63,402 nucleotides of DNA from Cytophagales bacterium (GTDB lineage: Bacteria > Bacteroidota > Bacteroidia > Cytophagales > 172606-1), in NCBI GenBank assembly GCA_030446715.1, contig JAUJMU010000011.1, positions 1-63,402 of the forward strand. The letters run 5' to 3'. Below, one piece after another: positions 1 through 63,402 of this stretch. Every line of letters begins with the position of its first letter. Positions within the stretch are counted from its first letter, which is position 1. The notes beneath the pieces were generated by a model. That model was not told where the DNA came from. It saw only the letters and a list, made by a program, of their open reading frames with translations, and did no database searches. The translations under genes were made by a program, and so were the position numbers.

Positions 1-566
1 TGATTGACTTTCTTTAGCTGTTCCTTGGCGGCTTTTGTTTGTTTCTGCAGGGAGGAAAGCAGGAAAGTGACATCGGGTTTATCCTTCACCTGAGAGAGTT
101 CGCCGGCCATGACCACAAGTCGGTTCTTGTGTTTGAGAAGCTGACTGCGGTGGGTGAGCAGCAGCTTGAGCTCCATGAGTTTGCCTTCCGGCAGCTTCCT
201 GATGCGAAGCTTATCCTAATTACGGTAAGCATACAAAGCGATCATGGCAGAATCGGCTTTGTCGGACTTTCCCCGGACAATACCCATGGAGTGTTTGATC
301 TCATAGGCCGATTCAATGGCGTAATCTGCTCCTGCTGCTGAGAGAAAGTAACACAGCTGGTAGCTGAATATACCCGTTGCTTCCATGCAGAATACGCAGT
401 CTTTTAATTCATGCTGCTCCTTGATCCGGGTGATTAGTTGCCCAAAACCGCTCTTTTTGTTTTCAAACTGCCGGTGGGATCCCTTGCCAGCCGTAGCTGG
501 CAGGTAAATGGTTGCGTCAAAAGTGGCTTTACTTACATCAATTCCGATAAACACGGTTTTTTTCAT
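1..566 (-). pseudogene. IS110-family transposase, N-terminal part, broken by an in-frame amber codon; runs off the left edge
   Basis: From the ATG at 566 the protein begins MKKTVFIGIDVSKATFDA, the DEDD/RuvC-like start typical of IS110 recombinases. It continues through the MEATGIFSYQL and KSDKADS motifs of that family. A TAG at 218-216 stops it after residues YAYRN. The same frame then stays open to the window edge and still reads as IS110 protein (DKLRIRKLPEGK, then LLLTHRSQLLKHK). The TAG therefore looks like one point mutation, probably of a CAG, and not a real end. The C-terminal half and the serine motif lie outside the window. The family assignment is secure. Whether the copy is dead or sequence-corrupted cannot be told here. 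Confidence 0.85.
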
Positions 567-955
567 GGCTTTCCAATTTAGGGTGAAACCGATTAACAGG
601 TTAAAGCTGAACGGACCAGGACCTTTAAAAGGCATATTTTGGCAAGCCTGACAGTAAAGCTAGCGCAAAAGTAGCCTGGCGTTCTATCGGGTCAGTTGTT
701 CAACTGAAGTGGGAAAAGAGAGGACTAATGCGGTGTATAGGCATGAAAACCTACTCACTAACGGAAGTTCTCCTCCCGTTTCCCAAAGATGAAAAATTGT
801 ATTATTTTATCGACACGAATATAAAGGCCCACCAACGGCAACCGGCCCGCCAAAGCGCAGAGCCGACGCAGGAGGGCACGGTGCCGGGTGGCCATGTTCC
901 GTTACCAGTAACTCCCCTAAAGCGGAAGAGCTATTAATTTGTATAGCTAACATAG
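567..955. other. Gene-free stretch between the IS110 transposase and the IS21 element
   Basis: No convincing gene is seen in these 389 bp. A 69-codon plus-strand frame at 728-937 has no family resemblance and no visible start signal. The part next to 566 should be the non-coding end of the IS110 element. In some IS110 members that end encodes the bridge RNA, but I cannot define its limits or fold. No continuation of tnsA is found on this side of the IS21 element. Confidence 0.5.
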
Positions 956-1018
956 TGGAGAATACGTTGAAACTGACCCAGGGAGTATGCAGGAAACAAA
1001 CCCACCAGCAGGGGTAGC
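956..1018 (+). repeat. IS21 left terminal repeat region
   Basis: The outer repeat at 956-983 contains gaaactgaccca. A second copy, ggaaacaaaccca, lies at 992-1004 and is followed by ccagcaggggtagc. The same string occurs inverted inside the right end, which fixes this as the left end of the element. Confidence 0.85.
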
Positions 1019-1047
1019 TAGTGAAGGGAGAACAAAAGTATAAAGAA

Positions 1048-1785
1048 CTAATTAGGGTTAAGCGTTTTTCGTCTCAAAGAGTCACCTTTAAGTTCAAAGC
1101 GGTGCGCCTGGTGGAGCAAGCGGTCCAGAATAGCATCGGCAAGGGTAGGTTCGCCAATGTAGTCATACCACTGAGCCACGGGTAACTGTGAGGTGATGAT
1201 AGTGGAGCCCTTGCCGTGGCGGTCTTCCATAATCTGCAAGAGAGCCAATCCGGCCTGCTGGTCGAGGGGTTGGAGTCCCCAGTCATCAAGGATTAACAGG
1301 TGCTGTTTTCCGATTTTGGCCAATTCTCTGCTATAGGAAGCATCGGCTTTGGCCACATGGAGTTTCTCAAGCAACCTGGGCAGGTGACAGTAACAGACGC
1401 GGTAGCCTGAGCGGCAGGCCTGGCAGCCTAAGGCCGAGGCCAGAAAGCTCTTGCCACAGCCGGCCGCTCCAGTGAAAAACGCGTTCTCTGCCCTTTTGAT
1501 AAAGCTGCAATCTGACAAGCGTAACCACTGATCCTGACTCAGGTTACGAGCCGGTAAAAAGTGAACTTCTTCCAGTGAGGCCTGGTAACGGAAACGGGCG
1601 CTGCGGATGGCGGTTTTAGTTTTTTGGTGATGCCGCTGCTCGTACTCGGCATCCAGTAGTTGTGCCAGGAGCTGGTCAGTAGGTGGATGCTGGTGGACGG
1701 GTAGTTGCAAGAGGGCCTCAAAGGCCCCAGCCATGCCCAGTAGTTTCAGCTGCCGCATGCGCTCAAGAGTTGCCTGGTTGTTCAT
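1048..1785 (-). CDS. istB: IS21 transposition helper ATPase IstB
   Basis: This 245-residue protein is an AAA+ DnaC-like ATPase that assists the IstA transposase and helps choose the target. The Walker A motif GAAGCGKS sits at about residues 106-113 and the Walker B motif LLILDDWG at about 164-171. N-terminal helices starting MNNQATLERMRQLKL are typical of IstB. Length is normal for the family and the frame is uninterrupted, unlike istA. It lies 51 bp downstream of the istA stop on the same strand. It is the only intact gene of this element. Confidence 0.93.
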   Translation of the reverse strand: MNNQATLERMRQLKLLGMAGAFEALLQLPVHQHPPTDQLLAQLLDAEYEQRHHQKTKTAIRSARFRYQASLEEVHFLPARNLSQDQWLRLSDCSFIKRAENAFFTGAAGCGKSFLASALGCQACRSGYRVCYCHLPRLLEKLHVAKADASYSRELAKIGKQHLLILDDWGLQPLDQQAGLALLQIMEDRHGKGSTIITSQLPVAQWYDYIGEPTLADAILDRLLHQAHRFELKGDSLRRKTLNPN

Positions 1786-2361
1786 AAGAAAGGGATTAAC
1801 AGGAAAAGGGGTTAAGTAATTACTGGTAAGCCTGTGTTACTGGTAAGCCTGCTTGCCGCGGATGTTTTCGTGCAGGGGTGGGGTAGTGACAATAAAGGCT
1901 TGGCTCTCGGGCAACTCTTCCAACCCTTTATCGAAGATGGAGCGGATGAGCTTGTAGCTCACTGATGCGAACACAAGTGCCCGGGCACAGGCTTTTTCCA
2001 GGCGGTCTTTGCCCACCTTCTTCTCCAGGGTGAGCACTCCCAGACAGGATTTATAGGTTTGTTCGGGATGGGTACGACTACTGAGCAGGGCCTCAATAGT
2101 CAGCAGGGTTTGTTCTCCCACTCTGGCAGCCCATTGTTTGAAGTAGTCCGGGCTCCAGTCGGGTACCCACTGGTGGTGGGACGGCAGGTGTTCTTTATGG
2201 GTAGAGTAGCCGTACTTGGTGAGGCTTCTTTTGTGGAGGGCAACGCGTTCGTACTGACAGCAGATCTCTACCCACTCTAAAGTGTAGATGAGTTTGACTA
2301 CCTGGCCCAGGTAACGGAAGGGGACCGAGTAGTAATGCTTATCTTCCGAGAGCAGCACGTG

Positions 2362-2393
2362 GCGGACCCCAGTCTCGGCCTGGTCGAGGGTCC
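2362..2393. repeat. ~30-nt palindromic insertion in istA, copy 3
   Basis: Between the IstA residues KVQKN and HVLLSEDKHYY there are 32 nt where the family has one codon. The extra stretch has perfect complementary ends (GGACCC and GGGTCC on the minus strand) and a small inner TCG/CGA pairing. It shifts the reading frame. Confidence 0.6.
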
Positions 2394-2643
2394 GTTCTTC
2401 TGCACCTTGCCCCGGTAGTAGTGCCTGAGCTCATACACACTGGCAGGTAAAGCTTTTAGAGCAGGCCTTTCCCGCTCCTCAAACAACTGCCTTCGGGAGT
2501 ACTCCCTGCCCTGGAAGCGGGTCTGATTGTGCTTTTCAGTGAGTTCACTGATAGCCGCGTTGAGTTCGGATAGGCAGTGAAACACCCGGTTACGCAAGGG
2601 GGGCGTATACTCTTCCATAGACAATATCAACAGCACCTTCCAC

Positions 2644-2674
2644 CGTGGACCGATGACACGAAGTGTCAGGTCCA
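2644..2674. repeat. ~31-nt palindromic insertion in istA, copy 2
   Basis: Extra sequence lies between KPKDKSK and VEGAVDIVYG. It folds as a near-perfect hairpin: outer stem GTGGACC/GGTCCAC, inner stem TGACAC/GTGTCA, loop TTC. It breaks the frame. This is the clearest of the three copies. Confidence 0.65.
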
Positions 2675-3013
2675 CTTTGATTTATCTTTTGGCTTTCTGA
2701 CCCGGGCTGGCAGAATAGTAGTCTGGTAATGAAGGGCGAAATCAGCAAGCGTCTGGTTGAGTTCGGGCTCATAGCGGTCGGCTTTGATGACAGCGGCCTT
2801 CAAATTATCCGGTACTACCGCAGCCGGTACGCCTTGCAGGCAGGAAAACGTCTGGGCAAGACAATGAAGAAAGTCTTCCGTGCTCTGACTCATCACGGCT
2901 ATCACGAACGTAAGCTGGCTGCAACCCGGAATCGCTACAAACACGGCTACTGGCCGCAGTTCTCCCGTCAGAGGGTTAGTCAGATACAGGGCATGCCCGG
3001 CAAAGTCAACAAA

Positions 3014-3045
3014 GGGGCCTGCCCATCCTGAGCATCGGAGGTCCG
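3014..3045. repeat. ~30-nt palindromic insertion in istA, copy 1
   Basis: Extra sequence lies between RIEHKAGDK and FVDFAGHAL. Its ends are GGACCT and AGGCCC on the minus strand, complementary with one mismatch. Like the other two copies it begins with GGACC and shifts the frame. Confidence 0.55.
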
Positions 3046-3504
3046 CTTGTCTCCGGCTTTGTGCTCTATTCTCAGACTCACCTGAGAGGCAAGCTTCCAC
3101 TGCCGGTAATGGTAACAGAACTGCACCTACTGATAGCCCTCGGGTATCTGCTGCTTATACTCCAGCCACAGCAAATACCGGCTTACGCCGGTGGAGAGCA
3201 GTTCTTGCTCCATCTTGGCAAAGCGTTCCCGCAGCACCTCATACTGAGGCAGCACCTCATACTGAGTAGAAGCGGCTGGCTTAGCCGGACGGACCGTCAG
3301 GCGCTCTAACTCACTCTCAGGGTTGCTCACTGAGTTGCTCCCAGTCCAGCGGCTGGCTTTCGAGTTGGCGTAAGTAGCCCCGTAATGTATTGCGGGAGAT
3401 GCCCAGCCGCTTGCTGATCTGGCGGATGGAGTGGCCTGACTCTTTGAGTTGGATGATTTGCTTGATCAGGTGCATAGGTTTTCTTTGGTTGGCCATAGTC
3501 AGGG

Positions 3505-3633
3505 TGGGTGAGTTTCCCCGTAACCTAAGCCGTTTAACCTTCCTATGCTACCCCTGCTGGTGGGTCCGTTTCCCGCGTATATTATGGGTTTGTTTCCAAC
3601 GTAGACCCTGGGTCAGTTTCACCGTATTTTCCA
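3505..3633 (-). repeat. IS21 right terminal repeat region with four binding-site-like copies
   Basis: Four copies of TGGGT-NN-GTTTC(C) lie on the plus strand at 3505, 3561, 3585 and 3609. The last three are exactly 24 bp apart. Helically phased multiple repeats of this kind are the known layout of IS21 ends, where the transposase binds. The outermost copy mirrors the left end. Confidence 0.8.
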
Positions 3634-4044
3634 ATCAAGATTTATGTTTGGCTTTACCGTGCGGGCAATTATTTTTTTGTCACTACCGGCTGTAATCAAA
3701 AAATCAGTTGTAATCACTACATTCTTACCGCGGTATTGTGGATGTCTGATTCCCAGTGCAAGTGCAATTGCTTTGGTTGTCTCAATGGTAGGGCTACCTA
3801 TATCCAGTAAAGGATATTGTTCCCTTATATCGATAACTTTGTCAGAGAAGTCCAGGATATTAAGTAGTTTTAGTTCAAGGTCTGAAAGCACATGATGAAT
3901 GCGCTCTGTTTTCATCTCTAATACCCTATGGCTTCTTCCCTTGGAGGAGAAGTGATTGACCTTAATCCATGGTTTGTAATTCTTCAGGCTCCCCTGGCCA
4001 TATCCGTTCCTGATGTGCTTCTCTATGCTATCCTCCGTTACCAT
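3634..4044 (-). pseudogene. tnsA: TnsA endonuclease of a Tn7-like transposon, truncated by the IS21 element
   Basis: 137 residues remain of a TnsA N-terminal catalytic domain. GYGQGSLKNYKPWIKV, SSKGRSHR, HHVLSDLELKLL and DIREQYPLL match the family in order. The TnsA active-site residues can be placed: Glu57 in SDLELK, Asp114 in TTDFLI, and Lys131 in TVKP. The residue two before that Lys is Thr, where E. coli TnsA has Gln. After NINLD the frame enters the IS21 end. The C-terminal domain and tnsB, tnsC and tnsD are absent from the window. TnsA cuts the 5' ends of Tn7 during cut-and-paste transposition. The gene starts close to the 3' end of glmS and points away from it, as in Tn7. Confidence 0.85.
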
Positions 4045-4424
4045 AGGACCATAATTATTTCAGTACAACAATATATTAAATTTGGCTCTGGTCCATTCAC
4101 CTTTAGTAAGAAGCAATACATAAAGAATGTACCTGACAGCTATGCTTGAGTATGCCTCCAGGTGCCAGCCAGACTATTGCTGCCTGTTGAAGTCAAATTA
4201 AGCAATTACTGTTAAACACTTACACCCTCAGTGCGAATTTGAAGTTGTTGTGTATACACGCGTTCTCATAAGTGTTGTATTATTCCTTTAATGCATTAGT
4301 GCCAGAGCAGAAGACTGGGCTGAATTAATAAAAAAGCCCTGTTTATATAAACAAGGCTTTGTACTTAACTACTATTGCCAAACTTTTTTAGCAAGCCACA
4401 ATATAAGGCAAAGAAGATACTTTT
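4045..4424. other. Gene-free region between tnsA remnant and glmS; should contain the Tn7-like right end
   Basis: No gene is seen in 380 bp. On the minus strand TGTGGCTTGC begins at 4400, the 25th base after the glmS stop. Tn7 ends begin TGTGGG and Tn7 joins 25 bp past glmS. Other features are a palindrome gtgtatacac at 4250-4259, flanked by inverted 8-mers (aacactta at 4215, taagtgtt at 4269), and a shared 8-mer GCAATAGT (minus strand) near 4370 and 4180. I could not recognise a clear set of 22-bp TnsB sites by eye. Confidence 0.55.
4329..4362 (-). terminator. Rho-independent terminator reading with glmS
   Basis: A 13-bp stem with one mismatch (AAAGCC-TGTTTA paired with TAAACA-GGCTTT) is followed on the minus strand by a T-rich tail. 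It lies about 65 bp past the glmS stop. It could be the native glmS terminator or, if the Tn7 end is at 4400, part of the transposon end insulating tnsA. Confidence 0.75.
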
Positions 4425-4427
4425 TTA
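4400..4427 (-). other. Candidate attTn7 junction (glmS stop plus 25 bp)
   Basis: The glmS stop TAA is at 4427-4425. TGT of the candidate transposon end begins at 4400. Both the distance and the first bases fit Tn7 rules, but a three-base match alone is weak. The junction is inferred. Confidence 0.45.
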
Positions 4428-6260
4428 TTCTACAGTAACAGATTTAGCCAGGTTACGGGGCTGGTCTACGTTGCAGCCGCGCATGACGGCAATGTGGTAC
4501 GACAGGATCTGCAGCGGAATCACCGACAACAGTGGCACCAGGGCTTCGTGCGTATGGGGAATTTCGATCACAAACTCGGCCATCTTTTCCACCAGCGCAT
4601 CGCCCTCAGTAGCTACCACAATGACACGGCCTTTGCGGGCTCTTACCTCCTGAATGTTGGAGATGATCTTTTCGTAGGAACTGTCGCGGGTGGCAATGAA
4701 CACCACGGGCATTTCTTCGTCAATCAGGGCAATGGGGCCGTGCTTCATTTCGGCCGCCGGGTAGCCTTCCGCGTGAATGTAGGAGATTTCCTTTAGCTTC
4801 AGAGCCCCTTCCAGCGCCACTGGGAAGTTGTAACCACGTCCAAGGAACAGGAAGTTACGGGCATCCTTAAAGATATCGGCGATGTATTCGATCTGGGCGT
4901 GCTTGTCGAGAATCCTCTGAATTTTGGCTGGAATATTTTCAAACTCAACCAGCAGCTCCTGGTATTGCGACTCCGTGATGGTGCCTTTGGCCCTTGCCAC
5001 GATGATGGCCATCATCGAAAGTACCGTTACCTGCGCCGTAAAAGCTTTGGTACTGGCTACCCCGATCTCCGGACCGGCGTGGGTGTAGGCTCCGGCGTGC
5101 GTAGCCCGCGGAATAGACGAGCCCACCACGTTGCAAACTCCGAAGATAATTGCCCCTTTGGACTTGGCCAGTTCGATGGCGGCTAATGTATCGGCCGTTT
5201 CGCCGGATTGCGAAATGGCGATTACCACGTCACCCTCATTGATGATCGGGTTGCGGTAGCGGAATTCGGAGGCGTACTCCACTTCTACCGGTATGCGGGC
5301 AAATTCCTCAAACAGGTACTCTGCCACCAGACCGGCGTGCCACGAGGTTCCGCATCCCAGAATCACTACCCGCTGGGCGTGAACCAGCTTGTTGAGGTAG
5401 TCGCGCAGTCCACCCAGCAGCAGATGGCCTTTGGCGGCGTTCACCCGGCCGCGCATGCTGTCTTTCACGGACTTGGGTTGCTCGAATATTTCCTTCAGCA
5501 TGAAATGGTCAAAGCCATTCTTCTCAATGGCTTCCAGCTCCATCTCCAGCGTGTGCACGTAGGGCGTGGTCAGTACATCATCCAGACTTTTGATGCTTAC
5601 CTTGTCTTTGGTGATGACCGCAATTTCCAGATCATCCAAGTAAATCACATCGCTGGTGTATTCAATAATGGGCGTTGCGTCGGAGGCAAGGAAGTGTTCG
5701 CCCTTGCCCACACCGATCACCAGTGGGCTGCCTTTGCGGGCCGCAAACAACGTATCGGGATGATCTTTGGAAATAACGACTATGGCATAAGCGCCGACTA
5801 CCTGGTGCAGGGCCAGCCGGATGGCTTCCTCAAGGGAGCAGTTGCTGTTGGCCTGCACATCTTCAATAAAATGCACCAGCACTTCCGAATCCGTTTCACT
5901 CAGAAACTGGTACCCCTTGTTGGTAAGGTCCTGCTTGAGCACGTTGTAGTTTTCGATAATGCCGTTGTGAATGATCGCCAGCCGCTTGTTGAAAGAGTAG
6001 TGCGGGTGGGCATTTACGTCGTTGGGCTGGCCGTGCGTAGCCCAGCGGGTGTGGCCGACGCCGATTGTACTGTGCAGTTGCGTCTCTTTCAGGTGACTTT
6101 CCAGGTCACTGACTTTACCCTTCTTTTTGTAAACATTCAAGTCTCCGTTGAGCAGGGCAATGCCGGCACTGTCGTAGCCGCGGTATTCCAGACGTTTCAG
6201 ACCTTTAAGTAGTACCGGATATGCTTCCCGATAGCCGGTATAGGCAACAATTCCACACAT
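4425..6260 (-). CDS. glmS: Glutamine-fructose-6-phosphate aminotransferase (isomerizing)
   Basis: GlmS makes glucosamine 6-phosphate from fructose 6-phosphate and glutamine, the first step to UDP-GlcNAc for peptidoglycan and LPS. The 611-residue protein starts MCGIVAYTG, giving the N-terminal catalytic Cys2 of the glutaminase domain. Two SIS domains follow, with CGTSWHAGL and SQSGETADT in the first. The C-terminus is the conserved PRNLAKSVTVE, which is also the sequence read by TnsD-type targeting proteins. Length and frame are normal. It is transcribed away from the upstream DUF4270 gene's terminator. The 288 bp before it contain no further gene, and no glmS ribozyme was recognised. Confidence 0.97.
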   Translation of the reverse strand: MCGIVAYTGYREAYPVLLKGLKRLEYRGYDSAGIALLNGDLNVYKKKGKVSDLESHLKETQLHSTIGVGHTRWATHGQPNDVNAHPHYSFNKRLAIIHNGIIENYNVLKQDLTNKGYQFLSETDSEVLVHFIEDVQANSNCSLEEAIRLALHQVVGAYAIVVISKDHPDTLFAARKGSPLVIGVGKGEHFLASDATPIIEYTSDVIYLDDLEIAVITKDKVSIKSLDDVLTTPYVHTLEMELEAIEKNGFDHFMLKEIFEQPKSVKDSMRGRVNAAKGHLLLGGLRDYLNKLVHAQRVVILGCGTSWHAGLVAEYLFEEFARIPVEVEYASEFRYRNPIINEGDVVIAISQSGETADTLAAIELAKSKGAIIFGVCNVVGSSIPRATHAGAYTHAGPEIGVASTKAFTAQVTVLSMMAIIVARAKGTITESQYQELLVEFENIPAKIQRILDKHAQIEYIADIFKDARNFLFLGRGYNFPVALEGALKLKEISYIHAEGYPAAEMKHGPIALIDEEMPVVFIATRDSSYEKIISNIQEVRARKGRVIVVATEGDALVEKMAEFVIEIPHTHEALVPLLSVIPLQILSYHIAVMRGCNVDQPRNLAKSVTVE

Positions 6261-6452
6261 AAGCCAGATGAGATAATTTGATGAGAAGACGGAACCCTTT
6301 ACTTGATCACTGGTACACAGCGAGGCGCTCTGTTTCCAGTGCTAATACGGAAATTGGCAAAAAAGTATATTGTAAAGTTACCCCGACCTCTGTCTTTTAC
6401 AAGCAGATGCAATAAATGGGCGTAAAAACTTGATTTTGTACAGTTTATTCAT

Positions 6453-6485
6453 AAAAAAACCCCGCAGCAGCAACGGCCGGCGGGG
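6453..6485 (-). terminator. Terminator after the DUF4270 gene
   Basis: Minus-strand stem CCCCGC/GCGGGG with a GC-rich interior, followed by seven T. It lies 64 bp past the restored DUF4270 stop at 6549. Confidence 0.75.
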
Positions 6486-6548
6486 CAGAAATTCAGGTTC
6501 TGACCGAATGAAAGTTATCTGCTGAAGAAAAACCGCTCTTGCTCCGTA

Positions 6549-7966
6549 TCAGTTGGCACTGATGGGCGTGTAATATATCTGTAGCTTCATGGGCAACGAT
6601 GGATGCTGAGGACCACCGAGTACAACACTGCCGATACTCCCTTCCAAAGAGAAAAGGGACCCTATAAGAGGCGGCCTATTAGTATTTCCAAGTAGCAAAT
6701 CGGTGGAGATGGATGGCAGAGACAAGTAAAGTGTTTTATTATTGTTTCCTTCTCTTAATAAAGTCCCGATATAGGCGGTAACATTGAAAATATATTCATT
6801 ATTCCGGACGGTAACGAGGGGGAGAGGGTTAGGAAATCAGCCTGAGCTACGAATATAGGCCATGCTCTTTCCGGATCCCGCAACAAGTTTCCCTGAACAT
6901 TGGATTCGTAAAGCATCAGTTGGGTGGTAACCGGTAGCTTATTGACTGCCAGCTGATGAACAATCAACTCGGCTTTGTTGATAGCTATGTTGCCTAACTG
7001 CCTCAGTTCATTGAGGTTGCCCAAGTCCAGCCGGGCCATGAGGCCGGTGCCTCCCTGCAGGTATACCGCTTCACCGTTCTGGGCTGATGCCTGCAGTACA
7101 TCTGACCGGCTGCGGATGCTTTCCAATACTGTGCCGACCCGGTTTCCAACTATTCTATTAAAAAAAGAAGGTTGAATATCCGAGCCACTGGATATAGGAT
7201 AGGCATAAGTTTTGGCATTTCCACTCTCGTTATAATAGATCCGGATACTCGAATTGAGCTGCCTCAGAGTGCTGGCACGGTAGGCAATAACTGCACCATT
7301 TGGATCGCCATTAGCCACGAGGGCAAAGCCGTTGAAAGCAGCCTGAAACTCTTGCAGTGACTTACCGGATAAGGAAACCAGCATACTGGCTACGGATGGC
7401 AACAGGTGAATTCTGACTACCCTGCGAGCCGCTCTTGGTGTCGGCTTATAAACCACACTGCCTACTGCCTGCGGGGAGTGGGCCAAGTCCTCAAAGCCGT
7501 AATGAACTCTCGATTCAATGGCTCTTTCCAGAAGGTGTACGGTCAGCTGTTGCTCTACGGTCGAATCGCCATATACGTAGTCGTAGGGCAATTCCATCAC
7601 CAGCGAGTCAACGGTAGCGCCTGCTTCAAATGTAGGGGACTCTGCCGGATTAAGGTAATCCGGCTGGAAATAACTGGTAGCGGTAACGGTACCCGTCTGA
7701 AGATCGGAGGCTTTACCCACCAACAGATAGTTTTCTATCAAACTATAATTCCTGTAGTTTGCCAGCAGGTAATTACTGCCCGAAGTAATCACAGAATCTG
7801 CCAGTACTGTAGAGGCGCGGATGTTGAAATTGTCTCTAAAAAAGACCCCCAGGGATTGGCCCTGGGGAAGTCCGATTTCTTTGGGATCATTGCAGGCCGT
7901 GATCAGAAATGCGGAAGCAAACAGAAGCAGCGCAAATGACCTGGCTGATTTAGCTGATAAGCTCAT
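6549..7966 (-). pseudogene. DUF4270 family lipoprotein, one frameshift as sequenced
   Basis: The start at 7966 gives MSLSAKSARSFALLLFASAF followed by the lipobox LITAC, so this is an exported outer-membrane-type lipoprotein. The body (DPKEIGL, TVDSLVMELPY, INKAELIV, TTQLMLYESN) matches the DUF4270 family of Bacteroidota, whose function is unknown. Near 6834 the frame shifts. One added T restores DFPNPLPLVTVRNNEYIF and runs to KLQIYYTPISAN and a TGA at 6549, the expected family C-terminus. A single base lost from a T-run explains everything, so sequencing error is as likely as a true pseudogene. Its start overlaps the end of the glycogen-synthase-domain gene by 17 bp, which suggests translational coupling. 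Confidence 0.8.
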
Positions 7967-8759
7967 TATACAGGTTGTAGTAGGAATCAGAAAAGTTGTC
8001 TTCCGGGAAGATGCAGTTGATTTTCTTGGCTTCACACTCATCAAACAACCGGTGAAGGTTATTGTCAAGGTCTTCCTCGGTCTTCACTACCACGTCCGCA
8101 AAATGTATACCTGTTTTTACAAAGCCGGCATAATCGGCAGATTTCAGGTGGGCCAGCATACCATCTTCGATGTCCATCATGCGGGCTTTTTCCAGCAGAT
8201 CGCTGTCAAACTTGTGCGCAAAGAAGCTGTTGTATACCGCAAAAACGGATTTGGTGTCCTTGAACATCGGATCGTTTTTGTAGGTGGTCTTCAGGTACAT
8301 CGGAATCAGACTGGTCATCCAGTCGTTGCAATGCACAATGTCAGGCGACCAGCCGAGTTTCTTTACCGTTTCGAGTACCCCTTTGCAGAAGAAGATAGCC
8401 CGCTCATCATTGTCCGTATGGAAGTTGTTGTCATTGTCAAAAAATACCGACTTGCGGTGGAAATAATCTTCATTATCAATGAAGTATACCTGCAGTTTGG
8501 CACTTGGCACGGAGGCCACTTTAATCACCAGGGGTTTTTCTTCATCGCCAACGGCAATGTTGATACCGGACAATCTTACCACCTCATGTAACCGGTTCTT
8601 GCGCTCATTGATCAAACCAAACCGCGGAACCAGAATGCGAATCTCCATGCCGCGTTCCTGCATGGCCTGAGGAAGCTGGCGCAACAGGTCAGCGGCTTCA
8701 GTAACTTTCAGGAAAGGGTTGATTTCGCTGGCTACATAGAGGATGCGAAGTTTTGACAT
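7950..8759 (-). CDS. Glycogen/starch synthase catalytic-domain protein (GT5 domain only)
   Basis: 269 residues starting MSKLRILYVASEINPFLKVTEAADL, the N-terminal Rossmann domain of GT5 glycogen synthases. It includes the HCNDWMTSLIP motif, where full enzymes have HxHDW. The C-terminal GT-B domain is missing, so on its own it lacks half of a normal active site. A single-domain protein of this size beside panC is a recurrent bacteroidete arrangement, so it is probably not a truncation. Role uncertain: it may bind ADP-glucose or act with a partner. The start was chosen at the ATG that yields the conserved N-terminus, 63 bp inside the longest frame. Confidence 0.8.
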   Translation of the reverse strand: MSKLRILYVASEINPFLKVTEAADLLRQLPQAMQERGMEIRILVPRFGLINERKNRLHEVVRLSGINIAVGDEEKPLVIKVASVPSAKLQVYFIDNEDYFHRKSVFFDNDNNFHTDNDERAIFFCKGVLETVKKLGWSPDIVHCNDWMTSLIPMYLKTTYKNDPMFKDTKSVFAVYNSFFAHKFDSDLLEKARMMDIEDGMLAHLKSADYAGFVKTGIHFADVVVKTEEDLDNNLHRLFDECEAKKINCIFPEDNFSDSYYNLYNELIS

Positions 8760-8987
8760 ACTTATCAGAATTTGAGTGGATACGAACCGGAATCTCGCAA
8801 CAAGCGACAGTAGGGCGCACAAAATTACGAAAAAAAATCCGGTTCTGAACGGGAATTTCGATACAAAGCGTAATATTGCGCCCCTTTACCCAAGCCCGTC
8901 ATCAGGCCTCAGCCAATAGCCTCTTTGTCACCTGGTAACAGCTCCGTCCGCCCATCAGATTGCACCAAACTACACTTTCAGAAAACA

Positions 8988-9848
8988 ATGCACTTTTTTA
9001 CCAGCGTTACTTTACTAAAACAATACCTGCATGCGCAACGCATGGCCGGGAGGCGGTGGGGTTTCGTGCCGACCATGGGTGCCCTGCACGAAGGCCACCT
9101 GTCGCTGGTGCGGCAGTCGGAGGCCGAAAATGATTTTACGGTGGTCAGTATCTACGTCAACCCGACCCAGTTCAACAATCCCGATGATCTGGCAAAGTAT
9201 CCGCGCACGCTGGAGAGTGACCGGCAGATGCTGGAAAGTGCCGGCTGCGAAGTGCTGTTTGCGCCGGATGACGCGGAAATGTACCCCGGGCCGGTTCGTC
9301 TGCGGATGAGTTTTGGTGCGCTGGAAGAAGTAATGGAAGGAAAGTTCAGGCCTGGTCACTTCAATGGCGTGGCTACTGTGGTCGCCAGGCTGTTTCACAT
9401 GGTGGAGCCGGCGGCGGCTTACTTCGGTCAGAAAGACCTGCAGCAGTTTGCCTTGATCCGGCAACTCGTGCAGGATCTGGCGTTTCCGGTACGGCTGGTC
9501 CGCTGCCCGGTGGTACGGGAAACCGACGGGCTGGCTATGTCGTCGCGCAACCGGCGTATTGATCCTGACGGCCGTCAGGTGGCTACGGTGCTCTCGTACG
9601 CCCTGCAGGAGGCCGAAGAGGCGCTGCTGAAAACGAAAAGTGCCGGGATTGCCAGATCAGTGGTGGGCGGCATCTTTTACCCGCTGGAGGGCGTTTTTCT
9701 GGAGTACTTCGAGATTGCCGACGCCTATACGCTGGAGCCCGTGGAGGTGCTGGCCGGTCAGCCGGAGGTGGCGCTGTGCATCGCGGCCAGCGTTGGCGAC
9801 GTCCGCCTGATTGACAACCGGATCATCAGCCGGGACCGATGGCAGTAA
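8988..9848 (+). CDS. panC: Pantothenate synthetase
   Basis: PanC joins pantoate and beta-alanine with ATP to give pantothenate, the coenzyme A precursor. The 286-residue protein shows FVPTMGALHEGHLSLV with the HxGH nucleotide-binding signature at about residues 24-39, YFGQKDLQQFALI at about 146-158, and ETDGLAMSSRNR (KMSKS-like loop). The start at 8988 gives MHFFTSVTLLKQYL, the normal N-terminus. A longer upstream frame lacks similarity. panD, which makes the beta-alanine, follows 163 bp downstream. Confidence 0.96.
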   Translation: MHFFTSVTLLKQYLHAQRMAGRRWGFVPTMGALHEGHLSLVRQSEAENDFTVVSIYVNPTQFNNPDDLAKYPRTLESDRQMLESAGCEVLFAPDDAEMYPGPVRLRMSFGALEEVMEGKFRPGHFNGVATVVARLFHMVEPAAAYFGQKDLQQFALIRQLVQDLAFPVRLVRCPVVRETDGLAMSSRNRRIDPDGRQVATVLSYALQEAEEALLKTKSAGIARSVVGGIFYPLEGVFLEYFEIADAYTLEPVEVLAGQPEVALCIAASVGDVRLIDNRIISRDRWQ

Positions 9849-9958
9849 CCGGGCGGAATATTACCATCCGGAATTGAACCAGAAAAGACAGAAAATGTTC
9901 TTACAAGGTACTGTCCGGGATGGCATCTGAAAAACCATCCCGGATCACCTAAATCAGA

Positions 9959-9966
9959 TAACTTTG
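9959..9966 (+). promoter_or_regulatory. Candidate -7 box for panD
   Basis: TAACTTTG matches the bacteroidete -7 consensus TANNTTTG, 45 bp before the panD ATG. No good -33 TTTG was found at the usual distance. Confidence 0.35.
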
Positions 9967-10011
9967 TGCTACCCTTCAGGTAAACTATTTGTCAGGAGAC
10001 AATCTATCTAA

Positions 10012-10359
10012 ATGCTGATCAACGTATTAAAATCGAAAATTCACCGGGTCAGAGTTACCCAGGCTGAGTTGCACTATGTGGGCAGCATCACTATTGATGA
10101 GGATCTGCTGGATGCCGCCAATATGATTGAAAACGAGAAGGTGCAGATTGTGAACATCAACAACGGTGAGCGGTTCGAGACCTATATCATTAAGGGAGCA
10201 CGCGGCAGCGGTACGGTTTGCCTCAACGGCCCGGCCGCCCGCAAGGTGCAGGTAGGCGACCTTGTGATCGTGATTTCGTACGCCACCATGGATTTTGAGG
10301 AGGCAAAGCAGTTCAAACCCAATGTCATCTTTCCGGATGCCGCCAACCGGCTGATCTGA
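10012..10359 (+). CDS. panD: Aspartate 1-decarboxylase proenzyme
   Basis: PanD decarboxylates aspartate to beta-alanine for pantothenate synthesis. The 115-residue proenzyme cleaves itself before a serine that becomes the pyruvoyl cofactor. The site is visible as [12 protein letters not shown] with Gly24-Ser25. Length is typical. The end ...[10 protein letters not shown] is also typical. It lies downstream of panC on the same strand and completes a two-gene pantothenate block, though the intergenic -7-like box suggests it can be transcribed separately. Confidence 0.96.
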
Positions 10360-10398
10360 TTGCACCTGCCAGCAGCTGGTTTCGATGCAGCTTCTGTT

Positions 10399-10441
10399 AA
10401 AAGCCCTGTAAAACTTGCATTGGTTTAACGGGGCTTTTTTT
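10399..10441 (+). terminator. Terminator after panD
   Basis: AAAAGCCC at 10399-10406 pairs with GGGCTTTT at 10431-10438, followed by more T. It ends the panC-panD block before the next gene. Confidence 0.75.
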
Positions 10442-10496
10442 GTTTGTAATTTTGCCCCCGAACACAATACGCATACTCCATTTCTTGCTCCAGCAG

Positions 10497-11525
10497 ATGA
10501 AATCCAGAATTCTTTCCTTCTTCAAGTATGCCCTGCCGCTTGCCCTTGCCGTGTTACTGATGGTATATTTATTCCGTAACATCAGCATTGCGGAATTGCT
10601 CCGGTCGTTCCGGCAGGCAAACTACAACTGGGCAGTGCTGTCGGGAATCCTGCTGCTGTTGGCGCACCTCAGCCGGGCTTACCGCTGGAATCTCCTGCTG
10701 CGGCCGCTGGGTTACCGCCCCGGGCTGGGCAACACCTTTCTGGCGGTGATGATAGGCTACTTCGCCAATCTGCTGCTGCCCCGCATGGGCGAGGTTACGC
10801 GGTGCGGCATGTTGCAGCGCACGGAAAAGATTCCGCTCAACACTTCGTTTGGTACCGTGGTGGCCGAACGACTCTTCGACCTCATATCACTGGTGCTCCT
10901 GCTGGTGCTTAATTTCGTTCTCGAATTTGACCGGCTGAGCGGGTTCTTCTCCGATTTCTTTGCTTCAAGGTTCGGCAGTCTGGGGCAGCTTTCCGCCGGC
11001 TTCTATCTGGTAATGGCGGGTATGGCCGTGACCGGCGTCTTTCTGCTGCTGTTTCTGTACCGGAGCCGGGCCCGCTTCAGTGGCAACCGGTTCTACGTCC
11101 GGGCCGGCACATTCGTGAAAGGCATGCTGGAGGGCATCCTGAGTGTACGGAAGCTGGACCGGAAATGGGATTTTGTGCTGCAGACGGTGCTGATCTGGGC
11201 CTGTTACTATCTGGCTTCTTACCTGCTTACCTTTGCCCTGCCTGATACGGCCCGGCTCAGTCCGCTGGGGGGCCTCACGATCCTGATCATGGGCAGCCTC
11301 GGCATGGCGGCTCCCGTACAAGGCGGAACCGGTTCCTTTCACCTGCTGGTGAGCGGCGCTTTGCTGCTCTACGGCTGGAAAGCTGAAGACGGACTTATTC
11401 TGGCTACCTTTATCTGGGCCTCCCAAACGATACTTACCATCGCGGCAGGGGGCATTGCCTTCCTGATCAGCTTGTTTATCGTACAACCCGCTGCTCAGGG
11501 TGAAGCGGTACATAAAAGTACCTGA
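10497..11525 (+). CDS. Lysylphosphatidylglycerol synthase-TM/UPF0104-type membrane protein (flippase-like)
   Basis: 342 residues with six or more hydrophobic segments, starting MKSRILSFFKYALPLALAV. It carries the family signature GYFANLLLPRMGEVTRCGML near residues 84-103 and GTVVAERLFDL near 119-129. GGLTILIMGSLGMAAPVQGG near the C-terminus is also characteristic. The domain is the membrane part shared by MprF and AglD-type proteins. The cytoplasmic synthase domain of MprF is absent. Probable role is lipid or lipid-linked-substrate flipping or envelope modification, but substrate is unknown. The start was set at 10497 because the preceding codons overlap the panD terminator. Confidence 0.8.
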   Translation: MKSRILSFFKYALPLALAVLLMVYLFRNISIAELLRSFRQANYNWAVLSGILLLLAHLSRAYRWNLLLRPLGYRPGLGNTFLAVMIGYFANLLLPRMGEVTRCGMLQRTEKIPLNTSFGTVVAERLFDLISLVLLLVLNFVLEFDRLSGFFSDFFASRFGSLGQLSAGFYLVMAGMAVTGVFLLLFLYRSRARFSGNRFYVRAGTFVKGMLEGILSVRKLDRKWDFVLQTVLIWACYYLASYLLTFALPDTARLSPLGGLTILIMGSLGMAAPVQGGTGSFHLLVSGALLLYGWKAEDGLILATFIWASQTILTIAAGGIAFLISLFIVQPAAQGEAVHKST

Positions 11526-11777
11526 AAGGGCAGCGGTCAGCTCTTTGGTGTTTAACTTCACTGACCCTGCTGGTCAACTGTTGATTCTCCTTATAAATAC
11601 AATACCAACAATCAGCTTCCGGAGCTAAAGGCTGACTTCTGAATTGTTAACTACCGAAGCAGAATCAAGTATAGGTTTTAAATCCTGATTTACGGGAAAT
11701 ATACCTCTGAAAGTCAATTAGTTATTCGTTTTCATTCACAATTTAAAATTGCGTAGCTACTTAACTGCTAACAGCTT

Positions 11778-12257
11778 ATGAATAGTGCCGATAAAATAAC
11801 GGATCTTGAGGCCGCACTGATGGAAGTAGCCGGATGGAAAGCGGCTGGCGAAAAAATCGTATTTACCAATGGCTGCTTCGACATTCTGCACCTTGGGCAC
11901 GTAGATTATCTGGAAAAAGCCCGCCAGCTTGGCGACCGGCTGGTGCTGGGCCTGAACACCGATGCTTCCATTGGGCGGCTGAAGGGGGAGGGCCGGCCTG
12001 TCGTACCCGAATATGCCCGGGCCCGGGTAATAGCCGCCCTGTGGTTCGTGGATGCGGTCATTCCTTTCGGGGACGATACGCCAATTCGTCTGATTGAAGC
12101 GATAAAACCTGACATTCTGGTCAAGGGTGACGACTATACATTTGCGAACATAATTGGTGCAGATTTTGTTATTGCCAACGGGGGACAGGTTCAAACTGTT
12201 CCGCTGGTAAAAGGTTACTCAACTAGCCAGATTGTCACTAAAATCAAATCGTTGTAA
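11778..12257 (+). CDS. rfaE2: D-glycero-beta-D-manno-heptose 1-phosphate adenylyltransferase
   Basis: The enzyme adenylylates heptose 1-phosphate to make ADP-heptose for the LPS core. The 159-residue protein is a stand-alone nucleotidyltransferase with TNGCFDILHLGHVDYL at about residues 34-49 and the C-terminal GYSTSQIVTKIKSL. It corresponds to the C-terminal half of E. coli HldE. The kinase half is not in the window. The 252 bp before it contain no gene. A zinc peptidase gene follows 56 bp downstream and may share its transcript. Confidence 0.93.
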   Translation: MNSADKITDLEAALMEVAGWKAAGEKIVFTNGCFDILHLGHVDYLEKARQLGDRLVLGLNTDASIGRLKGEGRPVVPEYARARVIAALWFVDAVIPFGDDTPIRLIEAIKPDILVKGDDYTFANIIGADFVIANGGQVQTVPLVKGYSTSQIVTKIKSL

Positions 12258-12313
12258 AGCCTTAGCCGTAAAATTTCGTTCAATACATCAACCTTTATTA
12301 AACTATTACTGAA

Positions 12314-12997
12314 ATGGGAGGAGCATATTTAATTGCCATTGTTGTCATGATTGTAAGCTGGCTGGTAAGCTGGCGACTAAAAAGCAAGTTCCGGGAGTAT
12401 TCCCAGATCGGGCTGGCTTCCGGTCTTAGCGGTGCAGAAATTGCGCAGAGAATGCTGCACGACAACGGAATCCGTGACGTAAGGGTACTCTCCGTGGAGG
12501 GACAACTGACGGACCACTACAATCCGACAGATAAAACGGTAAACCTGAGCCCCGATGTGTACCACGGCCGGAGTGCCGCCGCTGCCGCAGTAGCCGCCCA
12601 CGAATGCGGACACGCCGTGCAGCACGCTACCGCTTACGGCGCTCTTATATTACGGTCTAAGATGGTGCCCGCGCTGAGTGTAGCTTCGAGCTATATGCAG
12701 TGGATTATCCTGATCGGAATTCTGATGATAAACGTCAGCATTGTGCCGCTGGGCATTGGAGTGGGCATATTTGCCCTGACTACGATTTTCTCGCTGGTTA
12801 CCCTGCCGGTTGAATTTGATGCCAGCCGCCGGGCCCTTGCCTGGATTGACCGCAAAGGCATTGTGACGAGTCAGGAGCATACCATGGCCAAAGACGCCCT
12901 GTGGTGGGCCGCCATGACTTACGTGGTAGCCGCAATTGGCTCTATTGCTACTTTGCTTTACTACGTGTCCCTTCTGATGGGAGGTCGCCGCGACTAA
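12314..12997 (+). CDS. Membrane zinc metallopeptidase (YugP-like, Zn_peptidase_2 family)
   Basis: 227 residues with an N-terminal transmembrane segment, the HExxH zinc motif in AAHECGHAVQHA near residues 96-107, and two or three C-terminal membrane segments. LSPDVYHGRSAAAAAVAAHE and FDASRRALAWI are family hallmarks. The physiological substrate of this family is poorly known, and membrane protein quality control is a plausible role. Length and order of segments are normal. Confidence 0.88.
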   Translation: MGGAYLIAIVVMIVSWLVSWRLKSKFREYSQIGLASGLSGAEIAQRMLHDNGIRDVRVLSVEGQLTDHYNPTDKTVNLSPDVYHGRSAAAAAVAAHECGHAVQHATAYGALILRSKMVPALSVASSYMQWIILIGILMINVSIVPLGIGVGIFALTTIFSLVTLPVEFDASRRALAWIDRKGIVTSQEHTMAKDALWWAAMTYVVAAIGSIATLLYYVSLLMGGRRD

Positions 12998-13049
12998 GGC
13001 AATCCGCTGTCACGGCTGACCCGGTCCCTGAGCAATTGTATGGTAAACA

Positions 13050-13082
13050 AACCTTCCGGATTCAATGCCGGAAGGTTTTTTC
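13050..13082 (+). terminator. Terminator after the zinc peptidase gene
   Basis: Perfect 10-bp stem AACCTTCCGG/CCGGAAGGTT with an 8-nt loop, followed by a T-rich tail. Confidence 0.85.
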
Positions 13083-13136
13083 TTTTACCGATAAAATATT
13101 ATGCTTGCATACTACCTGTTGAACAATTCAAATGAT

Positions 13137-13144
13137 TAATTTTG
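13137..13144 (+). promoter_or_regulatory. Candidate -7 box for the acyl-CoA dehydrogenase gene
   Basis: TAATTTTG fits TANNTTTG and lies 43 bp before the ATG at 13187, just after the preceding terminator. No -33 element at standard spacing. Confidence 0.4.
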
Positions 13145-13186
13145 TCAGAACAAGTTTTCATTGCAATTACCTAACCGCTAGCATAT

Positions 13187-14345
13187 ATGGCATTAACTGA
13201 AATCGCCGCTGGAGTAAATTTCCAGCTTTCCGAACAACTGGCCGTGCGTGACGCCGCCCGTGATTTTGCCCGTAATGAACTATTGCCCGGCGTCATTGAG
13301 CGGGATGAGCACCAGACTTTCCCGGCTGGGCAAGTCCGTAAAATGGGCGAACTGGGCTTTATGGGAATGATGGTGGACCCGCGCTACGGTGGCGGCGGCA
13401 TGGATACCATTTCGTACGTGCTGGCGATGGAGGAAATTTCCAAAATAGACGCTTCCGCTTCTGTATGCATGTCCGTCAACAATTCACTGGTATGCTGGGG
13501 CCTGGAAAATTTCGGCACCGAGGAGCAAAAGCAGAAATACCTGACCCGGCTGGCTACCGGCGAGATCATCAGAGCTTTCTGCCTGTCGGAGCCCGAAGCT
13601 GGTTCGGATGCCACTTCCCAGCGGACTACGGCCGAAGACATGGGCGACTATTACCTGCTCAACGGCACCAAAAACTGGATCACCAACGGCAGCACGGCAT
13701 CGGTTTACCTGGTGATTGCCCAGACCAATCCCGAAAAAGCACCGGGGCATCAATGCCCTGATCGTGAAAAGGGCATGCCCGGATTTGTAGTCGGCAGTGA
13801 AAGAAAACAAGCTTGGCATCCGCGGCTCCGACACCCACTCCATCATGTTTACGGATGTGAAAGTACCTAAACAGAACCGGATCGGGGAAGATGGGTTCGG
13901 CTTCAAGTTTGCCATGGCGACCCTCAACGGCGGCCGGATCGGATTGCCGCTCAGGCACTGGGCATTGCCTCCGGCGCTTACGAACTGGCCTTGCAATACG
14001 CCAAGAGCGCAAGTCTTTCGGCAAGCCGATTGCCGAACACCAGGCCATCCAGTTCAAGCTGGCCGACATGGCTACCCAGATTGAAGCAGCCCGCCTGCTC
14101 TGCCTGCAAGCTGCTTTTCTGAAAGACCAGCACCGCGATTACACCAAAGCCAGCGCGATGGCCAAGTTATTTGCTTCGCAGGTGGCCATGGACGTAGCCA
14201 CTGAGGCTGTACAGGTACACGGCGGGTATGGTTTTGTGAAGGAATATCACGTGGAACGCCTCATGCGGGATGCAAAGATCACCCAGATTTATGAAGGTAC
14301 TTCAGAGATCCAAAAATAGTAATTTCCCGCGAACTATTAAAATAA
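13187..14345 (+). pseudogene. Acyl-CoA dehydrogenase, broken by about six single-base indels as sequenced
   Basis: The FAD-dependent acyl-CoA dehydrogenase fold is clear: [89 protein letters not shown]. The enzyme would oxidise an acyl-CoA in fatty-acid or amino-acid breakdown. The frame is lost near 13745, 13770, 13797, 13944, 14009 and 14315. Small corrections give [40 protein letters not shown] and a C-terminus [12 protein letters not shown] ending at 14345. The residues between breaks are perfectly conserved, which argues for sequence error over long decay. Confidence 0.88.
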
Positions 14346-14376
14346 GGCATTTTTAGAGAAACAGAGCCAGATTTAT

Positions 14377-14425
14377 AAGGCGTAAAAGGACTGATTACAT
14401 TTTACTAATCACCTTTACGCCTTTT
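14377..14425 (+). terminator. Terminator after the acyl-CoA dehydrogenase gene
   Basis: AAGGCGTAAAAGG at 14377 pairs with CCTTTACGCCTT at 14412 with one bulged base, then TT. Usable on both strands. Confidence 0.7.
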
Positions 14426-14440
14426 ATGTTCAGCGCCTTT

Positions 14441-14481
14441 TAATTTTGTATTTTTTCCCTAAAAGAAAATTCCTATTTTTG
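14441..14481 (+). promoter_or_regulatory. Candidate promoter boxes for the AraC-type gene
   Basis: Two TANNTTTG matches occur: TAATTTTG at 14441-14448 and TATTTTTG at 14474-14481. They lie about 105-145 bp before the start codon. Which, if either, is used is unknown. Confidence 0.35.
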
Positions 14482-14584
14482 CCTTGTATAATTTTTGTTT
14501 GATTTATTGCAGCTTTTTATTAGATTCGTCCAAAAATTAATATAAGCGGAAAATTGTACCATCCCATTCCAAAAACATGTACAG

Positions 14585-15508
14585 ATGGAAGACTACAACA
14601 AGATTATTGAATCCCTCGGAGTCAGGTTCCTGAAGGCGAAAAATATCAAGCTCCTCCAGCCCATCCACGTCAGGAATTACTATGACGTAGAAAACAGCCT
14701 CGTTCTGCTGCACAAAGGTGAGATCTCTTTCGGACCGGAAAAAGAAAAGGTAAATGAAGGAGACATGCTGTTCATTCCCGGCGGCAAACTCGTGGCGGTC
14801 ACTTATGGCGGTGCAGGTGCCACCTTACTTACCAACGAAGACTTTGTAAGCAACAAGGAGAAGTATTTTGCCGTCAACCGGGACATCGGGAAAATCGGCA
14901 CGTTGTCTGATTCCTTTGGAATGGTAGCCTTTGAAGCCAAGGTGTTTGATTCGGTCAACTTCTTCGCCTCCCTGGATATTCCGCCGTTCATCATTTCCGG
15001 TGACGCCGAGCTGGCCCGCGCCGTAAACGAGCTGATTGCGGAAAATCTGTCTGAACTGCCAGGTAAGGAGCGGGTGATCAAGCTGAAGACCGAGCAGATC
15101 GTGGTGGAAATCATCCGGTACATCCTGCAGCAGCGGCTGTTCGTGGAGCGGCTGGCAACCAACAGCACTTACTTCAAGGATCCGCGCCTGATCGATATTT
15201 TCACTTACATCAAGCAGTACCTGGGCGGCGACCTTTCCAATAAAGTGCTGGCGGGCGTAGCCAACGTATCGGAAGATTACGTGGGGCAGTACTTCAAGAT
15301 GCTGACAGGAATCAACCCGCAGGACTACATTGAGTATCAGCGGATGGAGCGGGCCGTGCACCTGCTGCGTACGTCGAAGAAAAGCATCCGGGAGATTGGC
15401 CAGGAGGTCGGCTATAAGGATACTGCTTACTTCTGCCGCCGCTTCAAGATGATGTTTGGCATACCGGCCGGCAAAATGCGCCGCCGCGAATCGCTGATGA
15501 ACCTGTAA
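14585..15508 (+). CDS. AraC-family transcriptional regulator with cupin-like sensor domain
   Basis: 307 residues. The N-terminal 100 or so residues resemble an AraC_binding cupin domain (VLLHKGEISFGPE, EGDMLFIPGGKLVAVTYGG). The C-terminal part is a double helix-turn-helix (DLSNKVLAGVANVSEDYVGQ, then SIREIGQEVGYKDTAYFCRR FKMMFGIP). Such proteins bind DNA in response to a small ligand, but none can be inferred here. It is monocistronic, with its own terminator, and preceded by AT-rich DNA with promoter-like boxes. The start gives MEDYNKIIESLG, the only ATG consistent with the cupin fold. Confidence 0.9.
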   Translation: MEDYNKIIESLGVRFLKAKNIKLLQPIHVRNYYDVENSLVLLHKGEISFGPEKEKVNEGDMLFIPGGKLVAVTYGGAGATLLTNEDFVSNKEKYFAVNRDIGKIGTLSDSFGMVAFEAKVFDSVNFFASLDIPPFIISGDAELARAVNELIAENLSELPGKERVIKLKTEQIVVEIIRYILQQRLFVERLATNSTYFKDPRLIDIFTYIKQYLGGDLSNKVLAGVANVSEDYVGQYFKMLTGINPQDYIEYQRMERAVHLLRTSKKSIREIGQEVGYKDTAYFCRRFKMMFGIPAGKMRRRESLMNL

Positions 15509-15523
15509 CAGATTCAGGGGTAT

Positions 15524-15574
15524 AAAAGAGCAAAGGCTCCGGAAGCACATCTTCCGGAGCCTTTGCTCTTTTGT
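15524..15574 (+). terminator. Strong terminator after the AraC-type gene
   Basis: A perfect 22-bp stem (15524-15545 with 15551-15572) and a 5-nt loop, with an A-run on one side and a T-run on the other, so it can work in both directions. Confidence 0.9.
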
Positions 15575-15632
15575 TTCACGGAAAAAAGGCCTCAGATCTT
15601 ATAAATACTATGTATGCAAAAGCAGTCCGGCA

Positions 15633-16520
15633 ATGGTGGCTATCTTCGGGAACCTGCCAAAGGATTGGCAGTATAAGGCCTCTGCGGGCTTGGATCAAAA
15701 AGAGTCTGACCGTCTGCACGGTGAGTTCAAGCAGTATTACGCACTGAAAGCTTTTAACCATATTGCTGAGAAAGCCCCGGTTCTCACCGATTCGGCAGAA
15801 GCGCTGTTTTCATCCTGTCCTGCTGCAAACCGCATCCAGCGCTGGAAGTGTCAGGACCTGGCTTCGGCTTTTCCGATACGGTAGCTTTCGTATACTCAGA
15901 CCAGGTGAAGCCTTATCTGAAGCTGGCTTCAGCGGCCCGGCCGGTGCTGGTCAGGCGGGTGTCTGAAAACCAGGAGGCATTTGGAAAAGCCTTCCAGGGG
16001 GTAACCGACCCGTTGATTGACGGCTCAGAAACTGGCATTGAGCGGTCTTGTGACCAGAAAGTGCAGCAAGTCGGCTTCTCTGGTAAAAAAAACGCACGCG
16101 CTCATCCTGCTGCTCATCTGTGACACAGCGGGCCGCATCATCTGCGTGGGCGGGCTCTTTGGTGGCAGTCAGGCGGACTTTACCCTGTTCAGAAAGGAAC
16201 TGGCCGGGTTTGATTACACCAACAAGCAGGCAGGGGTAGATTCAGCCTTTACCGGAATCAAAAACTGCCTGCCCCGGGAGCAGCTACAGACCGACTATAA
16301 AAAACCAAACAACCAGCAACTCACCAAAGAACGAAAACTGCAAAACCAAGAAATATCAAAAACAAGTCTGGTAGCCGGACATGCCATTGGAGGGATGAAA
16401 AGGTACTTTATCCTCAGGCACGAAAACAGAATCCGACTGAGAAACAAAATCAGTGATGCCGTAGAAATATGCGCCAGCCTCTGGAATTTCAAACGTGGCT
16501 TCTCCTTAAATGCTGCTTGA
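15633..16520 (+). pseudogene. IS5-group (DDE_Tnp_4 type) transposase remnant
   Basis: Pieces in three frames spell an IS5-group transposase: YKASAGLDQKESDRLHGEF, KPHPALEVSGPGFGFSD (after a frame change near 15812), DPLIDGSETGIERSCDQK VQQ with the first catalytic Asp, HALILLLICDTAGRI after a change in an eight-A run near 16090, and HAIGGMKRYFIL near the end. The usual catalytic Glu before HAIGGMK (VEHAIGG) is not present; the sequence there reads VAGHAIGG. Frameshifts and the lost Glu mean it is inactive. I found no matching inverted ends. A tandem taagtctaat duplication at 16541-16560 lies just past the gene. Confidence 0.8.
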
Positions 16521-16582
16521 AACCCAACTGTATCGGGAAAATAAGTCTAATTAAGTCTAATATTAATAAGGAAACAAATAGG

Positions 16583-17344
16583 CTAAAGGAGGGACTTGTT
16601 GTAGCCGTTGACGCGTTCTGAAATCTCAACCAGCAGATCAGGGTCCTGTTCAATGCCGTTGCCTACCACCAGCAGGCCGGCACCCGCCTGAAAGGCATCT
16701 TCGGCGGCTTGTGGCGAAGTAATGCCGCCTCCCACAATCACCGGTACCTGAATAGACTTCCGGACAGCGGAAATCATGCGTGGCGAAACAGGCCGCTGGG
16801 CCCCACTGCCGGCATCCAGATACATCAGTTGCAGACCCAGCATTTCGCCGGCCATGGCCGTGCAGGCAGCCACTTCGGGCTTATCGTACGGGATGGGAGT
16901 CGTGTTGCTGATGTACGATACAGTAGTAGGTTTGCCGCTTTCTATGAGCATATAGCCCGTCGGCAGTATCTCTAACCGGCTCTTCCGGAGTACCGGTGCG
17001 GCAATTACATGCTGCCCGATCAGGTAATCGGGGTTGCGGCCCGAGATCAGTGACAGGAACAGAATGGCATCGGCAGTGGTGTCAATGTGCAGGTTACTGC
17101 CCGGAAACAAAACCACCGGAATATCTGAATTGCCTTTGAGCGTCCGGATGGCACTGTTCAGAAAGTTGCTGGTGATCAGGCTGCCCCCCACAAAGAAAAA
17201 ATCCACCTTGTTTTCAACGGCTGCGCGGGCCAGTTGCATACAAGCAGGTGGATTCGTTTTATCAGGGTCTACCAGCACAGCCAAGGAGCGCCGCCCGGAT
17301 AATTTATTGGACTGTAACTGGTGCAGTAGTTTGCGGGTAGTCAT
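16583..17344 (-). CDS. Geranylgeranylglyceryl/heptaprenylglyceryl phosphate synthase family protein
   Basis: 253 residues forming a TIM barrel with SLAVLVDPDKTN, DFFFVGGSLIT, VVLFPGSNLHI, LPTGYMLIESGKPTTVSY, YLDAGSGAQRPV and VIVGGGITSPQAAEDAFQAGA, all GGGPS hallmarks. The family links a polyprenyl chain to sn-glycerol 1-phosphate, the first step of archaeal ether lipids. Bacteroidota carry a distinct group whose product in the cell is not settled. The frame opens at 17362. I chose the ATG at 17344 (MTTRKLL), but 17362 is possible. It overlaps the end of the upstream small-protein gene by 41 bp, so the two are probably co-transcribed. Confidence 0.9.
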   Translation of the reverse strand: MTTRKLLHQLQSNKLSGRRSLAVLVDPDKTNPPACMQLARAAVENKVDFFFVGGSLITSNFLNSAIRTLKGNSDIPVVLFPGSNLHIDTTADAILFLSLISGRNPDYLIGQHVIAAPVLRKSRLEILPTGYMLIESGKPTTVSYISNTTPIPYDKPEVAACTAMAGEMLGLQLMYLDAGSGAQRPVSPRMISAVRKSIQVPVIVGGGITSPQAAEDAFQAGAGLLVVGNGIEQDPDLLVEISERVNGYNKSLL

Positions 17345-17735
17345 GCTTGCCGTTGCGCTCAATTGCCTTCATGATTTGATTTTTGGCAATGGCCACCAAA
17401 AATAAGGCTATTTGTTTTGTTATCAAACCTGCTACCGGAGAGGATGACTTTTTGGGACGGTTCGGAAGATTGCCGGCAGCGTACTGATACCGGGCAAGTG
17501 CGTAGGGATGCATCAACTCATTTGAACGCTTTTTTTTTTTACGGTTCACAATGGCGCGCACCACCAGATAAGTGCCCAATGCGGCACCACCGATCATCAA
17601 AGCCTTTCGGGTGACCTTGCCAGCGTCTTCTTTGAGTACACTGACCTGATCTTCAATTGCCTGCTTATACCTTTCAGTTTCTCGGTTTAATTCTTCCTTA
17701 CGGGTTGACAGGGGAGTTGTCTGAGGGGAAGCCAT
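17304..17735 (-). CDS. Conserved hypothetical protein with one possible membrane segment
   Basis: 143 residues. The N-terminal third is hydrophilic and helical (KEELNRETERYKQAIEDQVS), a hydrophobic stretch follows (ALMIGGAALGTYLVVRAIV), then a lysine run, then a second hydrophobic segment near the C-terminus (LITKQIALFLVAIAK). A ten-T run on the plus strand near 17530 encodes the lysines and could be a slippage site. It ends inside the GGGPS start and lies 136 bp after the holin-like gene on the same strand. No function recognised. The context with the holin-like protein hints at envelope or stress biology. Confidence 0.7.
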   Translation of the reverse strand: MASPQTTPLSTRKEELNRETERYKQAIEDQVSVLKEDAGKVTRKALMIGGAALGTYLVVRAIVNRKKKKRSNELMHPYALARYQYAAGNLPNRPKKSSSPVAGLITKQIALFLVAIAKNQIMKAIERNGKHDYPQTTAPVTVQ

Positions 17736-17871
17736 GGTTGTCTGTGGAATGGTTTAGTGAAAATAATTAAGTTATATATTGACAGCAAGTGACCCGGACC
17801 GAGAGCCCGAGTCACCTTGCCTGACTGCAATACCTGTTTATGCGCGGAATAACACGACCAGCACTGCTGTT

Positions 17872-18372
17872 TTAGCGCGTTCTGGGCTGTCCCATGCCAT
17901 CTGACTGACTTAAATCGGGTTGTCTCACGGTGTTGATCGGGCCGTAAGCACTTGGTACAGTGTTGGCCTGACCATAAACGCTTGGACGCCCGAGAGATTC
18001 ATTCTGATCCACTACCTCCTCAGCGGTAGCTCCCACTTCCCTGGGTGCTTCCACATCCTTGTGGAACATGTTACTGGCCACTTTTTCCATCTTAACCTGT
18101 ATGGTTTTTTTCATGGCCTGCACCACTGCCAGAATCAGCAGGAAAACACCGGCCATGATAAAGTACCCCCAGAAGGAGCTGTTGGTCAGTGAGTTAAAAA
18201 CATGAGCCAGTCCAAGGCAGATAAAAGTCAATGTAAAGAAGCCTAAAAGGCCGATCAGACCAAACTGTATACCGTTCACCAGTGTCTTGGCTATTGCCTG
18301 CTGCACGTCCACTTTGATCAATTCAATACGAGCTTCAATGTACTTTGAAACGGTTTCAATAAGCCTGTTCAT
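17872..18372 (-). CDS. Phage-holin-III/Holin-X-like membrane protein
   Basis: 166 residues starting MNRLIETVSKYIEARIELIKV, followed by two strong transmembrane segments (IGLLGFFTLTFICLGLAHVF and FWGYFIMAGVFLLILAVV). The C-terminal tail is rich in Q, S and P. The arrangement of a charged amphipathic start and two membrane helices is that of PF07332-type proteins, common in Bacteroidota and not part of a phage here. Function is unknown. The start at 18372 was preferred over one 39 bp upstream because it gives the conserved N-terminus. Confidence 0.75.
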   Translation of the reverse strand: MNRLIETVSKYIEARIELIKVDVQQAIAKTLVNGIQFGLIGLLGFFTLTFICLGLAHVFNSLTNSSFWGYFIMAGVFLLILAVVQAMKKTIQVKMEKVASNMFHKDVEAPREVGATAEEVVDQNESLGRPSVYGQANTVPSAYGPINTVRQPDLSQSDGMGQPRTR

Positions 18373-18836
18373 AATAGTAAGTTTAGATACATATGTGCGG
18401 CAACTAACCATAGCTGCTTAAAATGTAATAAAAAAGGTGGTTATCGCCTCTGTAATTTAAACTTCAATACGGAATATCCTTGCGGTAGGTTTACCGGAAA
18501 GGTGGTTTTCCTGTATTATCAGTAACTGCCCGCCATTCTGACAGGCATTATTTATAAGTTACCATTGGTACGGATCGCGTATTAATGTAATAAAATCAGC
18601 AACTTTGCCGGGCATTTTGGTTGTTTACCAGACCAGGATACCTTGTCGGAAAGAGGGCAGGAGGTGGTCAGGAGCAGAAAAGGTATGATGCCGGCCTGGT
18701 TTTTGCAGCGCACCCGGAATATAAATATTTGCTTTATCTTTGCGGCAAAAAACAGCGGACTGGTGGAGGGGCATATTGCCGGAATATAATTATGTATTAT
18801 CTGTCTTATACTTTATATTATTTCACCTGAGTAACC
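18373..18836. other. Gene-free divergent intergenic region with a -7 box at 18735-18742
   Basis: 464 bp separate the minus-strand holin-like gene from the plus-strand TraR/DksA gene. No credible gene is seen. TATCTTTG at 18735-18742 fits the bacteroidete -7 consensus and points to the TraR/DksA gene. No -33 box at normal spacing. Confidence 0.5.
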
Positions 18837-19229
18837 ATGAAAGTCACCAGTCAAGAGGAGAAAATGCGCTACTCCGAAGAGGAGTTGAAAGAGTTTGAAG
18901 ATTTGATCTCGCAGAAGCTGGATCAGGCCCGTAAAGAACTCAATACAATCAAGTTGATTCTGAGCAAGCGGAATGACAACGGTACCGACAATACTTCGGG
19001 TGCTTCAAAGTTACTGGAAGACGGGGCCGATACTACCGAGAAGGAGAACCTGAGCCAGCAGGCAGCCCGGTTGCAGAAATTCTCCCAGCAATTGGAGAAT
19101 GCAATGATCCGGATCAAGAATGGTTCATACGGCGTATGCGTAGATACCGGGCGGCTGATTCCAAAGGAGCGCCTCCGGATTGTACCCCACACGCAGCATT
19201 CCATTGAAGCCAAGCTCAAGAAGAGATAA
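18837..19229 (+). CDS. TraR/DksA family protein
   Basis: 130 residues: a coiled-coil N-terminal region (EEELKEFEDLISQKLDQARK) followed by the DksA C-terminal zinc-finger-like region, YGVCVDTGRLIPKERLRIVP. Only one of the usual four zinc cysteines remains, a pattern I recall for bacteroidete members, so zinc binding is doubtful. DksA-type proteins enter the secondary channel of RNA polymerase and act with ppGpp. The gene stands alone, with a strong terminator 25 bp after the stop. Start at 18837 gives MKVTSQEEKMRYS. Confidence 0.88.
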   Translation: MKVTSQEEKMRYSEEELKEFEDLISQKLDQARKELNTIKLILSKRNDNGTDNTSGASKLLEDGADTTEKENLSQQAARLQKFSQQLENAMIRIKNGSYGVCVDTGRLIPKERLRIVPHTQHSIEAKLKKR

Positions 19230-19253
19230 CTTTTATAACGTATTCAACAAGTC

Positions 19254-19294
19254 AGCTTTACCGGGTCCCGATTCAGCCCGGTAAAGCTTCTTTT
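19254..19294 (+). terminator. Terminator after the TraR/DksA gene
   Basis: Perfect 12-bp stem AGCTTTACCGGG/CCCGGTAAAGCT with an 11-nt loop, then TCTTTT. Confidence 0.85.
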
Positions 19295-19427
19295 AGTAGT
19301 ATCATTAGTAGTATCAATGGTTGTTCGTTATCAGTGGAGTCAACCTCCGGCGATCGGCAAACTATCCCTTATAAAATACCAGATACTATTCCTCGGGTGT
19401 TTATACAACCCAAACCGACAGTTCCGC

Positions 19428-19988
19428 TTGGATTTTCTGCAGCATCACGTAGAGGCATTGATTTTCAGTTCACCTCAGCCCATCAGCCCTGCTGAAATAC
19501 AATTATGCCTGAACGAAATGTTCAGCGCTGAGGTGCCGTTCTCAGATATTGAAGGGGCAGTAGCCGCACTGGTGCTGCGCTACACCTCAGGAGACTACAC
19601 TTTTGGCATTTACCACCACGCGGGGGGGTATCAGTTCCTGACCAAGCCCGCTTATCAGGCAAGCATCGGCATATTGCTGAAGCAGAAGTCAAAAAAACGT
19701 CTGTCAACTGCTGCACTGGAAACAGTTTCCATTATTGCCTACAAGCAACCGGTTACCAAGGGTGAAATCGAGCAGATCCGGGGCGTCAACTGTGATTATG
19801 CCATCCAGAAGCTGCTCGAAAAGGAACTGATCGTGATCCGCGGAAAAGCCGACAGTGTAGGCAGACCCCTGCTCTACGGCACCAGCAACAAGTTCATGGA
19901 ATACTTCGGAATCTCCTCCCTCAGAGACCTGCCCCAGCTGCGCGATTTTGCCACCGCAGAAAACGAAATAGGTGCCGCCGGCGAATAG
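19428..19988 (+). CDS. scpB: Segregation and condensation protein B
   Basis: ScpB is the winged-helix kite subunit of the SMC-ScpAB condensin complex, which organises and segregates the chromosome. The 186-residue protein has the family start LQHHVEALIFSSPQPIS and the motifs ALETVSIIAYKQPVTKGEIEQIRGV and LIVIRGKADSVGRPLLYGTS. No ATG is at the expected N-terminus. I chose TTG at 19428, in frame and aligned with the usual start (MDFLQHH). An ATG at 19317 would add 37 residues without similarity. scpA and smc are not in the window. Confidence 0.9.
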   Translation: MDFLQHHVEALIFSSPQPISPAEIQLCLNEMFSAEVPFSDIEGAVAALVLRYTSGDYTFGIYHHAGGYQFLTKPAYQASIGILLKQKSKKRLSTAALETVSIIAYKQPVTKGEIEQIRGVNCDYAIQKLLEKELIVIRGKADSVGRPLLYGTSNKFMEYFGISSLRDLPQLRDFATAENEIGAAGE

Positions 19989-20134
19989 GCTGGCCCGCAA
20001 AAAATAAAGCAGGGGGCACTGAACTTTTAGTAGCTTTGCGCCCTTCTACATAAAAATAAAAATTCTTTCTTATTTGCATTGCCCGCCTCAGGGTGGGATC
20101 ACCCTTTTATACAGTAGCGATACTGCAAGCCAAC

Positions 20135-21775
20135 ATGAAGAAACCCACCAGGAAAACCGAGTCAACCGGCCGGCCGAAGGCAAAATTTACGCCGAAGACG
20201 GGATACGGTTCCGGTACCAAACGCAGAACAGATTCTGATGAAACCGCACCGCGGTCCAGACGTCCCACTACTTCAGCTTCGGACTACGGCGCAGGGAGCA
20301 AACGCAGATCAGACGCCGGAGACGATAAGCCTACTTTCCGCCGCGCAAAACCCGCAGCGGATGGTGGTGAAAGACCAGCCTTCCGGCGCGGATCAGGTAC
20401 CGATGCCGATCAGCCCAGGGCACGCCGGAGTACCCGAGCCAGTGACAACTCCGCCACGCCACGCCGTGGCGCCCGGTCAGGCGCTAAAGTCCACGATTAT
20501 GACAAATCACGTCGCTCAAACAGAGCTGACGGTGACGTATTCCCGGCACCAAGCCGCAGCTATAGTGGTTACAAAGGCAGCAGCCGGCCCGGCGACGATG
20601 AACGTTCAGGATCGGCCCGGCCCCGGCGGACCCGCACCGACGAAAGGGACAGCACACCAGGGCCAAGGCTGAACAGCCGCTTCCGCAGCGAAGACAGCCC
20701 CCGCAATGAAAGAAGCGAAAAGCCCCGTACTGCCCGGCCGGTAAAGCGTTCTGACAATGAAGCCGGACAGAGAGATACTTTCAGGGGCAGAGATCAAGAC
20801 CGCAGAAGCGACGACAGAAGGGATAACGACCGGACGGGCAGCCGCCCGGTTCGCCGGAGTACGGCACGCCCCGGTGACGAAGAAGTGAGAAAGCCGGTCA
20901 GGAGAGCCGGTCCCTCCGCCAGAAATGAAGATGACCGTCGCGTTGCCTCCAAAGGCAGGAGTGACATAAAAAAAAACTTCCGGAAAGAATCAGACCGGAC
21001 GCCCGATTACGACTTTTCGCGGGTAGAGGGTAAAGGCAGAGACAAGAAAAGCCGGGAGGAGAAAGACGGAACGATCCGCCTGAACCGCTACATTGCCAAC
21101 GCCGGCGTTTGCTCCCGGCGTGATGCGGACCTGCTGATCCAGTCGGGTGAAATAAAGGTAAACGGCACGCCCGTAACGGAGATGGGATATCAGGTGAAAT
21201 CCAACGACGTAGTCAAGTACGGCAACCGGATCCTGAACCGCGAGAAGATGGTGTACGTATTGCTGAACAAACCCAAAGATTTCATCACCACCACCGATGA
21301 TCCTGAAGAGCGCAAGACGGTGATGGATCTGGTGAGCACGGCCTCGGATGGACGCCTGTTTCCGGTAGGCCGGCTTGACCGGAACACCACGGGTTTGCTG
21401 CTGCTTACCAATGACGGCGAACTTTCCGAGAAGCTGACGCATCCTTCTTATAATATAAAAAAAATATACGAGGTGCACCTCGACAAGCCGGTCACGCCGG
21501 AAGATTATGAGCGGGTGCACGAAGGAGTAGAACTGGAAGACGGCAAAGCTGTGGTGGACGACCTGGCCATTGTAACGCCTGACCGGGCAGTATTAGGCAT
21601 TGAGTTGCACCTCGGCCGTAACCGCATCGTAAGACGGATCTTTGAACACCTCGGCTACGAAGTAATAAAGCTTGACCGGGTCATGTATGCCGGTCTGAAC
21701 AAAAAAGACCTGCCCCGCGGCAAGTGGAGGTATCTTTCCGAGAAGGAAGTGATCCAGTTGAAGTACTTTCTGTAA
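20135..21775 (+). CDS. RsuA/RluB-type pseudouridine synthase with long Arg-rich N-terminal extension
   Basis: The last 235 or so residues are a complete rRNA pseudouridine synthase: an S4 domain (LNRYIANAGVCSRRDADLL) and the catalytic domain with the active-site Asp in PVGRLDRNTTGLLLLTNDGE and GRNRIVRRIFEHLGYEV. Before it come about 310 residues of low-complexity sequence rich in Arg, Asp, Ser, Gly and Pro, with repeated RRS/RRA and GSKRRSD-like units. The tail is probably disordered and RNA-binding. Tails of this sort occur in bacteroidete homologues. ATG at 20135 (MKKPTRKTES) is preferred to the upstream start at 20093. Confidence 0.92.
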   Translation: MKKPTRKTESTGRPKAKFTPKTGYGSGTKRRTDSDETAPRSRRPTTSASDYGAGSKRRSDAGDDKPTFRRAKPAADGGERPAFRRGSGTDADQPRARRSTRASDNSATPRRGARSGAKVHDYDKSRRSNRADGDVFPAPSRSYSGYKGSSRPGDDERSGSARPRRTRTDERDSTPGPRLNSRFRSEDSPRNERSEKPRTARPVKRSDNEAGQRDTFRGRDQDRRSDDRRDNDRTGSRPVRRSTARPGDEEVRKPVRRAGPSARNEDDRRVASKGRSDIKKNFRKESDRTPDYDFSRVEGKGRDKKSREEKDGTIRLNRYIANAGVCSRRDADLLIQSGEIKVNGTPVTEMGYQVKSNDVVKYGNRILNREKMVYVLLNKPKDFITTTDDPEERKTVMDLVSTASDGRLFPVGRLDRNTTGLLLLTNDGELSEKLTHPSYNIKKIYEVHLDKPVTPEDYERVHEGVELEDGKAVVDDLAIVTPDRAVLGIELHLGRNRIVRRIFEHLGYEVIKLDRVMYAGLNKKDLPRGKWRYLSEKEVIQLKYFL

Positions 21776-21780
21776 AGACA

Positions 21781-21808
21781 AAACCCCGGTTCGAAGCCGG
21801 GGTTTTTT
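21781..21808 (+). terminator. Terminator after the pseudouridine synthase gene
   Basis: Stem AACCCCGG/CCGGGGTT with a 7-nt loop and a T6 tail, five bases after the stop codon. Confidence 0.9.
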
Positions 21809-22212
21809 GTTGTGGGCTGCTCTGCTGATCGGGATGAAAATAAGAATAGTAAGTCAGGAACCATAGGCTCGGGTAGTGTATAATCTATTGGTCGGACTAT
21901 TTGTGAAACACCCGGTTACTTCTTTGTTCTGATGCGTCCCTTCTTTTGGCACTCTTATTCCTGTGCATTCCCTTCCTTTCTGACCGCACTGGCTGGATCA
22001 TACTCCTCGCCACGATTAACAGCCGAAAGGCCTGTTACCTCTGAAAACTGAGTTTTGAACTGTATTTTGCCCGGATTATTTAAAACAAAATCCGTATTAT
22101 TGCATAAGTAGTATGCTTGCATAACATTTTGTGAAGGGACATCAGTGAGGGCAACAGCAGCCTAATCTGGTAGTGGCCGGAGAGCAGATTTCCGAGGTTT
22201 TGGTAGCCACAA
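21809..22212. other. Gene-free stretch
   Basis: About 400 bp between the pseudouridine synthase terminator and the tRNA terminator. I see no gene, repeat or clear promoter in it. Confidence 0.5.
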
Positions 22213-22247
22213 AATAAAAAACCCTCAGAGTTGAATCCGAAGGGTTT
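22213..22247 (-). terminator. Terminator after tRNA-Phe
   Basis: Minus-strand stem AAACCCTTCGGATTC/..GAGGGTTT, followed by a T6 tract, directly after the tRNA 3' end. Confidence 0.8.
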
Positions 22248-22248
22248 G

Positions 22249-22324
22249 TGGTGGTGATGAGTGGAATCGAACCACCGACACAAGGATTTTCAGTCCTTTG
22301 CTCTACCAACTGAGCTACATCACC
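22249..22324 (-). tRNA. tRNA-Phe(GAA)
   Basis: A full cloverleaf can be drawn on the minus strand: acceptor GGTGATG/CATCACC, D stem GCTC/GAGC, anticodon stem AAGGA/TCCTT with loop CTGAAAA (anticodon GAA), five-base variable loop, and T stem GGTGG/CCACT with loop TTCGATT. Discriminator A at 22252 is followed by CCA in the DNA. The mature domain is 22252-22324, and 22249-22251 is the encoded CCA. Confidence 0.95.
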
Positions 22325-22475
22325 AGAGCCGTTTAACGTGGTGCAAAAGTATATTTTAAATATATCTTCAGCAAAAAAGTTTACAAAAAATAGTCGCAGT
22401 TTAATTTGCCAGCCGTTTTTATCCGTAGACCGGGTAATGCCGGGGGCAGCTATCAAAACAGTAAATCCGTTAACT

Positions 22476-23843
22476 ATGAACTACTTGAGTCAGGTTTTCT
22501 TTCTGATCTGTCTGGTGGCAGCCGGCTATTTTCTCTACCAGCGGATTCGGTTTATCATTAGAAACATCAAACTAGGCAAGAGCGAAGACCGCAATGATCA
22601 GCCGGTACGCCGGTTCAGCCGGATGGCGCTTTTCGCTTTAGGGCAAAAAACCATGTTTGATAAGCCGATTGTCGGCGTGATGCACTTTATCATTTACCTC
22701 GGCTTTGTAATCATCAATATTGAGATTCTGGAAATTATTCTGGATGGCCTGCTGGGTACCCACCGGCTGTTTGCCCCCTACCTTGGCGGACTGTATCCGG
22801 TGCTGATCAGTTTTTTTGAATTACTGGCAGTGGGCGTAATTGTGACATGCGTAATCTTTCTGATCCGTCGCAACGGCCTCAGGCTGCGCCGGTTCTGGGC
22901 CTACGAAATGACCAGATGGCCCCGGGCAGATGCCAACCTGATTCTTGTACTCGAAATCTTACTGATGGTAGCCTTTCTCACCTGGAACGCCGCCGATGGA
23001 GTGCTCCGCAGCCGGGGGGTTGGTCAGTATGCAATGTCCAACGGCGGGCCGTTTCTGTTCAGTCAGTTTCTGGCACCGTTGTTTGAAGGCTGGTCCGCCG
23101 GAGCCCTGATCATTTATGAGCGGTTTGCTTGGTGGTTCCATATCATCGGTATTCTTGGCTTTTCCATCTACGTAACCTATTCCAAGCACCTGCACATTGC
23201 CCTTGCTTTCCCCAACAGCTACTACGCCCGTCTGGAGCCGAAAGGCGAGTTCCGGAACATGCCCGTGGTCACCAACGAAGTAAAGTCCATGCTGGGCATT
23301 CCGGCTGATCCGGTACCGGAAACGGCGGCTCAGGTAAATACGGAGACTACCGGTCGTGCTCCGGACCGGTTTGGTGCCAAAGACGTAAACGACCTCACCT
23401 GGAAAAACCTGATGGATGCCTACACCTGCACGCAGTGCGGCCGCTGTACGGAAGCCTGCCCGGCCAACATCACCGGCAAAATTCTTTCACCCCGCAAGAT
23501 CATGATGGATACCCGTCAGCGGATGGAGGATGCAGGCCATAGTCTGGACAAGGGTGGTCCTGGGCTGGAGGATGGCAAGGGCCTGCTCGACGATTACATT
23601 ACCCGCGAGGAACTGCTGGCCTGCACCACCTGCAACGCCTGCGTGGAAGTCTGCCCGGTGAGTATCAATCCGCTCGACATTATTATGGACCTGCGCCGGT
23701 ACATGATCATGGAAGAATCCAAGGCACCGGCGGCATGGAACGGCATGTTTTCCAATATTGAAAATAACATGGCACCGTGGAAGTTCTCACCAGCCGACCG
23801 CTTCAACTGGGCCGATAAACTGAAGGAATCCAACGAAGCGTGA
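22476..23843 (+). CDS. Membrane-anchored 4Fe-4S oxidoreductase (HdrC/GlpC-like)
   Basis: 455 residues. The N-terminal 260 or so residues form about five transmembrane helices in a nitrate-reductase-gamma/cytochrome-b-like arrangement. The C-terminal part has two 4Fe-4S motifs, CTQCGRCTEACP and CTTCNACVEVCP. It probably passes electrons between the quinone pool and the soluble Fe-S partner encoded next (gap 144 bp). The paired arrangement resembles heterodisulfide-reductase/GlpC-type modules. The electron donor is not evident from this window. ATG at 22476 gives MNYLSQVFFLICLV, starting directly with the first membrane helix. Confidence 0.85.
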   Translation: MNYLSQVFFLICLVAAGYFLYQRIRFIIRNIKLGKSEDRNDQPVRRFSRMALFALGQKTMFDKPIVGVMHFIIYLGFVIINIEILEIILDGLLGTHRLFAPYLGGLYPVLISFFELLAVGVIVTCVIFLIRRNGLRLRRFWAYEMTRWPRADANLILVLEILLMVAFLTWNAADGVLRSRGVGQYAMSNGGPFLFSQFLAPLFEGWSAGALIIYERFAWWFHIIGILGFSIYVTYSKHLHIALAFPNSYYARLEPKGEFRNMPVVTNEVKSMLGIPADPVPETAAQVNTETTGRAPDRFGAKDVNDLTWKNLMDAYTCTQCGRCTEACPANITGKILSPRKIMMDTRQRMEDAGHSLDKGGPGLEDGKGLLDDYITREELLACTTCNACVEVCPVSINPLDIIMDLRRYMIMEESKAPAAWNGMFSNIENNMAPWKFSPADRFNWADKLKESNEA

Positions 23844-23987
23844 CAGTTGAGACAGGAGACCAGAATCACTGCCTGTTAACGGGTATTCTGCCGAACCTGT
23901 ATCCAGGCATCTTTGCCAGTAGCGTTAATACACCAGAGATTTGGGCTCTTTCTCATATCTCCTATCCAATATCTAAAGTCTGATTAT

Positions 23988-24779
23988 ATGTATCAAGTAC
24001 CAACCATGGCTGACCTGATGGCAAAAGGCGAAGAGCCTGAAGTGCTGTTCTGGGTAGGCTGCGCCGGTTCGTTTGACGACCGGTACAAGCGTGTCACCAT
24101 TGCTTTTGTAAAAATTCTGAACAAGCTGGGGATAAAGTTTGCCGTATTGGGCACAGAAGAAGGTTGTACGGGTGACCCGGCGCGGCGGGCCGGTAATGAT
24201 TTCCTGTTCCAGATGCAGGCACTGACCAACATTCAGGTGCTGAACGGATACAACGTGAAGAAGATCGTAACCGCCTGTCCGCATTGTTTCAATACAATTA
24301 AAAACGAATACCCCAAACTCGGCGGCAGCTACGAAGTGATTCACCACTCCACCTTTTTGCAGCAGCTCATCAACGAAGGGCGCATCAAACTACAGGGCGG
24401 CGGCGAATTCAGGGGAAAGCGCATTACTTTCCACGATTCCTGCTACCTGGGCAGGGCCAATAATATTTACGAAGCGCCGCGCGAAGTGCTGGCTGCGCTG
24501 GACGCTGATCTGGTAGAAATGAAGCGCAGCCGCCGCAACGGATTGTGCTGCGGAGCCGGTGGCTCTCAGATGTTCAAGGAAGCCGAGCCGGGTGACAAGG
24601 AAATAAACGTAGAACGGACCGAAGAAGCCCTGGCCACCGGAGCCACCACCATTGCAGTGGCCTGTCCGTTCTGCATGACCATGCTGACCGACGGGGTGAA
24701 AAACAAGAACCGGGAAACGGAAGTGAATGTATACGACCTTGCCGAACTGATTGACAAATCTTTGGGCAATGGACGGTGA
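23988..24779 (+). CDS. CCG-domain Fe-S protein (HdrB/GlpC-like)
   Basis: 263 residues with two cysteine-rich CCG domains: VGCAGSFDDRY...TACPHC and HDSCYLGRANN...GLCCGAGGSQMF...ACPFCMTML. These bind a 4Fe-4S cluster of the type found in heterodisulfide reductase HdrB and succinate or lactate oxidoreductase subunits. It follows the membrane Fe-S gene and is probably its catalytic partner. Start at 23988 (MYQVPTMADLM) was chosen over an upstream frame without similarity. Confidence 0.85.
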   Translation: MYQVPTMADLMAKGEEPEVLFWVGCAGSFDDRYKRVTIAFVKILNKLGIKFAVLGTEEGCTGDPARRAGNDFLFQMQALTNIQVLNGYNVKKIVTACPHCFNTIKNEYPKLGGSYEVIHHSTFLQQLINEGRIKLQGGGEFRGKRITFHDSCYLGRANNIYEAPREVLAALDADLVEMKRSRRNGLCCGAGGSQMFKEAEPGDKEINVERTEEALATGATTIAVACPFCMTMLTDGVKNKNRETEVNVYDLAELIDKSLGNGR

Positions 24780-24848
24780 ACAATTTCCGGCCCGTTGGAT
24801 GTTTTAGGGTAAGGTTATAAATTGTCACTTCTAAAAATACTTATCGGT

Positions 24849-25349
24849 ATGTACGTTCCTTTCCATCAATTACCGGACAGTGCCCGGGTCTGGATTTACC
24901 AGTCGGCCCAGCCTTTCACTCCTGACCGACAGGCAGAACTGGCGGCGGTTCTGGAAGATTTTACGTCTGGCTGGGAAAGCCACGGAATTCCGCTGCATGC
25001 TTCTTTCCAGATCCGGTTCGGTCACTTTATTGTACTGGCCGTAGACGAAGACTATAAAGATGCCAGCGGCTGCTCTATTGACAAGTCCGTCCATTTCCTG
25101 CAGGAACTGCAGAACCGGCTGGGCCTGAATTTATTTGACCGTTCGCGGCAGGCTTTCCTGGCGGAAGATCAGGTGCAGTTTGTGGAGGTAAAGAGCCTGA
25201 AGCAGGAGGTGCAGGCTGGAAAGATCACGCCGGAAAGCTTAACCTTCAACAACTCGGTGGCTACCGTTGGCCAGTTGCGGGACGGCTGGCTGCTGCCGGC
25301 AAAGGAGTCGTGGCTGGCGCGGTATTTCCGGCAAGTGCCACAGGTTTAA
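24849..25349 (+). CDS. Conserved bacteroidete protein, often mislabelled ABC transporter ATPase
   Basis: 166 residues starting MYVPFHQLPDSARVWIYQSAQPFTPDRQ. No Walker A, ABC signature or membrane helix is visible, so it is not a transporter ATPase even though homologues often carry that name. Conserved-looking stretches are FGHFIVLAVDEDYKDASGCSIDKSV and FNNSVATVGQLRDGWLLPA. It follows the Fe-S pair by 69 bp on the same strand and may be co-transcribed. Function unknown. Confidence 0.75.
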   Translation: MYVPFHQLPDSARVWIYQSAQPFTPDRQAELAAVLEDFTSGWESHGIPLHASFQIRFGHFIVLAVDEDYKDASGCSIDKSVHFLQELQNRLGLNLFDRSRQAFLAEDQVQFVEVKSLKQEVQAGKITPESLTFNNSVATVGQLRDGWLLPAKESWLARYFRQVPQV

Positions 25350-25536
25350 GCAATACAGCTAATAAGCCGGAGAATCAGATAAGTCATCACTTTTGGCCCG
25401 CCCCCATGCGGGCCATTTTGGTAACTGGCTCAGGAAAGCAGAGAAGGTAAGACCGGTTAACTTTTCGCGGCAAAAGCTATATAAAAATTCGTGTTTTTAT
25501 CGTTACATTACGGATTAAGCCCGTTTATCAATCATT

Positions 25537-27483
25537 ATGAATACCCATCGTCTATTCATTGCCTGCCTGCTGGGTCTTTTCCTGGCGGGCTGCAATTCTG
25601 CCTTGCAACTCTATAAGAAGGGGGAAAGAAGGTCTAAGGCCGGCGAGTACCAGGTTGCCCTTGATCTGTACCAAAAGTCGCTGGCCAAAAACCCCAATTT
25701 TGCTCCGGCTCAGGTAAATTCCTCAGTAGCCGCTGCTTATCGGTTGTCTAACCGGATCAAAGAGGCCGCTCCGTTTTACCAGGCAGCCATTGCAGCCGGC
25801 AACAAGGAAGATTCGGTTATGTTCTATTACGGATATGCCCTGAAAGCGCAGGGAAAATACAAGGAAGCAGCCGCGCAGTTTGAGCAGTATCTGAAGTCTA
25901 CCCGCAATGTGCATCGGAAGAACCTGGCCAAGCGGGAGATTGAAAATCTGCCCCTGATCGAACAGATGGCGGGAGAAAAGACTTTCTACGAAATCGGCAA
26001 TGTAAGTGCATTGAATACCACGGCGGCCGAGTTTTCGCCGGTAGTGCAGAACGAGGAATTCATATTCACCTCATCCCGCAAAAACATGGTATACAAGGCC
26101 AATGGACTGGGCATGCTTGGCCTTTACAAATCCAGATTTTCCGGCGACAGCATTCAGGGCAACAGCATTGAACTGTTCAGCGACCAGCTAAACGTGAGCA
26201 ATGTGAATGAAGGCACGCCCACCTTTTCCAAAGACGGCAAAACCATGATTTTTGCCCGGGGCAACGTGGGTGGCCGCGTCAAGGTCAACAAGCCTACGGA
26301 TGTAAACCTGTATATCTCCCGGTTCAAGAACGGCCAGTGGTCGGAGCCCGAAATGCTGCCGCTGAGCAAACAGGAAAAACAGGAAGCCTGGGATGGTGCA
26401 CCGGCCCTGTCCACGGACGGCAAAACCCTCTACTTTGCCTCCAACCGGGAAGGCGGCCTCGGTGGGCTCGACATCTGGCAGGCCACTGCCGATGGAAGTG
26501 GTCGTTTTGGCCGCGTCCGCAATATGGGTTCCTCCATCAATACACCAGGCAACGAAATTTTCCCTTACGTATCCGACGACGGCCGGCTCTTTTTCTCCTC
26601 CGACGGACATCCCGGCCTGGGCGGACTCGATTTGTTCGTAGCTACGCGTTCAGCTGGTGAAGTTGCTGTGCGCAACATGGGCATACCTTTGAACTCTACC
26701 GCCGACGATTTCGGCATTATCTTCAAATCGTCCGTTGCCGGCTATTTTTCCTCCAACCGCGAGGGGGGCGCTGGTGATGATGACATTTATTACTTTGAAG
26801 ACAAGAAACCCGATTATAAAATTGTAAACTACTACCTGGCGGGTAAAACCGTAACCAGAGGCGGTGGTCAGGAGGCAGCTTTGGGCAGTACCAAGATCCG
26901 CATTATGGAGGGCGACAAACAGGTCAGTGAAACGACCACCGGCCCGGATGGTACTTTCAAGATCAAGGTAAAGGAGAGTCAGAACTACACCATCATTGCG
27001 GAGAAGCCTGAATACCTGATCCGGCGGGAGTTTTTCTCCATGTCCGGCAAGTCTATTCCCCAAGAGCAACTGGTGAAGCCCGTAACTGATACCACATATA
27101 ACATTACCATTCCGCTGGAGAAGCCGGAACTGAACAAGGTGTTTGTGGTGGAAAATATCTATTATGATCTGGACAAAGACAATATCCGCCCGGATGCCGC
27201 CGAAGAACTGGATAAACTCGTTGATTTCCTCAAAGATAACCAGAATATTTCCGTGGAACTTGGCTCCCACACCGATGCCCGGGCAACGGATACCTACAAC
27301 CAGGACCTTTCCCAGCGACGGGCTGAATCGGCGGTAAGGTATCTGATCGAGAATGGCATTGAAAAAACCAGAATCATAGCCAAAGGATACGGTGAAACAC
27401 AACTGATTGAGAAACAGGCTCAGTCGGAAGAGGAGCACCAGCGTAACCGTCGGACAGAGATAAAAATCACCGGAATCAGGTAG
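25537..27483 (+). CDS. PorE-like outer-membrane lipoprotein (TPR, PD40 propeller, CRD, OmpA)
   Basis: 648 residues: a lipoprotein signal with lipobox LAGC (Cys19), TPR repeats to about 150, PD40/WD40-like propeller blades (ALSTDGKTLYFASNREGGLGG, YVSDDGRLFFSSDGHPGLGG) to about 420, a carboxypeptidase-regulatory-like domain near 430-520, and a C-terminal OmpA peptidoglycan-binding domain (YYDLDKDNIRPDAAEELDKL, LGSHTDARATDTYN). This order is that of PorE, the type IX secretion protein that ties the machine to peptidoglycan. Paralogues of this type are common, so the exact role is an inference. It is monocistronic with its own terminator. Confidence 0.85.
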   Translation: MNTHRLFIACLLGLFLAGCNSALQLYKKGERRSKAGEYQVALDLYQKSLAKNPNFAPAQVNSSVAAAYRLSNRIKEAAPFYQAAIAAGNKEDSVMFYYGYALKAQGKYKEAAAQFEQYLKSTRNVHRKNLAKREIENLPLIEQMAGEKTFYEIGNVSALNTTAAEFSPVVQNEEFIFTSSRKNMVYKANGLGMLGLYKSRFSGDSIQGNSIELFSDQLNVSNVNEGTPTFSKDGKTMIFARGNVGGRVKVNKPTDVNLYISRFKNGQWSEPEMLPLSKQEKQEAWDGAPALSTDGKTLYFASNREGGLGGLDIWQATADGSGRFGRVRNMGSSINTPGNEIFPYVSDDGRLFFSSDGHPGLGGLDLFVATRSAGEVAVRNMGIPLNSTADDFGIIFKSSVAGYFSSNREGGAGDDDIYYFEDKKPDYKIVNYYLAGKTVTRGGGQEAALGSTKIRIMEGDKQVSETTTGPDGTFKIKVKESQNYTIIAEKPEYLIRREFFSMSGKSIPQEQLVKPVTDTTYNITIPLEKPELNKVFVVENIYYDLDKDNIRPDAAEELDKLVDFLKDNQNISVELGSHTDARATDTYNQDLSQRRAESAVRYLIENGIEKTRIIAKGYGETQLIEKQAQSEEEHQRNRRTEIKITGIR

Positions 27484-27505
27484 AAACCCGTCAATACCAA
27501 AAAGG

Positions 27506-27536
27506 AGCCGGAGGCATTTTGCTTCCGGCTTTTTTA
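27506..27536 (+). terminator. Terminator after the porE-like gene
   Basis: Stem AGCCGGA-GC/GC-TCCGGCT with loop ATTTT and a T6 tail, about 22 bp past the stop. Confidence 0.85.
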
Positions 27537-27667
27537 CCTTATCAGTAAAAAAACCAAATAAAGTCGAAGGAAACTTTCCTTTCAGAAGAATAAATAGTCT
27601 TATAGGAAGAGCTTACCGGAATTTTTCGTAAAATTCGGAAAATTTATTTTCGTAAACCACACTCCAG

Positions 27668-29182
27668 ATGTCAGATCAACAACAAAAGGATAATATGTCG
27701 AGGCGTTCCTTCGTAAAGGGAACCTCGCTGGCTGCTGCTGCCTTTACCATAGTCCCCCGCCATGTGCTGGGTGGACCGGGATTTACCGCGCCAAGCGATA
27801 AGCTGAACATTGCCGGTATCGGAGTTGGTGGTATGGGCCGGGCTAACCTGTTAAATCTCACCAGCCAGAATATTGTCGCCTTCTGTGACGTAGACTGGGA
27901 CTATACCGGCAAAGCCTATGACCGGCTGGATGCTGACGTGCAACGGGCTCAAACCCGGATTGGCGAAGCCAAAACCGACCAGGACCGCAAGTCAGCAACT
28001 GACCAGATGCAGAATGCCCAGCGGCTTAAGGAGCAATATGCAAAGGCCAAAAAGCATACGGATTACCGTAAAATGCTTGACGAGCAGAAAGACATTGATG
28101 CAGTCGTAATTGCCACACCTGACCACCTTCACGCCGTGCAGGCCGTTGCGGCCATGAAAATGGGCAAGCATGTATACGTGCAGAAGCCACTGACCTATAC
28201 TGTGCAGGAAGCCCGTGAACTGACCAATCTGGCCAGGAAAATGCCCAAAGTGGTGACGCAGATGGGCAACCAGGGCCACTCCAGCGATGATGCCCGGCTA
28301 ATCAATGAAATCATCCAGAGCGGCATGATCGGTGAAGTACGGGAAGTACACGTATGGACCAACCGTCCCATCTGGCCACAGGGCGTTGATATGCCTATGG
28401 ATACTCCTGCAATGCCCTCGACCCTGAACTGGGATATGTTTCTCGGCCCGGCTCCGCAGCGGGCTTACAACCCGGCCTACACTCCGTTTAAGTGGAGAGG
28501 ATGGGTAGACTACGGCGTTGGGGCACTGGGCGATATGGGAGCCCACCTGATTGACCACGTGGTATGGTCATTGAAGCTGGGTGCACCGTCAGCCATTGAA
28601 GCGTCGTCTACCCCATTCGGCAAGCGAAAGGATGCCGACGGGAAAGTAGTGAAGGACGCTGCCGGGAAAGACATACTTGAATCGTACCCGCTGGCGACTG
28701 TTGTGTACTACGATTTTCCGGCCCGGGAAAGCATGCCCGCCGTGAAAGTGACATGGTACGACGGGGGGCTGCTGCCACCCAAGCCGGAAGAAATGGGCGA
28801 TGAACCTGTTGACAAAGGAGGTGGCGTATTGTATATCGGCAGCAAAGGTAAACTCATGCACGGCACTTACGGCGCTAAACCTACCTTACTGCCCCGTTCT
28901 CTGATGAAGGATTTTAAAGCGCCGAAGCAGACCTTCGCCCGGATTGCAACCACCCATGAAATGAACTGGGTCAATGCCTGCAAGGACAATAAGGTGAAAG
29001 CCACCAGTCCGTTTGAATATGCCGGGCCGCTGACGGAAACGATGATACTGGGAATGGTTGCCCTGCGTACGCCCGGCCAGAAGGTGAAGTGGGATTCGGC
29101 TAACATGGTGTTCCCCGACAAACCCGAACTGAATCAGTTTGTAAAACGCGAATACCGCCAGGGATGGGCATTACCTCTGTAG
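27668..29182 (+). CDS. Gfo/Idh/MocA family oxidoreductase, Tat-exported
   Basis: 504 residues. The start carries a twin-arginine signal ([17 protein letters not shown], Arg-Arg near residues 12-13). A Rossmann NAD(P) region follows ([19 protein letters not shown]) and then the conserved [20 protein letters not shown] segment with the EKP-like catalytic lysine. This subclass of periplasmic sugar-like oxidoreductases is abundant in Bacteroidota and acts on unknown, probably carbohydrate, substrates. It stands alone between terminators. The start ATG at 27668 places the Tat motif at the usual distance. Confidence 0.9.
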
Positions 29183-29230
29183 GCGGGTTCCTGAACCTGA
29201 ATCAAGAAAGAGATTACAGCAAAATACAAC

Positions 29231-29263
29231 AAAAAAGCGCCAGAACATCTCTGGCGCTTTTCG
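29231..29263. terminator. Bidirectional terminator between the Gfo/Idh gene and recA
   Basis: Perfect 11-bp stem AAAAGCGCCAG/CTGGCGCTTTT with a 7-nt loop, A-run on one side and T-run on the other, between convergent genes. Confidence 0.85.
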
Positions 29264-29281
29264 TTTGTGCGGGTATAGATG

Positions 29282-30394
29282 TTATACGTCGGCAGCGAAA
29301 TTCTCAACTGCTTCTGTTGCTTCTTCCGGAGTAAGCGGCTCAATCGGAAGATCGGCGCCGGATTTCACCCGGTCACGGATTTTTTTCTCGATTTCAGTAG
29401 ACAATTCAGGATTATCCAGCAGCAGATTCTTCACGGCATCGCGGCCCTGACCAATCTTGTTGCCACTATACGAGAACCATGAACCAGACTTCTTGATGAT
29501 TTCAAGTTCCACGCCGAGGTCAATGATTTCGCCTACTTTAGAGATACCTTCACCGTACATAATGTCAAATTCCACCACTTTAAAAGGAGGCGCTACTTTG
29601 TTTTTCACCACCTTCACTTTGGTACGGTTACCCACTATGTTGTCGGCACCCTCCTTGATCTGACCGATCCGGCGGATATCCAGACGTACAGAAGCGTAGA
29701 ATTTAAGTGCATTGCCACCGGTAGTGGTTTCAGGATTGCCAAACATCACCCCGATTTTCTCGCGGAGCTGATTGATGAAGATGCAGCAGCAGCCGGTTTT
29801 GTTGATGGTACCGGTCAGCTTCCGGAGGGCCTGCGACATCAGGCGGGCCTGAAGACCCATTTTGCTCTCACCCATCTCGCCTTCCAATTCCCCTTTAGGT
29901 ACCAGGGCAGCAACGGAGTCAATTACAATGATATCAATGGCACCGGAAGAAATCAGGTTTTCGGCAATTTCAAGCGCTTGCTCGCCGTGATCCGGCTGGG
30001 AAATCAGCAGGTTTTCGGTGTCAATTCCCAGTTTCTGGGCATAGGCTTTATCAAAAGCGTGTTCGGCATCAATAAAAGCAGCGATACCGCCGGCCTTCTG
30101 AGCTTCTGCAATGCAGTGCAGGGTCAGCGTGGTTTTACCGGAAGACTCAGGACCGAAGATCTCGATCACCCTGCCGCGCGGTACGCCGCCGACACCAAGA
30201 GCAATATCAAGGCCCAGTGAACCCGTTGAGATAGCTGGCACGTCGCTCACCTTGTTGTCGCTGAGCTTCATTACTGTGCCCTTGCCATAGGTCTTGTCCA
30301 GCTTTTCGATAGTGGTTTGTAAGGCCTTTAGTTTAGCAAGTCTGGCATCGCCGCCGGCGTTTGCTTTTCCGTCTTTTTCTTTGTTGTCAGCCAT
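29282..30394 (-). CDS. recA: Recombinase A
   Basis: RecA polymerises on single-stranded DNA, drives strand exchange and stimulates LexA-type repressor cleavage. The 370-residue protein has Walker [10 protein letters not shown] at about residues 80-88, [15 protein letters not shown] (Walker B), and the L2 region [21 protein letters not shown]. An acidic tail ([14 protein letters not shown]) is normal. No intein is present. The 121 bp to the divergent aminopeptidase gene must hold promoters for both. I found no obvious LexA-type palindrome there. Confidence 0.98.
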
Positions 30395-30515
30395 GTTTGA
30401 TTGAAATCTGTATAGATTATTGAGGTATGAAGTTACGCATTTTTACACACAAGAACAGGTAACTCCGGTAATTTATCTCTCATTTCCGAACCCGTAAAGA
30501 GCTAAAGTTCTAATT

Positions 30516-31574
30516 TTGACGTTATTGAAAAATGCAACGTTTCAGGCTGTGATCAGGAAGGTTTTTCTCGTTTTTCTGCTCGTTTTAATGGGTTTGGTTC
30601 TCTGGCAGTACCGCCTGGTGGAGTACGGAATTTCGCAGGCCTATGGTCAGCTCAGGATCATCCGGAACGCCCGTCCGCTGGAAGAATACCTGACTGATCC
30701 CACCTTTCCCGACTCGCTGAAGCAGAAGCTGGTGCTCATCCAGGAGATACGGCAGTTTGCGGTTGACTCCCTCGGCATCAACGAATCTGACAACTATACG
30801 ACTGTATTTAATCAGCAAGGCAAACCGGTGCTATGGATTGTGACGGCCAGCCCGCCCTATAGGCTTGAAGCCCTGGAGTGGAAGTTTCCGCTGATCGGCT
30901 CGTTTTCCTACAAAGGCTTTTTTGATTACCAGCGGGCAAAGCGGGACGAAGCCGTGTGGAAGGAGCAAGGCATGGATACGGAAATTGACGAAATATCCGG
31001 CTGGTCGACGCTGGGCTGGTTCAAAGATCCCATTCTCACCAACTGGCTGAGCCGCTCGGAGGGCCAACTGGCCAACCTGATCATCCACGAACTTACCCAC
31101 GGCACGCTGTACGTGAAGAACAACGTGGAGTACAATGAGAATCTGGCCAGCTTTGTCGGCGACCACGGGGCTACTCAGTTCCTGACCGTAAAGTACGGCA
31201 GGCATTCGCAGGAGTTCCGGCGGTACGAAGAAGGAAAGGTATTCCGGGAGAAATATTCTGAACACATTTTGCGCGGCTCCCGCCAGCTTGACAGCCTCTA
31301 TATGACCTTTCTGCCTCATTTTACACCGGCGCAAAAGGATACTTTAAAATACTCCCTTATCCGGCAGATCATCCGGTCGGCGGATACTCTATCTGTCAAT
31401 GGCAAGCCACGCCGCTGGAAATGGAAAGAACCCTTGCCCAATAACACATACTTTCTGGGGTACGTCCGCTACCGGGCGAAGCAGAATCAATTCGAGGAAG
31501 AGTTCAGAACCAGGTTTAGCTCCGATTTCAGGAAGTATCTCACTTACCTGAAGAAAACCTATCCCTCATTGTAG
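30516..31574 (+). CDS. Putative aminopeptidase (PF10023 type) with membrane anchor
   Basis: 352 residues. A hydrophobic N-terminal segment (VFLVFLLVLMGLVLWQY) anchors or exports it. The metallopeptidase motif NLIIHELTHGTLYVKNNVEYNENLA at about 188-212 supplies HExxH plus a downstream Glu. This matches the predicted-aminopeptidase family PF10023. The frame starts at TTG (30516) and no ATG is nearby that keeps the membrane segment, so a TTG start is likely. Monocistronic. A long perfect hairpin 208 bp downstream may end its transcript. Substrate unknown. Confidence 0.85.
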   Translation: MTLLKNATFQAVIRKVFLVFLLVLMGLVLWQYRLVEYGISQAYGQLRIIRNARPLEEYLTDPTFPDSLKQKLVLIQEIRQFAVDSLGINESDNYTTVFNQQGKPVLWIVTASPPYRLEALEWKFPLIGSFSYKGFFDYQRAKRDEAVWKEQGMDTEIDEISGWSTLGWFKDPILTNWLSRSEGQLANLIIHELTHGTLYVKNNVEYNENLASFVGDHGATQFLTVKYGRHSQEFRRYEEGKVFREKYSEHILRGSRQLDSLYMTFLPHFTPAQKDTLKYSLIRQIIRSADTLSVNGKPRRWKWKEPLPNNTYFLGYVRYRAKQNQFEEEFRTRFSSDFRKYLTYLKKTYPSL

Positions 31575-31989
31575 TAAAATCCTTGTCAGGTGAAGGTTTG
31601 GTTGCAGGCAACTGTTCCGAGGGTCTGAATACCCGGCCGGATATTCAGAATGTCCGTGAGTTTTTCATTCTCAGGTGCAACCATTGGGTATAGTTTAGGT
31701 GTCAATTGGGAGAATACTCCCTTCAGGGCTGATCAGACCATACAAAATCATCTAAGGATTACGTCACAACTTGCCGGAAAACAAAAGAGAACGGATGCCA
31801 TTGCTCAAAGCGAAGGCATCCGTTCTCTTTTGACAGGTTAGGTAATTCTCTGCACATGCGGTTGCAAAATGCTTGCTCACCAATCCTTACGGGTATGAGC
31901 AGCAGACTGCGCCCGGATCAGATAATTCCGGTGTTGTAATCTTATATAAAAACGGGGCGTAGTCTTTACCTGCCGTTGCTTTTTATGCA
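31575..31989. other. Gene-free region with a strong hairpin
   Basis: 415 bp without a credible gene, between the aminopeptidase gene and a convergent small gene. The main content is the hairpin at 31782-31832, listed separately. Confidence 0.5.
31782..31832. terminator. 18-bp perfect hairpin, likely bidirectional terminator
   Basis: CAAAAGAGAACGGATGCC pairs perfectly with GGCATCCGTTCTCTTTTG across a 15-nt loop. The arm ends are A-run and T-run. It lies between convergent genes. Confidence 0.7.
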
Positions 31990-32178
31990 TTACGCCTGTT
32001 TGGTACCGCTACTCTTCATCAGTCCGATTCCGGAGCTAAAGAAAATAAATCCCAGAATACCGAATATCCAGGGGCTTTGCGCAGTTACATTTTTACCGAA
32101 AATGCCAAACAACCCGATGCCTAAGCCAGTGGCACCCATCAGGACCAGAACAATTCCCAAAATACTTTTTGCGCCCAT
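31990..32178 (-). CDS. Small two-helix membrane protein
   Basis: 62 residues: MGAKSILGIVLVLMGATGLG then a second hydrophobic segment, IFGILGFIFFSSGIGLM, with a short polar C-terminus. The whole protein is two transmembrane helices joined by a short loop. No function recognised. The codon pattern and clean membrane topology argue that it is real and not a chance frame. The start at 32178 is preferred over the ATG six bases upstream only by analogy, so either is possible. Confidence 0.65.
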   Translation of the reverse strand: MGAKSILGIVLVLMGATGLGIGLFGIFGKNVTAQSPWIFGILGFIFFSSGIGLMKSSGTKQA

Positions 32179-32608
32179 AGTCACCCAAAAAATTTGTTTT
32201 CAGGCATTTACGGGAAACAAAAGGAGAAAGTTAAAGCTTAACTGACTTGAGCCGGCCTGATGCTGCTCCCTTTTCCCGGATTTATCAGGGAAAAGGAGCC
32301 GATACTCTGCATATTTTTTTGCAACTCTCAGGTGGAAACTGCCCGCCGGTAGAGAAAAGCCGGTAAAGAAAATATAAAAGGTTATAAATCAACGGAAGCA
32401 GTTCCGGAGAGAGATAAACCGGGATGTCCGAAACATGCCGCGAGTAGAATAGTTCAAGTTTATATTGGATTAATTAAATAGAAAAGTACGAGAAGTTGCG
32501 GAAACTCGTGATACTTTTGCACCCCTGCTACCTGGCAGCAGCTGCATCGCGTAGACTTATCACAGCTTCTGCCGTTGAAGATACAAGTACCAACAATCCT
32601 TCCCCGGA
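32179..32608. other. Gene-free region with a -7 box for the cyclophilin gene
   Basis: 430 bp between divergent genes without a credible gene. TACTTTTG at 32512-32519 fits TANNTTTG about 90 bp before the cyclophilin start. No further structure seen. Confidence 0.4.
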
Positions 32609-33085
32609 ATGATTACGGCAGAAATGCAGACCAGTAAAGGCGTAATGAAAGTTATGTTCTTTGAGGAGGATGCTCCCGGGGCGGTCCGGAATTTTATCAG
32701 GTTGGCAGAAAGCGGCTTTTACGACGGACTTACCTTTCACCGGGTCATTCCGCACTTTATCATTCAGACGGGTGATCCTTCCGGTACTGGTGCCGGTGGA
32801 CCCGGCTACACCATCAGGAGTGAAGTAACCGGCAGCCGGCAGTACCACGAAAGAGGTATACTGTCAATGGCGCTGGAAGGCAGCCGTACCAGTGGTTCGC
32901 AGTTCTTTATCTGCTGCAACCGCCTGCTGACTGCCCACCTTGACCGGGTGCATACGGTTTTTGGTAAGGTGATCGAGGGTCTGGAGATCATTGATAAAAT
33001 CGAGGCAGGTGACCTGATCAGAAAAGTAGTTATCCACCGGATTGGCGGGCTGGGGGTAGATGGATATACACAATTCGAGTTATAA
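32609..33085 (+). CDS. Peptidylprolyl isomerase, cyclophilin type
   Basis: 158 residues with the cyclophilin core: FYDGLTFHRVIPHFIIQTGD (catalytic Arg and the active-site Phe region), GPGYTIRSE, GILSMALEGSRTSGSQFFI and HTVFGKVIEGLEIIDKI. No signal peptide, so it should be cytoplasmic. It speeds proline isomerisation during folding. The 145 bp between it and dnaB, plus its own last codons, contain a cluster of DnaA-box-like 9-mers. Confidence 0.94.
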   Translation: MITAEMQTSKGVMKVMFFEEDAPGAVRNFIRLAESGFYDGLTFHRVIPHFIIQTGDPSGTGAGGPGYTIRSEVTGSRQYHERGILSMALEGSRTSGSQFFICCNRLLTAHLDRVHTVFGKVIEGLEIIDKIEAGDLIRKVVIHRIGGLGVDGYTQFEL

Positions 33086-33126
33086 TGTGGATAACTGTGT
33101 GGATAACATGGACGGGCAGTGGATAA
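33030..33126 (+). promoter_or_regulatory. Cluster of DnaA-box-like 9-mers before dnaB
   Basis: TGTGGATAA (exact complement of TTATCCACA) occurs at 33086-33094 and 33098-33106. AGTGGATAA is at 33118-33126, and TTATCCACC, in the other orientation, at 33030-33038. Four close matches in 97 bp are far beyond chance. DnaA could control dnaB here, or titrate, or this could be part of an origin. Confidence 0.65.
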
Positions 33127-33190
33127 GTGGGTGGAAATTCTGTTGAAAACTAAATTGTCTGGTGCATAGTCCGGATGAACGTGTATTCTT

Positions 33191-33198
33191 TATTTTTG
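33191..33198 (+). promoter_or_regulatory. Candidate -7 box for dnaB
   Basis: TATTTTTG fits TANNTTTG, 33 bp before the dnaB ATG and just downstream of the DnaA-box cluster, so DnaA bound there could affect it. Confidence 0.45.
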
Positions 33199-33230
33199 AA
33201 TGGTTGCCTTTTGTAACGTAGACCTGTTAT

Positions 33231-35828
33231 ATGGAATCCAGAAACCCCCTGAAGAAAGTATCGACTGATCGTGCTGGCGGGCTCAACCGTACAGGCGTAC
33301 CCCGTTTCCTGGATGCTGGTTTGGGCAAACTGCCTCCGCAGGCGCCCGATCTGGAAGAGGCGGTCCTTGGTGCATTGATGATCGAGAAAGATGCACTGAC
33401 GGCAGTAATTGACATTCTCAAGCCCCTTTCTTTTTACAAAGATTCGCACCGCGAGATTTATCAGGCGATTCTGGATTTATTTGCCGAGTCGCAACCCGTT
33501 GACTTGCTTACGGTCACCCAGCGGCTCCGGACCAGCGGGAAGCTGGAGGTTGCCGGCGGGCCGTTTTATGTAGCTACGCTGACAGAGCGGGTAAACTCAG
33601 CTGCCAACATTGAATTTCATGCCCGTATCGTGGCGGAGCAATCCATCAAGCGGGAACTCATATCCGTTGCCTCCGAAATCCTGCGTGATGGCTACGAAGA
33701 TACCACCGATGCCCTGCAACTGCTTGACAAGGCGCAACAGCACCTGTTTAATGTTTCCGAATCCAATATCCGGAAGAGCGTAGCCGATATGCGGTCCCTG
33801 ATGCAGCAGGCCATCAAGGAACTGGAAGCCAAGAAAGATCACAAAGACGGCCTGACGGGGGTGCCTTCCGGTTTCACCGCCCTGGACCGCGTTACTTCCG
33901 GCTGGCAGAAATCTGACCTTGTCATTATCGCCGCCAGGCCTGCGATGGGAAAATGCCTTGGTAAGGGTACTAAAGTGCTGATGTTTGACGGCACGTTGAA
34001 AAAGGTGGAAGACGTGCAGGCCGGCGATTTACTGATGGGTGATGACTCCACGCCGCGCCGGGTGCTGTCCATTGCCCGAGGCCGGGAACGCATGTACTGG
34101 GTCCGCCAGAACAAAGGCATGGACTACCGGGTGAATGAAAGCCACATCTTGTCGCTGAAGCGCAGCCGCAACGAAGGACTGCACGCCCATGGCGACGTGC
34201 TCAACATCACCGTAAAGGATTACCTCGGGAAATCGACCAAGTTCAAGTCAAACTACAAAGGCTATAAGGCAGCGGTTGAGTTCACCGAGAAAGAAGTCTC
34301 GATTCATCCGTACTTCCTCGGCCTTTGGCTCGGCGACAGGCACAACTACAGTTCCCGTATCACCACCCAGGACCGGGAAGTGATCAACTACATGCATACG
34401 TACGCCGATGAGCTGGCCCTGGAACTGGTCGAGTACACCCAGGAAAATAAATGCAACAACTACGCCATTACCAAAGGCTTGCGTGGGGGCCGCAACTTCT
34501 TCTCCATCCAGGACGAATTGCGGAAACTGAACGTGATGCAGAACAAGCACATCCCGCAGGTGTACTTGTCTAACTCTACCCGCAACCGCCTGGCCTTGCT
34601 GGCCGGCCTGATCGACTCAGATGGTCATTACCTGGAACAGTCGAACGGCTATGAAATCACCCAGAAGAACCGGCACCTGGCCGAACAAATCAAGTTCATG
34701 TGCGATTCGATCGGTTTCCGCACCTCGCTGATCAGCAAAAAGGCGATTATTTCATCCATTGGGTACGAGGCCGAAGTGCACCGGGTACGGATTTACGGTG
34801 ACATTGACCGCGTGCCGGTACGCATCGAACGCAAAAAAGCGAAGCCCTACACCAACAGCCGATGCTGGCAGATGACCGGCATCCAGGTGGAGTTTGACAA
34901 AGTGGATGACTATTACGGCTTTGAGATCGACGGGAACCGACTGTTCCTGCTCGAAGACATGACCGTGACGCACAATACGGCGTTTGTGCTTTCCGCCCTG
35001 CGTAATGCGGCGGTGGAATTCAACATGCCCGCCGCGATATTTTCCCTCGAAATGTCGGCGGTGCAGCTGGTCAACCGCCTTATCTCGGCCGAGGCCGAAC
35101 TGGAAAGTGAAAAAATCAAAAAGGGCAACCTGGCAGCCTACGAATGGGAGCAGTTGCACGTGAGAATCCGCCGTCTGGAGGCCGCTCCCATTTTCATTGA
35201 CGATACACCGGCGCTTTCTATTCTGGAACTGCGGGCGAAGTGCCGCCGCCTGAAGCAGCAGCACGACATCCAGCTGATCATCATTGACTACCTGCAACTG
35301 ATGTCAGGCGACGCAGCAGGCAAGGGAGGCGGCAACCGCGAACAGGAAATTGCCTCCATTTCCCGGGCCCTGAAAAATATTGCCAAGGAACTGAACGTAC
35401 CCGTTATTGCCCTTTCTCAGTTGAGCCGTGCCGTTGAAACGCGGGGTGGCGACAAGAAGCCCCAGCTCTCCGACTTACGGGAATCGGGCTCCATCGAGCA
35501 GGACGCCGATATGGTTATGTTCCTGTACCGTCCGGAATACTACGGGATCACGGAAGACGAAGGTGGGCACTCCACGTCCGGTGTGGGAGAGGTAATCATT
35601 GCCAAGCACCGGAATGGCTCCCTTGATAATGTTGCCTTACGCTTCATCGGAAAGTACACCAAGTTTATGGATCTTGAGGGCTCTGACTTAGGCGGATTCG
35701 GTGCACTGCCCGGCCCGGGCGGCATCCCGCAGGAGTTCGACGAGCCGGGCACCATCAGGTTGGGTAGCCGGGCCAACACCCTGCCACCGGCCATCAATTC
35801 ACCCGAAGACGAACTGCCGCCGTTTTAG
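33231..35828 (+). CDS. dnaB: Replicative DNA helicase DnaB with an intein in the Walker A motif
   Basis: DnaB unwinds the replication fork as a hexamer and binds primase. The 865-residue precursor has an N-terminal domain (LGKLPPQAPDLEEAVLGALM), then RPAMGK at 236-241 directly followed by an intein (residues 242-582), then TAFVLSALRNAAVEF, which completes Walker A as AMGKTAF. The rest is a normal RecA-like helicase domain (FSLEMSAVQLVNRLIS, IIIDYLQLM, SDLRESGSIEQDAD). Spliced DnaB would have 524 residues, the normal length. Without splicing, ATP binding is destroyed, so splicing is required for viability if this is the only dnaB. Confidence 0.97.
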   Translation: MESRNPLKKVSTDRAGGLNRTGVPRFLDAGLGKLPPQAPDLEEAVLGALMIEKDALTAVIDILKPLSFYKDSHREIYQAILDLFAESQPVDLLTVTQRLRTSGKLEVAGGPFYVATLTERVNSAANIEFHARIVAEQSIKRELISVASEILRDGYEDTTDALQLLDKAQQHLFNVSESNIRKSVADMRSLMQQAIKELEAKKDHKDGLTGVPSGFTALDRVTSGWQKSDLVIIAARPAMGKCLGKGTKVLMFDGTLKKVEDVQAGDLLMGDDSTPRRVLSIARGRERMYWVRQNKGMDYRVNESHILSLKRSRNEGLHAHGDVLNITVKDYLGKSTKFKSNYKGYKAAVEFTEKEVSIHPYFLGLWLGDRHNYSSRITTQDREVINYMHTYADELALELVEYTQENKCNNYAITKGLRGGRNFFSIQDELRKLNVMQNKHIPQVYLSNSTRNRLALLAGLIDSDGHYLEQSNGYEITQKNRHLAEQIKFMCDSIGFRTSLISKKAIISSIGYEAEVHRVRIYGDIDRVPVRIERKKAKPYTNSRCWQMTGIQVEFDKVDDYYGFEIDGNRLFLLEDMTVTHNTAFVLSALRNAAVEFNMPAAIFSLEMSAVQLVNRLISAEAELESEKIKKGNLAAYEWEQLHVRIRRLEAAPIFIDDTPALSILELRAKCRRLKQQHDIQLIIIDYLQLMSGDAAGKGGGNREQEIASISRALKNIAKELNVPVIALSQLSRAVETRGGDKKPQLSDLRESGSIEQDADMVMFLYRPEYYGITEDEGGHSTSGVGEVIIAKHRNGSLDNVALRFIGKYTKFMDLEGSDLGGFGALPGPGGIPQEFDEPGTIRLGSRANTLPPAINSPEDELPPF
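33954..34976 (+). other. Intein (341 aa) with LAGLIDADG homing endonuclease domain, in dnaB
   Basis: Boundaries: Cys1 of CLGKGTKVLMFDG at 33954-33956 and the terminal His-Asn (VTHN) ending at 34976; the first extein residue after it is Thr. Hint-domain blocks are present: block A at the start, block B VNESHILSL, blocks F/G YGFEIDGNRLFLLEDMTVTHN. Inside is a two-motif DOD endonuclease: FLGLWLGDR near intein residues 119-127, where the usual Gly after Asp is Arg, and LLAGLIDSDGHY near 213-224. The second motif is well kept. The first is imperfect, so endonuclease activity is uncertain while splicing residues look intact. Confidence 0.95.
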
Positions 35829-35833
35829 TAAAA

Positions 35834-35900
35834 GTTATTGAGTTATTGAGTTATTGAGTTATTGAGTTATTGAGTTATTGAGTTATTGAGTTATTGAGTT
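35834..35900. repeat. Tandem repeat, eight copies of an 8-bp unit
   Basis: Eight perfect copies of gttattga (35834-35897) plus three further bases lie six bp after the dnaB stop. An inverse copy of the unit (aactcaataactc) follows at about 35956, so a hairpin with the array is possible. Perfect short units mean the copy number is likely to vary between strains. Confidence 0.95.
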
Positions 35901-36078
35901 TCTTGCCCTGAATGACTTTCAGACCTGAAACTGAACAGCCATCCGGCTCTTTAACTCAATAACTCCTCAACTCCCAAACTCCTCAGGCCCCAAATCCCTG
36001 ACCTCCCTTCCTGCCAACATTTTACCGGCTCCACCGGTTAGAGAAAGTACGTTGTCGTATATTCGCAACGCAAAGACA

Positions 36079-36819
36079 ATGAGGCAGACAGAAAATCCTT
36101 CCGTAGTACCATATAAGGGACAGGCTACCGGCAAAAAAGAGCAGGTTGCTGCCATGTTCGATAATATTTCCCCCCAATACGATTTTTTAAACCGGGTATT
36201 GAGTTTCGGAATAGATATATACTGGCGGAAGCGGGCAATCAGATTACTGAAGCCCCACCAGCCGGGAAAGATTCTCGATATTGCCACCGGAACGGGTGAT
36301 TTTGCCATTGAAGCACTTTCACTGAAGCCGGAAAAAATCATCGGGGTTGATATTTCCGAAGGGATGCTGGCCATTGGCCGGGAGAAGATCCGGCTGAGGA
36401 AATTAACCGACCGGATTGAGCTACAGCCAGGCGATTCGGAAAAACTGACATTTCCGGATAATTCTTTTGATGCTGTGATCGTTTCTTTTGGCGTAAGGAA
36501 CTTCGAAAATCTGGCAAAGGGATTGGCCGACATGCAGCGGGTATTAAGACCTGGAGGCATGTGTGTGGTACTGGAATTCTCCAGGCCCCGGAAATTTCCT
36601 TTTAAACAATTTTATCACTTTTACTCGCACCAGATCTTACCTTTGGTCGGCAAGGCAGTATCTAAGGATGATTCTGCTTACCGTTATCTGCCAGAGTCAG
36701 TACAGGCTTTTCCGGATGGAAAAGACTTCCTCAGCATTCTGGAAAAGGTAGGATTTACGGCTACACAATGCATACCTCTCACGTTCGGCATCTGCTCCAT
36801 TTACACGGGAAGAAAGTAG
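36079..36819 (+). CDS. ubiE: Demethylmenaquinone/ubiquinone methyltransferase UbiE/MenG
   Basis: 246 residues. SAM-dependent C-methyltransferase acting late in menaquinone synthesis. Motifs: AMFDNISPQYDFLNRVLSFG, ILDIATGTGDFAIEAL (SAM binding) and DAVIVSFGVRNFENLAKGL, RVLRPGGMCVVLEFSRP. Start at 36079 (MRQTENPSVVPYKG) chosen; an ATG nine codons upstream exists. The last 52 bp overlap the porT frame, a pairing seen widely in Bacteroidota and consistent with translational coupling. Confidence 0.95.
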   Translation: MRQTENPSVVPYKGQATGKKEQVAAMFDNISPQYDFLNRVLSFGIDIYWRKRAIRLLKPHQPGKILDIATGTGDFAIEALSLKPEKIIGVDISEGMLAIGREKIRLRKLTDRIELQPGDSEKLTFPDNSFDAVIVSFGVRNFENLAKGLADMQRVLRPGGMCVVLEFSRPRKFPFKQFYHFYSHQILPLVGKAVSKDDSAYRYLPESVQAFPDGKDFLSILEKVGFTATQCIPLTFGICSIYTGRK

Positions 36820-37520
36820 CTTTCACGCTGGCTGCTTTTCTTTGCGTTACTTATTTTCTTTCTCCCACAGCTCAGGCTCAGGAGAAGAAGCGGAAAAGCC
36901 TGTACTCAGTCCATCTGTCGGATTACGACGACCGGCCGCTGCATTACGGCTTTTTTCTGGCCGGGCACTATGCCCAGTTGAAACGAAACTACTCCCAGTC
37001 TTTTGTAGATGGCCGTGATACGGTTTTTGCCGTTAATCCCCGCGGCGCACCGGGTTACGGTATTGGCTTTATTGTCAGCTACGCCTTTGACCCCCAGTTT
37101 GACATTGCCCTGCTGCCGTCCTTTGCCTACTACGAAAGAACAGTAGACTATCGGTTTTCCTCGGGCCGCAGCAACCCTCAAACCATAGAGTCGGGTTTTG
37201 TTGAGTTTCCGGTGCTGCTGAGGTACAAGTCCATACGACGGGGAAACGTACGGTCCTACATGCTGGCCGGCCTGAAGCCGGGCTTTGAAATAGGCTCCAA
37301 TAAGAAAGACAAAGGCACCCTCGGGCTGCGGACCAACAACGTAGATCTGAGCGTGGATTACGGCTTCGGCTTCGATTTATTCTACGAATATTTCAAGCTT
37401 TCTCCGGAGATCCGGTTTTCCCACGGCGTTACAAACATGCTGGTCAGAGACGACAACGTGTACAGCAACTCCCTCCGGCGTCTTTCCTCGCATACAGTTT
37501 CCCTCTATCTCTACTTCTGA
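36768..37520 (+). CDS. porT: Type IX secretion / gliding protein PorT
   Basis: 250 residues with a signal peptide (VAFTLAAFLCVTYFLSPTAQAQ) and then a beta-barrel-like sequence of alternating residues ending in VSLYLYF. Segments DRPLHYGFFLAGHYAQLK and GIGFIVSYAFDPQFDIALLP match outer-membrane PorT proteins. PorT is a T9SS component needed for secretion of CTD-bearing proteins and for gliding. Adjacency and overlap with ubiE support the call. The exact start is uncertain: ATG at 36768 lies inside ubiE, and the signal peptide begins about 16 residues later. Confidence 0.88.
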   Translation: MHTSHVRHLLHLHGKKVAFTLAAFLCVTYFLSPTAQAQEKKRKSLYSVHLSDYDDRPLHYGFFLAGHYAQLKRNYSQSFVDGRDTVFAVNPRGAPGYGIGFIVSYAFDPQFDIALLPSFAYYERTVDYRFSSGRSNPQTIESGFVEFPVLLRYKSIRRGNVRSYMLAGLKPGFEIGSNKKDKGTLGLRTNNVDLSVDYGFGFDLFYEYFKLSPEIRFSHGVTNMLVRDDNVYSNSLRRLSSHTVSLYLYF

Positions 37521-37588
37521 GGCCATCTGTTTCTTTCCCTGAGTAGTTTGGTTATATTGAAGGCTTAAAAACTTTGATCGGCTATCTT

Positions 37589-38344
37589 ATGGCGAAAACG
37601 GCTTTTATTACGGGAGCTACCTCCGGTATCGGCAAAGCTACGGCGGTACTTCTCGCCCGGCACGGCATTAACCTCATCCTCTGCGGCAGGCGGGAAGATA
37701 AACTACAGGAACTGAAGGAGTCGATGGAGAAGGAAGTAAAGGTGCACACCCTTGCCTTTGATGTCCGCGAACGGCAGGCAGTTGAGCGGGCCATCGGCTC
37801 TCTTCCCACCCAATGGCAACAGATTAATTTTCTGATCAACAACGCCGGCAATGCTCATGGCCTTTCTCCCATCCACGAAGGTTCAGTGGATGACTGGGAT
37901 GCCATGATGGACGGAAATGTAAAAGGGCTTCTCTACGTTTCAAAGCCAATCATCAGGGGTATGGTGGCCCGCCGCAGCGGTCATATTGTAAATATTGGCT
38001 CCATTGCCGGTAAAGAAGTTTACCCCAATGGCAATGTATACTGTGCTTCCAAACACGCCGTCGATGCACTTACAGAAGGCATGCGCCTCGATCTCAACCC
38101 GTACGGCATTAAAGTATCCGGCATTCATCCGGGGGCAGTTCAGACCGACTTTTCGGTAGTACGTTTCAAGGGGGATACCCAGCGGGCTGATCACGTGTAC
38201 AAAGGGTACCAGCCCTTGGTGGCCGATGACATTGCCGACGTCATCTGGTACGTGATCAGCCAGCCGGCCCACGTAGTCATCGCCGATCTGGTGGTCATGC
38301 CAACCGCTCAGGCATCGGCAACGGTGATGCACAAGCAGGTATAG
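37589..38344 (+). CDS. Short-chain dehydrogenase/reductase (YdfG-like)
   Basis: 251 residues with the SDR cofactor motif TGATSGIGKAT, NNAGNAHGL, and the catalytic Ser, Tyr and Lys in NIGSIAGKEVYPNGNVYCASK. Arg after the glycine motif (CGRRED) points to NADPH. The best match by memory is the NADP-dependent 3-hydroxy acid dehydrogenase group. Start at 37589 (MAKTAFITGATSG) gives the usual N-terminus. It shares no operon features with the following convergent genes. Confidence 0.92.
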   Translation: MAKTAFITGATSGIGKATAVLLARHGINLILCGRREDKLQELKESMEKEVKVHTLAFDVRERQAVERAIGSLPTQWQQINFLINNAGNAHGLSPIHEGSVDDWDAMMDGNVKGLLYVSKPIIRGMVARRSGHIVNIGSIAGKEVYPNGNVYCASKHAVDALTEGMRLDLNPYGIKVSGIHPGAVQTDFSVVRFKGDTQRADHVYKGYQPLVADDIADVIWYVISQPAHVVIADLVVMPTAQASATVMHKQV

Positions 38345-38347
38345 ACA

Positions 38348-38386
38348 GAAATGCCCCGCAGGAGATTTCCTTCTGCGGGGCATTTC
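38348..38386. terminator. Bidirectional terminator between the SDR gene and the secreted-protein gene
   Basis: Perfect 14-bp stem GAAATGCCCCGCAG/CTGCGGGGCATTTC with an 11-nt loop, between convergent genes. T tract is short on both sides. Confidence 0.7.
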
Positions 38387-38406
38387 AGGCACTACAGTTG
38401 TAAAGT

Positions 38407-38847
38407 TTACTTTTTCAGCACCAGTACGGCAGCCGCGCAGTAATCTTTAGCACCTTCAAAGGAAAAGGTCAGGTAGTATACGCCGGTTGAGGAGCAGGTA
38501 TAGCCAAGTCCCTGGCGGAATTTCTTGCTGGAGGCATCGTAGCTGGTACCGATCAGGTTCCGGTTGGAATCATACAGGTTGAGTACCACGCCCTTCAATT
38601 CGGGGTCCTTATTGGCGATATTGATCAGGTAAGTAGAGTTCTGCCGGAATATGTACGGAAACTCAATTTTGTCTTTCCGTCCGCCTTCTCCATCAATTTT
38701 ATAGCTTTTCAGAAAGGTAGCCCCGTCGGGCAATCCGCTGATAATTTTTTCCGTAAATTTTTCTGCATCACACTGAGCATAAGCATCAGATAGACCCATG
38801 TAGCAAAAACCAATTATAATGGCTAGTGTACAAAGTATCTTTTTCAT
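38407..38847 (-). CDS. Secreted protein of unknown function, last gene of the Sia-like operon
   Basis: 146 residues with a signal peptide (MKKILCTLAIIIGFCYMGLS, cleavage near DAYAQ). The mature part has a small beta-rich look (YIFRQNSTYLINIANKDPELKG, LNLYDSNRNLIGTSYD, GVYYLTFSFEGAKDYC) with Cys residues that could pair. No family recognised. It starts 35 bp after the lipoprotein gene and closes a nine-gene run. As the only fully secreted product it could be a cargo or envelope sensor for the transporter. Confidence 0.75.
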   Translation of the reverse strand: MKKILCTLAIIIGFCYMGLSDAYAQCDAEKFTEKIISGLPDGATFLKSYKIDGEGGRKDKIEFPYIFRQNSTYLINIANKDPELKGVVLNLYDSNRNLIGTSYDASSKKFRQGLGYTCSSTGVYYLTFSFEGAKDYCAAAVLVLKK

Positions 38848-38882
38848 AATCGAAAGGGTTAAAAAAGTTCTTTGGAAGTTAG

Positions 38883-39779
38883 TTATTGAATGACCTGGTT
38901 TCTGATGGCAACGGTTTTGTTGAAGATATTGGAGATGTCTTCATCCGTCACGTTGATTTTACTGGTGCTATTGTCTACTACCATCATCACGCCATCCACT
39001 TCCTTCATGGTAGATTCCTTGTAAACTTTAGTAACCTCTACATTGTCAAAGCTTTTCTGCAGTTGGGTCAGTTCAGTAATCAACTTCTGAGTGTTGGGGT
39101 CTTCCCTGTAGAAGTCAAGTACCAGCAACAGTTGGTCAAGAATAATTTTCTGCTCACCGATTCTTTCTTTAAAAGAAGGATCAGAATGCTTCTTTGCGGT
39201 CTGGCAGGTCAGGTAGAGTGCTTCCAGCCAGCCGCCGGTAAGGATCAGGGCGCTGAGGTTAGCCCGGTCCTGATCCTGCAGGTGGCCGTTGATCTTTTCA
39301 AAATTCTGGGTAGTGATCAGGAGCAGGGAATCAAGATTGCTGCTGTTGGTGGCCAGCCGCTTGATGGTGTTAAAGTCAAAAAACTGTCCCAGATTCAGGC
39401 CGTGTGCCATATCCCTTACGGCATCCAGGTAATTGAAAGCGTCCTGCTTCTGGTCGTAGATATTGGCGTAGCCCAAGTCGGTGCTGTAAATTCCAAGATT
39501 AAGGGCACGCTTGAAGTTCGTATTGTAATTAGCGGCATGCCTGGTGGGGTTCAGGATCGTTTTGTCATAGGTAGCGCCCTGATCCTTGATAAGCAGCGAA
39601 ATTTCAACGGGAGAGGGGATAGACTGTATAAAGTCTTTGATTACTTCTTTTGAAACCTGAGGCTTCTTCTGCTTCGCAGTGTTCTGCTGGTTTTCCAGAA
39701 AGGCTTGTTCGTTGGGATTTTTATCAGTATTGCAGGCCAGCATAGAAATTGCCAGAAGCCCTAAGTACATCTTTTTCAT
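38883..39779 (-). CDS. Helical lipoprotein of unknown function
   Basis: 298 residues with a short lipoprotein signal (MKKMYLGLLAISMLAC, lipobox near LAC). The rest is mostly helical and polar with no family that I recognise; recurrent features are LGIYSTDLGYANIYDQKQD and LTGGWLEALYLTCQTAKKH. It follows the ABCG gene by 93 bp on the same strand. Together with the secreted protein after it, it probably forms the envelope part of the system. Confidence 0.75.
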   Translation of the reverse strand: MKKMYLGLLAISMLACNTDKNPNEQAFLENQQNTAKQKKPQVSKEVIKDFIQSIPSPVEISLLIKDQGATYDKTILNPTRHAANYNTNFKRALNLGIYSTDLGYANIYDQKQDAFNYLDAVRDMAHGLNLGQFFDFNTIKRLATNSSNLDSLLLITTQNFEKINGHLQDQDRANLSALILTGGWLEALYLTCQTAKKHSDPSFKERIGEQKIILDQLLLVLDFYREDPNTQKLITELTQLQKSFDNVEVTKVYKESTMKEVDGVMMVVDNSTSKINVTDEDISNIFNKTVAIRNQVIQ

Positions 39780-39872
39780 ATCAAAAAGAATGAGATATTA
39801 ATGGAATCAAAATAAGTGAGTAATAAGATGAATCTGTAGCAATTACTGGTCTGAACCTTACGCCTGAGATAA

Positions 39873-42800
39873 TTAACCGCTTACTACTTTACTTTTGCGG
39901 GCAGGTATGGTAATGCGCCAGTTAATGGGCTTGATATTAATCCGTTGCCGCAGAGAGGTAAAGTCTGGCCTGGGAATCCGCCCGGAGGCTTTGCCGATGA
40001 ATACAAAAAAGTTCTTGAAGGCTTCAAAATACAAAGTTACGTATAGCAGAGCCGACATGAGCCACACCACAATCAGGTTAAACCAGTAGGTATCTACCAA
40101 CAGGCCAGCGAAGGATTTCCGGGGAGCAAGAAAGTGCGTCCGGTAGTTCAGCAGACCAGTTACATCAGCATCCTTGAAGACAGGATCTATCTGCTGCAAC
40201 AGGCGTCCGTCGTATTCGATAATCCGGCTCTTGGTGCTGGTGTTTTTTACAAAATCCGCCAGTGATTCATTGTAGTAGCGGTTCTTATAAGCAGTCAGAT
40301 TATAGTTCAGCGAAGGATCATTTTCAAAGAAGGCAATCATCTGCTCTTTCTGATTGTCTACGGTATTGAATTCGCTGATGTAATGTTCTTTCAGTCCCTC
40401 AAGGTACTTCCGGACCGTGCCGGCCATTTGTTTGCTGAAAGTTGAATGTGAGGCCAGTTCCTCGGGTTTAATCTCTAAGCCTTCCCGTACCGGTTCCTGC
40501 TCAATGGCATGTTTGATCATTGCCAGGTTAGTGGCTACGACGCCCTTGACGGAATCGTCGTTGCTTTGGTAGTTATTGGCGGTAAACTCCAGCCTTTCCA
40601 GCAGGGCCGGAATCAGGTACGTATGCTTGTAATAAGCTTCGCTTTGTCTTTTCTCGTAGTTGTAATAAGGCACCTGGTATCGGTTGTTCCGGAACTGATG
40701 CACGGCAAGCGCCTCAAAGCCCCAGCGGGTGGCGATCCCGTCGGCAATGATGGGTACTTCGCCTTTGGTACTGATCACGTTGTTGAGCTTATCAAAGCTG
40801 AACATCACGCCGCTCAGAATCATCTGTGGAATCAGAATCAGCGGAATGGTGATGTACACGGCTACCACTGAGCTGAAGGAGGCGGAGATATTCAGACCCA
40901 GCACGTTGGCAAAGCACGAACAGGTAAACAAAACAAACCAATAAGCCAGAGTCATCCCCTGTATTTCCAGAATCCAGTTGCCGATCACCACAAACGTGAG
41001 GGTCTGGATGGCCGAAAGGGTAAAGAGTATAATAAGCTTCGAGGACAAATAGCTGGTGCGACTCAGGTTTAAAAACGACTCCCGCTTTTGAATTTTGCGG
41101 TCACGGATGATCTCTTCGGCACTTACCGTGAGGCCCATAAACAGCGCCACCAGCACACTTACCAGAATAAAGGCCGGAATATTTTCATTATACCGGTATG
41201 AATATTCACCCGTTACGGGGTCATTCTGATAGCGCACCACAAAAGCCAGCAGCACAGCCAGCAGAGGCCCTTGCAACAGGTTGATCAGCATGTACTGGGT
41301 ATTGCTGATCTTGGAGAGAAAATCACGGGCCGTAAAAATCGCCGCCTGCCGGATGCGGCTCGGCAGGCTGAGGGCCTTGGGCGGCGCCTCCTTTACAGGC
41401 TCCACATCTTCCGACTTGAAATATTGCAGGAATTTCTCATTCCACTGAGTAGGCGTAACCTTACGCTTGTTCGTAAACCGCCCGTATTCATCTACTACCT
41501 TTGCCTCAATGATGTTAAATATCTGCTCTGGATTGACGTTGCCACAAGTGTGGCACTGGCCTCGTTCGCTATCTACCTGATTTGTTGCTTTCTTGAAATA
41601 AACCACTGCCTCAACGGGGTTGCCGTTATAAATCGGGTAGCCACCGGTATCCAGCAGCAGCAGTTTGTCGAACATCTTGTAGATATCCGAAGAAGGCTGG
41701 TGAATAACCACGAAGATCAGTTTTCCCTTCAGCGAAAGTTCTTTGAGCAGGTCTATTACATTTTCTGAGTCGCGGGAAGAAAGACCGGAGGTAGGCTCAT
41801 CCACAAAAAGTACGGCCGGTTCGCGGATTAGTTCCAAGGCAATGTTCAGTCTTTTGCGCTGGCCACCACTGATTTTTTTGTTGAGGACGTTGCCGACTTT
41901 TATATGTTTGATATGCTCCAGCCCGAGGCTTGCCAAAACCGCGGTAACCGTTTTTGCCAACTGCTCTTCGGCCATATCCTTGAAGCAGAGCTTGGCGTTG
42001 TAGTACAAATTCTCATACACCGTCAGCTCCTCGATCAGCAGATCGTCCTGAGCTACGTATCCGATCACCCCTTGTATTTCGTCCGTCTGCGTATGCAGGT
42101 TCATACCGTTGATCAGCACTTCTCCCCGGGAAGGTTTTTCGATACCGGCCAGTACGTTGAGCAGCGTAGTTTTACCAGCGCCACTGCCACCCATGATGCC
42201 GATCAGCCGCCCGGAGCCTTCCGCCAGATTGATATCGCGTAAGCCCAGCGCACCATTGGGGAAGCGGAATTCGATGTTACGCGCCTGAAAGGACAGTTTT
42301 ACCGATTTGGCATCATCAATAAAAAGCCCGATCACATCGCTGTAGTAAAGCGGTGAGCTTTTGGGCATTTTAATAGTGCTGCCGTTTGAGAACAAGTAAA
42401 CCTGATGGGGATTGATGATTAATCCGTTCAGCAGCAGGTCCTCGTGGCCATTGTACTTGACAAAGTACATATCCACGCTGCTTACATGCATGAAAAGTAT
42501 CTCGTCGTTGAGGTTCTCAAGGCATAAATGCCGCTTTTCGCCGGATTGTACTTTTTGCGCTATCCCGTCTACCACAAGGAAACTGGGAGAGGCTGTCATC
42601 TCACCGCTCCTTGCTTTCAGTACAAAGCTTTCGATCAGGTGATACTCCTCCTGGCCAATGTTGAATACTTCGGAGACCGTGTCAATGATGCTCATTCGCT
42701 GGGAGGAGAAATTGCCGTCGGAACGCACCAATTCAAGCAGGCGGATCATTACAATAACCTTCTGCTTCTGGGTGAGGGTCTTGTTGATCTTCTTACAGAT

Positions 42801-43034
42801 GGCAAGTGTTTTTACTGAATCCCTGACGGAAGTCAGTTTGGCCTCGCTTTTCTCCTCGGAACCATATCCAGCAAAGGCGTCATATAACTCAACGTACTCG
42901 TTTACAGAGTCTTGGTCGAGTTCCTGCCGAAAGAACCGGATAACAAAGGCACGTTCATTTTCAGTGACACCGCCGTCCTGTTTGGTGATAATGGCAAACA
43001 GTTGGGTCAGTGCCTTGAGTATTTCTTCACTCAT
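39873..43034 (-). CDS. TerB-like/ABCG-type half-transporter fusion (ATPase plus permease)
   Basis: 1,053 residues. Residues 1-140 form an all-helical TerB-like domain (ITKQDGGVTENERAFV, ELVRSDGNFSSQR). A linker region near 150-240 may be FHA-like. The nucleotide-binding domain has Walker A GGSGAGKTT, signature SGGQRKRLN and Walker B VLFVDEPTSG. A CxxC pair (CHTCGN) follows, then an ABC2-type membrane domain with about six helices (LVSVLVALFMGLTVSAEEII) and a C-terminal helix pair. NBD-before-TMD order is ABCG. Such proteins export lipids or small molecules. A TerB sensor fused to a transporter is unusual. It sits 120 bp after the SiaC-like gene. Confidence 0.9.
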   Translation of the reverse strand: MSEEILKALTQLFAIITKQDGGVTENERAFVIRFFRQELDQDSVNEYVELYDAFAGYGSEEKSEAKLTSVRDSVKTLAICKKINKTLTQKQKVIVMIRLLELVRSDGNFSSQRMSIIDTVSEVFNIGQEEYHLIESFVLKARSGEMTASPSFLVVDGIAQKVQSGEKRHLCLENLNDEILFMHVSSVDMYFVKYNGHEDLLLNGLIINPHQVYLFSNGSTIKMPKSSPLYYSDVIGLFIDDAKSVKLSFQARNIEFRFPNGALGLRDINLAEGSGRLIGIMGGSGAGKTTLLNVLAGIEKPSRGEVLINGMNLHTQTDEIQGVIGYVAQDDLLIEELTVYENLYYNAKLCFKDMAEEQLAKTVTAVLASLGLEHIKHIKVGNVLNKKISGGQRKRLNIALELIREPAVLFVDEPTSGLSSRDSENVIDLLKELSLKGKLIFVVIHQPSSDIYKMFDKLLLLDTGGYPIYNGNPVEAVVYFKKATNQVDSERGQCHTCGNVNPEQIFNIIEAKVVDEYGRFTNKRKVTPTQWNEKFLQYFKSEDVEPVKEAPPKALSLPSRIRQAAIFTARDFLSKISNTQYMLINLLQGPLLAVLLAFVVRYQNDPVTGEYSYRYNENIPAFILVSVLVALFMGLTVSAEEIIRDRKIQKRESFLNLSRTSYLSSKLIILFTLSAIQTLTFVVIGNWILEIQGMTLAYWFVLFTCSCFANVLGLNISASFSSVVAVYITIPLILIPQMILSGVMFSFDKLNNVISTKGEVPIIADGIATRWGFEALAVHQFRNNRYQVPYYNYEKRQSEAYYKHTYLIPALLERLEFTANNYQSNDDSVKGVVATNLAMIKHAIEQEPVREGLEIKPEELASHSTFSKQMAGTVRKYLEGLKEHYISEFNTVDNQKEQMIAFFENDPSLNYNLTAYKNRYYNESLADFVKNTSTKSRIIEYDGRLLQQIDPVFKDADVTGLLNYRTHFLAPRKSFAGLLVDTYWFNLIVVWLMSALLYVTLYFEAFKNFFVFIGKASGRIPRPDFTSLRQRINIKPINWRITIPARKSKVVSG

Positions 43035-43154
43035 GGCTCGTAAGACTTGCCGCCGGGGCGGTTTTTTCCAGTAGGATCAGGTAATGCACTGCCCGCACAG
43101 AGTTTGGATCTCTGCGGGACGGTAATCAACGGGCTGTCAAAGCAGCCGGATCAG

Positions 43155-43517
43155 TTAGTAGGTCTTGAATTCGAAAGGAACTTCTACCAGTTCCGAAAAT
43201 TCACTGCCAGCCTCTTCCATGTCTTCGTCATCCTCATGATAGTACCAGGCAACGCTGGTGCCTGAAATAGATTCCAACTTACTCAGAATATCCAGTATAA
43301 GCTTGGAGGAAGCGGTGTTAAAGTATTCAAGTTTGAATACGAACTGCGTCTTGGCATTCGGGGAAGCAGAGTAGCGCCCCAGCCAGTCAAGCACAGGGCG
43401 GTAAAATTCAGCAGTATCTTCGGGCAGAGAACGTCCGGATATTTCAAAAATTCCGTTTGTGCGATCCAATATAATTTTCGGGGTGTCTTCGGCACCTTCC
43501 AGATTGATAATTTCCAT
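43155..43517 (-). CDS. SiaC-family regulatory phosphoprotein (DUF1987)
   Basis: 120 residues. The whole protein matches the SiaC/DUF1987 family: TPKIILDRTNGIFEISGRSLPEDT and the loop FKLEYFNTASSKLILDIL. Thr68 in EYFNT aligns with the Thr68 phosphorylated by SiaB in Pseudomonas aeruginosa SiaC. In that system unphosphorylated SiaC binds and activates a diguanylate cyclase. No such cyclase is in this window, so its output here is open. It lies 24 bp after the SiaB-like gene. Confidence 0.9.
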   Translation of the reverse strand: MEIINLEGAEDTPKIILDRTNGIFEISGRSLPEDTAEFYRPVLDWLGRYSASPNAKTQFVFKLEYFNTASSKLILDILSKLESISGTSVAWYYHEDDEDMEEAGSEFSELVEVPFEFKTY

Positions 43518-43541
43518 GGGTAATAAGGCAATTAGGATTGA

Positions 43542-44132
43542 TTACTCGTTATTTGATCCGCGTGAAATGGTGGTTTTCAGGGAGAAGAAAGAGATTTTGT
43601 CGTTCACCGGGTGAAAATCGTATTCCAGTTTCTGACCTGATTTACGGGCCATATCCACAAAGCCGAGACCTGCACCACCTTTATCCGACAGATCATTGCC
43701 CCGGGTAATAATCTCCTTGTAAAGGGTCTTCAGGCCATCCTTGTCAAGGCTGTTGATGTGGGCCAGCTTCTCGCTCAGCATCTCTACCTTGTCATTGGCA
43801 ATCGGATTACCGGAAGTAATAATGTATTCATTATTGTGCTTACCGATCATGAATATGGCTGCGTTCCGTGCCTCCGGTACGGGTATTTCATCGGCGTGCT
43901 TGCAGATGTTCTGAAGGCATTCCACCATCACGTTGAATACTTTCCGCTTGATACTGGATTCCTCACCAACCGAATCCATGTTGCGTTCGGCCATGGATAA
44001 TACTGACTTGGTAATTTCCTGCGTAAACTCCCCTTCATACACCAGAATGAGGTTCTTCTGGAGCATAATGGAATGCAGGTCATAAACATACTTCATATGG
44101 GGATTTGGTTTAATCATTGTTATCATGAGCAA
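43542..44132 (-). CDS. SiaB-family protein kinase
   Basis: 196 residues. A GHKL-like kinase fold of the SiaB type: VFNVMVECLQNICKHAD (N-box-like) and RGNDLSDKGGAGLGFVDMAR (G-box-like). SiaB phosphorylates SiaC in Pseudomonas. It follows the PP2C gene by 21 bp. The start at 44132 is the frame opening; the ATG at 44117 (MIKPNPHMKYV) is an alternative. Confidence 0.88.
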   Translation of the reverse strand: MLMITMIKPNPHMKYVYDLHSIMLQKNLILVYEGEFTQEITKSVLSMAERNMDSVGEESSIKRKVFNVMVECLQNICKHADEIPVPEARNAAIFMIGKHNNEYIITSGNPIANDKVEMLSEKLAHINSLDKDGLKTLYKEIITRGNDLSDKGGAGLGFVDMARKSGQKLEYDFHPVNDKISFFSLKTTISRGSNNE

Positions 44133-44153
44133 AGGCTTTAGCAGAATGGTGCA

Positions 44154-47100
44154 TTAAAATTTGATTCCGATCATCAGAACATCATCAGTTTGTTTGGTAT
44201 CCCCCCTCCAGGCTTCGAACTCAGTGTCGAATACCACATGGATCTGATCCATATTCTTGTGGTGGTTGCCGGTGATAATGTCCCTGATGCGCTTGGGCGA
44301 GAACTTACGGTTTTCAGACCCGCCAAACTGGTCGGGGAAGCCGTCTGAGCAGAAGTAAGCTGCGTCGCCTTTGCTGATATCAATCCGGGTAGTGGTGAAA
44401 TTGGTACGGCCCTTATACTGTCCGCCCCCGATGGGGAACTTGTCGCCTTTGATTTCGAGCAGTTCGCCGTTTTGCATAAAATAAAGCGGGCGGTGTGCTC
44501 CGGCGTAGCAAAGAGTGTTTTCCTTAAGATTGATCTTGCAGAGGGCAATGTCCATACCGTCGCGGGTTGAGTTGTCGGAGTTGTCTTGCCGCAGCGTATG
44601 GGTTACACCATAATCAAGCTGGTCCAGAATTTCGCCCGGTGTAAGGCCTTCCTTGCTGCCCACAATATTGTTGAGCAGGAAATAGCCGATCAGCGAGATC
44701 AGGGCACCGGGTACACCGTGGCCGGTACAGTCTACGGCGGCAATGTACAGGTCGTCGCCTTTCTGCATAAACCACGGGAAATCACCACTTACCACATCGC
44801 GGGGCTTGTACAGGATGAAAGCATCCGGGAACACCTGCCTGATGATCTCATTATCAGGCAGAATGGCTACCTGAATCCGCTTGGCGTAGTTGATACTTTC
44901 GGTGATTTTCCGGTTCTTGCTCTGGATTTCCAGTTCAGCCGTTTTCCGCTCCGTGATGTCGTGCGACACAAACAGCACTGATTCCACCAGACTCTGATCG
45001 TTATACTCCGGAATCGCATTTACCTGCATGACCCGGTTACCGGCTGCCGACGGGAAATCCATTTCGGCCGAAACTTTCTCCTGACTGGTCAGTACGGTTT
45101 GCAGAATGTTTTTCCAGTTCTGCACCACGGTAGGCTCCAGCGTGAGTTCATCCAGTTGCTTCTGGAAAAAGGCTTCTTTTTGCTGGCCGGAATAAGCTTC
45201 AATGATCGGATTGATGTAGAATACCTGCCCTTCCTTGTTGAAGCGGGTAATAAGATCGGGTGAATTTTCGGAGAGTGCCTGCATCTGACCCCGCATCCGC
45301 GATTCTTTCTCCGCTTTCCTTCGCTCTGTGATGTCGCGGGAATTGACCACAATGCCATTGATGGCGGGGTCAGTGAGCCGGTTAGTACCCGTAGCCTCCA
45401 GCCAGACTCGTTCTCCGTTCTGACAATTGTAACTGAACTGAATTGTTACGGACCGGTCAGGGTGCTGCACCAGGTCTTCAAACATCCGGTTCACTGATTC
45501 CACGCCCAGCGGGTGAACATTGACAATATCGTTGAGCCCGATCATCTCCTCAGGCGAATAGCCCAGAATGCGTTTGAGAGATGGACTGACGAACCGGATC
45601 GTGCGGCTTGAATCATAGATGGTGATGATCTCCGAGGCGTTTTCGAGCAGTACCTCCATCCGTTTCTGGGCGTGGTTTACCTGCTCGATCTGCTGCTCAA
45701 GCGCCTGATTGGTGCGCTTCAGTTCTTCCTGCGTAGCCTGCATTTCTTCGGCATTCTGCCGGAGCACTTCCTGCTGAATCTGCAGCTCCTCACTCTGCCG
45801 CTGCGACTGCTCGAGCAGTTTGCGGGTCGTTTCGTTTACTTTGATGTTAAATACCGTGCGGGCGATGATTTCGCTGACTTCGTTGATGAAGCGCACGTTC
45901 CGCGGGCTGAACTTTTCGAAGCCGGCAAATTCCATTACCCCGAATACCTGCTTCTCACTGCCCACTACTGTGATCAGCGGGACCACCAGTATGCACCTGG
46001 GACGGCGATCACCCAGCAGGCCCGAAGTGATGGTTACATAATTGTTGGGTATCTCGGTACGGAGCAGGGTATCCTGTTCAATAGCTGCCTGGCCTACCAG
46101 CCCTTCCGCAAAACGGAAGCGGGCCTGCAGGTACTTTTTCTTGTGGTAAGCGTAGCTGGCCGTCATTTCAATGACCGGCTGACTACCTTCCTCTTCATTC
46201 ACTACGTAAAATGCGCCCTGAATCGCACCTATTTTATTGGTGAGGTAAGCGACTACGCGGTCTCCCAGTTCAGCCAGATTGTCGGTAGAGCGGAGAATGT
46301 CACCAATTTCGGCAACCCCCGTTACGATCCAGTTCTGTTCGTCGTCCCGTTTGGCAGCGGCCTGGATGCTGTCGCGCATGTTGAGCAGCGCCAGACCCAG
46401 CGTATCTTTATTACTGATGGGCTTGAAGTTGGCATCAAATTTCCCTTCCCCGATTTTATGGGCAAAGTCCGCCGTTCTCTTCAGACCCTCCACCAAGTGA
46501 TTGACAGTGTCAGTCATTTCGCCCACTTCATCCTCAGACCGCTTCCGGATCTTTGCCGGTAAAACTCCCTCTTCCAGCAGCTTCATATTCTCTTTCAGGG
46601 CCAGCATGGGGCTGGTCAGGAGACGGGAGAAAATCAGTCCGACGATCAGGGCTACGGCCACGGTAAGCAGGCCCACGAAAACAAATCTGTTTCTGAACCG
46701 GGCAATGGAAGACATCGCTTCTGTGGCATCCATTTTTACCGCAATGCTCCAGGGCAGAAAAGATACCGGCCGCCACGCAACGAAAGTTGGAAAGCCGCGG
46801 TAATCCGTCACTTGGCTGTATCCCTTTTTGCCGTTCAGCGCCAGGCGGCCCATTTCACCCGTAAACCGGGCGACCTTTGCCTCACTTGCCTTATGACGCA
46901 CAATGCTGAGGCAGGTAACCGCGTCGTCCTTCCCGGCAAACAGCATGGCCTCACCGGAGTAGCCTAAGCCGGCAGTAGCCTGCAACCCGGCCAATACCGG
47001 CTTCAGATCAATCTCTCCTACCAGAAACCCGGTAACCGACCCTTGCACGGCAGTAGCTGCCAGCAAGGTCTGCCGGCCGTTACGGACTGCCACCTGGCCA

Positions 47101-47588
47101 AACAGCAGATCTTTACCGGATCTGCGGAGTTCGGCCAGCAAGTCGGTGGCTTCTTTTTCCATGGCAGATCCAACCTGAATGCTTTCACTTCTTTCCGAAG
47201 CCCTGTAAAAAACTTTCCCGCTGGCGTCAGCCAGGTAGAGATTCTGAAGCTTGTAAGCCTGGCTAAGCGGAACCAGTAGTGGATCAACTTTGTCTTTAGC
47301 GGACTCGTACACCGGATGGCTTTCCGGGTTGCCATTCAGTGCTTCCATGTTTTCACGGAGCGCCGGCAGTTTCTGGGCAAAAAGCAACCCGGCCTGCACC
47401 TGTCCAAAAAAAGATTCTATTTCCTGAATCTTCAGGTCGGTGATCGTCGCCAGATTTTCCTGTGTCTTTTCTTCAGCCGTACGTTTGCCCAGATCAGAAG
47501 CTACAAATCCGATCAGCAGCACCGAAACAAGGACGATGCTTATTACCAGTGAAGTGATTTTGCCGCCAATCGTAAATTTTTTTACCAT
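44154..47588 (-). CDS. Giant membrane PP2C phosphatase with HAMP, GAF and PAS domains (SiaA-like)
   Basis: 1,144 residues. Order: TM1 (SLVISIVLVSVLLIGFVA), an extracytoplasmic Cache-like sensor to about 290, TM2 (FVFVGLLTVAVALIVGLIF), HAMP, GAF (about 430-590), coiled coil, two PAS domains, and a C-terminal SpoIIE/PP2C phosphatase. All metal-binding Asp are present: SGDFPWF, DCTGHGVPGAL, FCSDGFPDQFGG and TDDVLMIG. In the Sia pathway the SiaA phosphatase removes phosphate from SiaC. Here the domain set is much larger than that of SiaA, so it can integrate several signals. Start at 47588 (MVKKFTIGGKITS). Confidence 0.92.
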   Translation of the reverse strand: MVKKFTIGGKITSLVISIVLVSVLLIGFVASDLGKRTAEEKTQENLATITDLKIQEIESFFGQVQAGLLFAQKLPALRENMEALNGNPESHPVYESAKDKVDPLLVPLSQAYKLQNLYLADASGKVFYRASERSESIQVGSAMEKEATDLLAELRRSGKDLLFGQVAVRNGRQTLLAATAVQGSVTGFLVGEIDLKPVLAGLQATAGLGYSGEAMLFAGKDDAVTCLSIVRHKASEAKVARFTGEMGRLALNGKKGYSQVTDYRGFPTFVAWRPVSFLPWSIAVKMDATEAMSSIARFRNRFVFVGLLTVAVALIVGLIFSRLLTSPMLALKENMKLLEEGVLPAKIRKRSEDEVGEMTDTVNHLVEGLKRTADFAHKIGEGKFDANFKPISNKDTLGLALLNMRDSIQAAAKRDDEQNWIVTGVAEIGDILRSTDNLAELGDRVVAYLTNKIGAIQGAFYVVNEEEGSQPVIEMTASYAYHKKKYLQARFRFAEGLVGQAAIEQDTLLRTEIPNNYVTITSGLLGDRRPRCILVVPLITVVGSEKQVFGVMEFAGFEKFSPRNVRFINEVSEIIARTVFNIKVNETTRKLLEQSQRQSEELQIQQEVLRQNAEEMQATQEELKRTNQALEQQIEQVNHAQKRMEVLLENASEIITIYDSSRTIRFVSPSLKRILGYSPEEMIGLNDIVNVHPLGVESVNRMFEDLVQHPDRSVTIQFSYNCQNGERVWLEATGTNRLTDPAINGIVVNSRDITERRKAEKESRMRGQMQALSENSPDLITRFNKEGQVFYINPIIEAYSGQQKEAFFQKQLDELTLEPTVVQNWKNILQTVLTSQEKVSAEMDFPSAAGNRVMQVNAIPEYNDQSLVESVLFVSHDITERKTAELEIQSKNRKITESINYAKRIQVAILPDNEIIRQVFPDAFILYKPRDVVSGDFPWFMQKGDDLYIAAVDCTGHGVPGALISLIGYFLLNNIVGSKEGLTPGEILDQLDYGVTHTLRQDNSDNSTRDGMDIALCKINLKENTLCYAGAHRPLYFMQNGELLEIKGDKFPIGGGQYKGRTNFTTTRIDISKGDAAYFCSDGFPDQFGGSENRKFSPKRIRDIITGNHHKNMDQIHVVFDTEFEAWRGDTKQTDDVLMIGIKF

Positions 47589-47655
47589 AAGTTTTACCTT
47601 TTTATACTCACCGGGTGAGTTAACCAGCACACATTAGGTTTGAAATCCAAAGTCA

Positions 47656-48483
47656 TTATTCCTGCCACACCGCAGCTTCTTTCTCAGCCTGTTCGTGCAG
47701 CCGCTCTCCCAACAACCCGGCAACGGCTTGCAGATAGCTCTGATCCGCTTGGCTGAATTCCCGGAAGGAGGCTACTTCCAGCACCCCGGCAACCTGGTCA
47801 TTGAACCAGACCGGCACAATGAACAAGGCATTCGGGGAGGCATTGCCCAGTCCGGAAAGAACCGTGATGTAACCTTCCGGTACGTTCCGGATATTGACAG
47901 ATTTGCCTTCTTTAGCCACCTGCCCTGCCAGTCCTTCTCCGAATTCATACATCACCGTACGGCTCTCAGGCAGGCTGAGGGCATAGCCGGTCAGCAGCCT
48001 GATGGCGCGTTTTGAGTCGATTGAAGTAGCAGCATAAATGGCTGCCTGACAGGCTTCAAGTTCATCACAAACCACACTCAAAACCTTTTCATAGAAGAGG
48101 TTGGGCTTTGGAAAGCTATCACCGAGCAACGTCTCCACCGGCTGGACGCGTACCTGGTAGTCCTGCACCTGCTGGTCGGGCTGACTGGTGACGGCGGAAT
48201 GCCGGATTTGTTCGGTTTCCTGCTGGTGCATAGAGGGACCAGTCAGTTGCTGCTGATATACCAGCAGCAGGATCGCAATCAAACCGACCGCGATTTCGAG
48301 TCCGGTTATAATGGCCGTCTCATTCACGGCTTGCCGGATTTGCTGCACCTGATCCGGATCAGAAATATGCAGGCCTGACGCGACCCGGTCTGAAGTGGTG
48401 TATTGAAAACAGGCTACGGCAATCATTCCTGTGATGAATAGGATAATGCAGGCAATGCTTGTTTTCTGGTACAATGACTTCAT
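47656..48483 (-). CDS. Membrane protein with cytoplasmic GAF domain
   Basis: 275 residues: two N-terminal transmembrane helices (TSIACIILFITGMIAVACF and TAIITGLEIAVGLIAILLL) with a short loop between them, then a linker, then a GAF domain at about 115-265 (EFGEGLAGQVAKEGKSVNIRN, FIVPVWFNDQVAGVLEVASF). The same GAF pattern is in the neighbouring PP2C protein, so both may read a common signal. No output domain, so it must act by binding a partner. It is placed 67 bp before the PP2C start. Confidence 0.82.
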   Translation of the reverse strand: MKSLYQKTSIACIILFITGMIAVACFQYTTSDRVASGLHISDPDQVQQIRQAVNETAIITGLEIAVGLIAILLLVYQQQLTGPSMHQQETEQIRHSAVTSQPDQQVQDYQVRVQPVETLLGDSFPKPNLFYEKVLSVVCDELEACQAAIYAATSIDSKRAIRLLTGYALSLPESRTVMYEFGEGLAGQVAKEGKSVNIRNVPEGYITVLSGLGNASPNALFIVPVWFNDQVAGVLEVASFREFSQADQSYLQAVAGLLGERLHEQAEKEAAVWQE

Positions 48484-48549
48484 AAAATCTTCCTTCCGTT
48501 TTTTGTAGGTTTACTCATCGATCTGTTCAGGAATCGGTCTTACTTTTTC

Positions 48550-49146
48550 TCAGATCTTGATTTTCTTATGCAACTCCAGTAACAACTCCAGTATCTGCTG
48601 CGCACTCAGCACGTGGTCAATGTGCGTAACTTTCATCGCTGCCGCCGGCATGGTATCAATCATGCATTCAGACGGGTCCTGCACGATGGTGAGTCCGCCG
48701 CGGTCTTTGATGCGTTTCATGCCCAGCGCACCATCGCGGTTGGCTCCCGACAGCAGAATGCCGATCAGTTTATTCTTATAGACATAAGAGGCCGTTTCCA
48801 GCGTAATGTCAATGGAGGGCCGCGAATTATTTACCATTTCTTCCGTTGAGAGCGAAAAGGCATTGCCCAATTCTATGCACAGGTGATAATTGGAAGGAGC
48901 CAGGTAAATTTTCCCTTTCTTGATGCCATCCTTGTCACTGGGTTCCTCAATGGTGATACTGCTCTTGATGTTCAGGGCCTCCACAAAGCCGTGCCGGACG
49001 TGCTTGAGCCGGTGCAGGCACATGATCACCGGCAGATCAAAATCCGACGGCAGCCCGTTCAGGATCTTATTGATCACCTGAAAGCTACCGGCTGATCCTC
49101 CGATCACAATTGCCTTATATTGGTTATGTAAGTTGAATTTACTCAT
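48550..49146 (-). CDS. CheB-type protein-glutamate methylesterase, no receiver domain
   Basis: 198 residues covering only the CheB catalytic domain: the catalytic Ser in IGGSAGSFQ, His in CLHRLKHVRHGF, and Asp in LLSGANRDGALGMKRI. The receiver domain of chemotaxis CheB is absent, so phosphorylation by CheA cannot regulate it. In chemotaxis CheB removes methyl groups from receptors. No methyl-accepting receptor, CheA or CheW is nearby; the substrate could be the coiled-coil of the PP2C protein, an inference. It lies 40 bp after the CheR gene. Confidence 0.9.
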   Translation of the reverse strand: MSKFNLHNQYKAIVIGGSAGSFQVINKILNGLPSDFDLPVIMCLHRLKHVRHGFVEALNIKSSITIEEPSDKDGIKKGKIYLAPSNYHLCIELGNAFSLSTEEMVNNSRPSIDITLETASYVYKNKLIGILLSGANRDGALGMKRIKDRGGLTIVQDPSECMIDTMPAAAMKVTHIDHVLSAQQILELLLELHKKIKI

Positions 49147-49186
49147 TCCAATAGCTGCCTTACCCCTGAAGGAGCGGCTTCAAAGG

Positions 49187-50011
49187 TTAGTCTTTTACCT
49201 TTTTGTAAATCTTTTCCTCGTTGTTGACTACGATGAATTTGTTGGCGATTTCACACCAGATCAGTGATTCCTTGGAGCCCACTACCAGATACCCATACTT
49301 GAACAAACTTTCATGAAACAGCTTCAGCACGTTGTTTTGCAGCGTCTGATTGAAGTAGATCATCACGTTGCGGCACAGGACGAGGTCAAACTTTGAGAAG
49401 GCGGCTCCGCTCACCAGATTATGTTCCCGGAAGGAAACATGCTCAATGAGCGATTTGTCCATCAGCACCTTCCCCTGCTCTTCACGGTAGTATTTATCAA
49501 GTGAGGCCTGCCCCTGAAAACGCACATAGTTCTTCTGGTTCAGCTCCATATTTTTGAGCGGATACACTCCTGATTTAGCCCTCTGGATTATATCGGCATC
49601 CAGATCAGTAGCGATGATCTTGCATTTATTCAGAATGCCCATTTCACGGAGCAGGATTGCCATGGAGAAAACTTCTTCTCCGGACGAGCAGCCAGCGTGC
49701 CAGATGCTGATGCTCTGGGTATTGAGTAGTATATTAGGCAATACGTGGTCCCGGAGTTCGCGCCAGAAAGAGGGGTCCCGGAACATCTCCGTCACGTTTA
49801 CAGTCACTTCTGAAACAAATTCCTTTACAAAGCGGGGTTCATCCTGAAGCCGCTTGAGGAGCGCATCCACACTCGAAAATTTATAAAGTTCGAGTACCCG
49901 CTGGATTCTTCTCCGAAAGGAAGACATCGCGTAATTGGAAAAGTCGTAGTTGTACTTCTCTCTGATTACCTCCGTTAGCCTCCTGAGATCGGCTATCTCA
50001 ACTTCATTCAT
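49187..50011 (-). CDS. CheR-type protein-glutamate methyltransferase
   Basis: 274 residues with the CheR N-terminal helices and the SAM domain: NVTEMFRDPSFWREL, ISIWHAGCSSGEEVFSMAIL, IIATDLDADIIQRAKSGVYP and FDLVLCRNVMIYF. The enzyme methylates glutamates of receptor coiled-coils. It is the first gene of a nine-gene minus-strand run. Start at 50011 (MNEVEIADLRRL) is preferred; an in-frame ATG 36 bp upstream exists. Pairs of orphan CheR and CheB next to PP2C/GAF proteins are an adaptation-like module outside chemotaxis. Confidence 0.93.
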   Translation of the reverse strand: MNEVEIADLRRLTEVIREKYNYDFSNYAMSSFRRRIQRVLELYKFSSVDALLKRLQDEPRFVKEFVSEVTVNVTEMFRDPSFWRELRDHVLPNILLNTQSISIWHAGCSSGEEVFSMAILLREMGILNKCKIIATDLDADIIQRAKSGVYPLKNMELNQKNYVRFQGQASLDKYYREEQGKVLMDKSLIEHVSFREHNLVSGAAFSKFDLVLCRNVMIYFNQTLQNNVLKLFHESLFKYGYLVVGSKESLIWCEIANKFIVVNNEEKIYKKVKD

Positions 50012-50636
50012 AATAAAAGTGGGTAGTGAATTACCTTCTGGGTGCATATCCTACGGGTGAGGCAGTAGTAATGGTCAGGTCACTGAAGAATAGCTTTTGT
50101 GTAACCCGGGAAAGCGAAAATAATGTAATTGTGGATCGGTGCGGGAGTGTGTGTAGTTACTACAGGGGTGCAAACTGTAATTTATAGGAGTTATTTATCT
50201 GAATATAGCAGTAAAGCTGATAAATCAGTAAATATTTCTATAAAGTAACACAGGGTGCTATATAAGCTGATTGTAAGACCGGAATTTGTTCTGGCAGGCA
50301 GGCCTTATGGCAGATAAACACCTGTCAGGGTTCAATCAAGCAGCTTTTAACTTTGCCTCCCGTCCGGTTGGGGTCCTAAACTGCATTACGGCACCGGTGC
50401 AGCCGGCACAGTCCTTCAGTCCGCGCACCAGGCAAGCCCCCGGTCAGTCAGGTAACCACCCTCGCTTTAAACGCTTTAAACGTTCCTTTCGGCAAGGTAA
50501 TGTATGTTGTAAAATAGTCCCGGTTGTGAAGCAGCCCGACCCTTTTTTATTTACTGATGCCGTGCCAGTACGGCTGTAGCCGGGAATCCGGAATGGCAAA
50601 AAGGCAATTGTGAGCGTTAAGGCGTAAATTGCCTTA
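50012..50636. other. Gene-free divergent intergenic region
   Basis: 625 bp between the cheR and asnB-like genes. No credible gene. It contains a tandem duplication cgctttaaa x2 (50463-50480) and a hairpin just before the asnB start. Promoters for both divergent operons should be here, but I see no good TANNTTTG match. Confidence 0.5.
50601..50635 (+). promoter_or_regulatory. Hairpin directly before the asnB-like start codon
   Basis: AAGGCAATT at 50601-50609 pairs with AATTGCCTT at 50627-50635; the ATG begins at 50637. The stem would lie in the ribosome entry region and could affect translation. Confidence 0.45.
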
Positions 50637-52586
50637 ATGTGTGGTATTCACCTGATTCTGGATAAACAGTCAAAGCTCCGTCCCGCTGCCGTTGTGCAGA
50701 TGGCAGAGGCTACCACTCACCGCGGGCCGGATGCCTGCCAGACATATTTTGTCCCGACGCCGCGGCAGACACTGCTGCTCGGGCATAACCGGCTGAAGAT
50801 TACCGATCTGCGGGACGAGGCCAATCAGCCGATGGCGACTCCCGGTGGACAGTACCGGCTCATTTTCAACGGGGCTATTTACAACTTCAGGCAGCTTCGC
50901 GCAAAGCTCTCCCGCAAGTACGCTTTCCGCACAGAGTCTGATACGGAAGTGCTGCTTTACTGGCTGGCTGAGCACGGGCAAAGCGGCCTCGCCAGCCTCG
51001 ATGGAATGTATGCCCTGGCGTTCTACGACTGCGGCACGGAACAACTTCTGCTGGCCCGCGATCCCTGGGGCATGAAGCCACTTTTTTACTTTGAAAACCA
51101 TCAGTACCTGATCGTTTCTTCCGAGATACGGGGTATTCTGGCCTCGGGCCTGGTCCCGAAGGAACCGGAACCCGGGCAGGTAAGCCATTACCTGCAGTTT
51201 AAGTTTGCACAGCGGCCGGGCACTTTTTACAGGAATATTTTTGAGCTTGAACCGGGAGGAGCATATTTGTCTGCGCCCGGGAAAAAGCTGGCGCGGATGA
51301 CAGACCATGAGATTGCCACGCCTAAAGAAGCGGAACCGGAAGACCATCAGCCGGTACTTGCCAGCTTATCCCAAAACCTTTCGGAAACCGTTTCCCGGCA
51401 CCTGGTCGCTGATGTGCCGGCGGGGTTATTTCTGAGCGGAGGCGTAGATTCTACCCTTTTGCTGGCACTGGCTCACCAGGCTGGGGTGAAAGGATTGCCT
51501 GCCTACACCATTGCATATGGCCGCGAAGACAAACCCTACGCTACACAAGACCACCATTTTGCCCGTATGGCGGCCCGGCAGTACAGCGCCGAATTGCACG
51601 AAGTACCGGTCAGCCGACGTTTGCTGGACAGCTTCCACGAGTGGCTGCCCACCCTGGACCAGCCCATCGGTGACGGGGCAGCATGGCTTACCTGGCTGCT
51701 GGCTCAGGAGGCCCGGAGGCACGTAACAGTGGTGCTCTCCGGAGCTGGGGCCGATGAATTATTCGGAGGGTATAACCGGCATCAGGCTTTTCACCAGTAC
51801 CTGAAGGCGTACCGGTGGCTGAAATACTGCACGCCTGCCCTGCAAAAGGCGGCTTCGCTGATGCCGAACCGGACCGGATTACGGCACTGGCACAAGCTGG
51901 CGTCGCAGCTGCACCGGCAGCCGGCTCAGACTTTTGTCAATTTTACGGCTCACCTGCCCGGTATGCTGGTGAAGCAGGAATACGCCAACATTGGGGAACC
52001 GGACTGGGACAGGGAGCGGGCATGGCCTGAGGGAGCAGCCGGACAAGCAAGTCGATTTGTCGAGGAAAATCTGCGCAGTGCCCTGTACCACGATCAGCGC
52101 TATTACCTGTCCGGAGATGTGCTGGCCCTGACGGACCGGATGTCCATGCAGCACGGGATGGAGGCCCGGCTTCCTTACCTTGGCAGGAAAATAACCCAAC
52201 TGGCCAATTCTCTCCCCGCCGTGTACCGCTTACAATATGGCCGAAAATGGTTATTAAAAGACATGCTGAAAAAACTGGGTGGTAAGGCTTACGTAAGCCG
52301 CCCTAAAGAGGGTTTCGGGATGCCTTTCGGGCACTGGCTGCGTACTCCGGCTGGCCGGCCGCTGACGGAATTGCTTACCAATCAACAAAGTGCAATTTTT
52401 GATGTAATTTCGTATGCAAGTGCGGCCGAACTGCTTGGACTGCACATTGCCGGCAGGCGCGATTATAGTTCCGAGTTATGGACCCTGCTGGTACTTGCCG
52501 GCTGGATGGAAGGGGAGTTTGGCAAAGCAGGTCCGGGAGGTCAACGGCGGTATATTTCCCCTCAGTTGGTAAGGGTAAACCAGTAA
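50637..52586 (+). CDS. asnB: Asparagine synthase (glutamine-hydrolysing), polysaccharide-cluster type
   Basis: 649 residues. The N-terminal glutaminase domain begins MCGIHLILDK, giving Cys2. The synthetase domain has the ATP pyrophosphatase loop LFLSGGVDSTLLLAL and LSGAGADELFGGYNRH. AsnB-type proteins next to glycosyltransferases often amidate sugars or glycan precursors instead of making free asparagine. A glycosyltransferase gene follows with a gap of 2 bp, which supports that role. The leader hairpin just before the start may regulate it. Confidence 0.9.
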   Translation: MCGIHLILDKQSKLRPAAVVQMAEATTHRGPDACQTYFVPTPRQTLLLGHNRLKITDLRDEANQPMATPGGQYRLIFNGAIYNFRQLRAKLSRKYAFRTESDTEVLLYWLAEHGQSGLASLDGMYALAFYDCGTEQLLLARDPWGMKPLFYFENHQYLIVSSEIRGILASGLVPKEPEPGQVSHYLQFKFAQRPGTFYRNIFELEPGGAYLSAPGKKLARMTDHEIATPKEAEPEDHQPVLASLSQNLSETVSRHLVADVPAGLFLSGGVDSTLLLALAHQAGVKGLPAYTIAYGREDKPYATQDHHFARMAARQYSAELHEVPVSRRLLDSFHEWLPTLDQPIGDGAAWLTWLLAQEARRHVTVVLSGAGADELFGGYNRHQAFHQYLKAYRWLKYCTPALQKAASLMPNRTGLRHWHKLASQLHRQPAQTFVNFTAHLPGMLVKQEYANIGEPDWDRERAWPEGAAGQASRFVEENLRSALYHDQRYYLSGDVLALTDRMSMQHGMEARLPYLGRKITQLANSLPAVYRLQYGRKWLLKDMLKKLGGKAYVSRPKEGFGMPFGHWLRTPAGRPLTELLTNQQSAIFDVISYASAAELLGLHIAGRRDYSSELWTLLVLAGWMEGEFGKAGPGGQRRYISPQLVRVNQ

Positions 52587-52588
52587 GG

Positions 52589-53818
52589 ATGAAGATTATT
52601 TACATACACCAGTATTTTAGAACCTACGCGGAAGGCGGATCCTCGCGGTCTTACTACCTTGCAAAAGCACTGGCCCAGGCGGGTCATCAGGTGGATATGA
52701 TTACGGCCCACAATGGCAACCGCTATCGCAAAGCAGTGATTGATGGCATCACGGTCCATTACCTGCCGGTCTTCTATGATAACAAGTTCAGCTTCTGGCA
52801 AAGAATCTATTCCTTCTTAACCTTTTTACTGAAGGCTTACCGCCTTGCCTCTGCCATTCCCGGGGCAGATATCTGCTACGCTACCTCCACTCCGCTGACC
52901 GTAGGCATTATTGCTCTTGCATTGAAATGGAGGAAGAAAATTCCTTTTTACTTCGAAGTAAGAGACCTGTGGCCTTCGGCACCCGTGCAGATGGGGGTAA
53001 TCCGGAGTAAATTATTGCAGAAGCTGCTGTTTGGACTGGAAAGCCGGATCTACCGGGAAGCAGATAAGATCATTGCCCTCTCGCCCGGTATGGTGCCTTA
53101 CATTGCCCGAAAAGTGAACCGGAGTAAGGTCTACGTAATCCCGAACATGGCCGACTGCGGATTTTTCCGGCCCGAGCCGAGAAACACTCCTCTTGCGGAG
53201 CAGTACGGAGTAGGGAATAAGTTTGTGATTACCTACTGTGGTGCGGTCGGGCAGGTAAACCGGTTGGATTACCTGATCAGTGCTGCTGGTTATTTTCAGG
53301 CGCATGGCTGCAACCGGGTAGCCTTTCTGGTCGCCGGCAAGGGCAGGGAACTGGCCCGGCTGCAGCGTATGGCGCAGAAGCACCAGTTAAATAATCTCTG
53401 TTTTCTGGGATACCTGAACAAATACAAGGTCCGCGAACTGATGAGCATCACGGACGCCGTGTACGTATCCTTCGACCAGAAGCCCGTACTCCAAACCGGC
53501 AGTCCCAATAAATTTTTTGATGGCCTTGCCTCCGGCAAGTTGTGCATTGTCAATACCAAAGGCTGGGTAAAGGAACTGATCGAAGGAGAAAGGTGCGGCT
53601 TTCATGCCGATCCGCTCCGGCCTCAGGAACTGTTGGGGAAGCTTTCGGTGTACCTCAACAGCCGCAATGCCCTGAAGCAGGCACAGGCACGGTCACGACA
53701 ACTGGCCGAAAATCATTTTTCGCGCGAACTCCTGACCCGCCGCTTCCTCCGCATGTTTACCTCCGAACCTGCCGTACAACGCCCGGCCAAAGAGCAACAG
53801 CCCGTTCAGACAGTCTGA
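52589..53818 (+). CDS. Glycosyltransferase family 4 protein
   Basis: 409 residues with the GT-B fold of GT4: N-terminal MKIIYIHQYFRTYAEGGSSR, the C-terminal nucleotide-sugar region VAGKGRELARLQRMAQ and NKFFDGLASGKLCIVNTKGW with the conserved Glu of GEGSPNKFFDGLA-like loops (here QTGSPNKFFDGLA). It likely adds a sugar to a surface polysaccharide. Start at 52589 follows the asnB stop (52586) by two bases, with a purine-rich TAAGGATG context, so the genes are almost certainly co-translated. Confidence 0.92.
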   Translation: MKIIYIHQYFRTYAEGGSSRSYYLAKALAQAGHQVDMITAHNGNRYRKAVIDGITVHYLPVFYDNKFSFWQRIYSFLTFLLKAYRLASAIPGADICYATSTPLTVGIIALALKWRKKIPFYFEVRDLWPSAPVQMGVIRSKLLQKLLFGLESRIYREADKIIALSPGMVPYIARKVNRSKVYVIPNMADCGFFRPEPRNTPLAEQYGVGNKFVITYCGAVGQVNRLDYLISAAGYFQAHGCNRVAFLVAGKGRELARLQRMAQKHQLNNLCFLGYLNKYKVRELMSITDAVYVSFDQKPVLQTGSPNKFFDGLASGKLCIVNTKGWVKELIEGERCGFHADPLRPQELLGKLSVYLNSRNALKQAQARSRQLAENHFSRELLTRRFLRMFTSEPAVQRPAKEQQPVQTV

Positions 53819-53871
53819 CTAGGATGGTTGAATGGCTATATGGCTGAATGGCCGATACGCAAAATCTTCAA

Positions 53872-54885
53872 TCATATCCTTTGCACCAGTTCCTGAACCT
53901 TGCGGACGGGCCGGCCGAGGATGTGATCAATGACTGCCTTGCCGTGGTCGCGGCCGTTTTCAATAAATACCTTCTCGGTGTGTACGCCGGCAATGACCGT
54001 ACCGGCAAGGTATAAACCCTTCACATTGGTTTCGAATGTGGAAGGATCGAATTCCGGCACCAGGTCAATATCCCTCAAATGCACGCCTGCTCTCAGCAGC
54101 AGCCCCGAATCCGGCACGTAACCAATCAGCAGAAACACGAAGTCGGCCAGAATCTGTGATTCTTCACCAGTCAGGTGATTGGTCAGCTTCAGCTTGTCCG
54201 GCTCAATGGAGGTGATCTGCGTATTGAACAGCGTTTTGATTCTGCCTTCCTTCACCCGGTTTTTCACGTCCGGAATAAGCCAGTATTTGCAGGAAACCTT
54301 GAAATCTTCGGCCCGGTGGATGATGGTTACATCCACGTCGTGGCGGTACAGTTCGAGGGCAGCTTCAATGGCTGAGTTGGCACCGCCCACAATCACTACT
54401 TTCGTAAACGAATACCGGTACGGCTCATCGTAGTAGTGCGACACGTGGGGCAGCTCTTCGCCCGGCACGTTGAGGCGACGCGGGATATCGAAGTAGCCGG
54501 TAGCCACCACTACGTTGCGGGCCTGATACACTTCTCCCGATGCGGTTTCGACCCGGAAAATATCATCAGCACCCTTCCGGATAGAAGTTGCGGCCGCGAA
54601 AAGCCTGATGTTGAGGTGGTAAAAGCCGGTTACTTTCCGGTAATACTGCAGGGCTTCGTCGCGGGTGGCCTTCACGTTGGAAACCGGAAACGGTATGCCG
54701 CCGATTTCGATGTTTTCGGCGGTGGAAAAGAAACGCATCCGGCGCGGATACCGGCGGATGGACTCGGTGAGACTGCCCTTTTCCAGCACCACGTGGCTCA
54801 GGTTATTTTTAGCGGCTTCAATGACGCAGGCCAGCCCGCAGGGGCCGCCGCCAATGACCAGTACATCTACCAGGTATTGAGACAT
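53872..54885 (-). CDS. ypdA: YpdA-family bacillithiol disulfide reductase-like flavoprotein
   Basis: 337 residues. FAD-binding VDVLVIGGGPCGLACVIEA at the N-terminus, NAD(P)-binding VVIVGGANSAIEAALEL near 160, and the C-terminal YLAGTVIAGVHTEKVFIENGRDH motif characteristic of YpdA. YpdA reduces bacillithiol disulfide with NADPH in Firmicutes and related species. A bacillithiol role in Bacteroidota would need bshABC, not present in this window. No conserved CxxC of thioredoxin reductase is seen, as expected for YpdA. Confidence 0.88.
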   Translation of the reverse strand: MSQYLVDVLVIGGGPCGLACVIEAAKNNLSHVVLEKGSLTESIRRYPRRMRFFSTAENIEIGGIPFPVSNVKATRDEALQYYRKVTGFYHLNIRLFAAATSIRKGADDIFRVETASGEVYQARNVVVATGYFDIPRRLNVPGEELPHVSHYYDEPYRYSFTKVVIVGGANSAIEAALELYRHDVDVTIIHRAEDFKVSCKYWLIPDVKNRVKEGRIKTLFNTQITSIEPDKLKLTNHLTGEESQILADFVFLLIGYVPDSGLLLRAGVHLRDIDLVPEFDPSTFETNVKGLYLAGTVIAGVHTEKVFIENGRDHGKAVIDHILGRPVRKVQELVQRI

Positions 54886-54966
54886 GAGTATGTGGTGATG
54901 AGATATGCACTATCCCGTTATTGGTGAATTGCTCACAAATTGGATTTTGTGTCTGGCTATTTGCCT

Positions 54967-55614
54967 TTACGTATTATACAAATCATTTTTTACCAAAAAA
55001 GTTTGCTTCTGTGCCGCTTGTCTTTTGCGCCATCGCAGGTAGCCCATCACGGCCAGAATCAAGTAGGTGAAGTACAGCGCCGCCGTTACGTAGCGGCCCC
55101 GTCCCAAGAATACTGGCACGTAGAAAATGTCTACCCCAATCCAGATAATCCAGTTTTCCAGAATCTTACGGGCCAGCAGGTATTGGGCAATCAAGCTAAA
55201 AACAGTGAGGGTAGAGTCAATAACGGGCTGCTGCGCATCGGTTCGCGTGGAGAGAAGATACGCGAAGAGGGCCGAAAACACGACGCCGGTGATCAGTGAA
55301 AGCACAGCATGACCACGGCTGATCCGGGTAATTGCTAAGGTATCCTGCTTGGCACCGCCGTACAGCCATTCATACCAGCCGTAAAAGCCCACTGCAATAA
55401 AAAATCCTTGGAGCGCCATGTCGGCGTAGAAGGTGTCTTCGTAAAAGATGAAAATGTAGCAAAAGGCGCTGACAATGCTGATGGGCCAGCCCCATACATT
55501 TTCCTTGGCGTTGAGGTACACGCACACGAAGCCGGTAAGCGCGGCAAGCAGTTCAAACCAGTTTTGCCGACCGTACGCCACAGCTGCATCCAGCCAAGAG
55601 ATTGAATCAATCAT
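54967..55614 (-). CDS. pnuC: Nicotinamide riboside transporter PnuC
   Basis: 215 residues with seven hydrophobic segments. WFELLAALTGFVCVYLNAKEN, GFFIAVGFYGWYEWLYGG and ENWIIWIGVDIFYVPVFL hold the PnuC signature residues (the WxxW region). It imports nicotinamide riboside by facilitated diffusion for NAD synthesis. It is divergent from the NUDIX gene, whose product could handle NAD-related or thiamine-related nucleotides; a link is speculative. Confidence 0.92.
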   Translation of the reverse strand: MIDSISWLDAAVAYGRQNWFELLAALTGFVCVYLNAKENVWGWPISIVSAFCYIFIFYEDTFYADMALQGFFIAVGFYGWYEWLYGGAKQDTLAITRISRGHAVLSLITGVVFSALFAYLLSTRTDAQQPVIDSTLTVFSLIAQYLLARKILENWIIWIGVDIFYVPVFLGRGRYVTAALYFTYLILAVMGYLRWRKRQAAQKQTFLVKNDLYNT

Positions 55615-55718
55615 AAAGCCAGCAAAAAGAATGGGCGGAAAAGGACAGCGTGAATCTACGGAAAAGTGACATTAGCCACCTATCTTTAGGATCTTCCCAA
55701 CCTTTGACGGAATCGCCT

Positions 55719-56267
55719 ATGCCCGAACTCTTTGAAATATTCAATCCTGAAAACCTTTCGCTTGGTTACACCAAAGAGCGGCGTCTCGTTCACGAAGACG
55801 GTGACTGGCACCGGACGGCGCAGGTGTACGTAGTCAATGCGCAGCACGAATTGCTCTGCAATTTGCGCCATCCCGATAAAGATGTATTTGCTTTCCTTTG
55901 GGACGTCAGCATCGGCGGCCACCTCTCTCCCGGCGAGACCTACACTGAAGGAGCCGTAAGGGAAATGTGGGAGGAACTAGCCGTAACTCTGCAACCTGAC
56001 GATCTTAGCTTCATCGGCTTTGTGTCCATCAATGGCGGGGATGTCGTAAAGGGCCTGTATGACCGCGAACACGCTGGTATTTTCGTCTGGCGCACCGAAC
56101 GTCCCGCCGAAGATTTCCGCTACCAGGAGGATGAAATTACCCGCCTTGCTTTTTTTTCACTGGATGAGGTGAGGCACTATCTAAGTGTGGATCAACCAGC
56201 GGTCTCCTTCATTCCGCTGACAGAAACGTACTTACAGATTCTGGAAATGGTGGAAAGGAGCCTCTGA
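55719..56267 (+). CDS. NUDIX hydrolase domain protein
   Basis: 182 residues with a NUDIX box GHLSPGETYTEGAVREMWEE. The catalytic Glu residues are in place, while the Gly near the end of the consensus is Ala. The start MPELFEIFNPENLSLGYTKER at 55719 and DGDWHRTAQVYVVN resemble the IPP-isomerase/YfcD branch of NUDIX proteins. Substrate unknown; nucleoside diphosphate derivatives are likely. It lies between divergent pnuC and convergent DUF2452 genes. Confidence 0.88.
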   Translation: MPELFEIFNPENLSLGYTKERRLVHEDGDWHRTAQVYVVNAQHELLCNLRHPDKDVFAFLWDVSIGGHLSPGETYTEGAVREMWEELAVTLQPDDLSFIGFVSINGGDVVKGLYDREHAGIFVWRTERPAEDFRYQEDEITRLAFFSLDEVRHYLSVDQPAVSFIPLTETYLQILEMVERSL

Positions 56268-56288
56268 AAAATGCGCTGCCACTACTCC

Positions 56289-56732
56289 TTACTCTTCCCC
56301 GAAATAGACCACATCCCAGGTATGATCGGCGAGAAGAATGGCTTTGGCCACGAACCGTTTGTAGGATCGGGAGCGGCCCCATTCTTCGGGGGCAATCATA
56401 GAGAGCAGGTCAGTGCCGTCGTGGCGTTCGTAGAGGTAGTAGGTATTGCCGATGATCGGGTCAAAGTTGAGCTGCGTCTGGTAAATCCGTTCCGATACTT
56501 CCACCCGGCGCTTCAGTTCATTGGCCTGATCCACTAGGGTCTGCATCTGCCTGTAAAGCTGGTCCATCTGTCGCTGCGTCTGCTGGCGCATGGCGGTTAC
56601 GGCGCGACCCTTTATTTTACCTGTATCTTCCGGCCGGATCACAGCGCTGCCCAGGGTATGCGCATACGGCAGCAGGCCCGGATTTTCGGCTACTTTATCT
56701 TTATCAATCGGATTCCTATCTTCGTTGGTCAT
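56289..56732 (-). CDS. DUF2452 family protein
   Basis: 147 residues starting MTNEDRNPIDKDKVAENPG. Then AVTAMRQQTQRQMDQLYRQM, a helical segment, and EVSERIYQTQLNFDPIIGNTYYLYER, with a C-terminal MIAPEEWG motif. This matches DUF2452. No function is known. No signal peptide or membrane helix, so a cytoplasmic location is likely. Confidence 0.8.
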   Translation of the reverse strand: MTNEDRNPIDKDKVAENPGLLPYAHTLGSAVIRPEDTGKIKGRAVTAMRQQTQRQMDQLYRQMQTLVDQANELKRRVEVSERIYQTQLNFDPIIGNTYYLYERHDGTDLLSMIAPEEWGRSRSYKRFVAKAILLADHTWDVVYFGEE

Positions 56733-56891
56733 ACGTACCCGGGGCATACCGGAAAAAAGCAAGTTAAATAATCTATGGCTAAACACGGGCAGGAGCTTGA
56801 TTGTTCAGCCGGCAGGTGATTCTGTTTGCTGTGCCGCAGCGCTGCATTCCGGTTCCCAAACGCACTACCTGATACCCACTACCTGATACCT

Positions 56892-57767
56892 ATGAAACTG
56901 GCCCTCGACTGGACGCCAAACCCCATGCATACCGGCCTGTTTGTGGCCCGGCACAAGGGCTGGCTGGAAATAGAACTCCTTTCTCCTTCAACTGACAATT
57001 ACGCGGTGATGCCAACTGATAAAGTGCTCCGCGGGGAAGCTGATTTCTGCATTGGTCCGCCGGAGGGACTGATCCATCACCACCTCACCGTACCCGATCC
57101 GCAACTGCTGGCGGTAGTACCAATATTAAAAGAAAATACTTCCGCATTTGCGGCCCGGGAAGACTCGGGTATCCGCACGGTGCACGACTGGGCCGGAAAA
57201 CGGTACGCCGCACTGGATCTGCCTTTTGAAAAAGGAGTGCTTACGGCCATTACGGAGAGAGCCGGCGAAAACCCACCCGAAATTTTCATGCCCGCCAAAC
57301 TGGATACGTGGAAAATGCTGCTCACCGGCAAAACCGACCTGACGTGGATTTTTACCCCGATTGAAGGAGCGGAGGCGGCGTTTGACGGGCAACGGCTCAC
57401 GCTTTTCCGCCCGGAAGCATACGGTATTCCGTATCCGCCCTGCCCGGTGATCCAGACGAGCCAGGAGCTGGCTGAGAGTGATTCTCAGGCAATTCAAAGC
57501 CTGTTAAGCGAGGCAGTGCGGGGCTACCGGTTTGCCGTGGACTATCCGCAAGAAGCCGTCCGTATCCTGAGTCATTACCTTGAAGAAGAACCGCATCTGC
57601 GGAAGTTAAATTATATCCAAAAAGCCATTAACCCGTATTACTATCTGACGGAGGACCGGGCAGTACAGTATCCCGCCGGTGCATTGGCAACGTACATAAA
57701 CTGGCTCTGGGAGAAGGGTTTGCTCCACAAAAAGCCCGCCATTGATGGAATGCTTTGGGTGCAGTAA
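56892..57767 (+). CDS. THI5/NMT1-like substrate-binding protein without signal peptide
   Basis: 291 residues starting MKLALDWTPNPMHTGLFVARHKGW, the N-terminus of NMT1/THI5-like proteins (LDWTPN). Other family points are FCIGPPEGLI and KLDTWKMLLTGKTDLTWIFTPIEG. Members are either pyrimidine (HMP) transport binding proteins (ThiY) or enzymes of HMP synthesis. Here there is no signal peptide and no ABC permease or ATPase beside it, and the catalytic Cys cluster of eukaryotic THI5 is not seen. A ligand-binding role in thiamine salvage is the best guess. Confidence 0.8.
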   Translation: MKLALDWTPNPMHTGLFVARHKGWLEIELLSPSTDNYAVMPTDKVLRGEADFCIGPPEGLIHHHLTVPDPQLLAVVPILKENTSAFAAREDSGIRTVHDWAGKRYAALDLPFEKGVLTAITERAGENPPEIFMPAKLDTWKMLLTGKTDLTWIFTPIEGAEAAFDGQRLTLFRPEAYGIPYPPCPVIQTSQELAESDSQAIQSLLSEAVRGYRFAVDYPQEAVRILSHYLEEEPHLRKLNYIQKAINPYYYLTEDRAVQYPAGALATYINWLWEKGLLHKKPAIDGMLWVQ

Positions 57768-57808
57768 ATCTATGGGTTTCATTTTTTGATTCTGGTGAGA
57801 GCAGCCGG

Positions 57809-57938
57809 TTCAATAGCCGTTAGCAATTATATTAATAATCAATCGGCTACATTGTAAATTTCTATAAACGATTCTAAACGGGTACTGAGTTTCAAAATCA
57901 GTATGATAGCTAAACGCTGATTGCTAACGGCTATTGAA
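57809..57938. repeat. 130-bp MITE-like unit with 19-bp perfect inverted ends
   Basis: TTCAATAGCCGTTAGCAAT at 57809-57827 is exactly inverted at 57920-57938. The 92 bp between are AT-rich and non-coding. Its right end touches the start codon of the next gene. No target duplication is clear. It could be a miniature transposon or a regulatory hairpin. Confidence 0.7.
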
Positions 57939-57939
57939 T

Positions 57940-58278
57940 ATGCGCGACGTAGTTTTTCTGGTCCCGATCCTGTTGCTGCTGATTGGCTACTGGCTGAACT
58001 ACGTGGTGTACAAAATGGCGCTGAAGGTATATTACCGCGATCCGCAGAAGGCCGGTAAAATTTTACAATACGGCGGGGAAAAAATGCTGCGCGAAGATTA
58101 TCACGACCCGTTTTACCTAAACAACCGGAATGAACTGGAGAAAATGATCCAGCTCCGGACGTGCAGTCTGATTTTGATTCTGGCCAGTATCGTGCTGATC
58201 ATCGTACTGAGCTTTCAGCATGCGGCTCCAAAAAGCCCGGTCAAGCTTCCCCAGATCATTAAACAGGAAGGAGTCTAA
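57940..58278 (+). CDS. Small membrane protein of unknown function
   Basis: 112 residues: an N-terminal hydrophobic helix (VVFLVPILLLLIGYWLNYVVY), a polar middle (YYRDPQKAGKILQYGGEKMLREDYHDPFYLNN) and a C-terminal helix (TCSLILILASIVLIIVLSF). No family recognised. The start ATG at 57940 directly abuts the inverted-repeat unit; a TTG two codons before lies inside the repeat. Its end overlaps the convergent glycerate kinase gene by 4 bp. Confidence 0.65.
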   Translation: MRDVVFLVPILLLLIGYWLNYVVYKMALKVYYRDPQKAGKILQYGGEKMLREDYHDPFYLNNRNELEKMIQLRTCSLILILASIVLIIVLSFQHAAPKSPVKLPQIIKQEGV

Positions 58279-59606
58279 AGCACAAGGACAATAATCAGGT
58301 CCATCACGTTGGTCAGCGTTGGTCCGGTGAGGATGTGTCCGCCGGCCTGCCGGAAAAAGTGATACGAATCATGGTGATGCAGGTATGTCTGCGGATGGAG
58401 GTTTTCCGCCCGGGCTTTGGCGGTCGTAAGTCCATCCACTACTGCCCCGGCTGCGTCGGTGGGGCCATCCGTCCCGTCCGTGCCTCCCGATAAGACCACT
58501 GTTCCGGTTTGTCCCTCCAGCGCAATGGCGGCAGCAAGGGCCAGCTCCTGGTTGCGGCCACCCAGTCCGCCGGCACCATCAATTGTAACGGTCGTTTCGC
58601 CGCCCCAGAGCAGGCAGGCGGGTTTGATTACGGCGTCATCTGCGGAGAGCCGTCTGGCTTCGGCTACAATCTGTCGGGCCACCTCCCGGGCCTCGCCGGC
58701 AATGCGGTCCGTCACGATCCGGGTATGAAAACCAAGCTGCCGGGCTTTCTCCTGCGCGGCCTGCAGGGCAATGGCGTTGCTGCCAATGATGCAGTTGGTG
58801 GTGCCGGCAAAGACCGGATCTCCGGGTTTGGGCGTTTCGGGTACCTGGTCATGCCATCCGCTGTGCAGGTGCTCGCGGATGGCATCCGGGGCTTTCTTTT
58901 CCAGATGATATTTCCGCAGGATGCTCAACGCATCGGCGAAGGTAGTCGGGTCGGGTACCGTGGGACCGGAAGCAATCACGTCGGGTGGGTCGCCGGTGAC
59001 GTCGGAGAGAATGAGTGACACCAGACGGGCCGGATGGACTGTCCGGGCCAGTCCGCCGCCTTTCACGGCCGAAAGGTGCTTGCGTACGGTGTTCATTTCG
59101 GTTATGTCGGCTCCTGATTCCAACAGAAGCCGGAAGAAAAACTGCAATTCAGCCAGTGAACAGCCCGGCGGCGTATCAATCAGCAGGGCCGAGCCGCCAC
59201 CTGAGAGCAGACAAATCACAAGGTCCTTTGCAGTTGCCGCCTTCACCAGTTGCAAAATTTGCCGGGTGCCGGCAAGACCACTTTCGTCCGGTACGGGATG
59301 GGCAGCTTCCACGAGCCGGATTCGTTGGAGCGGGGCGGTGTGGCCGTGTTTTACAATAATGATCCCGTCAGTAATCCGGTCAGCCAGTAGTTCTTCCAGC
59401 GCCTGTGCCATAGGGGCAGTGGCTTTGCCGGCACCAATTACAAAAAGCCGTTCAATCTCCGAAAGACTGTATTCCCGGCCGGCAATATGCAGCACGTTCC
59501 CTTCCACCCGCACGTTTTTCCGGATCAGCGGCGCCGGCTGTACCGCATGGATGGCGTGGCGGAAGATGGCTTCGGCTTTTTTGGAAAGGTCAGCGGGATC
59601 GGTCAT
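58275..59606 (-). CDS. Glycerate 2-kinase, type II (DUF4147)
   Basis: 443 residues. Glycerate kinase of the GckA/TtuD family, phosphorylating glycerate with ATP. Motifs: FVIGAGKATAPMAQALEELL, HPVPDESGLAGTRQILQLV, LLSGGGSALL, and the C-terminal GGRNQELALAAAIALEG plus TDGTDGPTDAAGAVVDG. Length is normal. It is convergent with the small membrane protein gene and has no obvious partner. Confidence 0.93.
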   Translation of the reverse strand: MTDPADLSKKAEAIFRHAIHAVQPAPLIRKNVRVEGNVLHIAGREYSLSEIERLFVIGAGKATAPMAQALEELLADRITDGIIIVKHGHTAPLQRIRLVEAAHPVPDESGLAGTRQILQLVKAATAKDLVICLLSGGGSALLIDTPPGCSLAELQFFFRLLLESGADITEMNTVRKHLSAVKGGGLARTVHPARLVSLILSDVTGDPPDVIASGPTVPDPTTFADALSILRKYHLEKKAPDAIREHLHSGWHDQVPETPKPGDPVFAGTTNCIIGSNAIALQAAQEKARQLGFHTRIVTDRIAGEAREVARQIVAEARRLSADDAVIKPACLLWGGETTVTIDGAGGLGGRNQELALAAAIALEGQTGTVVLSGGTDGTDGPTDAAGAVVDGLTTAKARAENLHPQTYLHHHDSYHFFRQAGGHILTGPTLTNVMDLIIVLVL

Positions 59607-59801
59607 TGCTTTCAGTTAAGTGAAAAATGCGGATCAAGAGTTTCAACTATCAGCGTTTTTCTCTCAGCAGACGTGGATTTAAACCCACATCTATTCCTTG
59701 CCGGCAAGTTATCACCCTCCCCATAAAATAGCCAGCAATTTCGTTTGTCGCCTCCGGAATCTTCCCTTAGATTGAAAAATCAAGATCAAACCACTCCCGC
59801 C

Positions 59802-60446
59802 ATGGAATTTATCCCGCCTGATCTCTCCCGTTACGCCGCCGACCATACTTCGCCCGAACCGGAAGTGCTCCGCCAGCTGAACCGCGAGACCCATGTCAAA
59901 GTGCTGTCGCCCCGCATGCTTTCCGGGCACGTGCAGGGACGGCTGCTTTCTCTTTTTTCTAAAATGCTGCAACCACAGAGAATACTGGAAATCGGCACCT
60001 ACACCGGCTACTCGGCGCTTTGCCTCGCCGAAGGGCTGGCCGAAGGCGGCAAAGTAATCACCATTGACGTGAACGAGGAACTGGAAACCATGTCTCGGAG
60101 CTACGCCGAAAAGGCTGGCCTGGCGGATAAGATCGAGTTCCGCACCGGCAAGGCCGCCGGCATCATTCCCGGGCTGGACGAGACTTTCGACCTGGTGTTC
60201 ATTGACGCCGACAAAGCCAGCTACGGCCTCTACTACGATCTGATATTTGACAAAGTGCGGCCGGGTGGACTGATTATTGCCGACAACGTGCTCTGGAGCG
60301 GGAAAGTAGTGCAGCCCGAAGCCACTAAAAACGACAAGGAACTCCGGGCTATCCTGCTCTTCAACAGCCGGATACAGGAAGATACCCGCGTCGAGAACAT
60401 ACTGCTGCCCGTGCGGGACGGACTGATGGTGATACGCAAGAAATGA
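59802..60446 (+). CDS. Class I SAM-dependent O-methyltransferase (catechol type)
   Basis: 214 residues: LEIGTYTGYSALCLAEGL (SAM binding), DLVFIDADKASYGLYYDLIF and GGLIIADNVLWSGKV, all of the Mg-dependent catechol/caffeoyl-CoA O-methyltransferase family. Metal-binding Asp residues and Asn in ADNVLW are present. Start at 59802 (MEFIPPDLSRYAADH) is preferred over the frame opening 57 bp upstream. Substrate unknown. Confidence 0.92.
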   Translation: MEFIPPDLSRYAADHTSPEPEVLRQLNRETHVKVLSPRMLSGHVQGRLLSLFSKMLQPQRILEIGTYTGYSALCLAEGLAEGGKVITIDVNEELETMSRSYAEKAGLADKIEFRTGKAAGIIPGLDETFDLVFIDADKASYGLYYDLIFDKVRPGGLIIADNVLWSGKVVQPEATKNDKELRAILLFNSRIQEDTRVENILLPVRDGLMVIRKK

Positions 60447-60567
60447 GTCTGGCCGGACTGTTTTGTCTTCCGGTCGCACCGGCGCAGCATATAAAATTGG
60501 ATAAAAGGTTGAATCTTTAGCCACTTACCCGTTCTTTTACGGTTGTAAACCACTTTACCCTTTTTCT

Positions 60568-62481
60568 ATGAAGCATCGCCTGTCTGCTTTTTTCCTCTTC
60601 CTGTTTTTATGTCTGCCGGCCTTTGCCGATGAAATTGTAGTTCCGCAGACCCTCGAATTTGCGGACATTCAGCTGAAGTTGAAAGAAAGTGCCCGGCGCG
60701 GCATTGCAGAAAATGCCCGGAAGCTGCGGACAGGCGGCAAGTATTACCAGGCCAAGCTGGAACGGATCAACCTCTATTTTCCCATCATCGAACGGGTACT
60801 GGCGGAAGAAGGTCTGCCCGATGATCTCAAGTATCTGGTCATTCAGGAAAGTGAACTGATCCCGGATGCGGTTTCTACGTCCAACGCAGTCGGTTTCTGG
60901 CAGTTCAAGAAGGCAACGGCCGAGGAAATGGGCCTCACCGTCAACGGCAGCGTAGACGAACGGAAGCACATCGTGGCCGCCACCCGGGCCGCTGCCCGCT
61001 ACCTGAAGAAGAACAACTTTTACATGCAGAACTGGCTTCACGCCCTGCTTTCGTACAATATGGGCATGGGCGGCTGCCGCGCCCTGGTGGGTGACCGTTA
61101 CAAAGGCGCTGACCGGATGGAGATTGACAACGACACGCACTGGTATATCACTAAATTTCTGGCCCACCGCATTGCCTTTGAAGATCAGATCGGGCAGAAC
61201 CCGCCGCCGCTTGCCCTGTTGGAATATTCCAATGCCGGCGGCAAAACGCTGCAAGGCATTGCCCGCGAACTTGAACTGGAAGAAGATCAACTCGCTTTCT
61301 ACAACAAATGGCTGGATACCCGCCGGGTGCCTGAGGAGAAAAACTACAGCGTGATTGTGCCCGCCCCGATGGACCGCGTGGAGGTACTTGCCGCCCGGAT
61401 GAACGCGCCGGTACCATCGGCCCCCACGCCCGTGCTGGTGGCCAAAACCAGTTCTGCCCCGGCAAGTGCCGGTTTGTCGGAGCAGCGGCGTTTCCCGCTG
61501 CTGGAGAAGGATTCCGGTAAGGGGGCCAGGTTTTACCGCATCAATGGCAAGCGTGGCATCATGGCCGGTGCCGGCGATATCAGCGCTAAGCTGGCTGATC
61601 AGGCAGATGTTCCGCTTGCTAAATTTTTGAAATATAATGACCTTGATGCCAGAACACCACTCGTGCCGGGACAGGTGTATTACCTGAAGCGGAAGCGCAG
61701 CAAGGCAAAAATCCACTACCACGTAGCCACCGAAGGCGAGTCTCTCTGGCAGATTTCGCAGCAGCACGGGGTTACCATGGCAGCCCTGCTTCGCAAAAAC
61801 CGCATGCGGCGGCCCGAAAAGCTGAAGCACGGTCAGGTGGTATGGCTGCGTTATGTGCGTCCTTCTGACACCCCGGTGGAGTACCGGAATATTCCCAAGC
61901 CGCAAGCCGTGGTGGCGCAGACCGCGAAGGAAGCACCCAGACCTGGCGTGAAGACCGAATCAAAAGCAGCAGAGACAAAAGCTGATCCCAAACCGGCTAC
62001 CCGTAATACGTCTGTTTCGCCAGCCCGGGAGCCCATTAACCCCCGGGCCACCATGGTGCCGGCACCCGTAAAGACGGAACCCGCTACGGGCACCAAAACA
62101 AATGAGGAGCCGTTGATTTTCCTGAAAACCCACGAAGTAGCCACCGGACAGAGCTTGTTCAGTCTTGCAAAACAATATAGCGTTTCAGTGGCTGATCTGC
62201 GGCGCTGGAACGGGTTAAGTGACACCGACGGGATTAAACCGGGCCAGAGGCTGATCGTGGGAGAAGAATCCGCCGGAGAAGCAGCCGGGTCAGCCCCGCC
62301 AACGGCGGTAGCCAATCCGGCCGCACCGGAGGGCGAAGTGACCGAACATACCGTGCAGGCCGGTGATACGCTTTACAAGCTCTCAAAGCAATACGGGGTA
62401 ACCGTGCAGCAGCTGATGGAGTGGAACGGGAAAACCCGGGCCAGTCTGTCATTGGGTGAGAAGCTGAAAGTCAGGAAGTGA
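60568..62481 (+). CDS. Lytic transglycosylase with LysM repeats (MltD-like)
   Basis: 637 residues with a signal peptide (LSAFFLFLFLCLPAFADE). The SLT catalytic domain follows at about 60-200, with the catalytic Glu in QESELIPDAVSTSNAVGFWQ. Then come LysM repeats: VATEGESLWQISQQHGVTMA, VATGQSLFSLAKQYSVSVA and VQAGDTLYKLSKQYGVTV, with a Pro/Ala/Lys-rich linker. It cuts peptidoglycan glycan strands during wall turnover. Monocistronic, ahead of a gene-poor region. Confidence 0.93.
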   Translation: MKHRLSAFFLFLFLCLPAFADEIVVPQTLEFADIQLKLKESARRGIAENARKLRTGGKYYQAKLERINLYFPIIERVLAEEGLPDDLKYLVIQESELIPDAVSTSNAVGFWQFKKATAEEMGLTVNGSVDERKHIVAATRAAARYLKKNNFYMQNWLHALLSYNMGMGGCRALVGDRYKGADRMEIDNDTHWYITKFLAHRIAFEDQIGQNPPPLALLEYSNAGGKTLQGIARELELEEDQLAFYNKWLDTRRVPEEKNYSVIVPAPMDRVEVLAARMNAPVPSAPTPVLVAKTSSAPASAGLSEQRRFPLLEKDSGKGARFYRINGKRGIMAGAGDISAKLADQADVPLAKFLKYNDLDARTPLVPGQVYYLKRKRSKAKIHYHVATEGESLWQISQQHGVTMAALLRKNRMRRPEKLKHGQVVWLRYVRPSDTPVEYRNIPKPQAVVAQTAKEAPRPGVKTESKAAETKADPKPATRNTSVSPAREPINPRATMVPAPVKTEPATGTKTNEEPLIFLKTHEVATGQSLFSLAKQYSVSVADLRRWNGLSDTDGIKPGQRLIVGEESAGEAAGSAPPTAVANPAAPEGEVTEHTVQAGDTLYKLSKQYGVTVQQLMEWNGKTRASLSLGEKLKVRK

Positions 62482-62861
62482 GCCCTTAGATTCTGAATTC
62501 TGGATTACAGGTTTTGAATTGAGGGCTTTTTGGTTCGGATTAAGAGAGGAAGACATAATTTTTCAGGATGGCAGACTACAAAAGTCTCAGAAACTTTTGT
62601 AGTCTGCCATCTGGCCACTCCTGCTTTCCGGTAGGTGTAGCTGCGGTCTGTGATCATTTACAGGTGGGTTGCTGCCAGTCGCTTGAATTCAAAATTTTTC
62701 ATTCACAACTTATATTTTATTTTAACTGTTCGGCCCGGATGCTGTTGATTGTGAGATCATTGGAGTTCCGGGACGATTCTTTTCCGGCCATCCGGCACAA
62801 GCTTTCCGCCTGCCTGACCGGGCTATAACAACAAAAGCCGCTTTTACGTACTAACTATTCT
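62482..62861. other. Gene-free stretch with a long hairpin
   Basis: 380 bp after the lytic transglycosylase gene. No credible gene; an 86-codon frame starting at 62568 lies in the hairpin and shows no family resemblance. The hairpin at 62567-62611 is the main feature. Confidence 0.5.
62567..62611. repeat. Perfect 19-bp inverted repeat, 7-nt loop
   Basis: GATGGCAGACTACAAAAGT at 62567-62585 is exactly inverted at 62593-62611. Neither side has a run of T, so it is not a typical intrinsic terminator. Confidence 0.85.
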
Positions 62862-63275
62862 ATGAAATCAACCAAGTGGCAAAAGATAATCAGTCTGGTT
62901 TTGTTCGCCGGCGTGCTGATGAAACTTTTTAATGTACCCTATGGGAAAGAAGTATTTACGGCAGGTTTCGGTGGCTACTTTCTGATCAGGATCACTAACA
63001 TGTTCAAGACCAGAATCCGCTACTGGACGGCCCTTCACTACGTGCAGCTGACCCTGATTCTGATCGGCATTGCGGCCCTGACGTTTATGTACTACGATTA
63101 CCCGTACAGCCGCGTCGTGTTCGGCATTGCCCTGCTGTCGGAAGGATTGGTGGGCCTGCGGATCAAAATAAATTCCATGATCGGCAGCCAGAACGTAAGC
63201 AACATCCTGCGGTTCGTTTCGCGGTTTGTGCTTTCGCGGCTATCCGGCAGGGCCGGTAATGCAGGAATGCGTTAA
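62862..63275 (+). CDS. Small membrane protein of unknown function
   Basis: 137 residues with about four hydrophobic helices (IISLVLFAGVLMKLFNVPYG, FTAGFGGYFLIRITNMF, YVQLTLILIGIAALTFMYY, VVFGIALLSEGLVGLRI). No family recognised. Start ATG at 62862, 250 bp after the hairpin. The C-terminal tail is basic and probably cytoplasmic. Confidence 0.65.
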   Translation: MKSTKWQKIISLVLFAGVLMKLFNVPYGKEVFTAGFGGYFLIRITNMFKTRIRYWTALHYVQLTLILIGIAALTFMYYDYPYSRVVFGIALLSEGLVGLRIKINSMIGSQNVSNILRFVSRFVLSRLSGRAGNAGMR

Positions 63276-63359
63276 GAGAGCTTTATCGTTCTGTTACCAT
63301 TTCGTCCGGGTTACTGTAACCTCCTCAAAATGTTTAATTTGACGCGCTAAGGAAAAGAT

Positions 63360-63402
63360 ATGACTACGATGTCCCTGAAAGAGTATGAAAGCTTACCGGT
63401 TG
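63360..63402 (+). CDS. Start of an unidentified gene, cut by the window edge
   Basis: An open frame begins ATG at 63360 (MTTMSLKEYESLPV) and continues to the edge. Only 14 codons are visible, too few for a call. It may instead start at the second Met. Confidence 0.4.
   Translation, partial: MTTMSLKEYESLPV

Follow-up and report, generated by a model that had tools for sequence, protein, structure and literature searches.

A predicted nine-gene operon of a Cytophagales bacterium that joins a SiaABC-type partner switch to a TerB-ABCG exporter cassette

Among the matches listed for the open-licence literature, in the portions of these sources that are available, SiaC (DUF1987) is the activator of a diguanylate cyclase. 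What does SiaC control in a Cytophagales bacterium in which no such cyclase is found, and in which siaC is followed by a gene for an exporter? The locus was analysed within a window of 63,402 nucleotides, i.e. the whole stretch of DNA under study. We favour, with moderate confidence, a SiaABC partner switch that has an ABC exporter cassette, and not c-di-GMP, as its output. The SiaABC switch is already known; a transporter as its output would be the new element, which we regard as reasonably probable. In the available part of PMC8457831, DUF1987 proteins are suggested to be modulators of neighbouring proteins; the operon would be a specific example that is conserved widely, has another neighbour and occurs in bacteria mostly without a cyclase. 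A family annotated by its role in Pseudomonas would become a testable exporter switch, and the families of the lipoprotein and the secreted protein, which have no Pfam or NCBIfam name, would gain a context; such operons should not be annotated as biofilm or c-di-GMP systems.

Gene content of the locus

Nine ORFs were identified at positions 38407-50011, all on the minus strand, using the ORF list and searches of Pfam and NCBIfam (Table 1); their order is CheR, CheB, GAF protein, SiaA, SiaB, SiaC, TerB-ABCG, lipoprotein and secreted protein. The preliminary description of nine co-directional genes was confirmed, with the named domains present and the catalytic motifs intact; its wording that the switch is 'fused' to the exporter can mean co-operonic at most, because the genes are separate ORFs. 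The mechanical ORFs begin upstream of the starts chosen there (CheR, 50047; SiaA, 47630; SiaB, 44132), and the chosen starts are backed by aligned relatives, i.e. by 70 of 71 for CheR (50011), 70 of 75 for SiaA (47588; 1,144 aa) and 80 of 80 for SiaB (44096). On the basis of short gaps and kept order, the nine genes are predicted to form an operon. Promoter and terminator scans of the window were uninformative: the Bacteroidetes-type promoter pattern, in the form that we assumed for it, gave 3 matches (1.25 expected) and none upstream of cheR, sigma-70 sites numbered 15 (12.8 expected), and terminator-like sites 21 (13.2 expected), of which the seven on the operon strand are all inside genes.

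Table 1. Predicted genes of the locus, with positions in the window.
Feature	Position	Strand	Description and basis
Small secreted protein	38407..38847	-	signal-peptide-like N-terminus; alignment of relatives
Helical lipoprotein	38883..39779	-	alignment of relatives; structure model, mean pLDDT 78
TerB-ABCG exporter	39873..43034	-	1,053 aa; Pfam, AlphaFold, Foldseek
SiaC phosphoprotein (DUF1987)	43155..43517	-	Pfam SiaC 133 bits; phosphosite Thr68
SiaB-like protein kinase	43542..44096	-	184 aa; ORF open to 44132
SiaA-like sensor phosphatase	44154..47588	-	1,144 aa; dCache-HAMP-GAF-coil-PAS-PAS-PP2C (SpoIIE); Pfam, with dCache_1 and HAMP matches under Pfam's own cut-offs
GAF protein, hydrophobic N-terminal segments	47656..48483	-	Pfam GAF_2 51 bits
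CheB methylesterase domain without receiver	48550..49146	-	Pfam CheB_methylest 169 bits
CheR-type methyltransferase	49187..50011	-	274 aa; ORF open to 50047

SiaA was aligned with PDB 6k4e (E 1e-38) including the metal-site motifs, SiaB with PDB 6kko_A (E 3.5e-16) including the E/N and GAGLG motifs, and SiaC with PDB 6kko_C (E 1.4e-13), with FNT at 66-68. The NCBIfam equivalog models for SiaA, SiaB and SiaC gave 198, 91 and 80 bits, under their cut-offs of 700, 225 and 150, respectively, and the broader NCBIfam model for SiaB family kinases gave 181 bits, above its cut-off of 85. The phosphosite Thr68 is kept in 81 of 81 aligned operon rows (window included), as are the catalytic motifs of SiaB and SiaA in the window, and the assignment as a Sia-like switch was upheld.

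The locus resembles SiaABCD of P. aeruginosa, as far as described in the available parts of PMC7647112 and PMC8457831, in its PP2C sensor phosphatase, SiaB kinase and SiaC Thr68, and in that the A, B and C genes neighbour each other. It differs in that SiaD is missing, with no GGDEF found in the genome, in 10 of 14 SiaD-contact positions of SiaC, and in the addition of CheR, CheB, the GAF protein, TerB-ABCG, the lipoprotein and the secreted protein. The GAF protein has the lowest median identity of the nine among relatives (32%). Furthermore, SiaA has an extra GAF and two PAS domains in comparison with the P. aeruginosa layout, which we presume to be without them.

Conservation of the gene order and search for a cyclase

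For 66 of 80 related loci, at least 8 kb upstream and at least 6 kb downstream of siaC were available, and 60 of these 66 contain the full nine-gene set in the same order and on the same strand; the median intergenic gaps across related loci are -1 to 95 bp. The exceptions are without the lipoprotein and secreted protein genes (L051), the secreted protein gene (L071, L080, L105), cheR and cheB (L109), or cheR, cheB and the GAF, lipoprotein and secreted protein genes (L100). The nine genes are in order in four of four full stretches from the window's own family, and all nine gene kinds are present at two loci outside the order Cytophagales (G931 and G885). The tie of SiaC to the transporter, for which the preliminary description had looked to relatives, survives: in 80 of 80 loci siaC is followed by a co-directional TerB-ABCG gene, at a distance of at most 500 bp in 77. 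The nine-gene arrangement is more than chance and not a local curiosity. Carriers of the operon include the laboratory strains Ohtaekwangia koreensis DSM 25262 (L099) and Marivirga sericea DSM 4125 (L118).

Wider than first thought, the unit takes in, besides the transporter, the lipoprotein and a small secreted protein. The gene for the latter lies downstream of the lipoprotein gene in 69 of 80 loci; among 18 loci picked via the lipoprotein, 13 have siaC-ABCG together with the lipoprotein and/or secreted protein gene on one strand, four are without SiaC, and one has a convergent SiaC; at L174, from this set, siaB, siaC and the ABCG gene are present, whereas siaA, gaf and cheB were not called. 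The last three observations weigh against a gate on the exporter. Both SiaC and the lipoprotein were found in 124 of 291 genomes of the order, SiaC only in six, the lipoprotein only in two, and neither in 159, counts that include shared ancestry; the six among 130 SiaC-positive genomes that are without the lipoprotein argue against a gate on the exporter. Gene order can also persist without direct binding, a point on the same side.

No GGDEF protein was found in the window's own genome (a draft, 98% complete), which extends to the whole genome the earlier statement that no cyclase is present, and rules out the candidate of a cyclase encoded elsewhere; the search control was positive in 8 of 14 genomes. 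Within the order, GGDEF was found in 5 of 291 genomes, one of them among the 130 that are SiaC-positive. The output used in Pseudomonas, a diguanylate cyclase, is therefore missing. Action through c-di-GMP after all, via a missed or divergent cyclase, is highly improbable: SiaC is homologous to P. aeruginosa SiaC and the genome is a draft, but the GGDEF counts speak against it, and SiaC is identical at 4 of the 14 SiaD-contact residues named for P. aeruginosa SiaC in the available part of PMC8457831. From the kept gene order and the near-absence of a cyclase, it follows that the switch probably controls the pump.

The exporter cassette and its SiaC proteins

The TerB-ABCG protein comprises a TerB domain (residues 8-134), a beta domain (~150-240), an NBD (265-416) and then the membrane domain; Pfam, the AlphaFold model and Foldseek agree on an ABC NBD followed by an ABC2 membrane domain in one chain with the ABCG fold. 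Residues 140-255 searched alone matched no Pfam family, and the model predicts the beta domain there. The best 13 Foldseek matches (ABCG5/G8, ABCG2, ABCG1; TM-score 0.71-0.78 on the target) share the NBD-TMD order and fold, whereas the matched chains have about 545-590 residues against 1,053, and TerB-ABCG carries in addition, at its N-terminus, the TerB and beta domains (~245 residues) and, further on, a helical insert of ~220 residues. In the model (mean pLDDT 79) the insert is at ~762-981, where it would lie between TM5 and TM6 and may be periplasmic. The extra TerB-like domain pointed out in the preliminary description is no speciality of the locus: matches to the TerB-ABCG profile (E<=1e-100) occur in 180 of the 345 genomes from the class, nearly full-length in most places listed.

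The lipoprotein has a near-invariant Cys16 among aligned relatives, and often adjoins TerB-ABCG, with Sia genes present or not; a paralogous lipoprotein/TerB-ABCG pair without SiaC exists in the window's own genome. Foldseek with the lipoprotein model against the PDB gave no match at E<=0.001, and no fold is claimed, because VIA-align reached a Z of 6.9 at most, inside the range of common helical arrangements. In the secreted protein, Cys 26, 118 and 137 are invariant or near-invariant. Neither protein matched a family in Pfam or NCBIfam.

Judged from sequence, TerB-ABCG and the lipoprotein form a class-wide cassette with two subfamilies. The TerB-ABCG proteins fall into two groups (exporters of the 80 loci thinned to every second, identical rows left out; the 'none' label of L131, on the same contig as L041, denotes a siaC hidden by an overlapping ORF). 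SiaC stands beside members of both, a wider linkage than noted at first, mostly co-directional in one group and convergent in the other; in the second group, 43 of 56 rows have no adjoining SiaC, and this exporter is therefore not always in need of it.

A signature of 16 SiaC positions (the equivalents of the 14 SiaD contacts, plus 66 and 70) was read from SiaC ORFs of 110-160 aa, which by size left out the fused SiaC of L143, reading KEYYFNTSSSLNNEDD. The signatures differ by exporter group and are nearly constant inside each; common descent explains part of this sorting. Conservation at the 14 contact positions exceeds that of randomly drawn SiaC positions (equalled in 4 and 0 of 20,000 draws, and in 323 and 110 without the phosphosite loop; duplicate loci and several linked rows, e.g. 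L129, L189 and L245, left out), which is no proof of a new partner, because these positions also face SiaA and SiaB.

The target of SiaC might instead lie elsewhere (a transcription regulator, a sensor or a coil protein), with the exporter cassette merely co-regulated in the operon. This is a serious but rather unlikely alternative. SiaC paralogues without an adjoining exporter exist in the same order, hence the SiaC fold serves other targets; long coils are present in SiaA and in a PilJ-like receptor, whose gene lies upstream of that for CheR in 25 of 72 cheR-containing loci (among these 25, L068 has less than 3 kb of upstream DNA), and Pseudomonas SiaC binds coiled stalk helices, according to the available part of PMC8457831. 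However, SiaC is linked repeatedly to both exporter groups, whose arrangements are opposite, and the SiaC faces sort by exporter group.

Proposed control of the exporter and its sensor side

In the partner switch with exporter output, SiaA would sense a signal and take phosphate off Thr68 of SiaC, and SiaB would put it on. Unphosphorylated SiaC, for which we infer binding, docking site and sign of control, would dock on TerB-ABCG via the face with which SiaC of P. aeruginosa contacts SiaD, most likely at the cytoplasmic TerB/beta region, and would alter its activity (gating). Lipoprotein and small secreted protein would receive the presumed substrate, for which a lipid or small molecule was first suggested, from the exporter with its large, putatively periplasmic insert. 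Against docking, no SiaD-like coiled stalk was seen on the cytoplasmic side of the modelled ABCG protein; against a gate on the exporter, two SiaC proteins (L138, L140) have signatures like those of the second group and no linked exporter in the DNA covered.

ABC transporters act as sensors in antibiotic-sensing modules, and the flow might be reversed, i.e. exporter, lipoprotein and secreted protein would sense the envelope or a substrate and report to SiaA/SiaC, which would act on an unlinked target. We consider this improbable. The large helical insert, if periplasmic, would suit sensing or contact, and the periplasmic region of SiaA is nearly unconserved among relatives, so that a constant cue would need another point of entry; but SiaA has dCache-like and GAF domains of its own, the cassette mostly stands without an adjoining SiaC in the second group, and all 46 aligned proteins have the same Walker A, signature and Walker B residues, as would suit a working pump.

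A phosphorylation system acting on an exporter has a likeness, in concept only, in PknF-Rv1747 of Mycobacterium tuberculosis, where, according to the available parts of PMC3908365 and PMC5549992, an ABC exporter is modulated by the Ser/Thr phosphorylation system of its own operon. The kinase PknF and FHA domains are used there, whereas the present locus has SiaB, TerB and a STAS-like phosphoprotein; FHA does not appear among the 25 Pfam families listed of the 33 matched by 46 TerB-ABCG members. An extension of the exporter-output reading, in which switching of the SiaC type would, as a general mechanism and independently of c-di-GMP, gate an exporter found across Bacteroidia, with a dedicated SiaC of fitted face per subfamily and with CheR/CheB of Cytophagales methylating the SiaA coil, is tentative and on the whole doubtful.

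CheR (Pfam CheR, 155 bits; CheR_N, 43 bits) was aligned with PDB 5ftw (E 1.7e-31) including the GCSSGEE SAM motif, and CheB with PDB 3sft (E 4.6e-32) including conserved Ser, His and Asp residues, which we take to be the catalytic triad. The CheB_methylest match spans 13-188 of 198 residues and is the only domain in the Pfam search, as expected for the receiver-less CheB described before. CheR and CheB would adjust the sensor side, and the most plausible point of action is the conserved coil of SiaA (residues 601-660); if this coil, and not an MCP, is methylated, the switch would gain adaptation, and a chemotaxis memory module would control transport. The catalytic domains of both enzymes are those of chemosensory CheR/CheB pairs, whereas the operon's CheB is without a receiver, and no MCP, CheA or CheW domains were found by Pfam in the nine operon proteins. 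A role of the pair in serving the genome's single MCP is unlikely, because this MCP is encoded on another contig (C18) in a cluster with CheW, CheA and its own CheR and CheB.

Organization and conservation of the operon

The nine co-directional, Sia-like genes of the preliminary description were confirmed (see table below). By Pfam and NCBIfam, the first seven encode CheR, CheB without a receiver, a GAF-domain protein, a phosphatase (SiaA; dCache-HAMP-GAF-PAS-PAS-PP2C), a SiaB-family kinase, SiaC and TerB-ABCG, and no Pfam or NCBIfam family was matched by the last two, a lipoprotein and a secreted protein. Starts were set by alignment to relatives (CheR, 50011; SiaA, 47588; SiaB, 44096). The divergent ORF upstream is presumably asparagine-synthase-like. 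The convergent genes downstream include PorT/SprT (type IX secretion; 190 bits, cut-off 125), and homologues of UbiE, PorT/SprT and SDR occupy the same place in 42, 43 and 44 of 69 loci, respectively.

Features of the window and loci with linkage of siaC to the exporter gene
Feature	Position or loci	Strand	Basis
Nine-gene operon	50011 down to 38407	minus	ORF calls in window
Divergent long ORF, next upstream of operon	50637-52586	opposite to operon	ORF call
UbiE, PorT/SprT and SDR genes, converging on the operon's downstream end	36052-38344	+	family search
Thirteen lipoprotein-drawn loci with siaC-TerB-ABCG linkage	L167-L171, L173-L175, L178, L179, L183, L184, L186		

Just past the gene for the secreted protein, where the window has the SDR gene, 43 of 69 loci have an Abhydrolase_2-type gene (e.g. 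L043:15167-15820). Directly behind the operon, the Cesiribacter-type loci L057, L073, L084 and L111 carry another PP2C-like gene together with a siaB/siaC pair on the opposite strand.

The operon is real and deeply conserved. Species-level genomes were searched with SiaC and the best 80 of 395 relatives were kept, a choice that itself accounts for the high SiaC similarity within this set. In 80/80 loci an ABCG gene comes after siaC in the same orientation (gap >500 bp in three). Flanking DNA of >=8 kb upstream of siaC and >=6 kb downstream is available for 66 loci, and 60 of these have all nine genes in the same order and strand. Within the window's own family the nine genes are complete in 4/4 full stretches (L127-L130), with L131 truncated by its contig. 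The conserved SiaC-ABCG neighbourhood that had been proposed as a check was thus found.

To remove this selection, 20 stretches were drawn through the lipoprotein instead of SiaC; L177 and L185 corresponded to none of the listed hits, which left 18. In 13 of the 18 loci, siaC adjoins TerB-ABCG and shares its strand with the exporter gene and with the gene for the lipoprotein, the secreted protein or both. These 13 include L178, whose lipoprotein is hidden by an overlapping ORF but was found by the lipoprotein search. L172, L176, L180 and L182 lack this one-strand linkage, and SiaC is convergent in L181. In L174 siaA, gaf and cheB were not called, and L173 has no cheB immediately before gaf. 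Outside Cytophagales, genome G931 (L253) carries the nine genes in order plus a second CheR, and G885 (L254) all nine gene kinds, with two weaker CheR ORFs. The central idea, a Sia switch tied to an exporter, is strengthened by this comparison of loci; its biochemical steps are putative.

No description of the combination was found in the open-licence literature among the matches listed, where TerB and ABCG stand together only in a fungal transporter paper. In that literature DUF1987 is named by a single paper, and a SiaC family, a SiaB family or DUF6272 by none. PMC9239204 treats SiaABCD as a c-di-GMP case and also discusses STAS-kinase-PP2C clusters in Campylobacterota.

The exporter cassette

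TerB-ABCG and the adjoining lipoprotein form a cassette found across the Bacteroidia. The exporter profile was matched by 180 of 345 genomes of the class at E<=1e-100, counted as profile matches and not as TerB per genome. Of the 26 best-scoring exporter loci outside the order, 22 have the lipoprotein and 8 have SiaC no more than 1.5 kb away; among 36 lower-scoring loci, hand-picked down the list from the matches listed, these are near in 31 and 8. The window's genome has a second exporter-lipoprotein pair on contig C18 (L125:5128-9319), in which a lipoprotein paralogue lies directly upstream of a TerB-ABCG gene, with no Sia genes in the 14 kb read there.

The 120 exporters placed in a FastTree phylogeny fall into two groups, separated by a branch of support 99: the first (64 rows) has 59 rows with co-directional SiaC and 5 without (L131 among these is an artefact), and the second (56 rows) has 12 with convergent SiaC, one co-directional and 43 without. 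The rows are not independent events, since many are close kin, and for L187-L216 only 1.5 kb of flank was read.

The exporter model (mean pLDDT 79) comprises TerB, a small beta domain, the NBD, membrane helices and about 220 further, mostly helical residues, which we would place as an insert between TM5 and TM6; Foldseek ranked human ABCG transporters at the top. The putative long periplasmic part would suit hand-over of a substrate to the lipoprotein.

Enzyme motifs and the CheR/CheB pair

The operon enzymes look active, as judged by retained motifs. CheB retains Ser, His and Asp in alignment at what we take to be the catalytic triad positions, and CheR retains the SAM motif in a structure-sequence comparison. 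The E/N and GAGLG motifs of 6kko are present in SiaB, and SiaA PP2C (262 residues aligned to 6k4e) has kept the GDF, D-GHG, DG and DD motifs. Thr68 of SiaC and its NT context are retained relative to P. aeruginosa SiaC, with Thr68 present in 81/81 aligned operon SiaC; all 46 aligned ABCG sequences share the same Walker A, signature and Walker B residues.

The single MCP of the genome lies on C18 in a cluster with CheW, CheA and Hpt that has a CheR and a receiver-bearing CheB of its own; the operon's CheR/CheB pair is therefore separate. It is also dispensable to the operon core, because L109 and L100 lack both genes. In SiaA, conservation of the coil (601-660) about equals that of the PP2C domain, the dCache region being nearly unconserved. 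Of 72 cheR-bearing loci (65 with 3 kb upstream), 25 have a PilJ-like receptor gene no more than 600 bp upstream of cheR; the window lacks one at that distance. The one receptor of the 25 with domains checked (L070:1169-3448) is PilJ_N-HAMP-GAF with a long coil. The SiaA coil or such a receptor could be the methylation target of CheR/CheB.

Output and the partner face of SiaC

The preliminary description saw no cyclase here; by profile search, no GGDEF match was obtained in the window's genome, with 8 of 14 control genomes matching. In the order, 5 of 291 genomes have a GGDEF match, as do 1 of 130 SiaC-positive and 1 of 126 lipoprotein-positive genomes; the latter two are the same genome, 77% complete. 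These counts speak against c-di-GMP as the output.

The SiaD-touching residues of SiaC are named in PMC8457831; the window SiaC equals that of P. aeruginosa at 4 of 14 contact equivalents (Y65, N67, T68, E106). Among 81 operon SiaC, 12 of the 14 positions are identical in every row and two differ in one row. In both sets compared (23 and 12 sequences), conservation is higher at the contact positions than at random SiaC positions, with the caveat that the phosphosite neighbours also meet kinase and phosphatase. The SiaC signature (these positions plus 66 and 70), compared in loci chosen by other routes than the 80-locus set, is ERLYFNTASSLSDAEL or near it beside first-group exporters (furthest, DRMYFNTASSWHEADM in L191) and PRIYFNTSSSLKDADI or near it beside the second group (furthest, TKVYFNTSSSVKDADI in L245); common descent accounts for part of this sorting. 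Nine of 11 unlinked SiaC have other signatures, and L138 and L140 resemble the second-group form.

Genomes of the order with many SiaC copies, such as G002, G047 and G102, offer a large set of further candidate SiaC targets: copies per genome reach at least 14, and 9 of 12 loci examined from many-copy genomes (L132-L143) are siaB-siaC pairs without the TerB-ABCG exporter.
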